Source: Hydractinia symbiolongicarpus (lineage: Eukaryota > Cnidaria > Hydrozoa > Anthoathecata > Hydractiniidae). From it: a DNA stretch of 64,000 nt. Made by a program: the position numbers and the translations under genes. Positions 1 through 64,000 of the stretch are shown here, piece after piece. The notes below the pieces were generated by a model. That model was not told the DNA's origin and did no database searches. It was given only the letters and a program-made list of their open reading frames with translations. Location of the stretch: the NCBI RefSeq assembly GCF_029227915.1, contig NC_079877.1:14135351-14199350 (forward strand), written 5' to 3'. How positions within the stretch are numbered: the stretch's first letter is position 1; each line of letters starts with the position of its first letter.

Positions 1-471
1 ACCAAACTTTACCGATAAAATAGTATTGACGTCAAAGGAAAGTTAATTAAGATTAGTGAAGCCATTACAATGCATTTCAAACTTTGAGGCCGAATAACTT
101 GGAAACGAGGTGGTGACGTCAATGTTTTTTCACCGCGTGGGTAACTAGGGACAACCTGGGACCAATTTGGGTAAGTTTTCCAAACCTGGGTCCCCGAATC
201 CGTTTCGGAATGGACGGTTTGATGACGTCATCAAAAAACCTTTAAACCTTGATATCTCTGCAACCGTTTGTCAAAGATACATGATCATATACATTTTCTT
301 CATCAGCATTTCAAGATCTATACGATGAAGGCAACAGGTATACAAATTTCTAAAAAAATATATTTATTTTGTATTTGCACTGCTGACGTCAGCAAAAAAA
401 CTAAAACAACCTATTTTTCCATTGTCCTTCTGCCTAAGTGGATTACTCCACGGGATTTATCGACTAGTCTA
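1..471 (-). repeat. Dispersed CTAGT-end repeat, minus orientation
   Basis: Read on the minus strand the element starts at about 471 with CTAGTCGATAAATCCCGTGG. This is the same kind of end as the repeats at 44000, 59290, 63410 and 63590 (CTAGTCG, then CCCGTGGA and ATCC). Positions 240-460 also match 22740-22900 (shared stretch around TGATCATATACATTTTCTT). The copy may run off the left edge. Several TGACGTCA-like motifs occur in it. It is probably a non-autonomous transposable element; no protein is encoded. Confidence 0.55.
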
Positions 472-845
472 TACTAATTACCTACCTGCGTTTTATAAAC
501 ATCATAATTCGTATCATCCATGACGAAGTAATGATTGGTATCAATAGGGAGGCTGTAAATACATTCATTAAAACCTAATTGAATTTTTAAGAGTGATTTT
601 TTTTCATATCTAAGTAACAATAAAATAATCCATTATGTTGGATAAATTGAGAAGATAAATATTTTAAAACTTCGGAAATATTTTGTTGTTTTTTTGTTAC
701 TAAGAAGTAAAAAAATGAAATTTAGGAATTCAATGAGATATTGATAAACATATTCAGGTTTCATATCGATTTTTTACAAGATTTGAAATATTTTTTGCTA
801 TTACGACACGCCAAGTTTTTGTAAACAGTAGAGCGAAAACAAAAA

Positions 846-3800
846 ATGTTGTACCATCTAGTGTTGCTTATGATTTTTCTTTTAAATGAAATTCGTGCAC
901 ACGCAAATGTCAAGGTGGTTGAGCTTCTAAACAACGTAACATTGACAGCGACATACGCAAGTTTTAAAAAACATGAGAATGTCACAATTTATGGAGTTGA
1001 AATTAAAGTTTTAAATGTACAAACGAAAGTTCAATGTGCATCTCAATGCATCAAAACAGAAGAATGTAACACCTTTGCTATACGCAAGAATACACCACCA
1101 CCATTTTATTGTGGATTGTTCACAGGAAATCTTGATACCAATCATTACTACGCCATGGATGATAATGAATTTGATGTTTATGAAACACAGGTAGGAACAA
1201 TTTAATAATTCTTTTTTAAAATTGCAGCACCTTGAAAAACCGGTTTCATTCAACCTAAATGATGCTCAATTTTTTACATTTTGTAGGTGTTACATAAACT
1301 TCAGTTTCGATATCAACAATCATTAACAAAGAGTTCAACATAAATCTTCAAATGCTTAAAACAGAAAACTTACGCAATACTAAAATTTTTCTTCTTCTAT
1401 CTAAACTAATAAAACAAGTTGATTTAGTATGGAAGAGCATGGAAAGTTGTCTGAGATATGTACAAATTGATTAAAGAATTTAATGACGTTGCTTTTGATC
1501 TGTTTTTTAAAATTGTTTTCTGTTATGATAATTTTGTTCAAGTACGTAAAAGGTTGCATTTTCCTTTGAATGCGTGTACACTCAGGGCGATTTGAAAATT
1601 GAAAATTAAAAATCAGAAATAATTGCTAATTTTGATTTTTCAATGAAATTGAAAATGATATTGCCTTATGGGTACACGCATTTCTTTGATACTTATTTTT
1701 CTTAAGTAGCCTTTGCAAAGATTTCTTTTCTTTTCTATGCTGTAATTGTTTACTTTTTCCGATCACTGCAATAAAATCGTTACTGGCCATGACTAAAAAA
1801 TAGATACCAACCATGATTAACAATACAATTATATACATTCATTATAGAACATGTGTACATTAAATCCATTGATATGTGAACACGGAAGTGTGTGTATTCC
1901 AAACTTCAACAACAACACCTACTATTGCAAATGGTGTTTTCCACCCTACCATGGTAAACATTGCAATGTGACAGGTTCGTATACGTTGTTGTATCTCTTT
2001 ATAATAAAGCCTGATACTTACTTCTTGTTTGGACTGGTTTTTCACTTCACTTTTACCAATCTCACACAAGCCAAAACATTGCTCCAGACTCGTGCTATAA
2101 ATAGATAAAACTTTATCTAGCTAGTAACTGATTTTTAAGAATAAATGTTGACAACCCAAATTATTTTGTTAAAAGCAGGCAACAAAACGTGCTTCCTTTT
2201 GTTCTTTATTCCTCATTGACCATATTAAATTAAAAACAATAAATAGGTACGGTTACATCAGCCGTTTCGTTAATTGTGCTAATCAGGCTTTTATAGGACA
2301 CCGTCATTAGTTCTGTCAACACTCAGATACTCAATGTTGCATTATTCTTATTCTTATTGAAATTGTTTACCTAGGATAGGCTCTTTAGTTTCTAATTGTA
2401 CTGCTATCAATGAGGGTCTTGCGAAAAGAGTTCTAGTGCAATTTGAGCGTCGAAAGTCATACAACCACAGCAGTCGCTCAACTAGACAAAAGTATTTGTG
2501 TATAATCCGAAACCTAAAAGGGACATTCAATTTTTATTTTCGATTCAATACGTATTCAATATGTTTTAAAAATGAAAAAGGTCTTCTTTTTTCTATTTTC
2601 AATTCTAACCCATTTCCCAACCCAATTCTAACCCAAGTTTTTGTGAATCACTCCTTTCCTTATACAGTAAACCTTCAAATTGGCGGACAACGATTTAAGC
2701 AGCTAGTGACACATCTACCTACGATGGAGAAAGGTTACCCTATACTGTGGAAGAGTTCTTAAACTGTATACAAGAATATTCAAACATTGCATGACAGTTT
2801 TAAAACTGTGCAAGAAAATTTTTCAACATTTTGAGAGTTACTAAAATAAAGTACCGATCTATGTCTAACCAATTGGATATTTTAAGACAGATGCCTTAAA
2901 GTAACATATTTGTTAATGAATGTAATTAGTGATCGTGATTCTTTCACATGACTTAACTATTAAAAAGTAATTTAGACCTCCCCTTGCAATTCGTGAGAAA
3001 AGTTGCCAAAAATTAAAAACATTCGGCTTACGTCGCAATACTTAGCTTGAGTCAAGGGACGAAGGCATATATAGTGAAATCATTGGCAATTAGCTAGTCA
3101 ATGTTTTAGTAATATAAAGACGTAAAATAATTTGTTCGGTGGATACGTAATGATAATAATTTAAAACATTACTTAAACAAAGTTATAAAAGTTGTTCACC
3201 CTAGGGGAATGCATTAAAACAAAACCTATTAAATTTTTAAATCCTATAGTAAATCATTTGGAAACGATTCTCTCCCGGCAAAAAGAAAGGTCTTACACAG
3301 TGACAGCTCTATCCATTTACTTCTTTTATCATTATTGTAAGCTTAACCTCTGCTTTTCAGAGTATAAATGCACCATAGGTTAGAGTGTCGAGAAGCTTTA
3401 CAGGAATTTATCGCAATGGGTCATGCTGCTTATCAACAACCTTTCTATAGTATATTGCTACGCTTATTTTTATTCGGTGAATACGTGTCCACAGTTTATA
3501 TTATATCCTGTGCTAACTTTTGTGGACGTAGTAGTATTTGCGAAAAAAGCAATCACTTCCTCCATGGAAGATATGGCATCAGATATTGCTGTTGATAAAT
3601 TATCAGTTTTCGATTTTCTTTAGTGTCGAATTTTAACAAAAGTTTAAAAGTCAATGAATTTGTTCTGAAATTCTGATTTTTAATTTTGAAATAGATTGAA
3701 AATGAAATAGTTTTAAGGATATATGAGGAATAATTATTGCTTTTTATTTTAATATACAAGTTAAATTTACTTGCTTTTTTATAGCTGAAACGGTGAACAA

Positions 3801-5601
3801 AGAAGCCATACCAGAAGGTATTAGTCCGTTACCTACCTAATTTGCGCGGAAGCGCTTACTCTGAGGACTTACATTTCGCTAATTTTAGTGTTTTTTAAAC
3901 ACTTTCTGAAAAGTTTATTATAAATGTTAAACTACGAACAGATGAAAAATCTAAAAATTTGCCTCCCATTACTGTAAACTGCGCTCTAAAATATTTTCTG
4001 TTCTGAACAAAGAATCTCTCACCTAACAGATAAAAATCTTCATTACACGATAATCATTTAACATTTAAAGGGAGGATTGTAAACATATCACCAAGCAGAG
4101 AACTAAAATGGAACGTTTTTTTGATACAAATCTTGATCAGAGTACAAAGAACATTAAAAAAGTTGATTTGATGCAAGTTGATTTGTTATGGGTAAAACAA
4201 TTTAATATGTATATTCATTTTATACTTTTTGTCTCACAATAACAATTTTTTTCGCCAAATATTTATATATGACATTGGCGCATAGTTTTTCAGTGTCCGT
4301 TTCTTGTTTCGAATTTTTTGTTCCAGTTCTCCACGAAAAGAATCATGATATGATTTTCAACGTATGTTTTCTTTTTATCGCCGTTCTACGTTAGTGAAAC
4401 GTCAAAATTGTCTAAAAAATCTCTTTTTTTGTTTTTTCTTGTTAAGTTCCTAGTGCGATATGTTCGAAAAACATAAAATGTCAAAATATTTAAATGGGTA
4501 AGTAATACTCAAACAATCCCAAATGGACGTGAATATTTCCAACACGGTATTACTTTTTCAAGTTACTACACAAGAAGTTGAACACAAACTAACCAACAAC
4601 ATTTTTAATTTCGTTGTCTTTCAATCTGCACAGCTTCACTATAGGTCGTGTTGCTACATTTAAGAGGATTATATGATGATTTTTGTATAGGATATATCTT
4701 AAAAACTTTAAATTTATCTATTTAAGAACTAAATAAAAGTGACTCTTCTAAAGGGTAATATGTATTGTTTTCCATAGACATTCGAACAGGAAAAAACGCA
4801 TCTTGCCGGAGTTTGAAAAAATATTTTGGCCCACAGAAAACGTTTGTTCCAGTAGTCACGTACCCTTGGCGCGATAACAGGAAACTTGTCGTAATTTGCC
4901 ACTCAGGTAATGTTATTTCATCGCTATTTTCGTGGATTGCATTTCAATCCTGAAACCACGTGTATAATAAATATAACAGAAGAAACTCGACAACTCCTTT
5001 ACAATACCCTAACACTGCATTCTGCATTTCTAGCTAACTGTACAGTAAAGTGTCTGCAAGCATAGGTGGTATGCAGTGTTACTTATTTTAATTTTTTTAC
5101 ATAGATGGTTCCACACAAATAAGCAAAATATATATAAACCAACATGGGCCCCTCTATGACCGCGTTTCAACCCTCACGAAGCTTTCAGATATGAAAACTT
5201 CAGCTTATAGAATCAGCACAACAGCCTTAAACATGCTTTATAAACTCATTCGTTTTAAACGTATTCAATTTGTTTGCCGTGGCAGTGGAACTTCGCAAGG
5301 ATTTATGACATCGTCCATTCCTTCCACAAATGTAGTAAGTATGTTAAAGTATTTCATAGGTGAATCAAACGATTTACCAGATTCGTGTGGGACGTTTAAA
5401 TGGGGCGAACGTTGCGAAATTATGAAAAATCAAAAATGGTCGAAGGAAGGCATCCCATATGAAACAAGAATATACAATGAGATTTTTCGGCTTGATTCAA
5501 ATGTGACAGAAGGTTTTAGTATGGCTGATCATAAATATGGATGCCTTAATGAGTTTGGAGCATACAAAGCCGGTGAAAGTTATGCTCTTTGGGTTTATTA
5601 A
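846..5601 (+). CDS. Gene A: secreted PAN/Apple-EGF protein with a C-terminal cysteine-containing domain (5 exons, intact)
   Basis: Exons read by eye: 846-1190, 1848-1974, 3785-3817, 4778-4906, 5105-5601. All joins are GT-AG and phases agree (0,1,1,1), giving 376 residues. Residues 1-20 are a signal peptide ending AHA. Residues about 21-115 form a PAN/Apple-like domain with Cys 64, 68, 74 and 89. Residues 116-157 are an EGF repeat with six cysteines (C-x6-C-x5-C-x10-C-x2-C-x8-C). A 33-nt micro-exon encodes a short linker. The last two exons give a globular domain with motifs CRSLKKYFGP, TYPWRD, RISTTALNML and FSMADHKYGC. The product should be extracellular. The layout resembles cnidarian proteins annotated as uncharacterized skeletal organic matrix protein 5-like; that match is from memory. 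A close paralogue lies at 24641-52076. The start is the first ATG that gives a signal peptide. Confidence 0.82.
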
Positions 5602-5688
5602 ATGAAAGTATATGCCAAAAGTTAACGTTAATATTATTTCGTGTTTTTCATCACACAAATACATACCTATCGCTAATATTTCCAATGC

Positions 5689-5694
5689 AATAAA
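5689..5694 (+). promoter_or_regulatory. Polyadenylation signal of gene A
   Basis: AATAAA lies 88 nt after the stop codon of gene A, a normal distance for a eukaryotic 3' end. It is the first such hexamer after the stop. Confidence 0.5.
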
Positions 5695-6589
5695 GTTAAT
5701 GTACAAATTTATCTCCGGCTTTGGTAAAAATTGGTAAAAAAATTCATTTTGCATTGTGCTTCGGTAAATCTGAAACGACAGGCGTACAGCTATTTAATGT
5801 CACAACCTGCTAACCGCATATAAATATCGCCACAAGCCTTAAATCATTGGAATTTGATTGTACTCTGTACAGTTGGGTTACTTGCTGTTAGCGCCAGTTT
5901 GATAGACTAAGTTCTGGTGCACTTTGACATACGTTCAAGTTGAGCGCTCAGATAAAAGTATGACATGGAAAGGTGAAGCGTGACTTTTGGCAAAATCATG
6001 AAAGTACTGTTCCAAAATACACATAGGCTGCCTTGCAGCATCATGGTAAAAACAGTTACGCGTAGCAAATTCTGTGGAATTAGTTTTAGAGAAAGTTATA
6101 AAATTATTCTTCTGGTTCACTAAACGCTATTGTTGCAAAATTGTTTTTGAGCCAGTAATAAACTCTGTAAAGGTAGTACAGCTTTGAGATTGAATTATGT
6201 ATACCATATGTCTTAATAAATCAAAAAACTTTAGACCTTTCTCTAAATTAGTAATACAATTAAAGCTGCAACTAACATTTACAGCAACAAGAACTGCACT
6301 CGGTTTGAAACCATACATAAAGAAGAAACATTTTAGTGTGCGAGTTCAAATCCAAATATTAATAAATCATTAATAAGCTGTGTTTTTAGTTGCGTCACTT
6401 CTATGTTCGTAAATTCTGTATTTGAGGAAGGGGGGATAAAATTCAAACGAAATGTTCAAAAAAGGTAATTAGAACAGAAAGTCTATTCAAGAATAAACCC
6501 AAACTCTGACATGTTGATTAAAATTTTTAAGAAGTTTTTGTGTAGGATTAGGTCGTGAAAGTTTCTGCACCTTTTAAAATTATGTCAAT

Positions 6590-7520
6590 CATTGTTTTCA
6601 CTCCGGACGAAAGCTTTACTGGTTAAAAATGCTTCGTATTGTTATTATCAACTTTTTAGACTGTAAAGTATATCCTTGTTATATAACTCGTGCATATATT
6701 AAGTACAGGCTCATAAAAAAGGGAAAAATTTTCCTTTTCGGCAGTGCCTAACATTGCAAATCTTGCGACAACGAAATCAAGCTCAGTGGAAAAAGATTGT
6801 CGCGGTGTTCCTGTAGTTTTTGCAACGTGTATAAAGAAATAGTTCTGCTAGCGAGTATTTGTAAACACTAAGGATGACTCTGCAACATTTTCTGCAACAG
6901 TTGCCTCCTCTCCTTATTTTAATAACAAATCTGTGGTAGCACCTTATACAGTATTCAATAATTAAAAGTGGTAGAGCAAATACTGTGCATTATATTGTTG
7001 TCCAGAATTTGAAACATGTCCAAAATTTTTGTTTTAATTGTAGACAGAATAGTAGCAAGGTAAGACACTTATCACAAACATTTTATGATCAATATTTTGC
7101 ATTTTTATTTTGAAAAAGTTACAAAAGCGCAGAAATGACTTGTTTACTTTTTTATTAAAATTCAAAAATACTCATCTATTAGTTAATATCAAGGAGGTTT
7201 AAACCTCCTTATTATTACGTTAAAATTGCACCAGATAGTTAATGCTATGTAATATATTTATGGTGTTGTTTTAACTTCATTTAAACGAAATCACCTTGAA
7301 TGTTTAAATACAACTATGAAGTTCTTCCAAAATTCTTAAGATAACCATTAAGATGAAAGAAAGGTCTTGTTGCAAGTTGACTTATGTAAGCATATATAAA
7401 ATATGCAGATAATGTTTAGATTACACCATTCCGACTGCAAAAGACGTCAAAAAAAAAAAGAAGCAAATGTCATGTGACGTAAAGAGCAAGTAACAGGAAA
7501 TTACTAGAAAACAAAAGGAA
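6590..7520. repeat. 3' flank of gene A, left member of a segmental duplication
   Basis: No gene is seen. Stretches here recur in the same order after gene B. Examples are CGTATTGTTATTATCAACT (6627 region and 53188 region), the TATAAAGAAATA...GAGTATTTGTAAA stretch (6830 and 53660 regions), AGAAATGACTTGTTTA (7132 and 55323) and AAAGACGTCAAAAAAAA (7440 and 55636). This is diverged sequence from duplication of a block that included the secreted gene. Confidence 0.7.
7191..7210. repeat. Perfect 20-bp palindrome
   Basis: AAGGAGGTTTAAACCTCCTT is identical on both strands. It lies in the duplicated 3' flank of gene A. The related stretch near 55370 does not keep it, so it may mark a short insertion or a binding site. 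Function unknown. Confidence 0.6.
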
Positions 7521-8335
7521 AGATTTTTCTCTTAGGCAATAGCGCAGTTTTATATTTCTAAATACATGAGAACAATGTTTCAATATGTTAGATAGGTAAG
7601 CTAAATAGGTAATTCCTTGACGAATATGATCACCTCATTAAGCACAGATAGTTCGAGTTGTTTATGTTATTATCCCGGGCTGTATATGTTGAAAAAAGTT
7701 TGCCCCACGAGGACCTACAATGGCACGCGCCACCCTTCATATATAAAGGGCCTACAAACCAGCTAAAATGCTCACACACATCGTATATCCCGCGCACATA
7801 TTAAAACCCGGCAAACGCGTTTTGCGCAATGAACAGACCAGCGCACTTTGCTCGCTGGTTTCATATTATTCATATATTCATCGAAAAGTATATTACAAAG
7901 AAATATTTCAGCGGGACTCATTCTAGATCAAAACATGACCAAGGTTGGAGCAAATAAAAATTCTACAAATATCTATATGTTCTAGTCTGTAAATTACATA
8001 CATGTCGGAAAAATAGCCAGTTGTTTTTCACTGCCACCAGCTCGTGTAGGTCACTAAAGTCGAAAACTAACTGCCGTAGCCCCTTCAACAGACTGTATAT
8101 GTAAGCAACCTAATTAAACTTTTAGAAGTGCATTATTAATGCAAGAAAGTTGTTAATAACCACAAAATTAATTTCAACGAAATTTTGCAAATTAAGTCTT
8201 CGGGACATTAAATTCCAGCTAAGTTTTCCATGTCCTCCGAGAGTAAGCAACGCGTCTTCTTAGATCTTCGTGTGTTTTCTGGCAGATCCTCCCTCTCACT
8301 TTTTGGCCAGCTTTACTATTTTGATTACAAGTTAA

Positions 8336-8374
8336 TCGAAGGTGTCAAAATTTAAAAAATTTTGACACCTTCGA
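8336..8374. repeat. Perfect 18-bp hairpin with AAA loop
   Basis: The left arm TCGAAGGTGTCAAAATTT (8336-8353) is the exact reverse complement of 8357-8374, with a 3-nt loop. No open frame or paired terminator context is present. It may be a small foldback element; nearby GTTAA occurs on both sides (about 8330 and 8379). Confidence 0.6.
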
Positions 8375-9297
8375 GCAGGTTAATATTTTAAGTCATTTTG
8401 GGGAAATGATGTCTTATGAAAAACGTGGGTTAAAGTAAACGCTAAGTATTCCAGATCAATCAATACTGTTGAATTATTAAATCAATGGAATTTTAACTTT
8501 TTCCATAGCTTGTAATACAGTAAAAAATGTAGCTACCTAGCTGCACTTAGTATAAGAAAGATTACTTGGAAATTTTGTTGCAGCCAATTGTATTAGGTTA
8601 CTTTAGCTCCCTAACAGCTAGATAGCCGCAACACCATTTGTACCTGATTAAAGAAACATATCGATGAAGATAACGCAAAAATTAATAGTGATGGCCAGGA
8701 TGAAAAAGCTCTTATACCAAACTGAATATAAGTCTTAGAGAATAGCAATGAAAAAAGGCTAGCTAGTTAGCTAGCAGCTTTAGAAATCTACCGATAAAAA
8801 TTTTATTTTTATTTTTCCATATTTTAAACATCTTTGCAGAGAAGACATACCTATTGGTGGCAAAAGAAGATTTCAAAGTGCAGCAATTTTCAAGGGAAAA
8901 ATTTTTCGCAAATATGACAATGCGAGGACATTTTGCATACCGCGAGCATAAGCTCTCGCAAATAAGGCATACTTAATGATTTTGAAAACGTAAACCTTCG
9001 CAAATCGATGTTAGAAATGAGCGAAAATTCACCTTCCATTGAATGTCAAGACGTATTCTGCATTATCAAAGCATTTAACATTAAGGATAGCGACAACATA
9101 AAATATTTTTAGTTGCTCAGGACTACTTTTGTTATGAAAAGTACTTTCATGTTCTAAAAAAAGATAAATTGAGCTACCCAACTATACATTTCCTTATTCG
9201 GCAATTATAACTCAATTTTAGTGAGCTAAATTATTTTTCGACAAAAAAGATCTTTTTAAGAACAGCTACGGCTTAAAATGGTTAAAACTATTTTCTT

Positions 9298-9424
9298 TAG
9301 AACCTGTGTATACTAAATCCATTGATTTGGGAGCGTGAAAGTGTGTGTGTTCCAAACTGTAACAACAACAGCTTTTATTGTAAATGGTGTTTTCCACCTT
9401 ACTATTATAAACATTAAAATTTAA
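9298..9424 (+). pseudogene. Dead EGF exon of a third secreted PAN/EGF paralogue
   Basis: The stretch aligns base by base with the EGF exons at 1848-1974 and 25652-25778, and an AG acceptor precedes it. In the homologous frame it reads LNPLIW then SVCVPNCNNN and CKWCFPPYYYKH and meets TAA where the last cysteine should be. The CEHG motif has become WERE, so one cysteine is lost there too. No PAN or C-terminal exons accompany it nearby. It is a relic of a further copy of the gene family. Confidence 0.8.
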
Positions 9425-12400
9425 TGGTTTTCTTTAAATATAATTCTCTTTCATTTCATTCTTGTCTTTTTGCGTTCTATGCATGTCTAGTAACAAATTT
9501 AACATCTTAAATAGTGGAAAGAATAGTTAAATGCATGAAATGGCCATAACCAGAATTGTACGATGCCACTAATTATCATTCTTTCTATTAAAGAGGAACC
9601 AACAAAAAGTATTACAAGGTTTGAAAGCGTTGATTTTGATATATATTTCTTTCCTACAAAATAAGCAAAAAAATGTCGTATTTTCTAAGCTGTTGTTTTG
9701 ATGTTTCCGCACAAACGTTGGCATATTGGATGAATATTAAATGTTTTTAAAGTCATTTTCACAAAACGACTTTACACATGATCAAAATAACCCCACGGCT
9801 AAACCAATTAAATTTGCATGGCAGTCTTTTTTTGGTTAAGCGTTGAAGTACACGAAGTATGAAAACTTTTAAGTCAATTTAGCAAAAATGACTACTTTCC
9901 TTATCAATCTGTTGACAGCTTTTAGGAGAATTTTGGGATAGATATTTTTGTAGAAGTTTCATAGCAAAACCGACTCATTTTGTAATACCTGCAGCGTTTT
10001 GAAGTAAATACTGTTTATTAAGTCATCAAAATTCTAACGCGTTTTGCAATAAATTTTCAGTTTATTTTGTAATAAAACACCTGACGGGTTTTGTAATAAG
10101 TTATCAGTCCGTTATAATATAATATAATCAGTTATAATAAAGAAGCTGACACGTTTTGTAATAAGAAAAATGTTTCGATGGATAGTCTGGTGGAATCAAA
10201 TATTTTGGTAAGTCCGATGTAAATAGCATCTTTTAATAAAGGTCCCAATGAAGTCAAATGTTTCGGTTATTCTGGCGTTGGAACTATGTTTCTACTGAAT
10301 GTCCTGGTGTAATCAATTATTCTAGCACTCAGTCTTGACGTAAACAGCCAATAACAACGACATGAACCAAATGGATAAGTTTACAAGGTGTTGACTTATG
10401 GGAAAAAAGTTTATTTATTATTTCGATATTGTGTTGATTTTGGTGATGATATACTGTGTGTAAATATTTGATATTATTCATATTGCAACATCAACATATA
10501 TATATATATAGTTAAAGATTTTCTTCGATAAAAGCAAATAACCCATTTTTTAAAGAGGCGAAATGACAGTTTCATCTTGATTGTCAAAGTGTCAGAATAA
10601 ACCATTTTGTAAATTGGTTAAGTCGGTAAAAATTGATTTAGAATTAATTAATCTTCTTATAGGTGATAGCAAACTACAAAAAGCATGTATCTAGTGTTTT
10701 AAGCTGGATTTCCGCTCAATAATAAAAAGGGTCTGCATAGACAGAACAAGAATAATACTTGAATGTGATTGGCTATTTTGCTAACTTTTTAATATGGTTT
10801 TTTTTCTGTTTCTGCTTTTAAGAAAAGTTTCATATGATTTTAGCCTCCTTAAATTTAATAAACCAATACACCCTTTCCCGAATTTCATAAATTATATCAA
10901 TTATCACGTCACCCAAAATTTTAGAATGACAAAGCTGAAGTTTCTAGCGTACTATAAAATTCTGGTTGGATTTTCTTTAAATTTAAAGAAAATAATTATT
11001 CTGAAAACGAAGCTATTCCTAGTAAGCTCGGCTATACGAATGGTTTGACTGTAAATTTTAGATCGCAATTGAGGGACTTTAGAAACAGAAATATTTACGA
11101 AATTAGGTAATTTGTTCTACCTTTTGATGAGGAACTTAGGAAAAAAAATCATTTTTAGTATTGACCACTTTAATTGAGTTTGACATAATTAGGAAATTCA
11201 GGAAAAGTCTACTAGATTGCAGAAATCACAATAGTCATATCAAACTGTCTCTTTTTTGACTCAGCCACCTCATCTATAAATGCAGCAATAACTCCATTTC
11301 GGATTCAGCCCTATAAGTTTAACTTAAACAAAATGTGTTGAAAACATAAAAGTTTGTTCGAAAAATTTTCTTATCTCTGACTCGACCTCTTCTTCAATTT
11401 TTTTAGCGCTGCTTCTTTTGACAACGGGGGTTGCCTTTTTCTGGGCTTATCTCTTTCAGTCACATTTAACATACAAATCTTTTTCTTGGGATTACCTCTC
11501 CATAATTGGTTGTTTCGACTGTGTATCGCAACTTCGTGCCAGGGAAAAAGTTAAAATGTCTTGGGAAAAGCCTGTGTTGAGTATGTACAATTCTAGGTTT
11601 TCATCACCAATCTTATGTAAACTACATTCTTACGAAAAGTCGTTTATCTCTATGTTAAAAGTTGTTTACCACACAGACCATAGCTAAGTAGTACATATCA
11701 GTACTCTGGAAAGAGTGAAACTTAAAAAGTTTATTAATTATTAATGATTGTCTATTGGGAAATTCCCTGCAACCTTTCAAAACAATCGTCACAACGGCGT
11801 CGAAACTGAAGCCACAAGTTATAACATATAAAATTTTGAATTAACATAATTTCGCCTGCTGAAATAACTTTCACCGTGTTGTCCGCTTGAGTTGGTTATC
11901 AAAAAAATTCCGCAATAACGTAGGTACTCTACTGAGCTGCCTACTGAGCGGCCGGTATCACGGTTACGATACAAGGTTTGCACATACACCAAAAGTATAT
12001 GCCCGACTCATCGCCTGAAAAGGACCGACTACACATTTTCGAGAATAATGTTACATGACTTACTTTTTGGTTCAATTTCAGACTTAACATCATATACTCA
12101 CACGTTGTCGTATAACGCAGATGATCTTAGCTTGGTATCCGCCGTACTGAATTTAATTGCCTCCGAAAACATTATAGGCTTGCTATGGCTGAGATAAATT
12201 TTCTTACTTCTTTGGATTTTAAGTTTCGCGAGTTCATAGAAAATTCTCATAAAAAACGGTGTATAGTATAGCAGATAAAACACAAACAAAAAACACAAAG
12301 AATATGTTTAAATTTTACCATTAAATAAAGAATCATTCACGTACGAAAGTATGCCTAGTTGTAACTGGTACTTCTCACACGTAGTAATAAATTAGACACG

Positions 12401-12600
12401 ATTAAATAAAAAATGGAAAACATGATTCTTACGTTACAGATCTATATACGCGTGTATGAACAGCTAAATATTCTCCTTCGTAGACGCTTTTTACAGAGTA
12501 AAATTCTCAAATACAAATTGGTAAATTATCGAATGTTACCGATTTATGTTAATTAAAAGAAAAGAAACTAGAATTTTAATAACAAAAATTTTTTTTCAAA
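9425..12600. other. Gene-free stretch
   Basis: Short open frames are present (for example 10794-11048 and 11418-11687) but none has a recognisable domain or convincing splice context. Positions 10237-10345 match 55739-55835 (TCCCAATGAA..TCAAATGTT, then GAATGTCCTGGTG and CACTCAGTC), so the duplicated block reaches at least this far. A short (TA)n tract lies near 10498. Confidence 0.5.
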
Positions 12601-12604
12601 TATT

Positions 12605-12755
12605 TTTTTGAAATAAACACCCCCACTTTCAACACACCAGGAGGGGGTCGTTTAATAGAGGGGCATTTATATAATAATTTTACTTTTAGAGAGGGCGTTT
12701 ATTAAAGAGGGGCGTTTAAAAGCCAGGGAGTGTTTATTGGAGAAAATACAGTATT
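12605..12755. repeat. Short G-rich degenerate repeat cluster
   Basis: Several imperfect copies of GAGGGGCGTTTATT and its variants (GAGGGGCATTTATA, GGGCGTTTATTAAAGAG, GTGTTTATTGGAG) stand out in A+T-rich DNA. Such motifs are typical of the ends of small DNA transposons in marine invertebrates, but no matching inverted end was found. Confidence 0.4.
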
Positions 12756-14119
12756 AATTTAATCAAAATAAAAACACAAGAAATTTTTTCAATTTTTTTT
12801 AAGAGACTAGATAATAAGAGACTTAGTACTATCTAAAATTTAGAAAACTTTGAGGAAAAATAATGTTAGGAAAAATAATGTTATTATAGCTAAGAAGTGT
12901 TGCAAAAGAAAAAAAGATCTACCTAATTAATGACTGCTAACTTTTCAAAAAAATGTGAAAAACGGTGGTGCTATATACATTTGGTACAGTGCCTAGTTAA
13001 ACGAAAACAATAAAATTTTTACCAAAAATTTACTTCAACTCACAAATCTACCAAGGCAATTTTGGCACTAGAAGCCTGGCCAGGTTTATTATATAAAATA
13101 TATTTATTACATGTAGATAAAAGCAAACAATAAAACAAATTCATAGTATGAGAAAATTTGAGTTTAAGTTTCAGGGCCAAATTGGAATAAGCAGGAATGG
13201 TTAATAAATGCAGTTTTCAAAAGTTAGCTAGCTCAGGAAAAATGGAGTAGTGAAAGGCAAGCTTAGGCAGTTAGTTCGCACTAGTTTACACTACGGAAAT
13301 ATTAGTCGTCAATAGACCCACAATGAAACGGCTCACTGGAAATAGAAAGCATTTTTAAAAGACATAGTTGAAAAATAAAAAAGATTGTCTTACCACGTGT
13401 GAAGCAACTTTAGGGTTATAAATTGATTTCTACATTATGAAAAAAATTGAATTCGTTTCCACTTTTCCACTTGAACAAAAGACTTTTGTTGAACAAGTCA
13501 ATTTAATCCTGGTCTGTTTTATCACGTGCTTCATATCATTAAGCAAACACAAGCTCACGCGAAGTGAAAACTTTCTCTGTTAAGTTTACATGTAAAAAAA
13601 CCAAGCACATGTTTACATAAAAATTCGTTATTATACCAGAACAAAAACAAAGACACAATTCAAATTATTATTATTATTAATTATCATTTCTGACGATATA
13701 TTTTTTATCGCACGACATTTATCATTCATTATAATCATATATCACGACTATTAAAAGCTTGTCTGGACTTAATTCGTTGCTAAAAATGGCTAAAAACATA
13801 TAAATCCCTTCCAATCTCTTTCACTCCCTATAAACATATCACGGCTTAGGCAGTAATTAAAATCATGGACCATCTATAGGCAAACGTGAATCTTAATTAT
13901 AATTTAAAAACACAGTACAATGGAGTACTATGTTAGGTTTCAAAAGAGTATGGTGTGCTTATATCAGTAGTGAATGTATCTGTGTGTATATACCATATGC
14001 ATATATAAGCGCATATATAGCATATAGCAACAGTTGAGGCGCATATCGTGAACTAGTTAACAAAATATTTCTTATCGATGTATTTCTCACGGCACAGCCA
14101 AAAAAACATCAGGACAATT
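12756..14119. other. Gene-free stretch
   Basis: A+T-rich DNA with no coding frame, RNA gene or ordered repeat that I can support. A short A/T/ATT-rich tract occurs near 13665-13690 and a TATATGCATATATAAGCGCATATATAGC-type run near 13990-14025. Confidence 0.5.
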
Positions 14120-14765
14120 TTAATCATGATTCTTATCGTCGTCATGGTCTCCTACATGAAGTTTGACGGTACTCTTAATATCATCCATTTCGATCAGCAA
14201 GGGCTCATTGGCTCGACCATTGTCTCGAGTATCGTCATTTTCCACTATTTTGTCTCGATCACCTTCCTTTTGCACCATTTTGTTTTTCATTATAGCTGCA
14301 ATCACGTGACGCTCTTTTTCGCTGATCAGTGACATGCGATTGCTGCCATTCCTTGTTTTGTGATGCCTGCGATGGCGATGCTTGCGTCTGGAATTGCGTC
14401 GCCCTAAGATGCTTTAACTACATTTTTTTTGTATAGACTATGTTTTAACTTGCTTTCCTGCTACACAAGCTGGTTAACGGTCAGTAAATGGCACCAAATA
14501 GGCTGACCAAACTACATTAAAAGTGCGGCGGAGTGCGGACTCAAACCTGAAACCTTATGATTACAAGCTAAATACGCTACCACTACACCATCTCTACATA
14601 AAAGAACAAAATTAAAAATAACAATTTAAAGAGCTTACCGCGCTCCGGATCATCATCAAAGTTTTCAGAATTTACAGTTTTCCAAACGTCACATTTTTTA
14701 ACTTCATTAGAAAGATTAATGCTCGGAACGTTTATTTTCATGATATTTGCATACTTCATGGGAAT
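14120..14765 (-). CDS. C-terminal part of an unrecognised minus-strand gene (two exons)
   Basis: On the minus strand an exon runs from 14765 to 14639 with acceptor ATAG and donor GTAAGC. It reads IPMKYANIMKINVPSINL and continues to FDDDPER. A second exon runs from 14403 to 14120, with acceptor TTAG and the same phase (1), ending in a stop. The join is open. The last exon begins very basic (RRNSRRKHRHRRHH), then LISEKERHVIAAIMKNKM, and ends acidic (GDHDDDKNHD). The upstream exons were not found. No domain is recognised; a cytoplasmic tail of a membrane protein is one possibility. Confidence 0.45.
14530..14603 (-). tRNA. tRNA-like sequence (SINE head or tRNA pseudogene)
   Basis: On the minus strand it carries an A-box-like TGGTGTAGTGGTAG, an anticodon arm around CTTGTAATC, and a B-box-like GGTTTGAGTCC. 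The acceptor stem does not pair well, so it is probably a tRNA-derived SINE or a pseudogene. It lies inside the intron of the minus-strand gene fragment. Confidence 0.45.
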
Positions 14766-14769
14766 CTAT

Positions 14770-16290
14770 AACAAAGAACATTAAAATTAATAAGGGAAAA
14801 ATAAATAAATAATTTGGAATTAACACAACTCCAGTAGTCGGAAACATTCAGATAGAAAATCTCTATTCATTTGATACGGGAATGCTATTAGACTACATGC
14901 CGTATATAAATTTTGCGGAATTAATTTCTGAGAGACCTATTTTTGCGAAATATTGGCTGAGATTAATCCTGCAAAATAAAAGCAGAAATTATATATCTTT
15001 AGTTCTCTACCAGTAATATGATTTGGATTTTGTTGAGCTGGGTAAAGACCCAGTCTCAACTTCTTCATCAGAAGTAGTCCGGAATACAACAAGATTCGGC
15101 TTGTGCGAAATTAAAGCTAGGGTTATATCACTCACTTTCAAGTGAGCGAACGCTTCGTTTTGTCCTACCTACAAATATGAACTTTTGCTTGTGACTTGCA
15201 AGAATATTTTGCGTTCTTTTTTGAATCTTGCTTAGTTTTCTATAAGTTCTTCTTAGTCTAGCAAACAATATTTTGTTTTAATTAAATTTAATCTGCAAAG
15301 AATTTCGAAACCAGTGACAATTGTAGTCCATACTACAGGACACCAATTTATCAACTCCTTTGTACCTCTGATCCATATTTTTTACATAATCTTCCCTTTA
15401 CTTATATATAACTGTGATTTTGATCTAAAAGAAATCAGGTTTTAAATAAATTACTTTTGCTTCATTTTGGTGCGTCACATGGGAGAACTACTTCCAAGGA
15501 AAGCAAAAATTTTTCTCGAATAGTAATCCAGCTTGCTCAATTACTTCAAAGTAAGAGATTTTAGCGCCTGTGAATTGGGACCTGAAATTGTCCACATTAA
15601 TTATTTAAGTATCCAAAAAATACCTAACAAATTTTAAAAGTTTGGATATGTTTAAAATTATTATTCAAAACAGCATTAGGGCTTAAAACAAAAACAAAAC
15701 ATGGAAATATTCTAGAAAAAAAGACAAGTGGATTAATTAAGCTATTTAATGGCATTCTAATAATTTTTGTAATTCCCGTAAAAAGTATTTTGCTTCATTT
15801 ACATGTACACCTGCTTAATCTATCTATAGGTGTTCAAGACGGAGTAAAATACACAATACACAAGTTTTTTTATCAGTCCTATGTGTTAAGGCGTATGCAG
15901 AACGTCAAAAGTCTCTAAACAATCCAAATTATTTTAGTGCAAATGCAAAAGGGACTTATAGCCGTTTTTTGCCAGACTGTTAAATCATCGGCATAAGAAA
16001 TTCGAAAAAATGGCTTAAAAACAATTTTGTTGAAGTTTGGTGCGCTTCCCTTAAATTTAGAGGTGCTCATATTCACAATCCTCTTCTTTAAACCTTGGAA
16101 AACACTAAACTTGAGCTCCGGACCAAAACAACTTAAATCCTGCTGCAGTGAAGTATCTTTCTCGCTGTTACGTTTCAAATATTTTTCTTCATTCATTCTG
16201 GTGTTCCTATTACAAACCAAAAACGGCACTATATGCTTCTAATTAGTTTTAAAGGCTTCGTAAAACAAAGTTGCAATGTGAAGGTTGAAG
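14770..16290. other. Gene-free stretch
   Basis: Nothing is clearly coding. A minus-strand frame at 15915-16229 contains YADDLTVW, but it has no other reverse transcriptase blocks around it. A mixed stretch at 15060-15180 has a local inverted repeat (CACTTTCAAGTG). Confidence 0.45.
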
Positions 16291-16292
16291 AA

Positions 16293-16703
16293 CTACAAAG
16301 CAGATTCTGCAGTATTATTTCTCTCTCCGACTTGACGAAATATTACTTTTCTCCATTCGGCTGTTCTCAGTACGCATGCAATTGGATCTGCCAGTCCATT
16401 AATGGTGTTCATAAAATGAGCCCAAGACAAAACGTACCTTTCAAGAAAGGCTCTATGACGGGAGAATTTGGAGTACATTCCAATAACCGCAATAAGTTTG
16501 AAACTGACAATGAATGAGCTTGTGAAAATCACTGTTGTGTCAAATGCATGTTTATCTGGACTTCGGACATTGGGATTTCTTTCACGTACAAATAAACTGT
16601 TGTTTGTACCAAAATAATATAACAAAGCAAGAGAATTATAAATACCCAAGAAATTATAGCATAAATATCCCAAAACTGTTGCGAGATAATACTTTGTAAT
16701 CAA
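16293..16703 (-). pseudogene. Class A GPCR-like fragment (last transmembrane helices)
   Basis: The frame contains several hydrophobic segments. Near its end, NGLADPIACVLRTAEWRKVI matches the pattern of transmembrane helix 7 plus helix 8 of rhodopsin-family receptors (usual N/DPxxY, here DPIAC). Only the last part of a receptor is present, the frame is interrupted by a stop just upstream (near 16710), and no N-terminal helices are found. A related upstream stretch (stop followed by VTFA) appears again near 18560-18590, suggesting a second, more decayed copy. Ligand unknown. Confidence 0.45.
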
Positions 16704-19540
16704 AGCAAATGTGACTTATTTTCGAGGTTTTAGATTCCATTGCAGTAAACATTATGATGTTTTAAGTCAATATGATTGATGATCAAATTTTCAATCTTGT
16801 ATTAACATATTTCCTCAAACTAAAAAAACAAGAGAATTTATTTTAAAAAAACCCAATAAGAAACAGGTGAGTGGCTGAAAAAGTATTTTAAATTGAGAAA
16901 AAAGATTTGTTTTTTAAAGAACAAGTGATAATAAACAAAATGATAAATAACTAAACGTAACAAGGGCGATTACATTCGTTTTGTTAAATCTATAATCGTA
17001 AAGATAATATTTCTGTAGATGGCCAAGTTTGCATTTGTTCTTGAAGTCAACAAAGAGAATTATCTTGCCTAAATTACGAAGATTAAGGGCTACATAAGCA
17101 TTATTGTTGTAGATGTGTAGGTGACCTGCGCAGCACCAATTTAAAACTACTCTAAAAAGTAAAACCTTTTAACCCGTTTTGACAATTCTAATTGTCATCA
17201 TCGGGTATATGGTTTTAAAGTTTTGATAAGTATATTCTAAAAGTCCAAAATTCATACTAAGACATAGTAAACATATAGTGAAGGCTTTTTAACCAATAAA
17301 GCTTAATTTTTGCCTTGACTCTTTCTTTCTTTGCCTTTGTGAGATGCAGTAAAAATAAAAGGAGAAAAAAAATTCGTTTGAGTGGTCGAGATGTCGTCCA
17401 CTCGTTCATGACAACTGGAATGTTAAAGATTTCAAGATAAATGTGCAAGTTTTTAATTACGCACCTGAAGCAGGTGAACGTTGAAACAAAGGACTGTACA
17501 GTGTCCTGATCAGTTTGTAAGAATTTGCAGGTCGTTTTTAGAGCTAGAAAGACTTATCGACTTCAGATGGTTAAATAGAATCATGTGCTGGAAAACTATG
17601 CGTCAAGTAATCTCGATAAGCCTGTTTAATGCTTTTCAATTGCTAGATGATACTTTAGGGCCTCCTAAGAAAATATACGACAGTTCTGAATATTAAATGT
17701 GGTGTTCCACAAGCGTTCAGAAAGCTGTCTTAACGACGCACCCTCCGAAGCGAGCATGTCAGAGTTTACTCGAATGCTGTCCAGGAGAATAAAGATTTCT
17801 CAAGACCAAAACACTCATACTTTACAATTGTCGCTGACGACCTAATGCTGTTACCTCCTGCTTCCCAAATCAAATTCTGCTCCTCAGTTATTCTGCTGAG
17901 AAACTGACGGCTTTGCCCTGTTTTAGCCTTTTTATAGCAAGACTTTTGTCCTTGGAAGACGAGTCAAGCTCCATAATTGTCGGTGCTACCATCCACACAC
18001 GTGACCCTTGCGAAACATACGCGACCAAAGAAGCACTTGTAGGAGAGCTCGTTATTCGGCTATTTGGTTTTTCGTTGAGCGTCGAAATGTTATATTTTGC
18101 CTAACAACCAGGCACCATGGCAACTAATCGAACAAAGTGTTGACTTGTTTTTGATTTACTGTCACATACTACGATATATTTGTCAAATAACTTCAGAAAA
18201 GGCGGCCCTTTGAGATATAGTTTATTTCTGTAGTAACCACCTTAACGCAGATTCAAGGAAAACAGAAAAATGTTTGAAAACGGAGTATTTCGAATTACTT
18301 AGTATTCCATCAAAGCGGACGCTACTGTTCCTAGAAAGAGAGACAAATTTTGAGCCTACAAACAAGACTTGTAAAGAATAAAAACAAGCTGAAAATAAAA
18401 AGATGTTATCAAAAATAAAAGCTATAGCTTCTGAAATGAAAATTAAAAAATTATTAAAGCAAAGACAATGCAATAAATAATTAATTTTAATTAAAAAAAT
18501 AAAAAAAACCCATATAATATCGTACAGTGACAGCGAATCCACCAGCACTCATCACAATCATTGCAAATGTAACTTATTTTCGAAGGGTTGATTACATTAC
18601 AATAAATCTTGTAGTGTTTCGAATTAATCTGTTTTCTGACAAAATTATCAATGTTATATTGAAGCATTCTTATAAAATACTTTCTTTCGATTTTGGTTGC
18701 TTATTTAAAGGAAGATAATTTGTAGAATAATTGCTGGGTGATTGCTGATGAAATTATTTATTTAATTAAAAATATTTGCAAACTCTTTCTTTCCTTAAAG
18801 GAGATATAGTTACACTGATATCAGAATATGTTCAAACACAGTGGAAGCTATTTGATAAATGGACAATTCATAATTATTAAACCAGCCAGCAGGAAGTTCT
18901 ACGGGGTATTACTAATTTATACCAAATCCTCCATTGGTGAGCATTTGCTTTAGTTCTCCAATTATTTAGAAAAGTGATTATTATTATTAATAATTATTAT
19001 TATTAATAATTGATTTTTTCAACTGCCACACCAAAAGACAAAAGGAAATTATGAAAGTAGAAAAATGAGTTCAAGTTTGTAAACACCCCCTTTTGAAAAC
19101 TAGATGAAACGTAAAAAATTAATAAAAACAACTATTTTTGATTTACTTCGTTTTTAAAAAGAAATTTAGCCTGTTGAAACCTAGCTTCATAAAATGTCAG
19201 ATCACAAAAGAAATAACAAGCGACCGTTGTAGCTTGGTCACATTGGCAAAACCTACTGAACATAAAATAATAATTCAAAATGATTTTATTTGAGAAAATA
19301 ATAGGTTTTTGTACCGTTTGTACCGTTTAACAGGGTAGCTCTGTTATCAACACTAAAAAAATAATAATTTACGTACCACTACACTACACTGGTACCCTTC
19401 CGTGTTTTACTAGTCTCGATAGAAAAAAGGGTGACAAAAAAGAACCCCATTTTAAAACGATCAAGGCCTACAAAGAGAATATGGTACGAACCAGATAGCA
19501 AATATATCGCGGGTAAATATAGGATTCAACTTAATAATCA
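16704..19540. other. Mostly gene-free stretch
   Basis: Contains short unsupported open frames. Positions 18530-18600 (minus) resemble the sequence just upstream of the GPCR-like fragment. A short hairpin GACAATTCTAATTGTC lies at 17180-17200, flanked by loosely inverted AACCCG/CGGGTATATGG. An ATT/AAT-rich patch lies at 18980-19015. Confidence 0.45.
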
Positions 19541-19549
19541 TTTTAAACA

Positions 19550-20580
19550 TCATAATAATATTTTGCACATGAATATTTCTTTCAAATTGCACAGTTCTTC
19601 ATGAGAAAAGTCTTCTTCACATTGTAATATAAGCCTCGTTGCTCTTTTATGAATATGGAATATTCTATTATGAGGCTTACGAAGACAGAACATCCAAATG
19701 AGAGGACAATAGTTGAACTGGGATTTGACAAATGCATTTACCAAGCTTTATAGTTTTCACTGTCATTTACTTTGACTGATATGACGCTCTTTAGAAGACT
19801 GGAACCTAAATCGATAGAATGAGAAAGGTTGTTTTGAAATCCTAGTAAAATAAAATGAGACTTGAAACTTGTCTTGAAACCACGCTGGTACAACCTTTAC
19901 TTCATCCACCAATTTACGCTATACACAGGCAAGGTTGTCAGGGCAGTACATGGAGTTATCATTAGCAAAATTGCACATATCTAAGTCAATAAATTTGAAA
20001 AGATCATTAATAAAGATATTGAATAGCAAAGGACCGAGTATTGATCCGTGTGGTATGCCAACTAAAATATTTAAAGCGTTTCCAAGAAATGACTTAACTT
20101 TAACACTTTGTTTGCTGTCAGATAGATAGCTAAAAAAAGCATCAGGGCTGATTTCCTGAGACCATAACATTTAGTTTTAGCTGATAAAAGGTGGTGATTT
20201 ATTGAATTGTTGCTTAAATTCATTACAATTACCCCAACAATTTCACCCTTGTGCAGACAACTTTGTCAACTTTTAACCATTTGCAAGAGTGCGTGTTGAG
20301 TGTTAAAGATTTTTCGAAAGCCACAAAAGAAGGGAGATAATTTAGGCTCAATGCATTTAGATAGTTACCTGAACAAAGTTTTTTTAAATAACTTAGGAAA
20401 TATAGGTAGCACACTTATTGGTCGATAATTACCAGTTCTGGTCAGATCTTTTTTCTTAAAGATCGGCGAAACTTCTGCTATTTTTGAAATTGATGAAAAA
20501 TCATAGAAAAGAATAGAAGCATTTATTAATGGTAAAATATTTTCGCTAAATATATCAATAATTTTATTACTCTGATAGGA
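19550..20580 (-). mobile_element. LINE reverse transcriptase relic
   Basis: On the minus strand the order of blocks is that of a jockey/CR1-type LINE. SPIFKKKDLTRTGNYRPISV is near 20480-20420, VGIPHGSILGPLLFNIFIND near 20060-20010, then the active-site block reading FANDNSMY near 19970, where FADD is expected, and a C-terminal block SQFNYCPLIWMF near 19720. Several stops and frame changes separate the blocks. The second catalytic Asp is replaced by Asn, so it is inactive. Confidence 0.85.
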
Positions 20581-20982
20581 ACATTAGCAGTTGGCTTAGG
20601 ATACTTTACGTTTAATTTTGATATTTAGTTTTTAAGAAATAGAGCGTCACAAAGTTTGAGTTATCAGTATTAGCAACAGCGATAACAGGATGTTTTTATA
20701 TGACTAGCACGCGCAGAACCTTCGTGTTCTATGATTTTCTTTATGAACATGTTTATTACTCCTTGAAAAAAAAAACTGGATTTTGATCAAATGTTTTTTA
20801 GATGATGCCATTTTTCCATTTTTTAAAATACAGCACAAATTGCTTTTCGTAAAATTCTATGCTTTCTAAAATCGTAATGCTTGAATATAATTTTCATGGA
20901 ACTTATACAAGGATTAGTAATATTCGGATTGGGTATGAGCAAATAAAAAATTTTATTAAAAACTTGCATTTTGAACACAAAA

Positions 20983-21336
20983 TACATTATTAGCAGTTAA
21001 AATATAATACATGGAAATAAATATTAGTACTTAAATTTAAAACAATACAGAAAAAAATATTAGTAGCTAAAATAAAGTACAATGTAAATAAATATAAGTA
21101 GTTAAAATATAATACATGGAAAAAAATATTAGTACTTAAATATAATACAATATGGAAATAAATATTAGTAGCTAAAATATAATACATGGATATAAATATT
21201 AGTACTTAAATTTAATACAATACGGAAATACATATTAGTAGCTAAAATAAAGTACAATGTAAATAAATATATATTAGTAATTAAATATAATACAATATGG
21301 AAATAAATATTAGTAGCTAAAATATAGTACAATATG
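20983..21336. repeat. A+T-rich tandem repeat, about 33-bp unit
   Basis: About ten diverged copies of a unit like TATTAGTAGCTAAAATATAA followed by TACATGGAAATAAA. Alternate units differ (AGTACTTAAATTTAA versus AGTAGCTAAAATAAAG), giving a higher-order period of two or three units. It lies just upstream of the exon at 21517. Confidence 0.8.
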
Positions 21337-21516
21337 ATTGTCCTAACAAATTATATTCTAACATTTAAGTGCACTGAAATTAAGTGTATTTGTAAGAAGT
21401 GTATGCCAGTTTCAGAGTTCACAAAATACCTTTGACATTTAAAATATAACAACCTTTAAAAATATATATAAAAAATCATACCTAAAAAAACATCATAATA
21501 AAACATCAATGTTCAG

Positions 21517-22083
21517 GTGATTTTAAAAGTCGTATCCTATCCAAAAAAGCTTCATGTCTACCACCTTGATTCATACCCATTATGGCAGTTGACAAAAGTG
21601 TATGAGACTCTTTACCCAAATGTTATTGATTATTTTGAAATATCGAAGTCTGGCTGGAAAACAAGCGAGATATTTATAGGCAATGAAGTTCTTGGTTCAT
21701 ACAATTCGCGAAGTGTTAATTCTAGTTTTGTGGTTGCATACTGGGGTAATGAACATGGAACGATTCAGCCATCTAGTGAGATGTACCATTTTCCACACCC
21801 AGGAAGAATCATGTTTTTTCTAAAACATGGATTAATTGTAAAAGGAAAGCGCTACGAGCATTTATTTGCATACGTTGATTGGTTTTATCACACTCCTGAT
21901 GTAACAAAGTTTTTTTATGGGAAACCGCTCGAAGTTTGGTGCAAAAACCTGTATCAGAACAGCGGACCTGCAAATTTTATTCCAGTGCAGTGCATTAGAT
22001 CAAAGTTCGTTCAAATACAAACAAGGCTACATGGAAAAGACGTTTATGTTGTTTCGTGTAGAAGTAGAGCTATTGGGATTTAA
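21517..22083 (+). CDS. Terminal exon of an unrecognised conserved protein, probably transposon-associated
   Basis: An AG acceptor (TGTTCAG) precedes a 188-codon open frame ending in TAA; it has no good ATG near its start, so it is the last exon of something. Composition is normal for coding DNA. Motifs include LGSYNSRSVNSSFVVAYWG, HFPHPGRIMFFLKHG, HLFAYVDWFYHTPD, KPLEVWCKNLY and FIPVQCIRSKFV. I associate this pattern (FFLKH, HLFAxVxWF, VEVW, FIPVQ) with a domain found many times in cnidarian genomes near transposon genes, but I cannot name it. No upstream exon was found. Confidence 0.5.
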   Translation: MILKVVSYPKKLHVYHLDSYPLWQLTKVYETLYPNVIDYFEISKSGWKTSEIFIGNEVLGSYNSRSVNSSFVVAYWGNEHGTIQPSSEMYHFPHPGRIMFFLKHGLIVKGKRYEHLFAYVDWFYHTPDVTKFFYGKPLEVWCKNLYQNSGPANFIPVQCIRSKFVQIQTRLHGKDVYVVSCRSRAIGI

Positions 22084-22740
22084 TAATATACCCATTTTTT
22101 ATAAAATCATTTTACTTAAAAAAAGCCTTCAAAAGTTCTTAACTTTTTCAATTTAATGCTTCAAACTGTTCTTTAATTGTTCTTTTTTTTTCTCTTATTT
22201 TGGACCTCTGAAGCCATATGTTTTTTATTATATTTTTCACATAGTTATTATCTTAATTTTTTTCTTTAAAGGGTTGCCAAGATTTAGAATGACACAAATT
22301 TCTAACTTCCCCTGCTTTTAATGTCTAGTTGATGGTCCAGCCTACATGAATAATATAACTAATTTTCTTTTGTATGCACGTTATATATGATTAAACCTTG
22401 CAAATACAAAACAAATATGAAAAACAGTGTTATAATTTTCATATAAGGAGAATTATTTCGATTCTCTTTTATAATTTTCTTAATTTTTTCAATATTTTAT
22501 AAGTTAGCAGTTAAAAGTACTCATAATTTTTGCCTTATGTTTCTTAAAATCGTGTATCTTATGAAACAAAAGCGTAAATCTCTTAAGCTTGTTTCTTAAA
22601 CTTAAGCAGACTTTCACACAACATATCTTTTATAATAATATGAAAAGTATGACGGCAAAGTGAATGTTTTCGTTTTTCTTTGAAGTCGGCGGAAAATGCA
22701 TGTCAACAGCTTAATTCAAATTAATGCAGTAATTGCGATG
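22084..22740. other. Gene-free stretch
   Basis: A+T-rich DNA with no open frame or repeat that I can support; likely the 3' flank of the preceding exon. Confidence 0.45.
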
Positions 22741-22744
22741 CAGT

Positions 22745-22900
22745 TTAAATTTTTAAACCTTTGTATTTCCTAAACGTCTGTCAAAAGCGCGTGATCATAT
22801 ACATTTTCTTTATCAGCGTTTCAAGCTCTGCAAACGTCATCAACATTCAAGTTATGGTTTTATTTTCCATTTTACTCCTGCGGAAGTGGATTTTTCCACT
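22745..22900 (-). repeat. Second copy of the left-edge dispersed repeat
   Basis: Matches 240-460 in the same orientation (TGATCATATACATTTTCTT, then AGCGTTTCAAG, TTTTCCATT, GGAAGTGGATTTTTCCACTAGT). Read on the minus strand it begins with the CTAGT end that is shared by the CTAGT/CCCGTGG repeat family. Confidence 0.55.
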
Positions 22901-23289
22901 AGTTTTCAATAACAAAACTAGTTTTCAATAACAAAATTAAAAAAAAAGAAATGCAAAAACATGAAATTTTCAACTTTTATGTAATATTTACATAAAAATG
23001 TAATATTTTATTGCGGACCGTTAACCTAAAGTATTTTTTTTTCTATAACACAGAAAACATTGTCTTATCATGTTTTCCGAATAACGAAAACATAATATAT
23101 TTTTTTTTGCATTGTAAAAGCTTAAAACTTAATGTTTTTTAAAATCAATAAGCATTAATTTCAAAAACATCATGTTTTCGTTTTTCTGAATATTGATTGT
23201 ACAAAGTTATCTGTTTACGAAAATTGGAAAACACTGAATTTCATGCAGTGCAGATTCATACGACTAAAGCAGTAACACTTGAGTAATGG

Positions 23290-23640
23290 TTGAATTTACT
23301 TATTGCTGAAACAAGAGCTAAAAAAGCTGGTACGACTAATAAAGAAGCAGAAAAATGGCCACTGAAACAACAACTGTATCATATATATCTACCAGCCCCG
23401 AAGTATATTCCGAAACCTATTTATGCATATTCGATTTATGCTACAACTAATCATATACATCAAACTGATATTTTATACTTACCACATGATAAATACAAAA
23501 GAAAACATGTAAGTATGCTCTTTGTGTTGTAGATATGGCTACTAGGTACAATCAGCATATCAATTAACTAGTACAAGTTCCTAAGAAACTGCAAAAGTAT
23601 TTGAGTGGCTATATGATAATACTGAATTACAATTTCTCAA
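23290..23640 (+). pseudogene. Broken DDE-integrase fragment (Polinton/retroelement type)
   Basis: One frame reads LPAPKYIPKPIYAYSIYATT, then HQTDILYLPHDKYKRKH. After a frame change it reads YALCVVDMATRY. The order (Q-x-D-x2-YLPHD, then VVDMATRY) is that of the first part of a retroviral-type integrase core, as in Polinton-like elements and some other integrases. At least one frameshift and an in-frame stop follow, and the rest of the core is missing. Confidence 0.5.
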
Positions 23641-24640
23641 AACATAGATTTGTGATGCTGGTAAAGGGTGTTATGGTGATGATACTAAATTAATAAACAA
23701 GTATATATTTATATAGTATATATTTTCCTTAAGTGTATTTAGACGTATATAAAAAATTCAATGACATCACAACAGTGAACCATGTCTTATTAAAAATGAG
23801 ATGGAACAGGTATCGCAAAAACTTTCAACACATGATGACATCATATGAACCCGACATATGAAAAATTATATAGATTACATCATATGGAAAAGTAGTATAA
23901 ACTCGGGAGAGTTTTAAAAGTTTGGTCACGCCCCAAGTATTATACTGCTCCAATTGGTAGAAAATTTAATAAAAAATTTTGTTAATATTCTTAGGTTCTT
24001 AACCTATTGATCTTGCCAGAATATTACCCAATATATGTCTTTTTATTTCATTCACTAATTTCATTTGTTAGCTAGTTATAAACTGCACAACAGAGAAGCT
24101 CAATTGCACAAATTTTGATCTTTATTTAGGTGAAACCAGTATTAGACAGACAAAAAAAAGTTCTAGGACCAAGGTGATTAAAAGGGTAGAGCATTTGCAT
24201 GTTATTAAAAAAGCGAGTGAATTACGTTTTTCATGTATATTAATTCCTTTTAATTATTTTTCCCTTTACGGATCTTACACGTGTCCATGACACTGTCAAA
24301 GTTTTGTAGTTTACATGTTAGTGGCACTGAGTACGATAAATTTTTAACCTGATATATATTATAAATCTTTATAAAATTTTAAATACACAGGAAAGAAATG
24401 TTTATTTGTTACTACGATACGAAAACATAGGAACTCAAGGAGTTTTCAATAAATGTATTCTCTTGTGATTTTGAATTCTTAAACTTTCAATGCACCTTAT
24501 TCATAAGATTTGTTATTTTATAAAATCTATATACATACAGAATGTAGTAACGTAAAAACACATTTGATTCGTGTGAAGTCATCGTTATCTTCAGTTTCTT
24601 TGAAAGCAATTGGTTGAAAGTGACGCAAAACGCTAACAAA
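23641..24640. other. Gene-free stretch upstream of gene B
   Basis: No coding frame is supported. Some similarity to the sequence upstream of gene A is expected from the block duplication, but I could not fix a clear promoter motif. Confidence 0.45.
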
Positions 24641-25778
24641 ATGCTTCTCTATTCAGTATTATCCATTATTTTTGCGTTCAATGCAATTCATGCACACGCA
24701 AATGTTAAGGTGGTTGAGCTTCCAAACAATGTAACATTAACAGCAACATACGCAAGTTTTAAAAAACATGAGAATATCACAATAGTTGGAAATGAAATTA
24801 AAATTTTAAATGTACAAACCAAAGCTCAGTGTGCATCTCACTGCATAAATACAGAAGAATGTAACACCTTTGCTATACGCAAGAACACACCACCACCATT
24901 TTATTGCGGGCTGTTCACAGGAAATCTTGATACCAATCATTACTACGTCATGGATGATAATGAATTTGATGTTTATGAAACACAGGTAAACTTAGTTGCT
25001 TTCTACACATTTTTTTCATATAGGAATTGGACATATCGATTTGCTTATTAGGTAAACTTTTAGGTGGATTATAAAATGTTGAATGGGTTCTTCCACGGGT
25101 TTAAATAGCTAGTTTTATGTACTATTATGCTGACTCTGTGTAACAAAGTCGTTGTGTTCTCAATACCTTTTCTTAAAACACTTGTAAAACATGCCATGTT
25201 TTTTTTAAATAATAAATAACTAGAACAAATCACGTGATCAAAAAATGATTTGAATACCTGGGAATTATGACTTTGTTATAAATCAATAAATCGCTGTCGT
25301 GTGCGTTTAAAAAGTTTTATCTTCTGTTTTTTTTCATTAAATTGACAACAAACCATTTTTTTAATAATAAAAAAAAATTTTAAGACTTTTTTTACATGGA
25401 TTCTTCCGTAGATTAAAATTATAAGTGTTTTACTAATTTTTCTTCGTTTTTGCTTTTTTGAAAAAAAGAGACTTGTCCGGAAATTCATTATTATGAAATA
25501 TTTACAGCTGAATAGTTTTTTTTTACATATATATATTAAAGAAATCAGTGTCTCTAACGCTGAAGAGGTTAGGTTCACCTATAGTTAAACATCCTTGAAA
25601 ATTTAAATTCTCGTTGACTATGTAATCACGAGAGTTGTACATCACATTTAGAACATGTGTACATTGAATCCATTGATTTGTGAACATGGAAGTGTGTGTA
25701 TTCCAAACTTCAACAACAACACTTACTTTTGCCAATGGTGTTTTCCACCATACCATGGGAAACATTGCAATCTGACAG
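24641..25778 (+). CDS. Gene B, 5' exons: signal peptide, PAN/Apple and EGF
   Basis: Exon 1 is 24641-24985 and exon 2 is 25652-25778; both have exactly the lengths of the gene A exons (345 and 127 nt) and are nearly identical in sequence. Exon 1 starts at the ATG that gives a signal peptide (LLYSVLSIIFAFNAIHAHA) and keeps the four PAN cysteines. Exon 2 keeps all six EGF cysteines, with NLTG instead of NVTG at its end. Both donors (GTAAAC, GTACGT) are intact. The next in-phase exons of this gene are not nearby; the only candidates are at 50735-52076. If they do not belong together, this is a truncated secreted PAN-EGF protein. Confidence 0.8.
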
Positions 25779-25829
25779 GTACGTCCGAATTATTTCTTTT
25801 CTTATCATTTATGTTTTGACAGAAGCAGC

Positions 25830-26354
<525 letters not shown>

Positions 26355-26365
26355 TATATCAATTT

Positions 26366-26380
26366 GGTAGTATAATTCCC
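26366..26380 (-). repeat. 15-bp motif GGTAGTATAATTCCC at the inner edge of the left (AAT)n array
   Basis: The exact reverse complement lies at 50547-50561, at the inner edge of the right (AAT)n array. Direct copies of GGGAATTATACTACC also occur at about 26539 and 26921. The inverted pair brackets about 24.2 kb, including the FHA/recombinase/SET gene. Confidence 0.7.
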
Positions 26381-29300
26381 CTATTAATTTTTATTTTGCA
26401 ATATTTCACAATACGCTGATCGGAAGAATTATCAATGCTTGAAATCCATTTTAAAAACTAAGTTAGCCTAAATGAAGATGATTTGAAGTCAAACCAGCCC
26501 TTGAAACCCTTTTATTTTGGAATAGATTGCTATTCAAAGGGAATTATACTACCATGTTTAGATTGGGGTTTTTAAGAATTCGGGATATTATTTAAGAAAG
26601 CAAATGCGTTTTTACAAATTGTTTTAAGAACACTTTTCTTCACTCCAAAAATTTTCAGCAACTTTTAGTATTAAATTATTAAAATTTCGACTTCACCAGA
26701 ACGTCGAGCTGACCTGTCCCAACTAAACTCGTCTCCGCTCGCTGACACTCATTCTAACAACAGCATGCAGAAAAAAATATTATGACTTCCCGTAAGTGAA
26801 TACATTTGTGTGTATGTATACACCATCAGAAAGGAAACGAGAGCACCAGTAATTTGGGAACAAGTTTATTAATTTTTAATAATTTCTTGGAGCTTTATAA
26901 AAGAAAAGTTTACAAAATTCTGGGAATTATACTACCCTGTTGCAAAATCTCATACACCAAGCGGGCCATTCAAGCCGAAACGGCAAGGGGCCCAAAGCTG
27001 TGTGTAGCGCTAGCTTGGTTCATACAAAGCTAAACAGACCTCGCCAGGTCGTTTGCAGGGTTGTGCATCGTAAAGCTGTTGTTTGTGGCATGTTTTTAGG
27101 TAAAACATTAATTTTTAAATCCGAAATACACTAATTATATTGTTAATTGGTCGTTTCTTTTATCTATGCTTTTATACTGGTTTAACTAGCTTGTGCAAAA
27201 GCTATGTTTGTACTAGGAGAGCTCCCAAAGCATACTGTCCCTTTGTTTTGTACTGTAGCTAATGTAGCTAACCAATTTAAAAGTGCTAGCTAAACACCTT
27301 CCTGCACAGCATAAAACAATGTTTTACTCTGTTAAAGTGACTTCTTTTTAAAATAATTCTAGAAAATAAGTGGGAATTTCAATTTTCTGATTTGAGTTAA
27401 AGACCTTTTGGGAAAATTTAAACAAGTCATGGAAGCAGTAGCTACAGAATAGCAGTAGTATCCTGTATATGCAATACAAGGATGCTATAAGACAAAATAT
27501 TGTTTATCTGTTTATCCTTTAAGATTAATTTTTTTATTTTTGAAGATTTAGCTAGGTAGTGAAATATAATGGTCTGAAAAGGCAATGACACTTAGCTACA
27601 TAGTGAGTAATCTATATGTCACAACAAACATTTTGTGTATTAGTAAAGTGATAAACATAGAAAAAATGACAATAAATGTCCAGATAGTGTGACTATAGCG
27701 GTCAAATGTCCATAATGAAGCATCCCAGGTCCTTTTCGTGGAATTCAAAAATTCAAATATTTTGCGTAGAAAAAAGCTTATGGACTTGAAAGTTGTTATG
27801 GAGTGCATATAGGTCAATGTAATGAAATTAGCATAAAAAATGTTTTTGCATTGGCTATATATACTTCCTGAGTTTCAGAATTTAGGCATTTCAAAGGACA
27901 CAGATGAGACTTTTTAAACAAAACAATAGATTTTGACTAAAAATCAAGCAAATAGGTACCAATATTTTTAGCAAAATGATTTGTTTAAAGTCTCTTGATA
28001 TGCTAAGAAATTTGATTAAGAAATGTTGATTAAGCTCGATTTGGCACATTTTTATATTCCACGACAAGGTATGAGTAGGTTAATACACAAAAACTCAGTT
28101 CATTTTGATACTGTTAGATACTATTTTTTTTAAGTATATACCAGTAAAATTTAACCTGAACCTCACTGTTTCTGAGCATGAAGCTGTTCTTATTTCATCA
28201 ATGACATCAGTGACGTCATGACATCATGACTCACAATTTAAAAGTATGGGTACATATATAGTTTTTAACAGTAACAGCAGCATCTCCAGTATGACAGCAA
28301 GCCTGTACTTTGATTGGAATCCTGCTTCACAACCCTATTTAAGATAATTGCAATCTGAATGCATCAGCAGCTATGGACCTCTTTTTAAAAATTTCTCGTT
28401 TTTAATATGCACTGACACATAGTTTTGCATGTTACGCTTCACCAATTTGCAGAGCGGAAATTTCCTATGTTTGTTCTCTCTGCTTGCTTAAAAAATCTGC
28501 TGATGTGAGGCAAAAAAATATCATATTTGGCTATGTTGCATTGATTTTGAATGCTCTTGTGGTAAAATATTGTAATATGGCACAAAGATAAATTTCAGTT
28601 ACTAGCAGGTCAGAGAATCCTGACCATCTCTAGTTTATTTAGTTTGGCATGCAAAAACTTATCCACAACACAGTATTTTCAAATTTAATGATTCGAACAT
28701 AGTTTTGATCAATAGCAACGTAACAGATAAACATTATTTAGTGTTTTATTATTGACAACAAATTAAAAGCAGTAAAAACGAGATTATTGTAGACGTAAGC
28801 CTGCACATTAGCTTCCCAACTTCTAAACTGTAACATGACTATTTCTATCCTGAAAGGATGATAGCCAATGTTGTCCCACATATAAATCACTATTATAATA
28901 TTGCACAACTTAACATAATGCTTTGATTACTGATTAGTGTTGTCATGGCCACACAATTTTTTCTGGAAAATATTGATAGATATTACAGATCAGCCTAAAA
29001 ATGTTTCTCATATTTTTCAACACTTTTTCTTCATTGGCATTGAAACAATTTCAAAACATGTATATATATACGGTTATTTTATACTGTGCATATCCTTTCA
29101 TTAATTAGTGATGCACGGAAAAGGTGAAAATGTATATACTTGTACCAAATTCTTGTCTTGTTTGCACATTATTTATCTGAGCTTTTGACAAAATCATTGC
29201 ATCATTTTATCTTTAGGTTTAATTAAGAATGTTCAAGAATTTACACTAATCTGCGAGATGTGGCAGAACTAAAGTAGGTTTGTTATATTGTAAGAATTAT

Positions 29301-29740
29301 TTTGTGGTTTTTATGTTGTTGTGAATTGCTCAAAGATTGATGATTGCATATACACAATTCTCTGTCCTTAAGCAAGATCTATTCATTCTATTGTTCAAGA
29401 GTAATGAATCATAACATTCCTGACTATGGTACTTCTGAGAAAATTACAATTTTATCGCTGGAAAGTTAATTATATATACTTCCAAAAAAAACCCTACCCA
29501 ACCAATAAGTAATCAGATCACATTGTTTCAAGAAAACCGAATAGCAGGACTTTTAGTTTCAAACTTTTTTTACTGTTGCTTTTTACACATAAGTGTATAT
29601 ATATGTAGTAGGTTGTTGTAGAAAAGCACAAATACATTTACTTGTCCTTAACAAATTTCTTTATAAAATGCTGTAATATCATACAAATACGTATTTTTTT
29701 TACCAAGAAACCTATACGTTTGAGGTGTTGTCTGCATGTT
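26381..29740. other. Intronic stretch without a gene
   Basis: No coding frame is supported. It holds two direct copies of GGGAATTATACTACC (near 26539 and 26921) and a TGACGTCATGACATCATGA stretch near 28212. Confidence 0.45.
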
Positions 29741-29759
29741 TCTTATACTTTTTAGTTTT

Positions 29760-30017
29760 CCTCAAATTTGCTAAGCCTGACCCAAGAGCTCTGTCAATTA
29801 TCAGTTTTTTCAATATATTTTTTTCAATATTTCCATACCCTTTGCCTTAGCTTTATGCTATTAGGTATGGTCTCCCTTCAATAGCATTATATATTTTAAT
29901 TTTGTTACCCTGACTAATTATGATATTTATTTTCTTTTTCTTTATATTTATTTTCTTTTAATTTTAATTGTATATATATAACTGCTATTGATAAATAAAA
30001 TATCTATCTATCTATCA
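29760..30017 (+). mobile_element. Possible LINE 3' end with (ATCT)n tail
   Basis: The stretch ends ATTGATAAATAAA and then ATCTATCTATCTATC, a form common at the 3' ends of LINEs in invertebrates. No coding part is attached, so this is only a tail fragment. Confidence 0.35.
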
Positions 30018-30280
30018 GGTGTAACAGTTAAAAGTACCCATAATCTCAGCCAGATCTTGTATGAACGAAATAGTGAAATAGTGAAACTCACTTTGTTTTC
30101 TTTTAGGCCACATACTCGACACCTGCTAACACAATGTAACCGTTTAATTCGAATATTTGATGAAATAGTACCCATATTTTATGGTTTATATATCAGGTTT
30201 AATTTTATTTCTTGGTGTTAGGTATCTCTAATATCAAACAAAATTATTGTGTAAGTTACTGTCTGATTTACCAATTTATT

Positions 30281-31035
30281 TGGCCGCACCGTGCATTTTG
30301 TTTCCATGAATCTATTGAGATGCTTATTGTATGATTTTTTGGATGGCCGCACAGGTGCATTTTGTTTCTTGAATCTATTGAGATGCATCAAGACTGTATT
30401 TATCGATCTTGCTCAAAATGGACCATAAATTTTCAATTTGATGCATGTCTGTAGAATTCAGGTCTTATATTGTACTCGATTGTATGATTTTATTTGGATG
30501 GCCGCACCGTGCATTTTGTTTCCATGAATCTATTGAGACACATATTGTATGATTTTATTGGATGGCCGCACAGGTGCATTTTGTTTCTTGAATCTATTGA
30601 GATGCATCAAGACTGTATTTATCGATCTTGCTCAATATGGACCATAAATTTTCAATTTGATGCATGTCTGTAGAATTCAAGTCTTATATTGTACTAGAAT
30701 GTATGATTTTATTTGGATGGCCGCACCGTGCATTTTGTTTCCATGAATCTATTGAGATGCTTATTGTATGATTTTATTGGATGGCCGCACAGGTGCATTT
30801 TGTTTCTTGAATCTATTAAGATGCATCAAGACTGTATTTATCGATCTTGCTCAAAATGGACCATAAATTTTCAATTTGATGCATGTCTGTAGAATTCAGG
30901 TCTTATATTGTACTAGAATGTATGATTTTATTTGGACGGCCGCACCGTGCATTTTGTTTCCATGAATCTATTGAGACACATATTGTATGATTTTATTTGG
31001 ACGGCCGCACCGTGCATTTTGTTTCTCTTAGTCCA
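30281..31035. repeat. 219-bp tandem repeat, about 3.4 copies, with internal half-repeat
   Basis: GGCCGCACCGTGCATTTTG starts at 30282, 30500, 30719, 30939 and 31003, giving periods of 218, 219, 220 and then 64. Inside each unit a second GGCCGCACAGGTGCATTTTG copy occurs about 63 bp after the first, so the unit grew from a 63-bp repeat plus a longer spacer (TGCATCAAGACTGTATTTAT and what follows). Copies are highly alike, so the array is recent. Confidence 0.9.
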
Positions 31036-31059
31036 ACGAGATATATTAAGACTCCATTA

Positions 31060-31290
31060 CTTGATAAAAAATTTTTATAATAATAATACCCGTAATCTGA
31101 GCACGAGAAAAAAAGTTGTGCTACGCACATATGAGGTAGCACATGCGATATATTTTTATCGACTTTGTTGCAAGAATTTATAGGACGGAAAAATTCGTGG
31201 ATTTTTCCACGAAATACCGATGCAGGAAATTGTACGACAGGCAAAAATTTGAGTGCCGGCGGACGAGCTAGCTAACGGCTAGTCTCAATT
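31060..31290 (-). repeat. CTAGT-end family repeat copy
   Basis: Shares CATGCGATATATTTTTATCG and the preceding GAAAAA...TTACGGACAAACG-type stretch with 32440-32596. The right end reads GGCTAGTCTC, so on the minus strand it begins with GACTAGCCGTTAGC like the other family members. Confidence 0.5.
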
Positions 31291-32330
31291 AATTGCGCAC
31301 ATTTAATGGACTGTGTTGTGTATGGATAATTTTTTTTCACTGTCTACTTCGCGGGGCACTTTTACTCTACTATCCAAGTCGGCTCTTATAACACGACCTG
31401 TGTGTTTTGTACTAATAAGACAAAAACTTCAGCAAAATTTTTGTTAAAAATGTAATTGACACGCTTTTGTTATGGTAATAGGAGTTTGTTTGCCTCGTTT
31501 AATCTAAAAGCCTGCTTAAATATTGCTGCAGCCCACGTGAATTTATACTCAAGAAAGTATTTGTTGTTGTTTCAACCACGTTGCTAAACTTTTTAACAGT
31601 AAGAAAGTAAAGTAACTACTTATGTCTTATATGAAATTATACTCAGAACGCATCCTGGCGTCGATCCAAAGGCCTATAGCTGTTTCCACGAAATCACGAA
31701 TTGGGTGAATATATTTAAGAAACAAATTAGTTTTGTTTCAATCATGTCATTAGCCATCTTAAGAATAAATAAAATTGCCAAGTGAGCAATTTGAGAATTG
31801 AGATCGGGTTTTTTTCATTGGATATAAAGGGGTTCTGTGACTCTTAAATTTTCTTTTGTGTTTAACGTTATCTATTATTTTAAATCAATTATTACTATAA
31901 GTTGAGAAACATGACTCGTTGAATATAAATGTTTTCAGGTGGCCAGATTTCTCACCAATACGAATGCTATCACAGCCAGAATTAATTATGAATTAATTTA
32001 GAGCGAAGGGTAGTATAATAAGAGAAGTACTGTGGAATTTTAAAAATGATTCTAATGTTGACTTCAGGTTGTACACTAAACAAGGTTTACAATAAATCAA
32101 ACGGCAAAAAAGGCATTGATTGATGCAATTTTATATATTTTGATATTTTATGTATTTTCTGTTCCTTTGGGCAAAACGCTTGTCAACAATCCTCCATTAG
32201 ATACATTTCTGTTCCCGTCATCATGCAATCACATAAAACACCACAATTTTTCATTTTAAATTTCTATCCCTTTCTGAATTAGTAATTCTTGCTATTAGCA
32301 TTTTGGGGTGCATTTGTGGTAACTATGGCT
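31291..32330. other. Intronic stretch without a gene
   Basis: No coding frame, RNA gene or ordered repeat could be supported here. Confidence 0.45.
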
Positions 32331-32334
32331 AGTA

Positions 32335-32600
32335 ATATCCGTATTCTGTCTGTGGGTGAAAACCAGGTCGTGCTAACCACGCCCAAATAAGTGATCCATA
32401 AAAACACAGGCGGGAACTTACTTACTTACTTACTATACGGAAAAGATTTTTAGAATCCGTATTCTGTCTGCGCACGTGAGAAAAAGTCATGTTACGGACA
32501 AACGAAATAGCAAATGCGATATATTTTTATCGACTATACTACGTCGGGTTTTTCCCCGCGAACCTGTGGGATTTTTGGCACACCAAAGACTAGTATGGTC
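32335..32600 (-). repeat. CTAGT-end family repeat copies
   Basis: ATCCGTATTCTGTCTG occurs twice (near 32337 and 32454). Positions 32440-32596 match 31060-31290 (GATATATTTTTATCGACT) and end AAAGACTAGTATGG. Read on the minus strand this is another CTAGT-type end followed by the CACAGGTTCGCGGGGAAAAA variant of the CCCGTGG hairpin. Confidence 0.5.
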
Positions 32601-33049
32601 AAAATAATTATTTGCGAATGTGCACTTACACCATTTTTTTATCATTTTTATATTTGATTAAATGTTTTCACAGGTCTTATTCAATGACAATGACTGAACA
32701 GATAAGTGGTAATATTTTTAAAATAAAGTCCTCGGTGGTTTTTTGTAAGAAGAAAACCTTTCCTAAAAATTTAAATACCCTGTCTAAATTTTCTTATCTT
32801 TTGATATATCCTCCTAGATAATGCAAAACACTGGAACAGTAGTCACAGTAAGCACCTACTCACCCAGCACCCCTGATTGTAATGAAAGAAAATGCCAAAC
32901 CATATAGTTAATGTGTGCGCAAGTATCTGGAAAAAACATTCTATAAATTCTATTAGGTTATTCTTATGTCAATTGATTTCCGTCGCCGCTACGCTGGGCT
33001 GAATCTTTGAAATTGCCTGATGGAAGATAGAGATATACATATGTATATG

Positions 33050-33260
33050 GTGGGCTCGAACCACCAACGGGGCTCGATCCTGTAGTGAGAGAAAAGGCAA
33101 TTGCAAACTCGTCTCACTATCGGAACGATAGCTCAGTTGGCAGAGCAGTGGGGCGCTAACCCAATGTTCGCTGGTTCAAATTCCGCTCGGTCAGGTTTTC
33201 ACTTTCGCCGATAGAGATCACCTCCGCTTCTGAATATTGTATAATGTATATGTGCCCGGT
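33050..33260 (+). mobile_element. tRNA-derived SINE or tRNA pseudogene
   Basis: Positions 33124-33195 carry a good A box (GATAGCTCAGTTGGCAGAGC) and B box (GGTTCAAATTCC) with tRNA spacing. The acceptor stem does not pair well. A short downstream repeat (TTCTACTACTGTTCTATAAA, twice near 33290 and 33330) follows. Probably a SINE; a degraded tRNA gene is the alternative. Confidence 0.5.
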
Positions 33261-33609
33261 GCTGTGTTCTACTGCTGTTGTTCTACTACTGTTCTATAAA
33301 TTGTATGATATGTAATACTACTGTTCTACTACTGTTCTATAAATTGTATAATGTATAATACTGTACCCAGAATACACACACCTTTTAATTTCTGCCAATT
33401 TAATGACCAATCTAAAGACCAATTATGTAGCTAGCAAACCAGCTAGGTACACAAAATAGTGCTTTGATTAGAGTGCCTTCTTTTTCTTAAGGAACCATAA
33501 ACAAACAAACTTGATCTTGCTTTGCAATTTTTTTCCATCGTGGCTGGTAACCTAACTCCTTCTTTGGGAAAAACAGGAGGCTAAAAATAAGTTCCAAACG
33601 ACACTTTGT

Positions 33610-34220
33610 GTGTCCATTTATAGTTTAAAGTTGCGGAAATAGTGCCTGTAGGTAAATAAGTGGATGTGTTTGTCATCTTTTAGCAACACGCTTATTCCAA
33701 TTTAGTGCGGAAGGTCTATCTAGGCTAAATTGTGACGGAAAACGGTACTATAGCTTGCCCCTCTAACCTATGAGTAAAGTTACACTTGCCCCATGCGCCC
33801 CTCATTCCTATAAAAAAGAATAAACACCCCTGCATTCGCATAGATGGCTTCAGTGTTGAACGGTGTCTTTTTATGTCAAATGCACCAATCTCCAGTCCAA
33901 TAAGCGCATTTCTACTATGTATGGTTGTTGAAATAGTGCCTGCAGATAAATTAGTGCGTGCGGTTGTTATCTTTTAACAACACGTTTATTTAAATCAGGT
34001 CCAGAATGCATGTATAGGCTAAAATGTGACGAAAAACTGTACTATAACTTGCCCCTTTAACTTATAAGTCTAGTCACACGTGCCCCGTGCGTCCCGTCAT
34101 TCCCCACAAAGGATAACGATAGGACAAACGACCCTGTATTCTGATGAACCGTGTCAGTGCTAAACAGTGTTTTTATGTCAAATGTACCAATTTGTAGTCC
34201 GATACGCACCTTTGCCTCCC
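33610..34220. repeat. Direct repeat of about 300 bp, two copies
   Basis: Copy 1 (about 33625-33916) and copy 2 (about 33920-34218) share AATAGTGCCTG, CTTTTARCAACACG, TAGGCTAAA..TGTGACG, ACTATARCTTGCCCCT and TTTTATGTCAAATG in the same order. They are diverged at many positions. The pair ends about 670 bp before the first codon of the FHA/recombinase/SET gene and may include its upstream region. Confidence 0.7.
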
Positions 34221-34884
34221 AACCAACCCGTCCAGCAACTTATCGCGAGCGATTGTAATTATGGAAAAACAATAAAAAGTATAGCGTTTACATAAGTTAT
34301 GAGTATAGAGTTGTATTTCGCCTCACAAGTTTGTAGCTTAGAATTCGTGGAGACGCTAAATAGCTTAGTATTTAAGGATGCGCAACCTTGATTGCGTCCA
34401 ACGAACAAAAGGTTTTCAAATTTGAGCCTCTATATTGGCTAAAACGCCCGTTAAAAGATAAAAAATGTTTGTCCTATGTAATGTGTGTAATGCCTCTTAA
34501 GTCAAAAAAGGATGATATAAACTATTATAGGCGGTACATAAATATTGGCAGTCATTTCTTCTTTTTACTTATTAATTTTTTCTTTTTATTTATTAATTTC
34601 TTCTAATAATCATTTTTATTTTTTATCTAGTCAGTTGCCCTTTCTTGAGCGTCAAGCAATAGTTAAAAGAGAATTCAAATCTTTATTCCCTCCCCCTGTT
34701 TCCAGCTGTGATCATTCGGAAAATTGTTAGTTAATTTCTGTCGATTTAGTTCATTTAATTAGTCAAAACAAGACAGTCCCGACAATTATCTTACTTAAAA
34801 TTCAATTATTCTCATGAAAACGTGCTTTTTTCTGTATATGTCGTGACCTGTATTTGTAATTACAATTGCAGTTTAAAATAGACA

Positions 34885-36309
34885 ATGGATCAATCTATTG
34901 CAAGCTTACTCTCCGTTAGAAAAGATGGTTCCCCAGGAAGAACATATTACCTTCATAGTTCGGACAAAGACTTGCTCATTGGAACCTCGTAAGTCAAAAA
35001 AGAATTTATTATTATTTAAACAACAGTCCTCATTTAACATACATGAGTAAAAAAACCGCAACCGCATTTTAATTGTAATTGTAATAAGCGTAATCTATCT
35101 ACAACCCTGGACACGATATTTGTGGCCGTTTTTTGCTATTTCTCGAAATGGCACAACAGCATGCTTTGGTCAGTCCTTTGCATAAGCTGCAACAGTTTAC
35201 TTTGCCGGGGTGTAGTAAACAACCTTAGAAATTGCTTGTGATTACGATCTTCGAAGTTACGCCCGCGGATTTTGACTGGAGCCCAAAATAAAACAAGCAT
35301 AATTCTCAAAACTAGGAACAATCCGAGTCTATATTTTGACGAATGACGCCATTGTTCATAAGCACAATTACAGAGCTGCATCAGCAACAAAAACAACTAA
35401 TTTTCACATAAACACATAAATTCCAGAGAACTTTAAGAAAACATTTCCATAAATAAGAACAAAATAACGCTAAATTCTGAAGTTGTGCTCTTATACTTCT
35501 GGTTAAGAACAAAAGCCAAGATTTCACTGATTCTTATAAAAAAGCGTCATCTCCGGGGTTGGAAATTTATAATAACTTTTGTAACCTCAATTTTTTATAC
35601 AGAACTTTCTAAACATTTTTATAAGAATCAGAAATTTGCCTTTAGCTGTTTTTTCACATGGTTAAGGTGGGTTTATACTTATTTTGTTTTCCTATCTTAA
35701 GCATTTTTTATTCATTTTACAGTACATAACAAATCCTCGCAGTCCGAAAGGTCAATTGATCCCGCAAAAAATAAATTTACCACGGAAGATTTGCCCATGT
35801 TTTTTTTTGTTTTTAGGAAGAAAGAAAAATTCAGTAAAATTGTGCCTTCAAATTGTTTTTATTTCTCTCTTTTTCTCCAAACAATCTCAGCCTCGTGTAT
35901 GGTCTTACTAAAACCCTTTTAATTTCACAATGACTAAAAGCTTTTGTGTTTTTATGTTTTGTTTTGAATAATTGTTGGTACGAGTAAAAAAATTATGATT
36001 ACCTTTCTTCCATAGTCCTAAAGCGAACATCCAGATAAGCGAGGCAACATATGAAAATATTGACACATACCATTGTAATTTGTCGTTAGAAGATAACGCG
36101 GTAATTTTTTCTCATTTTTATTTTCTAATTTTTATCCGTCATTTTACTATCCAATTGATGTAATTCTTCCATTTAGTATATTTTACGTATTACCACGGAA
36201 ATTTTTCCAACGTTTATCAATGGAGATGAAGTCGCGTGTGCAACACCATTGAAACATGGCGATGTGATTTCAGTAGGAGATAAGAAGTTTAAATTCTTTT
36301 ATAGCAGAG
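34885..36309 (+). CDS. FHA domain exons (exons 1-3 of the composite gene)
   Basis: The three exons join to a domain very like the N-terminal FHA domain of Ki-67 in length and order. The strand before the first turn ends LLIGTSPKANIQI, followed by YHCNL, FPTFINGDEV and PLKHGDVISVGDKKFKFF. FHA domains bind phosphothreonine. The Arg of the usual GR pair is replaced (GT), while the His of the second motif and the NG turn are kept, so phosphopeptide binding may be weakened. The FHA domain starts at the first residue of the protein, as it does in Ki-67. Confidence 0.8.
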
Positions 36310-39300
36310 GTATACATTGCCGCTAGTATATTCAATTTAAAATGCGTGGGTTAACAGGGAAGTATCAGTTGGAGAACTGAATTTTAAGAACCAACTGATA
36401 ATTTCTTTTTTAACTCTAAATGAGCGATTTTTTACCATTTTCTTTTTCAAGCAGATGTATGCTTTGATACTAAGCCATCTATCATGCATGCTTTTACTAT
36501 TTATTACTCCCTTATCTATGAAGTATATCTACACAGTTCAAACATTAATATTTAAATTTAACTAAAATTAAGGATAAAAAACCTTTGGAACTAGATCCAT
36601 TCGTCAGGATTGTTATAAAAAACCGTTTTCCACTGGGAGTTACTTTCAGCAAAAAAACGAAAATACGTACTTTAATCCCATACACCCCATGTGTACTACA
36701 GTATGCATCTTTGCACGACTTATGCTTTAAAATTTAATATGTGACTGTGTTCTTTAGATAAAAAATTTGATATACCTCTCGATGAATTGAAATATCTAAT
36801 GGATACGTTAGAACCGGAGATACACATGATCATGTCGGGAAAGGTAAAAGTTGGAGGAACATTTAGAGTAGCATGCTATGTTGTGCATTTGTGTAATTTG
36901 TGTCATTATTTGAAATTTTTAGACTGCGACTGATAGATATACACTGTACATAAATGGTGGCGATGATAGACGTAAGCGTTATATATAAAATTTCATGATG
37001 AAAAGTTCATTCTCCAAGATCTTGTTGATAAACATTTCTTTAATGTTAGACATTTTCGTGTTTCTGTGTAACTGTTATCTGTTCAGTTTTGCAAACCTCT
37101 ATAAACCACACATCTATCGTTATACTGTTTTATGTCATGCTTTACTACATCATATAGTTTTTTATATGTTGATATAAGTCATATGAAGGCTAACTGAATC
37201 TTCTAGACTCTCTGGATACCAACAATGGTTTGAACTACTTCTCAGATGGGATGGTAGAATATGTTACTGGCAAATTAATCACTTGGTTTTCTAGCCCCAA
37301 GGTAGTTGTTTTGTATTCCTGGTTGCGCAGTTGTTTTTGTCTCGATCGCATTTGACAATCATACTAGTCTGCATTATCTATTTGAGACCGAAAGGTAGTT
37401 AAAAAATTCATGTGATGTGTAAAAAAAATACTTGTTTTAGTTCTTTGACGGTGTTATGAAAGTCTTGTTGCCAGACACCCTGGTTTTAGTGTTAAGCAAG
37501 ATTCAAAACATCAGTTTTAAAAAGGTAATCTGTGTTACGGTATTTATAAAGCTTACAATTAATAGTTACCTAGATAATTAATAATTTTGTTCGATGATTT
37601 TGTAGGCGTTGACCCTAACTTTAGATGAAGAAAGCTTCGCAAGTGCTTTATCTGTAGAAGAAAATGAAGATAATTCATCCCTTGGTAAGCAAACATAAGG
37701 CTATAAACATAATTATAAACAGGATTTTTTTACCAAATTTAAATTTCACATTATATTTACGTTCTGTTGTTAGTGTCACTTACTACAACTGAAAAACAGT
37801 CCATGTCAGAAACAACAAATGCAACACCGGTGGTGAGTACTTTTGTTGATTATGTGATTTTTTATAAGCATGCTCTTAAAAAAAATTGTTCAATAATGGT
37901 ATTTATTACTACAGCACTGCCCAAGCTCCCCAGACGTACTAATTGGAAAAGACGGGATTGACTTTGATTCCCCGATCGTTGTTAGTAAGGTACAATTCAT
38001 TTTAATATGCATCTTATCCCTTATACGCAAACTAAAATGCAAGAAAAAGTTTGTTGACGCAGGATTTTGAACACCGCTAACCAATGTTCTTTAGTTCCTT
38101 TTTTTTCATGTACCTTGAAATTGCGAGAAGAATTTTGTCATTTGGCACAGAAAGTAAATTTTTTATATTTTCAGAGTAAGTCAATAAATGAATATACCAC
38201 ACGAAAAGAAAGACAATGATCCCTTTACTTACATTTTTGGAACAATATCAATACTTTCTATTTTGTTGCAAATTTTGGGTGCACACTCCTGTCCTTTTTA
38301 AGTGTCATTGTGGTTATGCGAACTAATTTTATCATAGGGAATTGAGCCAAAGACAAATCGCATAAAATCAAAAGACGAAGAGAGAAAAAGGAAAAAAAGA
38401 AAAGCTGAGGAGGAGATTGAGGATCTAAGAAAACGGTTGCGTAGGGCTGAAAGGGCGGCAGAGAAGGAGTTTATGGACGTAAGCAGCGAAAAAGAAATTT
38501 GTCACGAGGAAGCAGAAGGTGAGGAAAGGGTGAAGAATGACCTTAAGTATAAGGAAAAGAAACTTAAGGAAAAAAGAAAAAGGGAAAGGTTGAGAAAAAA
38601 AGTTAGAGCAAATTTAGAATTGTACTTGCCTTCACACGATACCGTCAAGCCAAGTCATGTTAAGAAGAAGAGAAAGTTTGAAATGAAATGTATTGAGTGC
38701 GGTGAGGTCATGAAAAGCGATAGTTTGGCTGGTCATTTAGTTACTATACATAAGTATAGCAGTGACACAGCTCGCATGAAAGAAAGTGAACTCAGAGTAA
38801 TGTTTTTATGGGCCTCAAAAGAAAAGCATGGGAGTGAGAAGCCTTTGCCATGTGTGATCTGCAATAAATGGCATATGCTGCTAAGAAACCATTTAAGGTA
38901 TAAGCACAAGGATTTGCAGAATGAAGACATCAATAAAATTGTGGAAAGTGCAAGGAAAGAGTACTGGTGCACAGCTAAACTTGCTGAAACCGCGAAGAAA
39001 GGAGGAGTAAAACATTTAGAACCTGAAAATGATGAGATCAGCAAAAGAAGCAAAGACCGATTTCAGGCCAATTTATATAAAGGACCAGCTGCCTCTTATG
39101 CTCCGAAAAATTCTTTTATTTTGACAGAATTCGATAGGCAATTATGGAATTTAAAGGAAAAAGACTTTTTTAATTTTTATTATAAAGACCAAGCATTTCT
39201 GATGAAGGCCTTCGAAGAAGATTTAGTGGCAAATGGTAGTTCAGAACGGCAAGCAAAACAACATTGCCAATATGTTGAATACATATGGGATATAGTTGAC

Positions 39301-42300
39301 CCCAGTAGAACAATGTTCCCTCTTCATGCATTTTCTAACCCAATTTGTATTGAGGACAACTACCATCGATTGTCTCTGGAACTTGTTGGAAAAGGAGGGG
39401 TTGAGGCAAATACATTGCGCACTAGATTTTCTTCCTTGCGGCATTTTCTGAAGTTTCTGAGACGTCGTCATATCTATGCAGGCCTTACAAGAGAGCATTT
39501 TCGTCTTCTGGAGGAATCAATCGAAGACTGGAATATTAGATTACGCCTTCTTATAAAGCAAAGGAAGGTCAATCTGAGACGTTTGAAGACACGGCACTTG
39601 TTAACGGTTAGCACATGATAAAGTATGGACGCTCACCATTTACGCAAGATATTGTTGCGAAGCTCAACAATTATAGTACACGTGGCAAAAGCAAGTATAC
39701 CATTGGCTTTTGTTTGAAAGTACGTGACTACGTAATGACCAATATTTGTATTATGAATGGTTTAAGAGCCTCGAATCTCATAGAATTGCTAGTGAGTGAT
39801 GTGAAGGAGGCCAGTCGTCACGATGATTATCCTGGACACTGGGTAATCATCAACTCTAATTACAAGACGTCGACGATATATGGGGAGAAGGTTATTGCTA
39901 TACCAGATGCGATCTTTAATCATCTGAAAATATACATGGACCATTTACGTCCTTTGTTTGAAAATGCATCATCAAAATATCTATTTTTGCCGTCATCAAA
40001 TGAAGATAAAATGTCTCACGGTTTTGTTGGCAGTGCTTTAACAAGCAGCTTTAAAGATGCCGAAGTTTTTAGCGAGAAAGAATATCAACGAGTTTGTCCA
40101 ACCAGAATTCGATGTGCATGCGCAACGTTTGCATGTAACCTTGAAGGCATGGACATTGGATTCTTCGCTAAGAACTTCATGAAAAACAAAGAGGAAACAA
40201 CACAGAGGCATTACAATCTGCATTCAAATGTAAAGCATGCCTTGAGTCTTGCAATGATGGTCGGCGATGGGTTTCAAGTAGGAGGTGAACGTATCACCAT
40301 TAAACAAAGTGAAAGAGAAGATTTGACAAATCTACTCTTAAAAAAATCCCGACCTTCAGAACTGCCTTCAAAAGAAAAAGTGCTAGAGTGGATAAAGTTG
40401 AGAAACTCTGACTTGACAGCAATGGAAATGAACGCCATTGACCAGATATTGGAAGAGCTGTCCGACCCATCCACAATATCTGCAGAAAAAACAGCGAGTT
40501 CGTTCTATGGCGATGTAAGTGTTTGATCATTATAGGTTTAAGTAAAAAAAATTGGAAAATTTTGGATTATAATTTAAACTTATACTTTAGCAAACGGCTT
40601 TTTTTATTTTTGTTTTAGAATTGCATTGTTACTTGAAAAACTTACTGCTTTAATTATAGTGTCTTGAAAATGAAAATGATGGCAATGTTGAGGATGGCGG
40701 TGGAATTGGTGATGATGAAGTTAGAAAGGTAAGTGTGATCAACTTTCTTGGTTTGGTTGAGAATGGCAATCTTAAAGAAGTAAACAAACTGTAGCCTTCA
40801 AGATCTATTTACGCATACATCTTTGTTTATTAGATCGAAAATTTCTGTCCACCTACACCTAGTATAAAAAGCAGTAAATCTATATGTAGAGAAGTAAGTA
40901 TTATAGCTTTAATAATTCTTTAGTATTTATGTAAATTACTAGTGCTAAAACTAGTTTTGAAAGAGACAACTATTGCTCACTAGTTACGTTATGTTTAATA
41001 ATTTTTTACCGAAAAAAAAGGGAAGAAAAACAAGAAAATCTTTTTGTTTAAATTGCACTAAGACTACGTTTACATGTAGGCGGGATGAAATTTCATCCCG
41101 GGATGACTTTCGTCCCGGGATGAAACCTTTTTTGTTTACATCTCTATTTCATCCCGGGGCGAGTTTTGAATAATTTCATCCCGGGATGAAATTATTCAAA
41201 ACCATTGCGCATAAAGTTCAGAAATAAAGGTAGTTTCATCCCGGGATGAAATATTTTTTCTGTTTACATGGAGATTTGAGAATAGTTTCATCCCGGGTTG
41301 AAATTTCATCTCGGTCATTTCGACCGGGATGAACTCGCCCCGGTATGAGATTTCATCCCGCCTAAAACTTGTAAACAGTATAAAGACTTTGGCCAGAGAC
41401 AGGGATGACCTCATCCCGGGACGAGTTTTATCCCGGGATGAGATTTCCCATGTAAACACCCCCTAATTTAAGTCATTTCTAGTTCTTCCACGAAGATTTA
41501 TTTTCATGCAAACAAATTTTTGCAAAAATTAACTAACTTATGTAGCATTAATCCTTATTTACCTGTCCAAACAGCTGCATTATTTACTCAATATTTTACG
41601 TATACAAATTTTCTTTACTATTTCTGGAAAATATTGACCAAGACGTGTGAAAATTATGTCAAATTATTATCTAAATTTCTGAGTCAGTAGAAATTTCTAG
41701 TTAAAATAGTATAAAAACAAGAAAAATCGGCTTCTACAAAATTTCAAAAGTAATATTTTATATAGCGGACATTGAAAATGTGCTGAATTAGCCGAGTATA
41801 CCCACTGTATAAAGTATTTATTGTGATTTAGCAAGTTAAAGTTACTGAAAGTACAATGAAAACAAGGTCGACGATAAGTATGGAGAATACAGCTTCGGTA
41901 TGTGCTTTGCTTTGTAGAAATGCAATTTTTTTTAAATATAAACATTGGAATTATTATCTGGTTGTAATAAAGGGCGTTTGATGATATATGTCCTAATAAC
42001 AATTCATACCGACGTAAAATTTCCATTGTACATTTGATATGAAACATGCTTGCCCCCTTATTGTCCTGTCTTGCTAGCTTGCGAAAAAATGTTAAACTTA
42101 ATTCAATTTTCCCAGAACAAAAAGTAACGTGATCACCTCTAATCATTGTCTTGTTTCCTCCCTGAATAGAATAAGCAGGATCATGCCTGTTCCAGGCCTT
42201 TATTCAGTCTATTTCGTTTTGGTATTACATTAAGTAAAAGAAAGGATTTAGCAAATTTTATTCCTTATCTGCTGTTTACAGAATACTTTTGCTTCTAAAA

Positions 42301-45300
42301 ACCTTCATTTTAAGGGGTCGTGTATTTCAGGATTTTAGAAAGAAAGTTTTGTTTATGACATAAGAACTAATTTTAGTGAGTCTAATCATTAGGTTCTACA
42401 ACATTAAATTATTCCTTGAATATGGTGGTAGAAAAAAAGTTAGTTAAAATGCATCTTAGAGTTAATAGCTTATGTAAATTTAGTCCGGATTTATAAGTAT
42501 TGGAGAAGTTGATATGGAAGATGAACAGAAGCAAGCCAAAAGATTTGTAGAACTCGGCATTGACCAAGACGGATTTGAAAAAGTTTTTATTAACGACGAC
42601 ATTGGTATGATAGTTTAGCTTGTGTCAAAGATTAGTTTAATACAGTAGAATATTATTACACGTTACGATTATTATTTTTAGCTTTTTTTTTAACTTCATA
42701 CCAAGCCACTATGTGATAATTAATTTTTTTTAGGTTTTGGAATATTTTCAACCAAAAGTTTTAAGAAAGGGGAGTTCCTTCTTCAGTACAGAGGGCAGTT
42801 ACTCTCCAAAGACGAAGCTGAGAAGAACGAAAAGGGATACGAAGAGGATGGTTTCGGCTGTTTTCTCTACTTTTTTGATCATAAAAAGAACGAGAGAAAA
42901 GAAACACTATGGTAATCAATGATAGATTTAATTCGTTAAAGAAAAAACATTATATGCTGTACTATACAAAATATGCTACGCTTTACTATACATTATGTGC
43001 TTTACTTAATGCTTCTAATCAGATTTCTGTGAGACAAATTGAATTAAATGTTTTAAATTTTTACGGAAAACAAAACAAAAAAACAAACAGTATAAAAATG
43101 GCTAAGGTATAAAAACCTTTTTTTGTCCAAAACAAACAAACTGCCTCGGCATCTCAGGGATTTGAAACCAAATCGTTGCATTTGTCTCTTTGAAATATGT
43201 TATGTCTCTTTAATTTAGTGTTGACGCAACCAATACGGAATCTATTTGCAAATATGTCAATGATTCTGCGTTTCCGAACTGTGTTATGAATAAAGTCATC
43301 GTCAGAAGTTCGCCTTTTTTGTGTCTCTTTGCCGTCAAAGACATACCATCGGGTATAGAATTGCGGTATGACTATAAGGATAGAAAAAATCTCTGGTGGA
43401 GAAAAAAGGTAACTTTAATTTGATTTATAACATTGGTTAAAACTTCTTTCAAATGAAGGATATTTTTAATAAAGGATAAATACCGGTAATAGTAACGAAA
43501 CCTCCCGATATAAAGCTTAATAAGAACGATGTTGATCAAGCATCGAGCCTTGAAGAACACGCTTTGTGAATTAACTGTGGTTCTTCTTTAAAAAAAACAC
43601 TTAACTTTCGGCATAAATAATGTACATATTACAATATCTTCCTTAAAGCTTTGCGTAGCTTAATTATAAATGCCCAAAATAAAAACTTATATAACTAAAA
43701 TTCAAAAATAATTTCAACTGGCCAGCTGTTGCACTAAATATGCTTTAAGATACTTATCTTTTAAAATCTAACCTGCTTACTATGTAGATACTTGCAAAAC
43801 AAAACATATAAGAGATGTAGATAATTAATGCTCATTTGATTATGAAAGTCTTTATCTAATTTTCAGTCGTGTCTGCTACAATTTTTTTAAAGAATTTAAT
43901 TTTTTTTCAGGAGGAATGTAAATTTCCATTGAAAAAGACAGAGTTAGCTAATGCTCCATCCACGGTTCGTATTACTGATTTCAACAATTACTTAAATACT
44001 AGTCGGTGGCCCGTGGAAAAATCCACGGGTTCGCCCGTCCTTTTTATACCGCATTGCGTGCGTCTCGCTACTTGCGGTACCATTTTGCGTGACAGACAGA
44101 CAGACGTATACGGGTATTATAATATAGACTAGCCGTTAACCCGTGGAAACATCCACGGGGTCGCCCGTCCTTTATATATCGCATTTCGTGTTTCCGCCAC
44201 GGGACTCGCCTACCGCGGACAGACAGACTAAATACGGCTGTTATTAAAGAGATGTTAAATATCTTAATTCACCTACCTTCGTGTTGATGTACTATTTTGG
44301 AGCCCTCTATTTTACGCGAACTCTAGGCCAAGCCAAAATTTTAACGATAACAGAAATCTCAGGCCATTTTTCCATTGCAACCCAGACTTAGTTCAATGCA
44401 ATCGTGAACTGGTAAACAGCAATAAGCGCTCCTTAAAACTTTTCTATTTTGTACATTTTAAATTTCAGTGCATGCATGTGTGTTTTATAATATTTAATTG
44501 TTACTTGCTTAATTTTAAGGATGAGTCAAATGATGCGTACAATCCAGAGTCCCAAAATGTGAGCGAAGACCTTGACTCTGAGAACGACGAGGAGCTTGTT
44601 AAGGTGTTTTTCCCCGCACTTTTTTCTCTTCATTTTTTTCTTTTGTTTACAAAATTAAAATAGTTCGGTGGTAATTTGTAAACTTGGAGGCTGTGCATAT
44701 GGAGGCGAGTTATGGATCGCGCATATGCAGGTTCGGTTGACTTGGCTAACTCGGCATCTTGCTATTGTTCAGAAAACCTTATAAAAAACATGTGTTCAAA
44801 AGAGAAGCGAGTCAGCCCGTCTTTCCAAGAAATATTTTGAAAAATTTATAACCACCCTAAAATAATAATTAAAAACTAACTTGAAAAAAGTTTTTGTAGA
44901 AATTTATAGATTAAAACTGTCTAACTTTATTATAATATCCATAGCCGTTACGGAAACAAAAGAAGAGAGAACGCCTGGATGACGAAGATATGGCCAAACC
45001 TGACGATTTTGTTCCGTCCAGAAGATTTGGGAGAAAAACATACTTGGCCCTAACAAATATTTTTCGTGATATCGTCGTTCGTGCTGATTACGCAAACGAG
45101 TATAATATGAAGTCGTTCGCTATTTCAGAGCTACATGACAAATTGGCAGTATCTGACCATCCGTGGCTTGACAACATAAAGAAAATGAACGTCAATGATT
45201 TGAAGTACTGTGTGCATACGCTGCGCAATAAATTTAGAAGTGCAAACGCTAAAACGTTGAGAAAATGGGGAAAATGGTGCGAGGATGTTGAATCATTTTA

Positions 45301-45322
45301 TAGGCAACAACAAACCGTTTAA
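34885..45322 (+). CDS. Composite gene: FHA, coiled coil, C2H2 fingers, tyrosine recombinase and SET (20 exons)
   Basis: Exons read by eye: 34885-34988, 36016-36100, 36177-36309, 36758-36843, 36923-36971, 37207-37301, 37441-37524, 37606-37684, 37774-37832, 37915-37989, 38338-40514, 40660-40728, 40834-40893, 41832-41897, 42484-42604, 42734-42911, 43219-43408, 43911 to about 44000, 44520-44603, 44945-45322. Every join has GT-AG ends and consistent phase, except that exon 18 runs into a repeat and its donor is unclear. About 1,420 residues are implied. Exon 11 has one -1 frame change (39612-39618). Domains: FHA (1-107), basic coiled coil (284-380), two zinc fingers (401, 455), recombinase (about 640-935), SET (about 1110-1235), unknown C-terminal domain. 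An AG acceptor sits 14 nt before the ATG, so a 5' untranslated exon is likely. The gene lies in the large intron of gene B, same strand. It may be a mobile element with introns or a host gene that captured a recombinase. Confidence 0.8.
38338..40514 (+). CDS. Crypton-like tyrosine recombinase exon with coiled coil and two C2H2 fingers
   Basis: One 2,177-nt exon with phase-0 introns on both sides, far longer than its neighbours. It starts with a Lys/Glu-rich coiled coil. Two fingers follow: CIEC...H-x4-H (38689) and CVIC...H-x4-H (38851). An N-terminal core-binding block TRFSSLRHFLKFLRRR (39421) leads to the catalytic domain. There NGLRASNLIELLV carries the first Arg (39765), YKTS the Lys, PTRIRCACATFA the second Arg, and ETTQRHY the Tyr nucleophile (40212). 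The His of the usual H-x2-R box is Thr, and the residue usually His/Trp before the Tyr is Lys or Asn. The first frame stops at 39616-39618; the catalytic part continues from 39612 in the -1 frame. Such recombinases cut and rejoin DNA through a covalent phosphotyrosine. Related families: Crypton transposons and their domesticated host genes. Confidence 0.85.
40894..41831. other. Intron of the composite gene
   Basis: Intron between the exons ending 40893 (donor GTAAGT) and starting 41832. It contains the palindrome-rich repeat at 41062-41466. The minus-strand open frame at 41196-41459 is only that repeat and is not a gene. Confidence 0.6.
41062..41466. mobile_element. MITE-like element built of CATCCCGGGATG palindromes
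   Basis: At least five good copies and several diverged copies of TTTCATCCCGGGATGAAA occur within 400 bp. The ends are loosely inverted: GTTTACATGTAGGCGGGATG at the left and CATGTAAACACCCCC at the right. CTAA follows the right end and also precedes the left end, a possible target-site duplication of TAA/CTAA as in Harbinger-type MITEs. It lies in an intron and would fold into strong hairpins. Confidence 0.7.
42484..43408 (+). CDS. SET methyltransferase exons (exons 15-17 of the composite gene)
   Basis: Three exons join in phase to a SET domain of the KMT5A (SETD8) type. Blocks are GFGIFSTKSFKKGEFLLQYR, then LYFFDHKKNE, CVDATNTESICKYVND, PNCVMNK, LFAVKDIPSGIELRYDYKDR. SET enzymes transfer a methyl group from S-adenosylmethionine to lysine; KMT5A acts on histone H4 Lys20. 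The catalytic Tyr of the final ELRYDY block is kept. The central NHS motif reads NDS, so the His that contacts the cofactor is replaced by Asp, which may lower activity. There is no post-SET cysteine cluster, as in KMT5A. The Cys of CVDAT is split by the intron between 42911 and 43219, which confirms that join. Confidence 0.85.
44001..44134 (+). mobile_element. Short CTAGT-end element with (ACAG)n core
   Basis: Begins ACTAGTCGGTGGCCCGTGG, has a CCCGTGGAAAAATCCACGGG hairpin, then TTTTTATACCGCATTGCGTG, three ACAG units and ACGTATACGGGTATTATAA, ending ATATAGACTAG. It is a short version of the element at 59292-60174. The short inverted ends, hairpin and tetranucleotide core recall Pearl/CvA or DINE-type non-autonomous Helentrons. 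It interrupts the splice donor region of exon 18 of the composite gene. Confidence 0.7.
44131..44256 (+). mobile_element. Second CTAGT-end element, abutting the first
   Basis: Starts CTAGCCGTTAACCCGTGG with an ATCCACGGGG hairpin, then CGCCCGTCCTTTATATATCG and a different body (GGACTCGCCTACCGCGG), two ACAG units, and ends near TACGGCTGTTATTAAAGAGA. This body matches the variant at 63410-63590. Head-to-tail contact of two members suggests insertion at the end of a resident copy. Confidence 0.6.
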
Positions 45323-46180
45323 AGGTGTATACCAATGATCTTTCGTGAAGACAATTTTTTTACGGTACCTTCCTGTTATTTTAATATTTATTTCTAGTTG
45401 TTACTTTAACGTGAGTAATTTTAAAGATAGGTTCTAGTTCTTCCTTTATTTTGCAAAGGATTTGGTGCGCAGAACGATTTGCGAAAGATAGATCTTGCAA
45501 AGTTTGATGAAATTTGAAACTTGAGTGACTCGATAAAATAGCTAATGTTTGCAAAAAAAATTGACATCATGGAAATGCGTTAGAATCCATATACACAAAA
45601 ACCCCGGAATAATCATCATAATCAGTGCTTCTTGTTTATAGATGGGGCGGCTTACGAAAATTTGAGGAATTTACATGGCACATATTCAAAAGCGTTGGGT
45701 GCTAATTCGAATCACTAGAGCCGGCCTCCTCTTACAACCGCAATCACGGCGATCTATTGTTTTTATTTAGCAAAAAGCGAAAGCCAGCGCGCATATTTTG
45801 TACGTCTGGAAGTGAAAGTTGTTTCAACTCTTGCGTCGAGACGCTGTCGTGACACCAATCAAAATAAACAAAAATTCCCTAAATCTTAATTTAACATTGA
45901 TCGCTGTGATCGCGCGTGTAAGTGGGGGCCGGCCTTTACTTTATTTGACGGCTGATGTTATTTTAGTGGTGTTGAATTTTCCATTTAACAGTTAATGGAT
46001 AAATCAAAGTATTCTAGAAAAATGCCTTTTCTTTTTCTTCGTTGCGAGGATTATCAGAACACGTTTTAATGTCGACTTATGTCGTTGATGGCTTAATGTT
46101 TTTTCTGCAGCGGTAAAATTACAAGCGCTCACCAAAAAAGAGAATTACTTTGCAAAAAACGTGCATGTGTGTGTGTGGCC
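45323..46180. other. Downstream of the composite gene, no gene seen
   Basis: No open frame of note and no clear AATAAA close to the stop at 45322. GGGGCCGGCC-type G+C-rich stretches near 45725 and 45928 stand out from the A+T-rich background but form no recognisable element. Confidence 0.45.
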
Positions 46181-46185
46181 ATTTA

Positions 46186-46246
46186 CAGTAAGATTTGGCC
46201 ATTTACAGTGAGATTTGGCCATTTGTAGTGAGATTTGGCCATTTGC
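46186..46246. repeat. Three-copy 21-bp minisatellite
   Basis: GTGAGATTTGGCCATTT recurs three times with 20-21 bp spacing, preceded by one more GGCCATTTACAG. It sits at the 5' edge of the reverse transcriptase element. Confidence 0.7.
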
Positions 46247-48906
46247 ATGTTCAGAGTACCAACAGGAAAGGCTGGGGAAATGTTTATTGATAATCTTAGC
46301 ATTTGGTTGCAACAATTCAACGCCAATACAAAACTTAATGCAATAGCGATTAAAGTGTTCATGATACTGCCGACGTTGTTCCAAAGCAAAAGACCATCTA
46401 GCTTGTTTAACCAGGAGATTGGAGCAATGGCAAAGTGGGAACTTTGAGGTTATAATGCGGGAAGTAAGGCAAATACAGCGAAAATTTGGTACATAAAAAA
46501 ACCAGAGGACAGCGAATGACATTTCGAGAATTTTTTCGAAATTGGTCATGGAAGGAAAAATATCGGCAGCATTGAAATTTTTAGATAAAGAGTCTTCCTC
46601 TGGAGTTCTAAAATATACGCCTGAAATTTTGCAAGACCTCAAAACTAAGCTTCCGGATGCGGCAGAAGTTCAGGAAGACAGTCTCCTTCATGGTCCATTG
46701 CAAAACATACCGCCCTACTTCTTCGATGCAATTGACGAAACGCACATCTTTAATGTTGCACTACGAACGAAGGGATCTGCAGGTTCGAGTGGAATGGATT
46801 CTGATTCATATCGCCAAATTTTATGTTCCAGGTCCTTCGGAAGTCAGTGCAAAACACTTCATGAAGAAATTGCAAATTTCACCAGAAACGAAGCCGCACG
46901 CTGTTCCAACCCGGACTTGTTGGATAGTTATGTGTCATGTCGTTTAATAGCTCTTGATAAGAACCCTAGAGTGGGGGAAGTTTTACGGAGGATTGTTGGA
47001 AAGACAATTAATCACCATTGTAGACAGGAGATAAAGGAATCCGCGGGTCCTCTTCAAACATGTGCAGGGCATGGCGCAGAAGCAGAGGCAGCCATACATG
47101 TCATGAGACTTATCTTCCAGTAGGATGAAAGTGACGGTGTACTACTCATCGATGCTCAAAATGCGTTCAATTGTTTAAACGGAGCAGTTGCTTTACATAA
47201 CATTCGAATAACTTGCCCAATTTTATCGATGTATTTGATTAACACATACTGTCAACCAGCGACCTTATTTGTTTCGGGCGGAGATATTATTTTCTCAAAA
47301 GAGGGGACGAATCAAGGAGACCCCCTTGCAATGCCGTGGTACTCCTTGAGTACAGTGACAATTATCGATGCATTGAGACAGTGTGAACCATCCATTAAGC
47401 AAGTTTGGCTTGCAGATGACGCCAGTGCAGCTGGTAATTTACGTTCACTGCAGATGTGGTACAAACAACTCGCGAAAATTACGGTTACTATGTTAATCAA
47501 TCAAAATGCTGGCTCATTGTCAAATCTGACGACTTAGCAACAGAAGCAGCTACAATATTCGGTGAATCAGTGAATATTACTACTCGTGGAAAAAGGCACC
47601 TTGGTTCCTGTATCGGATCAGAGGACTATCGACGAGGAGATTGTGGAGATTTGGTCGAAAGGTGGACTAAAGACCTTTAAACATTGTGTGAAATCGCCGA
47701 CACCCAACCACAGGCTGCTTATGCAGCTTTTACGAAAGGATGCAAATCCAAATTTTCTTATTTCATCCGGACAATCTAAGGATTTGAGCAATTCACTGAA
47801 CTACTGACTCGTTGCTTAGTGACAAATTCCTACCCGCCCTGTGCGAAGTATTTAACAATCATAGAGACTTGCTCTCCTTGAATCCATCAGAAGGAGGACT
47901 CGGAATTAGCACCATTTCAAAAATAGCAACCGAACAACACCAAGCCTCCGTTAAAATTACATCATGTCAATGCAATTTTAAGTCAGAAAAATGTAATATC
48001 TGAAACCGATGGTAACCGAAAATCGGTAAGCGAATTAAAAGCAGAAGTAAATTCAAAACGTACGATGTCGAAAAAGATGAGGTTAATGCCATTCACGAAA
48101 AACTACCCGATAACTTAAAATCACTGGTAGATCAGGCATACGACAAAGGAGCTAGTGGATGGTTGAATGCTTTACCCATTAAGGAGCAGAACCTAGACCT
48201 TAACAAAGAGGAATTTCGAGACGCCCTTCGCTTAAGGTACAATGCGCCACTCAAAAACTTACCAACATATTGTGCGCGTGGCGAAAGATTTAATGAATGT
48301 CACGCAATGAATTGCAAGACGGGTGGATTTGTAGTAAACAGATACGACAACATTAGAGATTTTTTGGCAGTGTGTTTAAATAAAGTCTGCAATGACGTAG
48401 AAACAGAACCGTGTTTAATGCCTATCACATATTAGAAATTTTCCTTGAAAACTGCCAACACCAGCGACGATGATAGGTTGGATGTTAAAGAGAAAGGTTT
48501 TTGGAGGAAGGGAGAAACTGCATTTTTCGATGTTAGAGTCACGCACGTTCATTCAGAATCCTTCAGAAACCTTGATACGCAAAAACAATTTAGAAGACAC
48601 GAAGAAGCCAATAAATGCGAGTACGTTGAACGAGTACTGGACGTTGAGCATGCCTGTTTCACGCCACTGGTCTTTGGGACAAATGGTGGTGTTGGTGACG
48701 AATGCGGACGTTTTCTAGCTAGCTTTGCAGCAAAAATCTCTGCTAAAACTGATGACAATTACGCAGCCATAGTGACATGGTTACGTACACGACTCTTTAT
48801 GGAACTAACACGTGCCTCTTTGCTTTGTTTAAAAGGGTCAAGGACTCCATTCAGATCGTACAATACTGAGAAGACCCGTTTGGACAATGTTGTTAGTGGC
48901 TTAGGC
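46240..48906 (+). mobile_element. Broken reverse transcriptase element
   Basis: Coding blocks in order, all on the plus strand but in several frames. The N-terminal block is PTGKAGEMFIDNLSIWLQQF. Next come GSAGSSGMDSDSYRQIL, ALDKNPRVGEVLRRIVGK, LLIDAQNAFNCLN, NQGDPLAMPWY and the active site WLADDASAAG. Then LNPSEGGLGIST, a Cys/His block (CARGERFNECHAMNCKTGGF), and AFFDVRVTHVHSES with VFGTNGGVGDECGRF near the C-terminus. The active-site Asp pair is intact, but there is a TAG at 47121 and at least four frame changes (near 46430, 47480, 47650 and 47810). The arrangement is that of a multi-copy retroelement of marine invertebrates whose clade I cannot name; no recombinase or terminal repeats were found. 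Confidence 0.8.
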
Positions 48907-48909
48907 TAG

Positions 48910-50425
48910 CTTTTGTACTTAAGGTGGCTAAAGATTTATTTACCACAACCTGGTTTGTGGTTTCAAGTTTCTATACGCCACGCGATTTGTTCCCTTTCTG
49001 ATAATCAAGAGTCGTGTGCTTTCACTGTTTTCTCGACTGAGTCCTTCCTGTGCTTCCCTCAGAACACCAAGCTTTTATTTTTATCTAGTGTTTAATCCGT
49101 GTATAATTGTGTGTGTGTGGAAAAGGATGGGGAAAGGGGGGGAGGGGGTAGAAGGGGGTGTAAATGAATAAACATATATTGAGAATACACCTCCACGCTT
49201 TTTTATTGTCATGATCAACTTGGGATCGGACCAGAATCTTGTGTTTGCTTGCTCAATTAGCCTGGTAAATTGACATTGTCGTTGTATGTAACATGAACTT
49301 TCACACAAGGAAAATCTTGGAAGCAATTGCTGTTGTTTAAATTTCTGTAATTTGTCCATTTATTTTTATTTTTTTATTTACTCACTTCGGGATCGGTGTT
49401 GGACAAGTTGCTTCGTGTTTTGAAGAATTTGACCTTATGTTGCTTACAGCTTGTTACTTACATAAAAATGCGTGTATTTCCAGAACAATAAATATAATAC
49501 CTCATCGGGGAATAAAAAAGTAGGGGGTAAAGTTAATCGGTGAAAATTTCACTCACCATTACATAGAATTAATTAGTTTCCCCAGAATAAAATTGGGTCT
49601 CAATAAGGAGAAATATATCTACTTCCTTGCTATATTTTCCCGTCTGTAATCATTAAAATTCATTAGTTAGTATGAAAACTAAGTCGATTAAAACAAAATT
49701 TAAACATTTCAATACAAAATACGCCGTTAGTAAATTACTTGTAAAATTTTTAGTCGAGGATTAAGGAAATCGGGGAAAAATTAGTCACCAACCCTTAAAT
49801 TTAGTCACTTTTCCCCGGTTTCTTTTCCTTGATAAGGTATATTTCCAAATGAAATATTTTAAATTTTATCCACTATTTGGTGGTCTAACGAAATTTTCTC
49901 AGCCAAAAGATTTTCTAAATATGCATAAATACACATTTTCCGAATTATTTCTTTCATATTTCGCAGTTTTTTCCAACTCTTTTAAGGAAAATGAATGTGA
50001 TTTTAGAAAACCTTACCTGAAGTTTAAAAAGGACAGAAATTTTCAAAATCATGCAGCAAATAAATAACCTGTTACGACGATTTATTTAATTTTATTACAC
50101 TTGACCACTGCTTCAAACCAGACGTATTATGAGAAGTCGAAAATTTAGCAGACTTTGACCGTGACAATTACACCACCGAAACAGTAATTCCCAAAGTCCA
50201 AATAGGCTTATTTAGCCATGCTTAGTCCAAAAACAATAACATAAAATCATAAATCTAAAGTTTCAAACATATAATTTTAAAAACGTGTAATAATTCCAGA
50301 ATAAATTAAGATTGGAATAATTTAAAATCAGAATAAATTAGTGAATCCATACACACAATAAAAAAATAGCGAAAATATGCATTTAAATATCTTAATCACG
50401 GAGAAATGACCTAAAATAGACAAAA
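48910..50425. other. Intronic stretch without a gene
   Basis: Contains a G-rich tract near 49120-49160 and A+T-rich DNA. No open frame is supported. Confidence 0.45.
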
Positions 50426-50429
50426 GAGT

Positions 50430-50725
<296 letters not shown>

Positions 50726-50734
50726 TAATTTTAG

Positions 50735-52076
50735 ATATTCTAACTGGTAAAAAAGTATCCTGCAAAAGTTTACGAAAATATTTTGGTCCACTTGATGTTC
50801 AATCTTATGATTCTTATCCATGGCGTGATCTAAGAAAAGTTCGTGTTGTGTGTTCATCAGGTAAAACTATGAATAATTTTTCTTAATTGTATTTAAAAGC
50901 AGACGAATGCATCTTCTGTACTCATCAATTCAAGATTGTCCAAGTATAAAGCTGCGTATTACAGTTATAAAAAAATATCGGTAGAAGACAAGTGTATCTT
51001 GAAAGATACCAGTGTATCTTTCTCCTTTCAAACTTTTTTACAGGTACAAGATTAAAACTACATTCTTCAATCTCTAGCTTGTTAAGAATATCTCCTGAAC
51101 GATTTAACCATTTACTTGTGCTAGTTTCCACACTCATCAGAAAAAAAGACACCAACTACAGAGAAGCTATTTCTCCTGCTGAACGACTAGCTTTATGACC
51201 TTACATTCTCTGACAACCGGTGAATCTCAAATTTCATTAACCTCTCTTCCCTGAATGGGTATAGCTACAGTAGCAAGTTTTTTCCTGTTATGCTAGCAGC
51301 CATGTTTGCTTTACTTGCCAAACAAATTTCTCATTCTGTCAAAACGTCGACGAGATGGGAAAAAACCTTTAGTGTTGAGTAAATTAAATCATTGAAAGCA
51401 TTGCCGATATATTTTCTCTCAGAGCGCAAAATGTTTTGTTGTTAAGTTTAGTGGGTAAGTCTGTGCCTAAAAGTAAAAACTAAATTTCTTTGCATACAAC
51501 TATACCTCTAAATCAATTACATTTGGAAGATGTTGAATACGAAGTTAAATGGTGTTCAGTGTTAACCTTTACATTATAGCTGGAAGGACACGGATAGCTA
51601 AAATAAAGATGGATAGAAGCGGACCTATTAATGACTCAATTTCAACTCTTAAAAAGCTGTCAAGTATTCAAGGAACACAAGTCAGAATCAGCACAACGGT
51701 GTTAAACATGCTCTATAAACTGACGCGGTTTAAAGAGTTTGTATTTTTTTGCGATGATGGCCTGGATTGGAAAAGTTTTTCTGTGCGATCTTTTCCTACT
51801 CCAAATCGTGTCCGTATGTTGAAATACTTCATTGGCGAGTTTAAAACTTTACCTGATGCTTGCCACACAATTGAAAACGGCATAAGTTGCGAAGACATGG
51901 AAAACGAAAAATGGTCAACAGAAGGTATCGATGTTGAAAGCAGAATATACAACCAAGTGTTTCGATATGGTTCAGATGTGACGAAGGGGTTTAGTATGGC
52001 GGATCATAAATATGGATGTTTTAATCAGATCGGTGCTTACAAAGCCGAAAATACTTATGAAATATGGGTTGAATAA
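50735..52076 (+). CDS. Gene B, 3' exons: C-terminal cysteine-containing domain
   Basis: Exon 50735-50860 (acceptor TTTTAG, donor GTAAAA) reads DILTGKKVSCKSLRKYFGP and YPWRDLRKV. Exon 51580-52076 starts after TTATAG and ends in TAA. These match the last two exons of gene A closely. The last exon has exactly the same length (497 nt) and phases are the same (1,1). Motifs RISTTVLNMLYKL and FSMADHKYGCFN are kept. No PAN or EGF exon lies within 24 kb upstream except 24641-25778, and the 3' flank matches that of gene A, so these are best read as the end of gene B. The 33-nt linker exon of gene A has no counterpart here, but its absence leaves the phase unchanged, giving a 364-residue product if spliced. 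Confidence 0.8.
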
Positions 52077-52180
52077 ATCTAGCATCTAATATTTGACTTT
52101 CACATATGTTATGATTTATATTGCATCTTATTTATTACATTATTGCACAATTTAGGCACCTCGTAGCACAACAATTGTAA

Positions 52181-52190
52181 AATAAATAAA
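52181..52190 (+). promoter_or_regulatory. Polyadenylation signal of gene B
   Basis: Two overlapping AATAAA hexamers (AATAAATAAA) about 105 nt after the stop, at a distance similar to that in gene A. Confidence 0.5.
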
Positions 52191-53169
52191 GTCAAGTTTC
52201 AACTGGTTCAAAATATAATCAAGCGAACCGGCTCGTGTCCCATCCAAAGCGATTTTCTCATTGGATTAGTTTGCATGTATTGACCAACATTCCATATATA
52301 GAGTGACATGTGTTTTTTTGAGCATTTTCATTGGATTCGTAAAATACAAACCTTAGAAAACTTTTTATGATTCTTTTTTTTTTTTGAAAAATTTTTTTAT
52401 CATTCTCAAGACTTTTGACGTAGAAATTTTAATAATTATGCTGATTAATGGATGACGTTATTTCTTTAATATAAATTAGGCGCTGTCATATTCGGTCGTA
52501 TGTTTTACCATATCCAGCTTAGTTTTTTTTACATTTTTACGTAAATTAGATATACCTAGTTATCCTGATAATCATTCAGGCCACCAATTGTTTCTCAGCA
52601 TTTACCTGATGCTGTCATAAGATCTTACCAAAAGATAAACAGATTCACGTACAGAATTTCAAGCTATTTCGCATGGAATTATTTTGTTTTGCTTTTTTCG
52701 CGGGAGGCGAGCTTAAATGTTGTAAACATTTCAGACACGAAAAGACAAATTTAGATTGAAAAAAATAATTTCTCTTTAACACTGTTGGGATTTTGATCAA
52801 AGAGAATCAAAATCATTTCCGTCGTCAGAAATAGCTAGAGTATATTTTGTGGTTTAGGTTATAATAATTTACCTGTTAACGTGTCAGAATGAATTCAATT
52901 TTACGGAAAATAAATAAATTTAATTCGCTTCATCATGTCTTCAGCGAAAAGTGAAGGCTATGAATGTCGCTTTTTTTATCGTGGAAGTGCACAGGTTGCG
53001 ACAATAAAAGAGGGATTAACATTAACAATAACAAACCTGAACATTTAAATCCTTGATTTAAAAAAAATAAAAGAATAAAATGGTTAAAAAGAATGGATAG
53101 CCGTGAGCAAACAATAATAAAGTTTATCCATCAACAAGGTTAAAATTTTATACAATTTCGGACTGGTTA

Positions 53170-55840
53170 AAAATCTCGCATGAAACGTATTGTTATTATC
53201 AACTCTTAGATTGTAAAGTGTCAGAACAATACCTGAATACTCTCGTATTAGCTGTAACTTGTGAACACTTTGGGATATGAAATGCAGGTTTATAAAAAAG
53301 AGAAGAAAAAAAAATTACTTTCTGGCTGTGCCAAACATCGCCATTGTTGCAGCAACAAAATCAAGCCCAATGGTAAAAATTGTCGCAAAAGAGAACAGAG
53401 ATATTTCTATTTTTTCCAAAATTACTCTGGTAATTAAAGATTAATATTAATTGAGCTAATTAACATGTATTTTAAACTGCATATAACAACGCAAATAGAT
53501 GTTTTTGTATTTAGCTATAAAGTATGGACGAACTTTATTCAATATACTTTTACCATACAGTTTATCATGGTCAAATTAATTACAATCCAGAAAAAAATGT
53601 CTTTCAATATAACGATTTAGCATTTCCAAAGGTCTTCCTGTGGCTTTAGCATTGTGTATAAAGAAATAACTCAGTTAGCGAGTATTTGTAAAAACTAACA
53701 TTCTCTACAACAGTAGCCATTGATATTTACGCATTTTAAACTATTGCGTAATTTTGCCAGTCGTCAGCAAAATTTAAAAAACATAAACGATAATAAATCT
53801 AGAAATGGCGAACAACAAAGAGGTATGTGTTTCTCTGGACGAAATGAACTTGAAATGACTATGCTGTATTATCAAATTTGCAGCAACAACCAAACTAGTC
53901 TAACGAAGAACAAACTACTGTTGATGTTGCGGCAATAAGACGTCAAGAGGGTTATGATATAGAAAGTTTTATCCTGGATATAGAATCATATCCATGTTTA
54001 TTGAATACTACCACTAGGTCTTATCATGACCAGAACTACGTAATACTGCTTGGGAACAGTTGTCCAACCGGCTTGGAAAACCAGGTCGGTTTGCTATCTA
54101 TTTATTCTTAGCCAACCAGCTCTAACTATAAAGTAAAAGTTACACCCAACTCTGTTTAAAAAGAAATAAATGTATAAATGTAAAAATGTTTAAAAGAGAA
54201 AACAAAATAAATTTCTAATCATGAATAGTTCACGAGATAAATATATAAAGCCCATCTCAAAGGTTTTAAACTATGTCCCTTTTATCACGGTTGCTTATTT
54301 CATTTTAAGGGCGGGAATAATAAAAAAAATAATGAAATAGACATCTATGGAACAAACAACAAATTAAGTTGTACTTTTTATTCACAACACAATAAATTTA
54401 TATTGAAGAAGAACTACGTAGTGTAGTGGGTTCGTCTGCGGCTCCCAGTTCTGGGGACTGCGGATCGAATCCCGCTCACTGCTTGGCAGTATGTTAGTGA
54501 TGAACAAAGTAGTCCTTCTTCAATATGACTTACACGCATTATACTCGCCCGTCATGATCAGAGGTCTGATCGGGGTGAAGCATTCTCTGTTGAGAATGAA
54601 ATACGGATGTGCTATGATAAATATTCACCTATATACAATAAATTTAATTACAAATATTTCTCAATCAAAATTAAACTACACGTTCCTCAAAATCGCAACA
54701 AGATTCTTAAAATCGCAGCAATTTCGCTGTGTTTGTAGTGTTTTCTTAGGAAAAATTGTTGTTATAAAAAATACGTGTACATTTCCGTAAAAATCAGCTG
54801 TATGGACATTTTCCATTTTTACTTGCCCAATTTTATCAATTTTTTTTTTGATAAACTGTTTATCTCCTTAATTTCTCTTTAGTATCATTTTTAAAATGCC
54901 AGTGGAAAAACCTAAGGGACAATTTGAAGCGTTGCAAATATGCAAAAGTCAGGAGCAGCAGCACACACACTGCCAAAGTGAAAGTACTTCGCACAATTGC
55001 TGTTTCTACAACAGAAAATTCCGAATAAGCAAACCCACAATGATTTTAACCCTGTGCCAGCTGCTAATCCAACATCACCCTCTTTTCAGTTGAATAGTCA
55101 AGCATGTTCTTCTACATTAAACCCACCTGATAACTGCCCAAAAAAGTCAATCTCTTACTACACCCACCAAGCCACAGAAAATAAAGCGTAAAAAACAAAC
55201 AAATGAACTTGATGGAGAACTAATTAATGTCATAAAAGATATAAACACAGCAACAGAACGTTTAATTACAGAAGGCAGTAATGAGGCACAGGATAACGGA
55301 AACATGCAAGTCATAAGGGGTAGAAATGACTTGTTTATTTTTTAATTAAAAATCAAAAATATTCATCTATTACTCTGTTAGGTTAAAATTGACTATGTAA
55401 TTCCCAGCACACTTTTTTCCAGATAGTAAATAACAAGCGATATATTTATAGACTTGTTTTTACCTCAACTAAACGATAACTAAACTAATTATCTCTGAAT
55501 GTTTAAAAACAAGTATGGAGCAGTTCTAAAATCCTTAAAATAACCAGTCAATTATAAAAAAGGTCTTGTTGCAAGTAGTCTTACGTAAACATGAAATAGA
55601 TAGATGATGTTTAGGTTACACCCTTCCGACTACGAAAGACGTCAAAAAAAAATTCTGAAATACTCAGGTAAGTGGTTATAAAGAAGCAAATTTCATGTGA
55701 CGTAAAGAACGAACAAGAATTTTAGACTTGTGATGAAGGTCCCAATGAAATCAAATGTTCTGGTTATTGGAACTATATATGTTTTTGTTGAATGTCCTGG
55801 TGAAATCAATTGTTCTGGCACTCAGTCCTGATGTTCCTTC
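53170..55840. repeat. 3' flank of gene B, right member of the segmental duplication
   Basis: Stretches match 6590-7520 and 10237-10345 in the same order, interrupted by inserted DNA (54401-54525 and about 54890-55320). See the left member for shared words. The inserted piece at 54890-55320 has short open frames (GELINVIKDINTATERLI in one) and may come from another element, but it could not be identified. Confidence 0.7.
54401..54525. repeat. tRNA-like sequence enclosed by 17-bp inverted repeats
   Basis: The left arm TATTGAAGAAGAACTAC (54401-54417) and the right arm GTAGTCCTTCTTCAATA (54509-54525) are inverted copies with one mismatch. Between them lies a tRNA-like segment with an A-box-like TAGTGTAGTGGGTTCG, a strong arm CTCCCAGTTCTGGGGA and a B-box GGATCGAATCCC. 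It could be a tRNA-derived element that became a foldback unit. No TA or other obvious target duplication was seen. Confidence 0.65.
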
Positions 55841-56540
55841 AGCTTTACAGCGGAAATTTTCCCTCTTTGTGGCTCAGTCTGATGCAGGCTAAAAGGTACG
55901 TGCGCTTACAACAAACCCATCAAAACATTTCACTTTTTTTGACGTTTTTCTCTTTGATAGGTTTGATCTTCAATAGGCTATAATTCATGGAATATTTGAA
56001 TCCATTTTCCGGTATGCCAGGATTATTACAGGTTTTTGAATTAATAAGGCAGAATTAATTCAATTAGATCGAGCGGCGGAGGCCTAAACACAGGGACGAG
56101 CTTCCGACCAACCGGATTTGGTTTGTCACGTCATATTGGCGATGCGGTGGCAGGTATAAGAGATGTGTCGTTTTTTTTCTTTCTGAGTAGTAAAAATTTA
56201 CAGCTGACTAGCGTTCTAATGTTTTAATGACTTTTGCTTAGGATGACAAGGTTAGGTACTTAATAATAGCGGTACATAGTATCAGTGGGTAACATTGCCA
56301 TATCCAACCTGAACGCTCAGTGTTTTAGCTACTCCTCAATAAAATCATGGGACTAACTTAAGCATTTCTTTTGCTTTTTTATACTAATAATAAACAGCTA
56401 GCTATACCTGCATGCTTCTAGCCTTGGAAGAAGAAATAGCTCTAGACAAATGTCAAATAGGCCGCGCAACCTAAAACTTATTATGCAACAGCCGTCCAAT
56501 TACCAAACCACAATCATTTCGCAACCATATCGTAAAGACT
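55841..56540. other. Gene-free stretch
   Basis: No coding frame is supported. The weak open frame at 56450-56737 runs into the hAT end at 56548 and is not a gene. Confidence 0.4.
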
Positions 56541-56547
56541 ATTGTAT

Positions 56548-57122
56548 GCAGTGCCGTAATCACAGTTTTAATATTGAGGGGCGCTATATAAAAAATTACG
56601 TATATGAAATCGCTTTATATAGTAGCTACCCGAGGCGCCATATAGTGGGCGCAGAGTGGAAAATTTTCAAATTTTACATCTCTACATTTGCGGAAAATGC
56701 CCTTCCAGGCATCAAGGATCTCATGGTTCAATGTTGAGAATCACGATAATTGTTTCCATAATTTAGTAATTTAGAAAAGCTGCAGCGTTTAATTGGCACC
56801 AAAACTTAGATAAATATTTCCATCAGAAACCAAAAGGTAGAAAGAGATACATATTTACATTACACGACTATTTATGCGGTTGAAAGCTGAAAAACATCGT
56901 TCACTAAGATGATTTGTCGCAGGCATAACTAAAATCAGTTTTCCCACTTTTACAACTTCAAACAAAAGTAGTTTTCTTGGGTTATCTAACTTTTGGAGAA
57001 ATGACACTAAATCTGTTTCTTTCTTTCTTCCTCTCTCTCTTCCTTTTTTTTTTTTTTTAGTAGGAAAATTATGGGGAGGGGCTTGTGGCCCCCTCCCCCC
57101 ACTTCCGGCGGTTACGGCACTG
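56548..57122 (-). mobile_element. hAT transposon relic with C-terminal transposase piece
   Basis: Inverted ends CAGTGCCGTAA (56548) and TTACGGCACTG (57122) are hAT-type. Between them, on the minus strand at about 57000-56850, a frame reads KLLLFEVVKVGKLILVMPAT, then SERCFSAFNRINS. This is the C-terminal dimerisation block of hAT transposases (usually PATNA-x-SERSFS). The rest of the transposase is missing. The 8-bp target duplication could not be confirmed. Confidence 0.75.
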
Positions 57123-57400
57123 GTCTATATATAGTTAGAGAGTGAGACAGTCAAGGAAAACTTAAAATTAAATGATAACAGATTATTTGGACAGTTTAAA
57201 GAAACATATACATGGTCGTTCAGCATTATATACTATATCGTAATATTTCGACCTCCGTATTGGAGGTCTTCATCAGACTATACAACATTTTTTAACTGTT
57301 GTCATTACATTGACATGAAATCGACGTTACTGCAACAACTTCCGTTTAAGGTACGCAAACATTGGCTTCGAGAATTTCGTCGTCACATACTGACCATCGT

Positions 57401-58480
57401 CTAGATTAAGACCATGTTAACTACGCAGTGATGTGTCCTGGAACTGTATTCCAATGCTTCGCGTACCTTACGATCAAATTTATTAAATTCTTGTTTTAGC
57501 ATTTTCGCAGTGTCCCAATCATAATCAGCATTACAAGAACTAGAGTGAAATGAAACTCCTGATGCGCTCCACTTTTCTTTAATGATGGTGTCTTTGTGTT
57601 GTTCGAAGCGGGTAGCGATTTTCAACTTCGTCTCCCCGACATATTTTTTGCCGCATTTGCATGGGATAATGTATACGCCGGATTGACTTAGTGGTGGTAG
57701 TTGGCATTTGTTTTTCGCTGTCAATATTGTCTGAAGATTAGCAGAGCATTTAAAGAGAGTTTTACAGCTGGCTTTGCGAAATGACTTACCTAATTTTGGA
57801 TTAATCCTGGTATCCAGGGCAATGATACTATCCTTAAATTTTGTTGCTGCTTTCCGTCTATGTTGTCTTGCTTTTCGTTTCGTTTTTGTCGATAAGAACT
57901 TTCGATTTTTGTTAGTTCTATTTCATCATACCCATTTTCCGTAAAACACTTATTTAGAAATTGAATTTCCTCTTCCAGATGTTGTCCTCTGCAGATTGTA
58001 TAGGCTCTGTTAAGAAAACCTATAAAGATACCCTTAAAGAATTTAGGGTCGTGCCCAGAATGCAGTCTCACCTGTACATTGGTAATAGCATTTTTTCTGT
58101 GGATCTTGAATTTGTAGCATCCATCACAATTTTGAATGTTTAGGTCTAAGGACTGTCGTGATTTTGTCAGGTCTTAAATTTCTATCGTGTATTTTATGTT
58201 GTCATTTTGCTCGTTCAAAATGTTTTGAAACGATTTGGCTTTTTAAGATTTTCAAACCTGGCATGGCAGTCGTCAACATATCTTTTAAACGATTTTTTGT
58301 GCAACAGGTGGATTACGTTAGAGGGCAACACTAATTACATTTCTTTCGCTTGGCCAATTGGACCCGAGTTTTGAAGAAGGCAGATTTTATATTCCCATAG
58401 GAAGTAACACTTAGACAGGCATAATTCAATTAGGAAACGTATATCTTCCAGATTCAATTTCGTTCTCATACGTATTTCAT
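57401..58480 (-). mobile_element. Penelope-like element fragment: reverse transcriptase end plus GIY-YIG nuclease
   Basis: On the minus strand the RT block KTKLNLEDIRFLIELCLSK-like sequence at about 58450 and the active site KRYVDDCH at about 58280 are followed by a linker (FFKGIFIGFLNRAYTICRG, near 58020). The endonuclease domain follows: GVYIIPCKCGKKYVGETKL near 57660, in which GVY and YVG form the GIY-YIG pair. Stops and frame changes are present between RT and linker. Penelope-like elements use this nuclease to nick the target. Confidence 0.85.
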
Positions 58481-58624
58481 CATCAGCAGCTATAAATTAT
58501 ATAATTATAATTATATTTCACCGGTACTGAGGGATACAGATATACGAAACTTGTACTTCGTCTGGCGTGATCGTCCAACCTTTTAAAGTTTCGACAAACG
58601 TTCTCAAATTCTTCAATCTTGTTT

Positions 58625-58870
58625 CGTTTTTATTCAGAGTTGGTTGTATGATCTTGACTAGATTGGACGAAATTATTTCTATTTACCCCTATGATGAAGG
58701 AGCTGGAATGGTACGAATTGAGAAAAATGAAGCAATCATGAAGATAGAAGAACAAATCGGCAAAACCAAAATAATAACAGATGAACCGACGCCATACCTT
58801 GCTCGAAAATTTCGTTCTAGTCTCTTAAAACTTAAAAAACAACTTACTACAAACTACAAACTTAAAAATT
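58625..58870 (+). mobile_element. Penelope-like element fragment, N-terminal RT region, plus orientation
   Basis: The frame carries ISIYPYDEGAGMVRIEKNE, KIEEQIGKTKII and a DEPTPYLARKF block. These resemble the region before the RT fingers of Penelope-like elements (typical YPYDKG, here DEG). It faces away from the minus-strand fragment at 57401-58480, so the two are not one intact element. Confidence 0.65.
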
Positions 58871-59099
58871 TCTTTATAGGTTTCTCTTTTCATAGTTAAT
58901 TAGCAAATATTTCTTAGGTTTAAGGCAATAAATAACAAATTAAATTTCATAAATTTTCTCCCTGATATTTGTAGAGCATCTTCAGATCACAACTAAAAAC
59001 GTCTTTCAACATGCATGTACAAAATGTTAAAAATTCTCTTGATGTAAATAAAATGTATAAAAATCGTTTATTAGCAATAAAAGTTGTTAAAAATTATAA

Positions 59100-59240
59100 T
59101 ATGTTTAATCAGATTGGGGTTGTTTAATCGCTAATGCCTCTTTAAATTTTCTTTTAATAAAATTGTTTTTACTATAGAGAAATTCTATTTTCTCATAGTT
59201 CATTATGTGTTTTGTTTCTTTAATGTGTTTGGACATTCCA
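59100..59240 (-). mobile_element. Penelope-like C-terminal scrap
   Basis: On the minus strand a short frame reads SGMSKHIKETKHIMNYEKIE and ends KRKFKEALAIKQPQSD. This recalls the end of the GIY-YIG part of Penelope-like proteins (R-x-x-KEALxIK). It is only a fragment. Confidence 0.45.
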
Positions 59241-59291
59241 GAGACTATAAAGAATTCATTAAAAACAAGTATGGCGAGAATATTGTTAAAC

Positions 59292-60174
<883 letters not shown>

Positions 60175-60524
60175 TGGGAAACCTGGCGTCGAAACGCCGG
60201 GATAAGCCACAAGTCAAGGTGTGACCATGCGGTCAAGGTGTGACCTGAGGAGTGCTTAATAAGAGTCGTAAACTGTGCCACACGGTCAGGCGGGTGCTTT
60301 ATTACAGGTATGCAGTATGCCGTAAATCAAGTAAAGCGCATACACCATTATAATGTTGCAACTGTCACATATTTTTCAAAAAGTAACTTTCCCGCAACAA
60401 AAGCTGAAATAAAAACAGAGTTTACAAACCGTTGTTACTCAGTCATAGCAAAAACAATTAGTCAATATTATTTTATTTTAAGTAATAAGTTTCAGTAAGC
60501 GTTGAAAAATTAATTCTGGCATCG

Positions 60525-60970
60525 AGCTAAGCGTTTAGTACAGTTAAACAGAGTTGAAGAGGCGTGTAGGGACAATACCCTTTTGAAAAAACTTTCTCGC
60601 ACAGTCTGTTTAAATAAAAACACAAGAAACAGTCCATTACCAACACGGGGTTGAGCAGTTAGTCCAGGTAAACAGTGTTGCACACCCGTACAGACGTGAT
60701 TCCCGAGAAAGTTTAAAAAGTAATTATCACAGTGGGCTGACCCCTTAGTACAGGTAAACCACATCGCACATGCTCTAGGCGTAACAGCCTTTTCCAAAAA
60801 ACAGTCCATTGTTAACACTGAGCTTAGCACTTAGTACATGTAAAATGTGTCGCACATGCCTATAAGCTTAATAGCTTTTTCCAAAATACTTCAGTTGAAA
60901 TAAAAACACAGGAAACAGTCCGTCGTTTAACAACACGGGATAGGCATATAGCACAGGTACTCTGTGTCTC
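60525..60970. repeat. Degenerate tandem repeat, about 110-140 bp unit
   Basis: The words TTAGTACAGGTAAA (or variants), GTCGCACATGC and AAAAACACAGGAAACAGTCC recur four to five times in the same order. Copies are diverged and lengths vary. No gene. Confidence 0.6.
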
Positions 60971-62100
60971 ATTAATAAACTTCTGACTTTTGCTAAATTT
61001 TATATTACAGTAAAGTAGTAGCTAACTACTTAATTGAATTTAGTATGAAAAAGATTACTTAAAAATTCTGTGGCAGCCAACTGTATATGGTTACTTTGAC
61101 ATTTTAACTAGAGGTAGCTAACCCCAGTTCACAACCAAGTAAAAATCAGATTGGCAAAGTTAACACAAAAATCAGAAATGTTAGCTAACATCTACGTTGG
61201 TAGCCAGAAACTTAAAATTGGTTTTGTTTAAGATTAATATATGGCTAGAGAACGTGACAGTAAGAGGCAAAAAAAAACTAATAATAAATCTTTAGGTGGC
61301 TGAATAGGTAGCTTAAGTAAGGACTAAGTTTTTTTTAAGTAAGAATGTATTTACTTTAACAATAGTCTGTACATTTAAAAATTCATACACGAAAACAACC
61401 AAAAAGGCTTTCTTGCCGCTTGTAAATAAAGTAAAATATATATACTACTTTTACAAAACTATTTACATAAAAAGGCACGAAGAAGAATCTTCACGCTGGG
61501 AAACGGTTAAGAGAAAAACGGTGGGGCTTATCTTCATCATAGCACATTTGATAGCATTAAAAGAAAGAATGACTTGCTATAATTAATAGTTAATAATAAA
61601 TAAGCCAAGTCTGTGGAAACAATATATTAAATCAAACAAAATAAACAAACAAAAAACAAAAGAATAAACAAGAAAAATAAAGAAGCAGTCATCAGGACAG
61701 TTTAGCTACATGTTTTCCTGTAGAAAACTTTCTTGCATTTTATGTGCCAATAAAGTTTTGGAGGTACAATTACTGATCACTGTATTATGCCTATTCCAGT
61801 AATTAGGTCCATAGTAAGAGAGAGGGAAAGTGCCAACGTTTGAGGGGACAAATAGACCCTTGTGTTGTGCTTGCCTTGTGCCATGACTATGAATAGAATT
61901 ATTGGTTTTAAAGATACTGGTTAGATGTGGTGGTAGGTTATTGCTATTAAAATCAAAAATGAATTTACAACATTCTATAGAGTATAACTGATTATATTAA
62001 AGCAATGGATTATAGAACCCTCTCTATTACAATTTAAAAAGATAGGACAAAGAGTTTGTTAATTTGTTACATTGGCTTAGACTTTTAGTTTTTGGTGAAC
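60971..62100. other. Gene-free stretch
   Basis: A+T-rich, with AAAACAAACAAAAAAC-type runs near 61640. It may include the 3' untranslated part of the LINE that follows on the minus strand. Confidence 0.4.
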
Positions 62101-62101
62101 C

Positions 62102-63005
62102 TCAGCAGAATAACCCATACTGCAAATGAGATTGTACAAAGGCAGAATATATGGCTTTTAGACTCTCATTTGGAAGAGAATGTTTGAGTTTTTTGAGAAA
62201 ACCTAACCCCTGGGATATTTTGCTTGCCACCAATTTAATGTGCTCTTTCCAGCTAAGTTTATCATCAATGATTGTACCTAGGTACTTAGTAAAAGTCTTA
62301 CGTTCCAAGGGGACTTTACTTATTTTGATTTCAATCGATTCTGTTTTATTGTTTTTGTTAAAGTATAAGAAATTGGACTTCTTAATATTAAGACTTAGAG
62401 CATTTGCCACAATATTAGACATATTAGACATCACATATTTTGGATAATTCTTGGTTAACTATTGATTGGAGTTCTTTTTTTGTATATGTTTGGCAAGTAG
62501 CGAAGTGTCATCAGCAAACAGTGTAAATTTAAACTGTAAAGAAGATTCAGTAATATCATTTATATAAATTAAAAATAGTATTGGTCCAAGAATAGAACCC
62601 TGTGGTACACCACAAGATACTTTCTCAGGTCCTGACATGTTATTTACTACTGAGACACTTTGATATCGATTTGTTAGATATGATTCAAATAATTTATTCG
62701 GAATACCTCTTATACCATTATGTTCAAGTTTTTTCAACAAAATCTTATGGTTCGCTGTGTCGAATGCCTTGGCAAAGTCGAGAAATATAGCACAAGATAC
62801 ACAATCAATACTTTGTGCTTCAGTTATTTTAGCTAAAAGGTCAACAACAGCAAGACTTGTGGATCTACCTGATTAAAAACCATATTAAGAAGGGTTTAGG
62901 ATTTTGAACTTTTCTAGAAAGGAGACAATTGTGTATGAATTACTTTCTCCAAAATCTTATCAAAGAGAGGAAGAATGGATATTGGTCTGTAGTTTTTAAC
63001 ATCAT
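62102..63005 (-). mobile_element. LINE reverse transcriptase fragment
   Basis: On the minus strand the blocks are NYRPISILPLFDKILEKVIH (near 62990), RSTSLAVVDLLAKITEAQ (near 62860), FAKAFDTANHKIL (near 62770), CGVPQGSILGPILFLIYIND (near 62610), FADDTSLL (near 62510) and LGTIIDDKLSWKEHI (near 62260). This is a jockey/CR1/I-type reverse transcriptase. The active-site FADD is intact, but stops and frame changes separate the blocks, and the N- and C-terminal parts are missing. Confidence 0.88.
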
Positions 63006-63289
63006 ACTTGTAGCTAGCTAGCTAACCATAAAGTATAGGTGAATAAACATGTAAACAAATAAAAAAAAATACCCGAAAGTAAAAGAAACTGCAATCTTGT
63101 TAGAATACAAATAGAAGTATCAGAAAGAAAAATTAAAGCAAACAGTTAAGAAACTTTTCTTTCTCCAGCAATGAGTTGGTTCAATCTGCTTGCCAAATTT
63201 CGGACCGATAACGTAAAAATCGTTGCTAAGAAATATAAAGAGCTTTAGTTTCTGATTGGTCATTTATATAAAACTTCGCTCCTGATTGG

Positions 63290-63714
63290 ACCTTTATTTT
63301 AGCGGCAATTGTCCCTGTGCCGGTGGGTGCCCGACGGGTTTCTCGTCCCTGCGTATTTTGTATTTCGTGCGTGGTTAACGTGAAATACGGCTATTATTAT
63401 AGAGACTAGTCGTTAGCCCGTGGAAAAATCCACGGGATCACCCGTCCTTTAAATTTACCCGTCGCAACAAAATGGACAAAAATATATTGCATTTGGTATT
63501 GGTGCGCATTTTGAAAATTTCGTTTTCCGTTACGGGACGCAGCTTTCGCGGAAACACAGACAAAAACGGCTATTACTAAAGAGACTAGTCGGTGCCCCGT
63601 AGAAAAACGCACGGATTTGCCCGTTATTTTTATACCGCATTACGTGTGTCTCGCTACTTGCGGTACCATTTTGAGTGACAGGCAGACAGATGTATATGGA
63701 TATTATAATACTAG
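63290..63714 (+). mobile_element. Cluster of three CTAGT-end elements
   Basis: Copy 1 ends near 63408 (TACGGCTATTATTATAGAGA). Copy 2 is 63404-63593 (CTAGTCGTTAGCCCGTGG, hairpin ATCCACGGGATC, CGCAGCTTTCGCGGAAACAC). Copy 3 is 63587-63714 (CTAGTCGGTGCCCCGTAG, TTTTTATACCGCATTACGTG, two ACAG-like units, end ATATTATAATACTAG). Two body types alternate, as at 44001-44256. A further start lies at 63711 (CTAGTTCTTAACCCGTGG). Confidence 0.65.
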
Positions 63715-63744
63715 TTCTTAACCCGTGGAACAATCCACGGGAAT

Positions 63745-63865
63745 TAGCCGACGTAATTATTTCGTGCATCTGTTAATAAAAATTTAGCCCATCTGTTAAT
63801 GAAATTATTTCGCGCATCTGTTATGAAATTATGTCGCGTACCTGTTATGAAATTACTCTGCGGTA
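63745..63865. repeat. Short tandem repeat, about 28-33 bp unit
   Basis: Four imperfect copies of GCATCTGTTAATGAAATTAT followed by TTCGC. Confidence 0.7.
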
Positions 63866-63907
63866 GTCATGGTCTCTAAAAATATACACGGAAGCAGTGC
63901 AAACTAC

Positions 63908-64000
63908 AGTAGACGTCCGTTAATTCGAATGCCGCTTAATTCGAACTTTCTGTTATTTCGAACAAATTGCTAAGTCCCTTGAGTTTGGATTAATAAAGTC
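63908..64000 (+). mobile_element. pogo/Tigger-type transposon end, cut by the window edge
   Basis: After TA comes CAGTAGACGTCCGTTAATTC, then two more TTAATTCGAA or TTATTTCGAAC repeats and TCCCTTGAGTTTGGA. The CAGT start, TA flank and repeated TTAATTCGAA words are the usual form of pogo/Tigger inverted ends. The transposase and the other end would lie beyond the window. Confidence 0.7.

Follow-up and report, generated by a model that had tools for sequence, protein, structure and literature searches.

The window, a stretch of 64,000 nucleotides of the Hydractinia symbiolongicarpus genome (C3:14135351-14199350), contains a gene of twenty exons on its forward strand. The first-pass annotation of this DNA had placed twenty exons on one strand, and we recovered exactly this layout at 34885-45322, with AG/GT borders. 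An H. symbiolongicarpus protein matches the gene at 99%. The predicted protein joins an FHA domain, a domain designated N2, a coiled coil, two C2H2 fingers, a SAM-like domain, a tyrosine recombinase (YR), a SET domain and a C-terminal block (CT), with linkers encoded by exons 8-10, exons 12-14 (acidic) and exons 18-19; the coiled coil and the fingers were assigned by eye. The gene and its parts are the following.

34885..45322, + strand: 20-exon gene, FHA-N2-coiled coil-2xC2H2-SAM/YR-SET-CT, with a frameshift in the window copy
34885..36309, + strand: FHA domain, exons 1-3 (PF00498, 4.4e-8; best PDB match Ki-67, 2.8e-4)
36758..37524, + strand: N2 domain, exons 4-7, with weak PWP3A-B_C likeness; common to the predicted proteins P0002 and P0005 (Hydra)
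38338..40514, + strand: exon 11, with coiled coil, two C2H2 fingers, SAM-like domain and tyrosine recombinase; frameshift near 39600
about 38689-38752 and 38848-38910, + strand: the two C2H2 fingers, by eye
42529..43408, + strand: KMT5A-like SET domain, exons 15-17 (PF00856, 3.3e-17; best PDB match KMT5A, 1.2e-21)
44945..45322, + strand: CT, exon 20, homologous to the C-termini of relatives

Two further copies of this gene are encoded on C14, and in both of them the 20-exon model is uninterrupted over 1,393 aa, with all splice dinucleotides kept. The earlier description of a single spliced gene thus holds for the C14 copies but not for the window copy, the recombinase exon of which (exon 11) is shifted by one nucleotide near 39600, between the open reading frames 38338-39618 and 39612-40526. 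A micro-intron of 17 or 44 nt at the broken frame was considered and rejected, since two copies are open without one. The two open copies differ at 8 codons (4 silent, 4 not), which is too few for selection to be shown.

The FHA domain in exons 1-3 and the KMT5A-like SET domain were both recognised at first reading, and both are borne out by the Pfam and PDB matches given above. The suggestion that the FHA domain acts as a phospho-reader is doubtful, because the GR arginine and the SxxH serine, which we take to be the usual phosphothreonine contacts, align with T and D in the comparison with Ki-67, while the H and the NG are kept. When the whole genome was searched with the FHA probe, all 12 matches fell within the three copies of this gene.

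The tyrosine recombinase is likewise present, as the Phage_integrase profile (PF00589) matches it at 1.2e-6, with 28.9 bits against the Pfam cut-off of 27.1. The same profile scores 31.3 in P0002, which belongs to a second Hydractinia family, and stays under the cut-off in P0003, P0004, P0005 (from Hydra vulgaris) and P0009. Four residues, R594, K627, R709 and Y743 in the numbering of P0001, are invariant in 5/5 and 7/7 aligned sequences, their catalytic roles being assigned by eye; in the alignments T replaces the H of HxxR and K replaces H/W. Other searches returned little: the NCBIfam search gave a weak recombinase likeness below the cut-offs, the single window YR sequence reached XerD in the PDB only at E 0.14, the PDB search with the YR alignment found no recombinase, and the AlphaFold models are weak (pLDDT 55 for the YR and 58 for CT). 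Among the best 7,989 candidates by shared words, a search for relatives with a five-sequence alignment recovered only P0001 and one new protein.

The coiled coil, fingers, SAM-like domain and recombinase are common to P0002, P0003, P0004, P0005, P0006, P0009 and family 4 of the elements described below, in which the window gene represents family 1. The C-terminal block had been noted as conserved-looking, and its conservation is now supported by homology: a profile of three other CTs scores family 1 at 1.2e-14, while the best of 500 shuffles reached 0.11, and pairwise comparisons of the family 1 CT with relatives gave 3e-7 and 3e-8. CT is present in families 1, 2, 3, 5 and Hydra P0005, and was looked for in family 4 and not detected there; in P0002 and P0005 it forms the C-terminus of the YR protein. 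N2 is alignable among family 1, P0002 and P0005, its PWP3A-B_C likeness being sub-threshold. Since the N2/CT scaffold is one predicted protein in relatives, we suggest that FHA was added before N2 and SET between the recombinase and CT. The scaffold would then consist of the fingers, the SAM-like domain, the YR and, for the majority of the families seen, CT; chromatin domains would have been added to it, a methyltransferase-like SET in nearly all families and FHA in family 1.

That the scaffold underlying FHA and SET is a single predicted protein in relatives is also our main argument for reading the locus as one gene. An alternative, to which we assign a clearly lower though appreciable probability, is that the element makes FHA-N2-YR and SET-CT as distinct transcripts or proteins. 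The weakest joins are those from exon 14 to exon 15 and at the exon 18 donor; the exon 15 acceptor at 42529 has no pyrimidine tract, and an in-frame ATG lies at 42514, as would suit a second product. P0001, the public gene model of a C14 copy, begins in exon 6 and reads into the intron after exon 12, where it ends, so that it includes neither FHA nor SET; and in family 3 the SET domain lies beyond the stop of the CT block. Set against these points, the YR proteins P0002 and P0005 terminate in CT, family 1 has its SET placed between YR and CT within a single frame that is open in two copies, and SET and recombinase occur in one predicted protein in P0007, P0010 and, with only the second half of SET, P0002.

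Extent and copies of the family 1 element

The first-pass coordinates, 34885..45322, are correct for the gene and too narrow for the repeating unit, which spans 26359-50565. The genome copy count and boundary check that had been proposed for this locus gave three near-identical copies of that unit in the H. symbiolongicarpus genome, the window copy and two on C14, each bounded by TAA arrays. The recombinase parts of the three copies are ~100% identical to each other, and the aligned pieces of window 26359-50565 and the two C14 copies are 97.8-99.8% identical. The element has the following features.

26359..50565, + strand: mobile element, family 1, window copy, 24.2 kb, delimited by homology with the two C14 copies
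26058..26358, no strand: left (AAT)n microsatellite, insertion site
50566..50729, no strand: right (TAA)n microsatellite, insertion site
26365..26380, + strand: left terminal inverted repeat TGGTAGTATAATTCCC, with a 16/16 match to the right end (0/2000 shuffles as good)
50547..50562, - strand: right terminal inverted repeat, outermost copy, pairing with the left repeat
50494..50562, no strand: subterminal 20-bp repeats, 3.5 units, with variants of the inverted-repeat motif
46497-48909: reverse-transcriptase-like relic, family 1, likeness by eye

At both sides the homology between the copies breaks off inside (TAA)n arrays, and the outer flanks of the three sites are unrelated. The copies differ by some insertions and deletions, in that both C14 copies have ~2.5 kb extra between window positions 32673 and 32677 and one of them (C14a) lacks ~0.7 kb of intron 1 relative to the window; the number of subterminal 20-bp units also varies. 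A genome search with the left 442 bases of the element gave full matches at the three copies only, plus a short remnant on C7. Family 1 is therefore a large DNA element that has moved recently, and the gene at 34885-45322 is a mobile element gene, not a single-copy host gene.

A long spliced gene with host-like domains and only three family 1 copies might instead suggest a domesticated Crypton-derived host gene that spread by ordinary segmental duplication. The duplicates, however, start and stop in TAA arrays within unrelated flanks, as those of family 2 also do, and the DUF3504 profile finds 23 loci in the Hydractinia genome, none of which is one of these recombinase loci. We rejected a host gene upon the three copies with precise ends, and consider this origin extremely improbable.

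The RT-like frames at 46497-48909 inside family 1 would, together with the YR, be compatible with a DIRS-type retrotransposon. These frames, however, are interrupted by stops and have no Pfam match above the cut-off, and two pieces of the relic have no counterpart in eight copies of families 2-4; they therefore look like a nested relic. We rejected a DIRS or Ngaro retrotransposon, since no family other than family 1 showed RT-like frames and those frames are interrupted, and give this reading hardly any credence. In four families the recombinase gene accounts for every reading frame of at least 180 aa, apart from a single frame of 208 aa within the family 1 RT-like relic, and seven other frames have no Pfam match above the cut-off.

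Related elements and their (TAA)n flanks

A genome search with the recombinase part gave 54 matches at E up to 0.001, and the corresponding loci include further families of elements. Family 2 comprises eight copies of 13.0 kb with 54% identity to the window recombinase, four of which were read and are 98.5-99.7% identical to each other over longer pieces. In family 3, with 45% identity to the window recombinase and an element of 23.6 kb, four copies are listed, and family 4 is represented by one copy of 10.0 kb. In total, at least one end was read for 15 element copies.

In family 2, where the ends could be identified from their own sequence, TAA comes next at 8/8 right and 7/8 left ends, the eighth left end lying outside the stretch read. 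When the end positions were predicted for four unseen copies of this family and the reading was confined to those positions, TAA was found at four of four right ends and three of four left ends. Families 1 and 2 thus have TAA on both sides and unrelated outer flanks, with ends that were defined independently of TAA. For family 3, the right ends were defined by homology, and TAA follows in all three copies read, out of four. The family 3 left end, looked for in one copy only, and both ends of family 4 were found via TAA arrays and hence are not independent evidence, the family 4 ends being lent support by their inverted repeats. Homology of one family 3 copy (C4b) to the copy on C2 stops before the C2 end, so that the C4b copy may be cut or interrupted; the right end of family 5 does not lie within the 6 kb read.

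In all cases read, TAA lies on the strand of the recombinase. The 304 kb examined contain 19 runs of at least 8 TAA/TTA units (two of which are one array split by a base), all of them at element ends by position, a count that serves as a guide only and not as a genome-wide density, since this sequence is rich in elements.

Directly internal to the flanking TAA arrays the elements have inverted repeats, which match at 16/16 bases in family 1 and reach alignment scores of 18 and 21 in families 2 and 4, respectively. None of 2000 shuffles was as good in each of these three families, while the repeat of family 3 is weak (41/2000). Judged by eye, the inverted repeats take a similar form throughout, in a version particular to each family, and the right ends contain several direct copies of the end motif, about 20 bp apart. 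This layout is what would be expected of recombinase binding sites.

Recurrence and placement of the SET domain

A genome search with the window SET gave at least 154 matches at E up to 0.01 (286 candidates, 150 scored; 150 rows listed). We counted a recombinase locus as paired if a listed SET lay within 15 kb of the recombinase match on the same strand, and used 1000 shifted sets as control; of the 54 recombinase rows, the 20 longest window-type and 24 loose rows entered the comparison, while 10 short fragments were excluded. A nearby SET was found at 17/20 window-type loci (shifted sets mean 0.1, at most 3). The three without one are family 4, C14:18783368 and C5:17463418. For a second type of recombinase, similar to P0007, the count was 25/33 with one short row excluded (shifted sets mean 2.6, at most 6, this control being inflated by very short contigs). 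Among the loose rows it was 8/24 (shifted sets mean 0.1, at most 4), after one of nine, C11:27234065, had been discounted since the only SET there is that of a neighbouring locus. Of the Crypton-type (DUF3504) loci, 0/23 have a SET within 15 kb on the same strand. The tie between recombinase and SET proposed from the window alone therefore stands in so far as two family 1 copies encode both in one open gene, but it is not unique, as it recurs beside recombinase loci of three kinds.

The position of SET differs between families. Family 2 and all 25 second-type pairs have SET upstream of the recombinase, which makes upstream its likely older place. In family 1 it stands between the recombinase and CT, and families 3 and 5 have it beyond CT; since the CT frame of family 3 closes before SET is reached, SET may be a separate gene there. 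The association of SET with three kinds of YR but not with the Crypton type, together with its changed place within the window type, suggests that its presence rather than its place is under selection.

KMT5A (SET8), the best PDB match of the element SET, shares with the element SETs the Y-x-Y. The element SETs differ in having NDS instead of the NHS of the KMT5A AdoMet motif, in all five of six aligned sequences that cover the site, and in being joined to a recombinase. They end in W-R in 5/6 cases and in W-Y in P0010, a region before which the compared KMT5A stretch stops. Judging from the type of domain and from how often it recurs, SET would most likely modify chromatin locally at the donor or target and so help expression or integration, a proposal for which we see about as much chance of being right as wrong. 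A SET domain joined to a transposon enzyme is known from SETMAR, a domesticated mariner fusion of primates; SETMAR is domesticated, whereas the Hydractinia SET rides inside mobile elements and moves with them.

Known systems and a proposed mechanism

Animal Cryptons have been described as having a DUF3504 recombinase, no terminal repeats and no C-terminal domain, according to the part of PMC3212892 available. The Hydractinia elements resemble them in that a YR is the only mobility enzyme and no intact reverse transcriptase is present, and differ from them in their inverted repeats, CT block and TAA targeting. The window YR had no DUF3504 match at a limit of E = 1, and six relatives had none at 0.1. 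The label 'Crypton-like' given at first reading is thus not sustained, since the 23 DUF3504 loci are all separate and the elements have inverted repeats at their ends, a feature described as absent from animal Cryptons; membership in Cryptons was rejected on the absence of DUF3504 and on the end structure.

By description, the Hydractinia YRs also resemble the telomere-repeat-specific tyrosine recombinases of endogenous nimaviruses, which contain C2H2, SAM-like and YR domains and insert into (TAACC)n, as stated in the accessible part of PMC10871703. The order of C2H2 (fingers by eye), SAM-like and YR domains and a simple repeat on both sides, here (TAA)n, are common to both; SET or FHA domains, both present in Hydractinia family 1, are not mentioned for the nimaviral YRs in that part of PMC10871703. 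An endogenous large DNA virus or its remnant, with a YR integrase like that of the microsatellite-inserting crustacean nimaviruses, could accordingly be proposed (PMC10871703). Nimaviral YRs, however, reside in large virus genomes, while the Hydractinia elements measure 10-24 kb and no viral gene was seen in them. Their frames of at least 180 aa are those of the YR gene, bar the one RT-relic frame in family 1, the seven other frames have no Pfam match above the cut-off, and no relative was confirmed among IMG/VR contigs with two peptide patterns; we regard a viral origin as very improbable. Starship giant transposons are also large elements classified by one YR, judging from the portion of PMC12134995 available; they are fungal and have large cargo, whereas the YR gene is nearly the sole long coding part of the Hydractinia elements. 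No YR element with SET or FHA, and no TAA-homing YR element in cnidarians, is described in the parts of the literature searched, outside of which lie subscription papers and Repbase reports that may contain them; within this literature, the first-pass statement that the combination of FHA, recombinase and SET is undescribed agrees with what we found.

We conclude with high confidence, as regards the element and its target rule, that the gene is the recombinase gene of a large hydrozoan tyrosine-recombinase DNA transposon with (TAA)n microsatellites as its target. We propose a mechanism of circle formation and TAA exchange on four grounds: the active site of the YR, the repeats at the ends, the TAA on either side and the constant orientation. 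YR protomers would bind inverted TGGTAGTATAATTCCC-type sites, one at the left end and several at the right, and excision of the element would yield a circle whose junction consists of a short tract of TAA. This tract would recombine with a genomic (TAA)n array, so that the inserted element has TAA at either end and a single orientation. The circle intermediate, the position of the crossover, the enzymatic activity of SET, binding by the FHA domain and a single full-length protein are all putative parts of this scheme.

In a broader interpretation, the chances of which we consider to be evenly balanced, these elements would constitute a superfamily of animal YR transposons not described before, with SET belonging to the transposition machinery, the microsatellite serving as the attachment site, and a carried chromatin writer, with an FHA module in one family, preparing or marking the site. 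Transposons with chromatin readers are known, namely those with chromodomain integrases. A site-specific recombinase accompanied by SET, with near-identical copies in a model animal, would make it possible to study whether the chromatin of the target is written by the mobile element itself, and with 15 copies, two open genes and defined end sites, excision, circle formation and the need for SET are directly testable. The (TAA)n rule suggests a safe-haven logic, as insertions into microsatellites are probably mild. In about half of 12 left flanks the array is preceded by a similar short host sequence, CCTGTA..AATATTC (by eye), and the tails of dispersed repeats may therefore supply the TAA targets.

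SET stretches and the starts of recombinase proteins

KMT5A-like SET stretches number at least 150 in the Hydractinia genome searched (G000), where they are spread over many contigs, and near-identical sets make up many of them. A SET stretch lies upstream on the same strand in 25 of the 33 matches to the second recombinase type (defined by protein P0007) and in 8 of the 24 weaker matches to the window recombinase, pairing being scored within 15 kb. The Hydra vulgaris relative P0005 begins with a Cys/His-rich segment, PHD-like by eye, at the place where others carry FHA or SET; a Pfam search of P0005 returned no match for this segment.

Repeats in and around the element

Window positions of repeats and flanking sequence:
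25930-26058, left outer flank sequence followed by (AAT)n, with similar sequence in part of the left flanks of other copies
30281-31026, 219-bp tandem repeat array of 3.4 copies, left part of the element
41076-41466, clustered CATCCCGGGATGAAA-type palindromes, intron preceding exon 14
43997-44255, repeat with CCGTGGAAAAATCCACGGG-type palindrome, intron 18
59388-60146, (GACA)n microsatellite outside the element, with some 190 perfect units

Among 12 left outer flanks inspected, roughly half terminate in a CCTGTA..AATATTC-like sequence, after which (AAT)n begins, as if landing sites for the elements came from a dispersed repeat's tails. The intron 18 repeat recurs at 59287-59402 and 63385-63741 and is also carried by family 3 elements; its number of units varies among element copies. 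The palindrome cluster preceding exon 14 is MITE-like.

Reverse-transcriptase-like reading frames

46497-48909, reverse-transcriptase-like reading frames inside the element, motifs identified by eye

These frames, which contain IALDKNP, LIDAQNAFN, GTNQGDP and LADD and are broken up by stops, look like the relic of a nested retroelement, and fall in the stretch of the element common to all three genomic copies.
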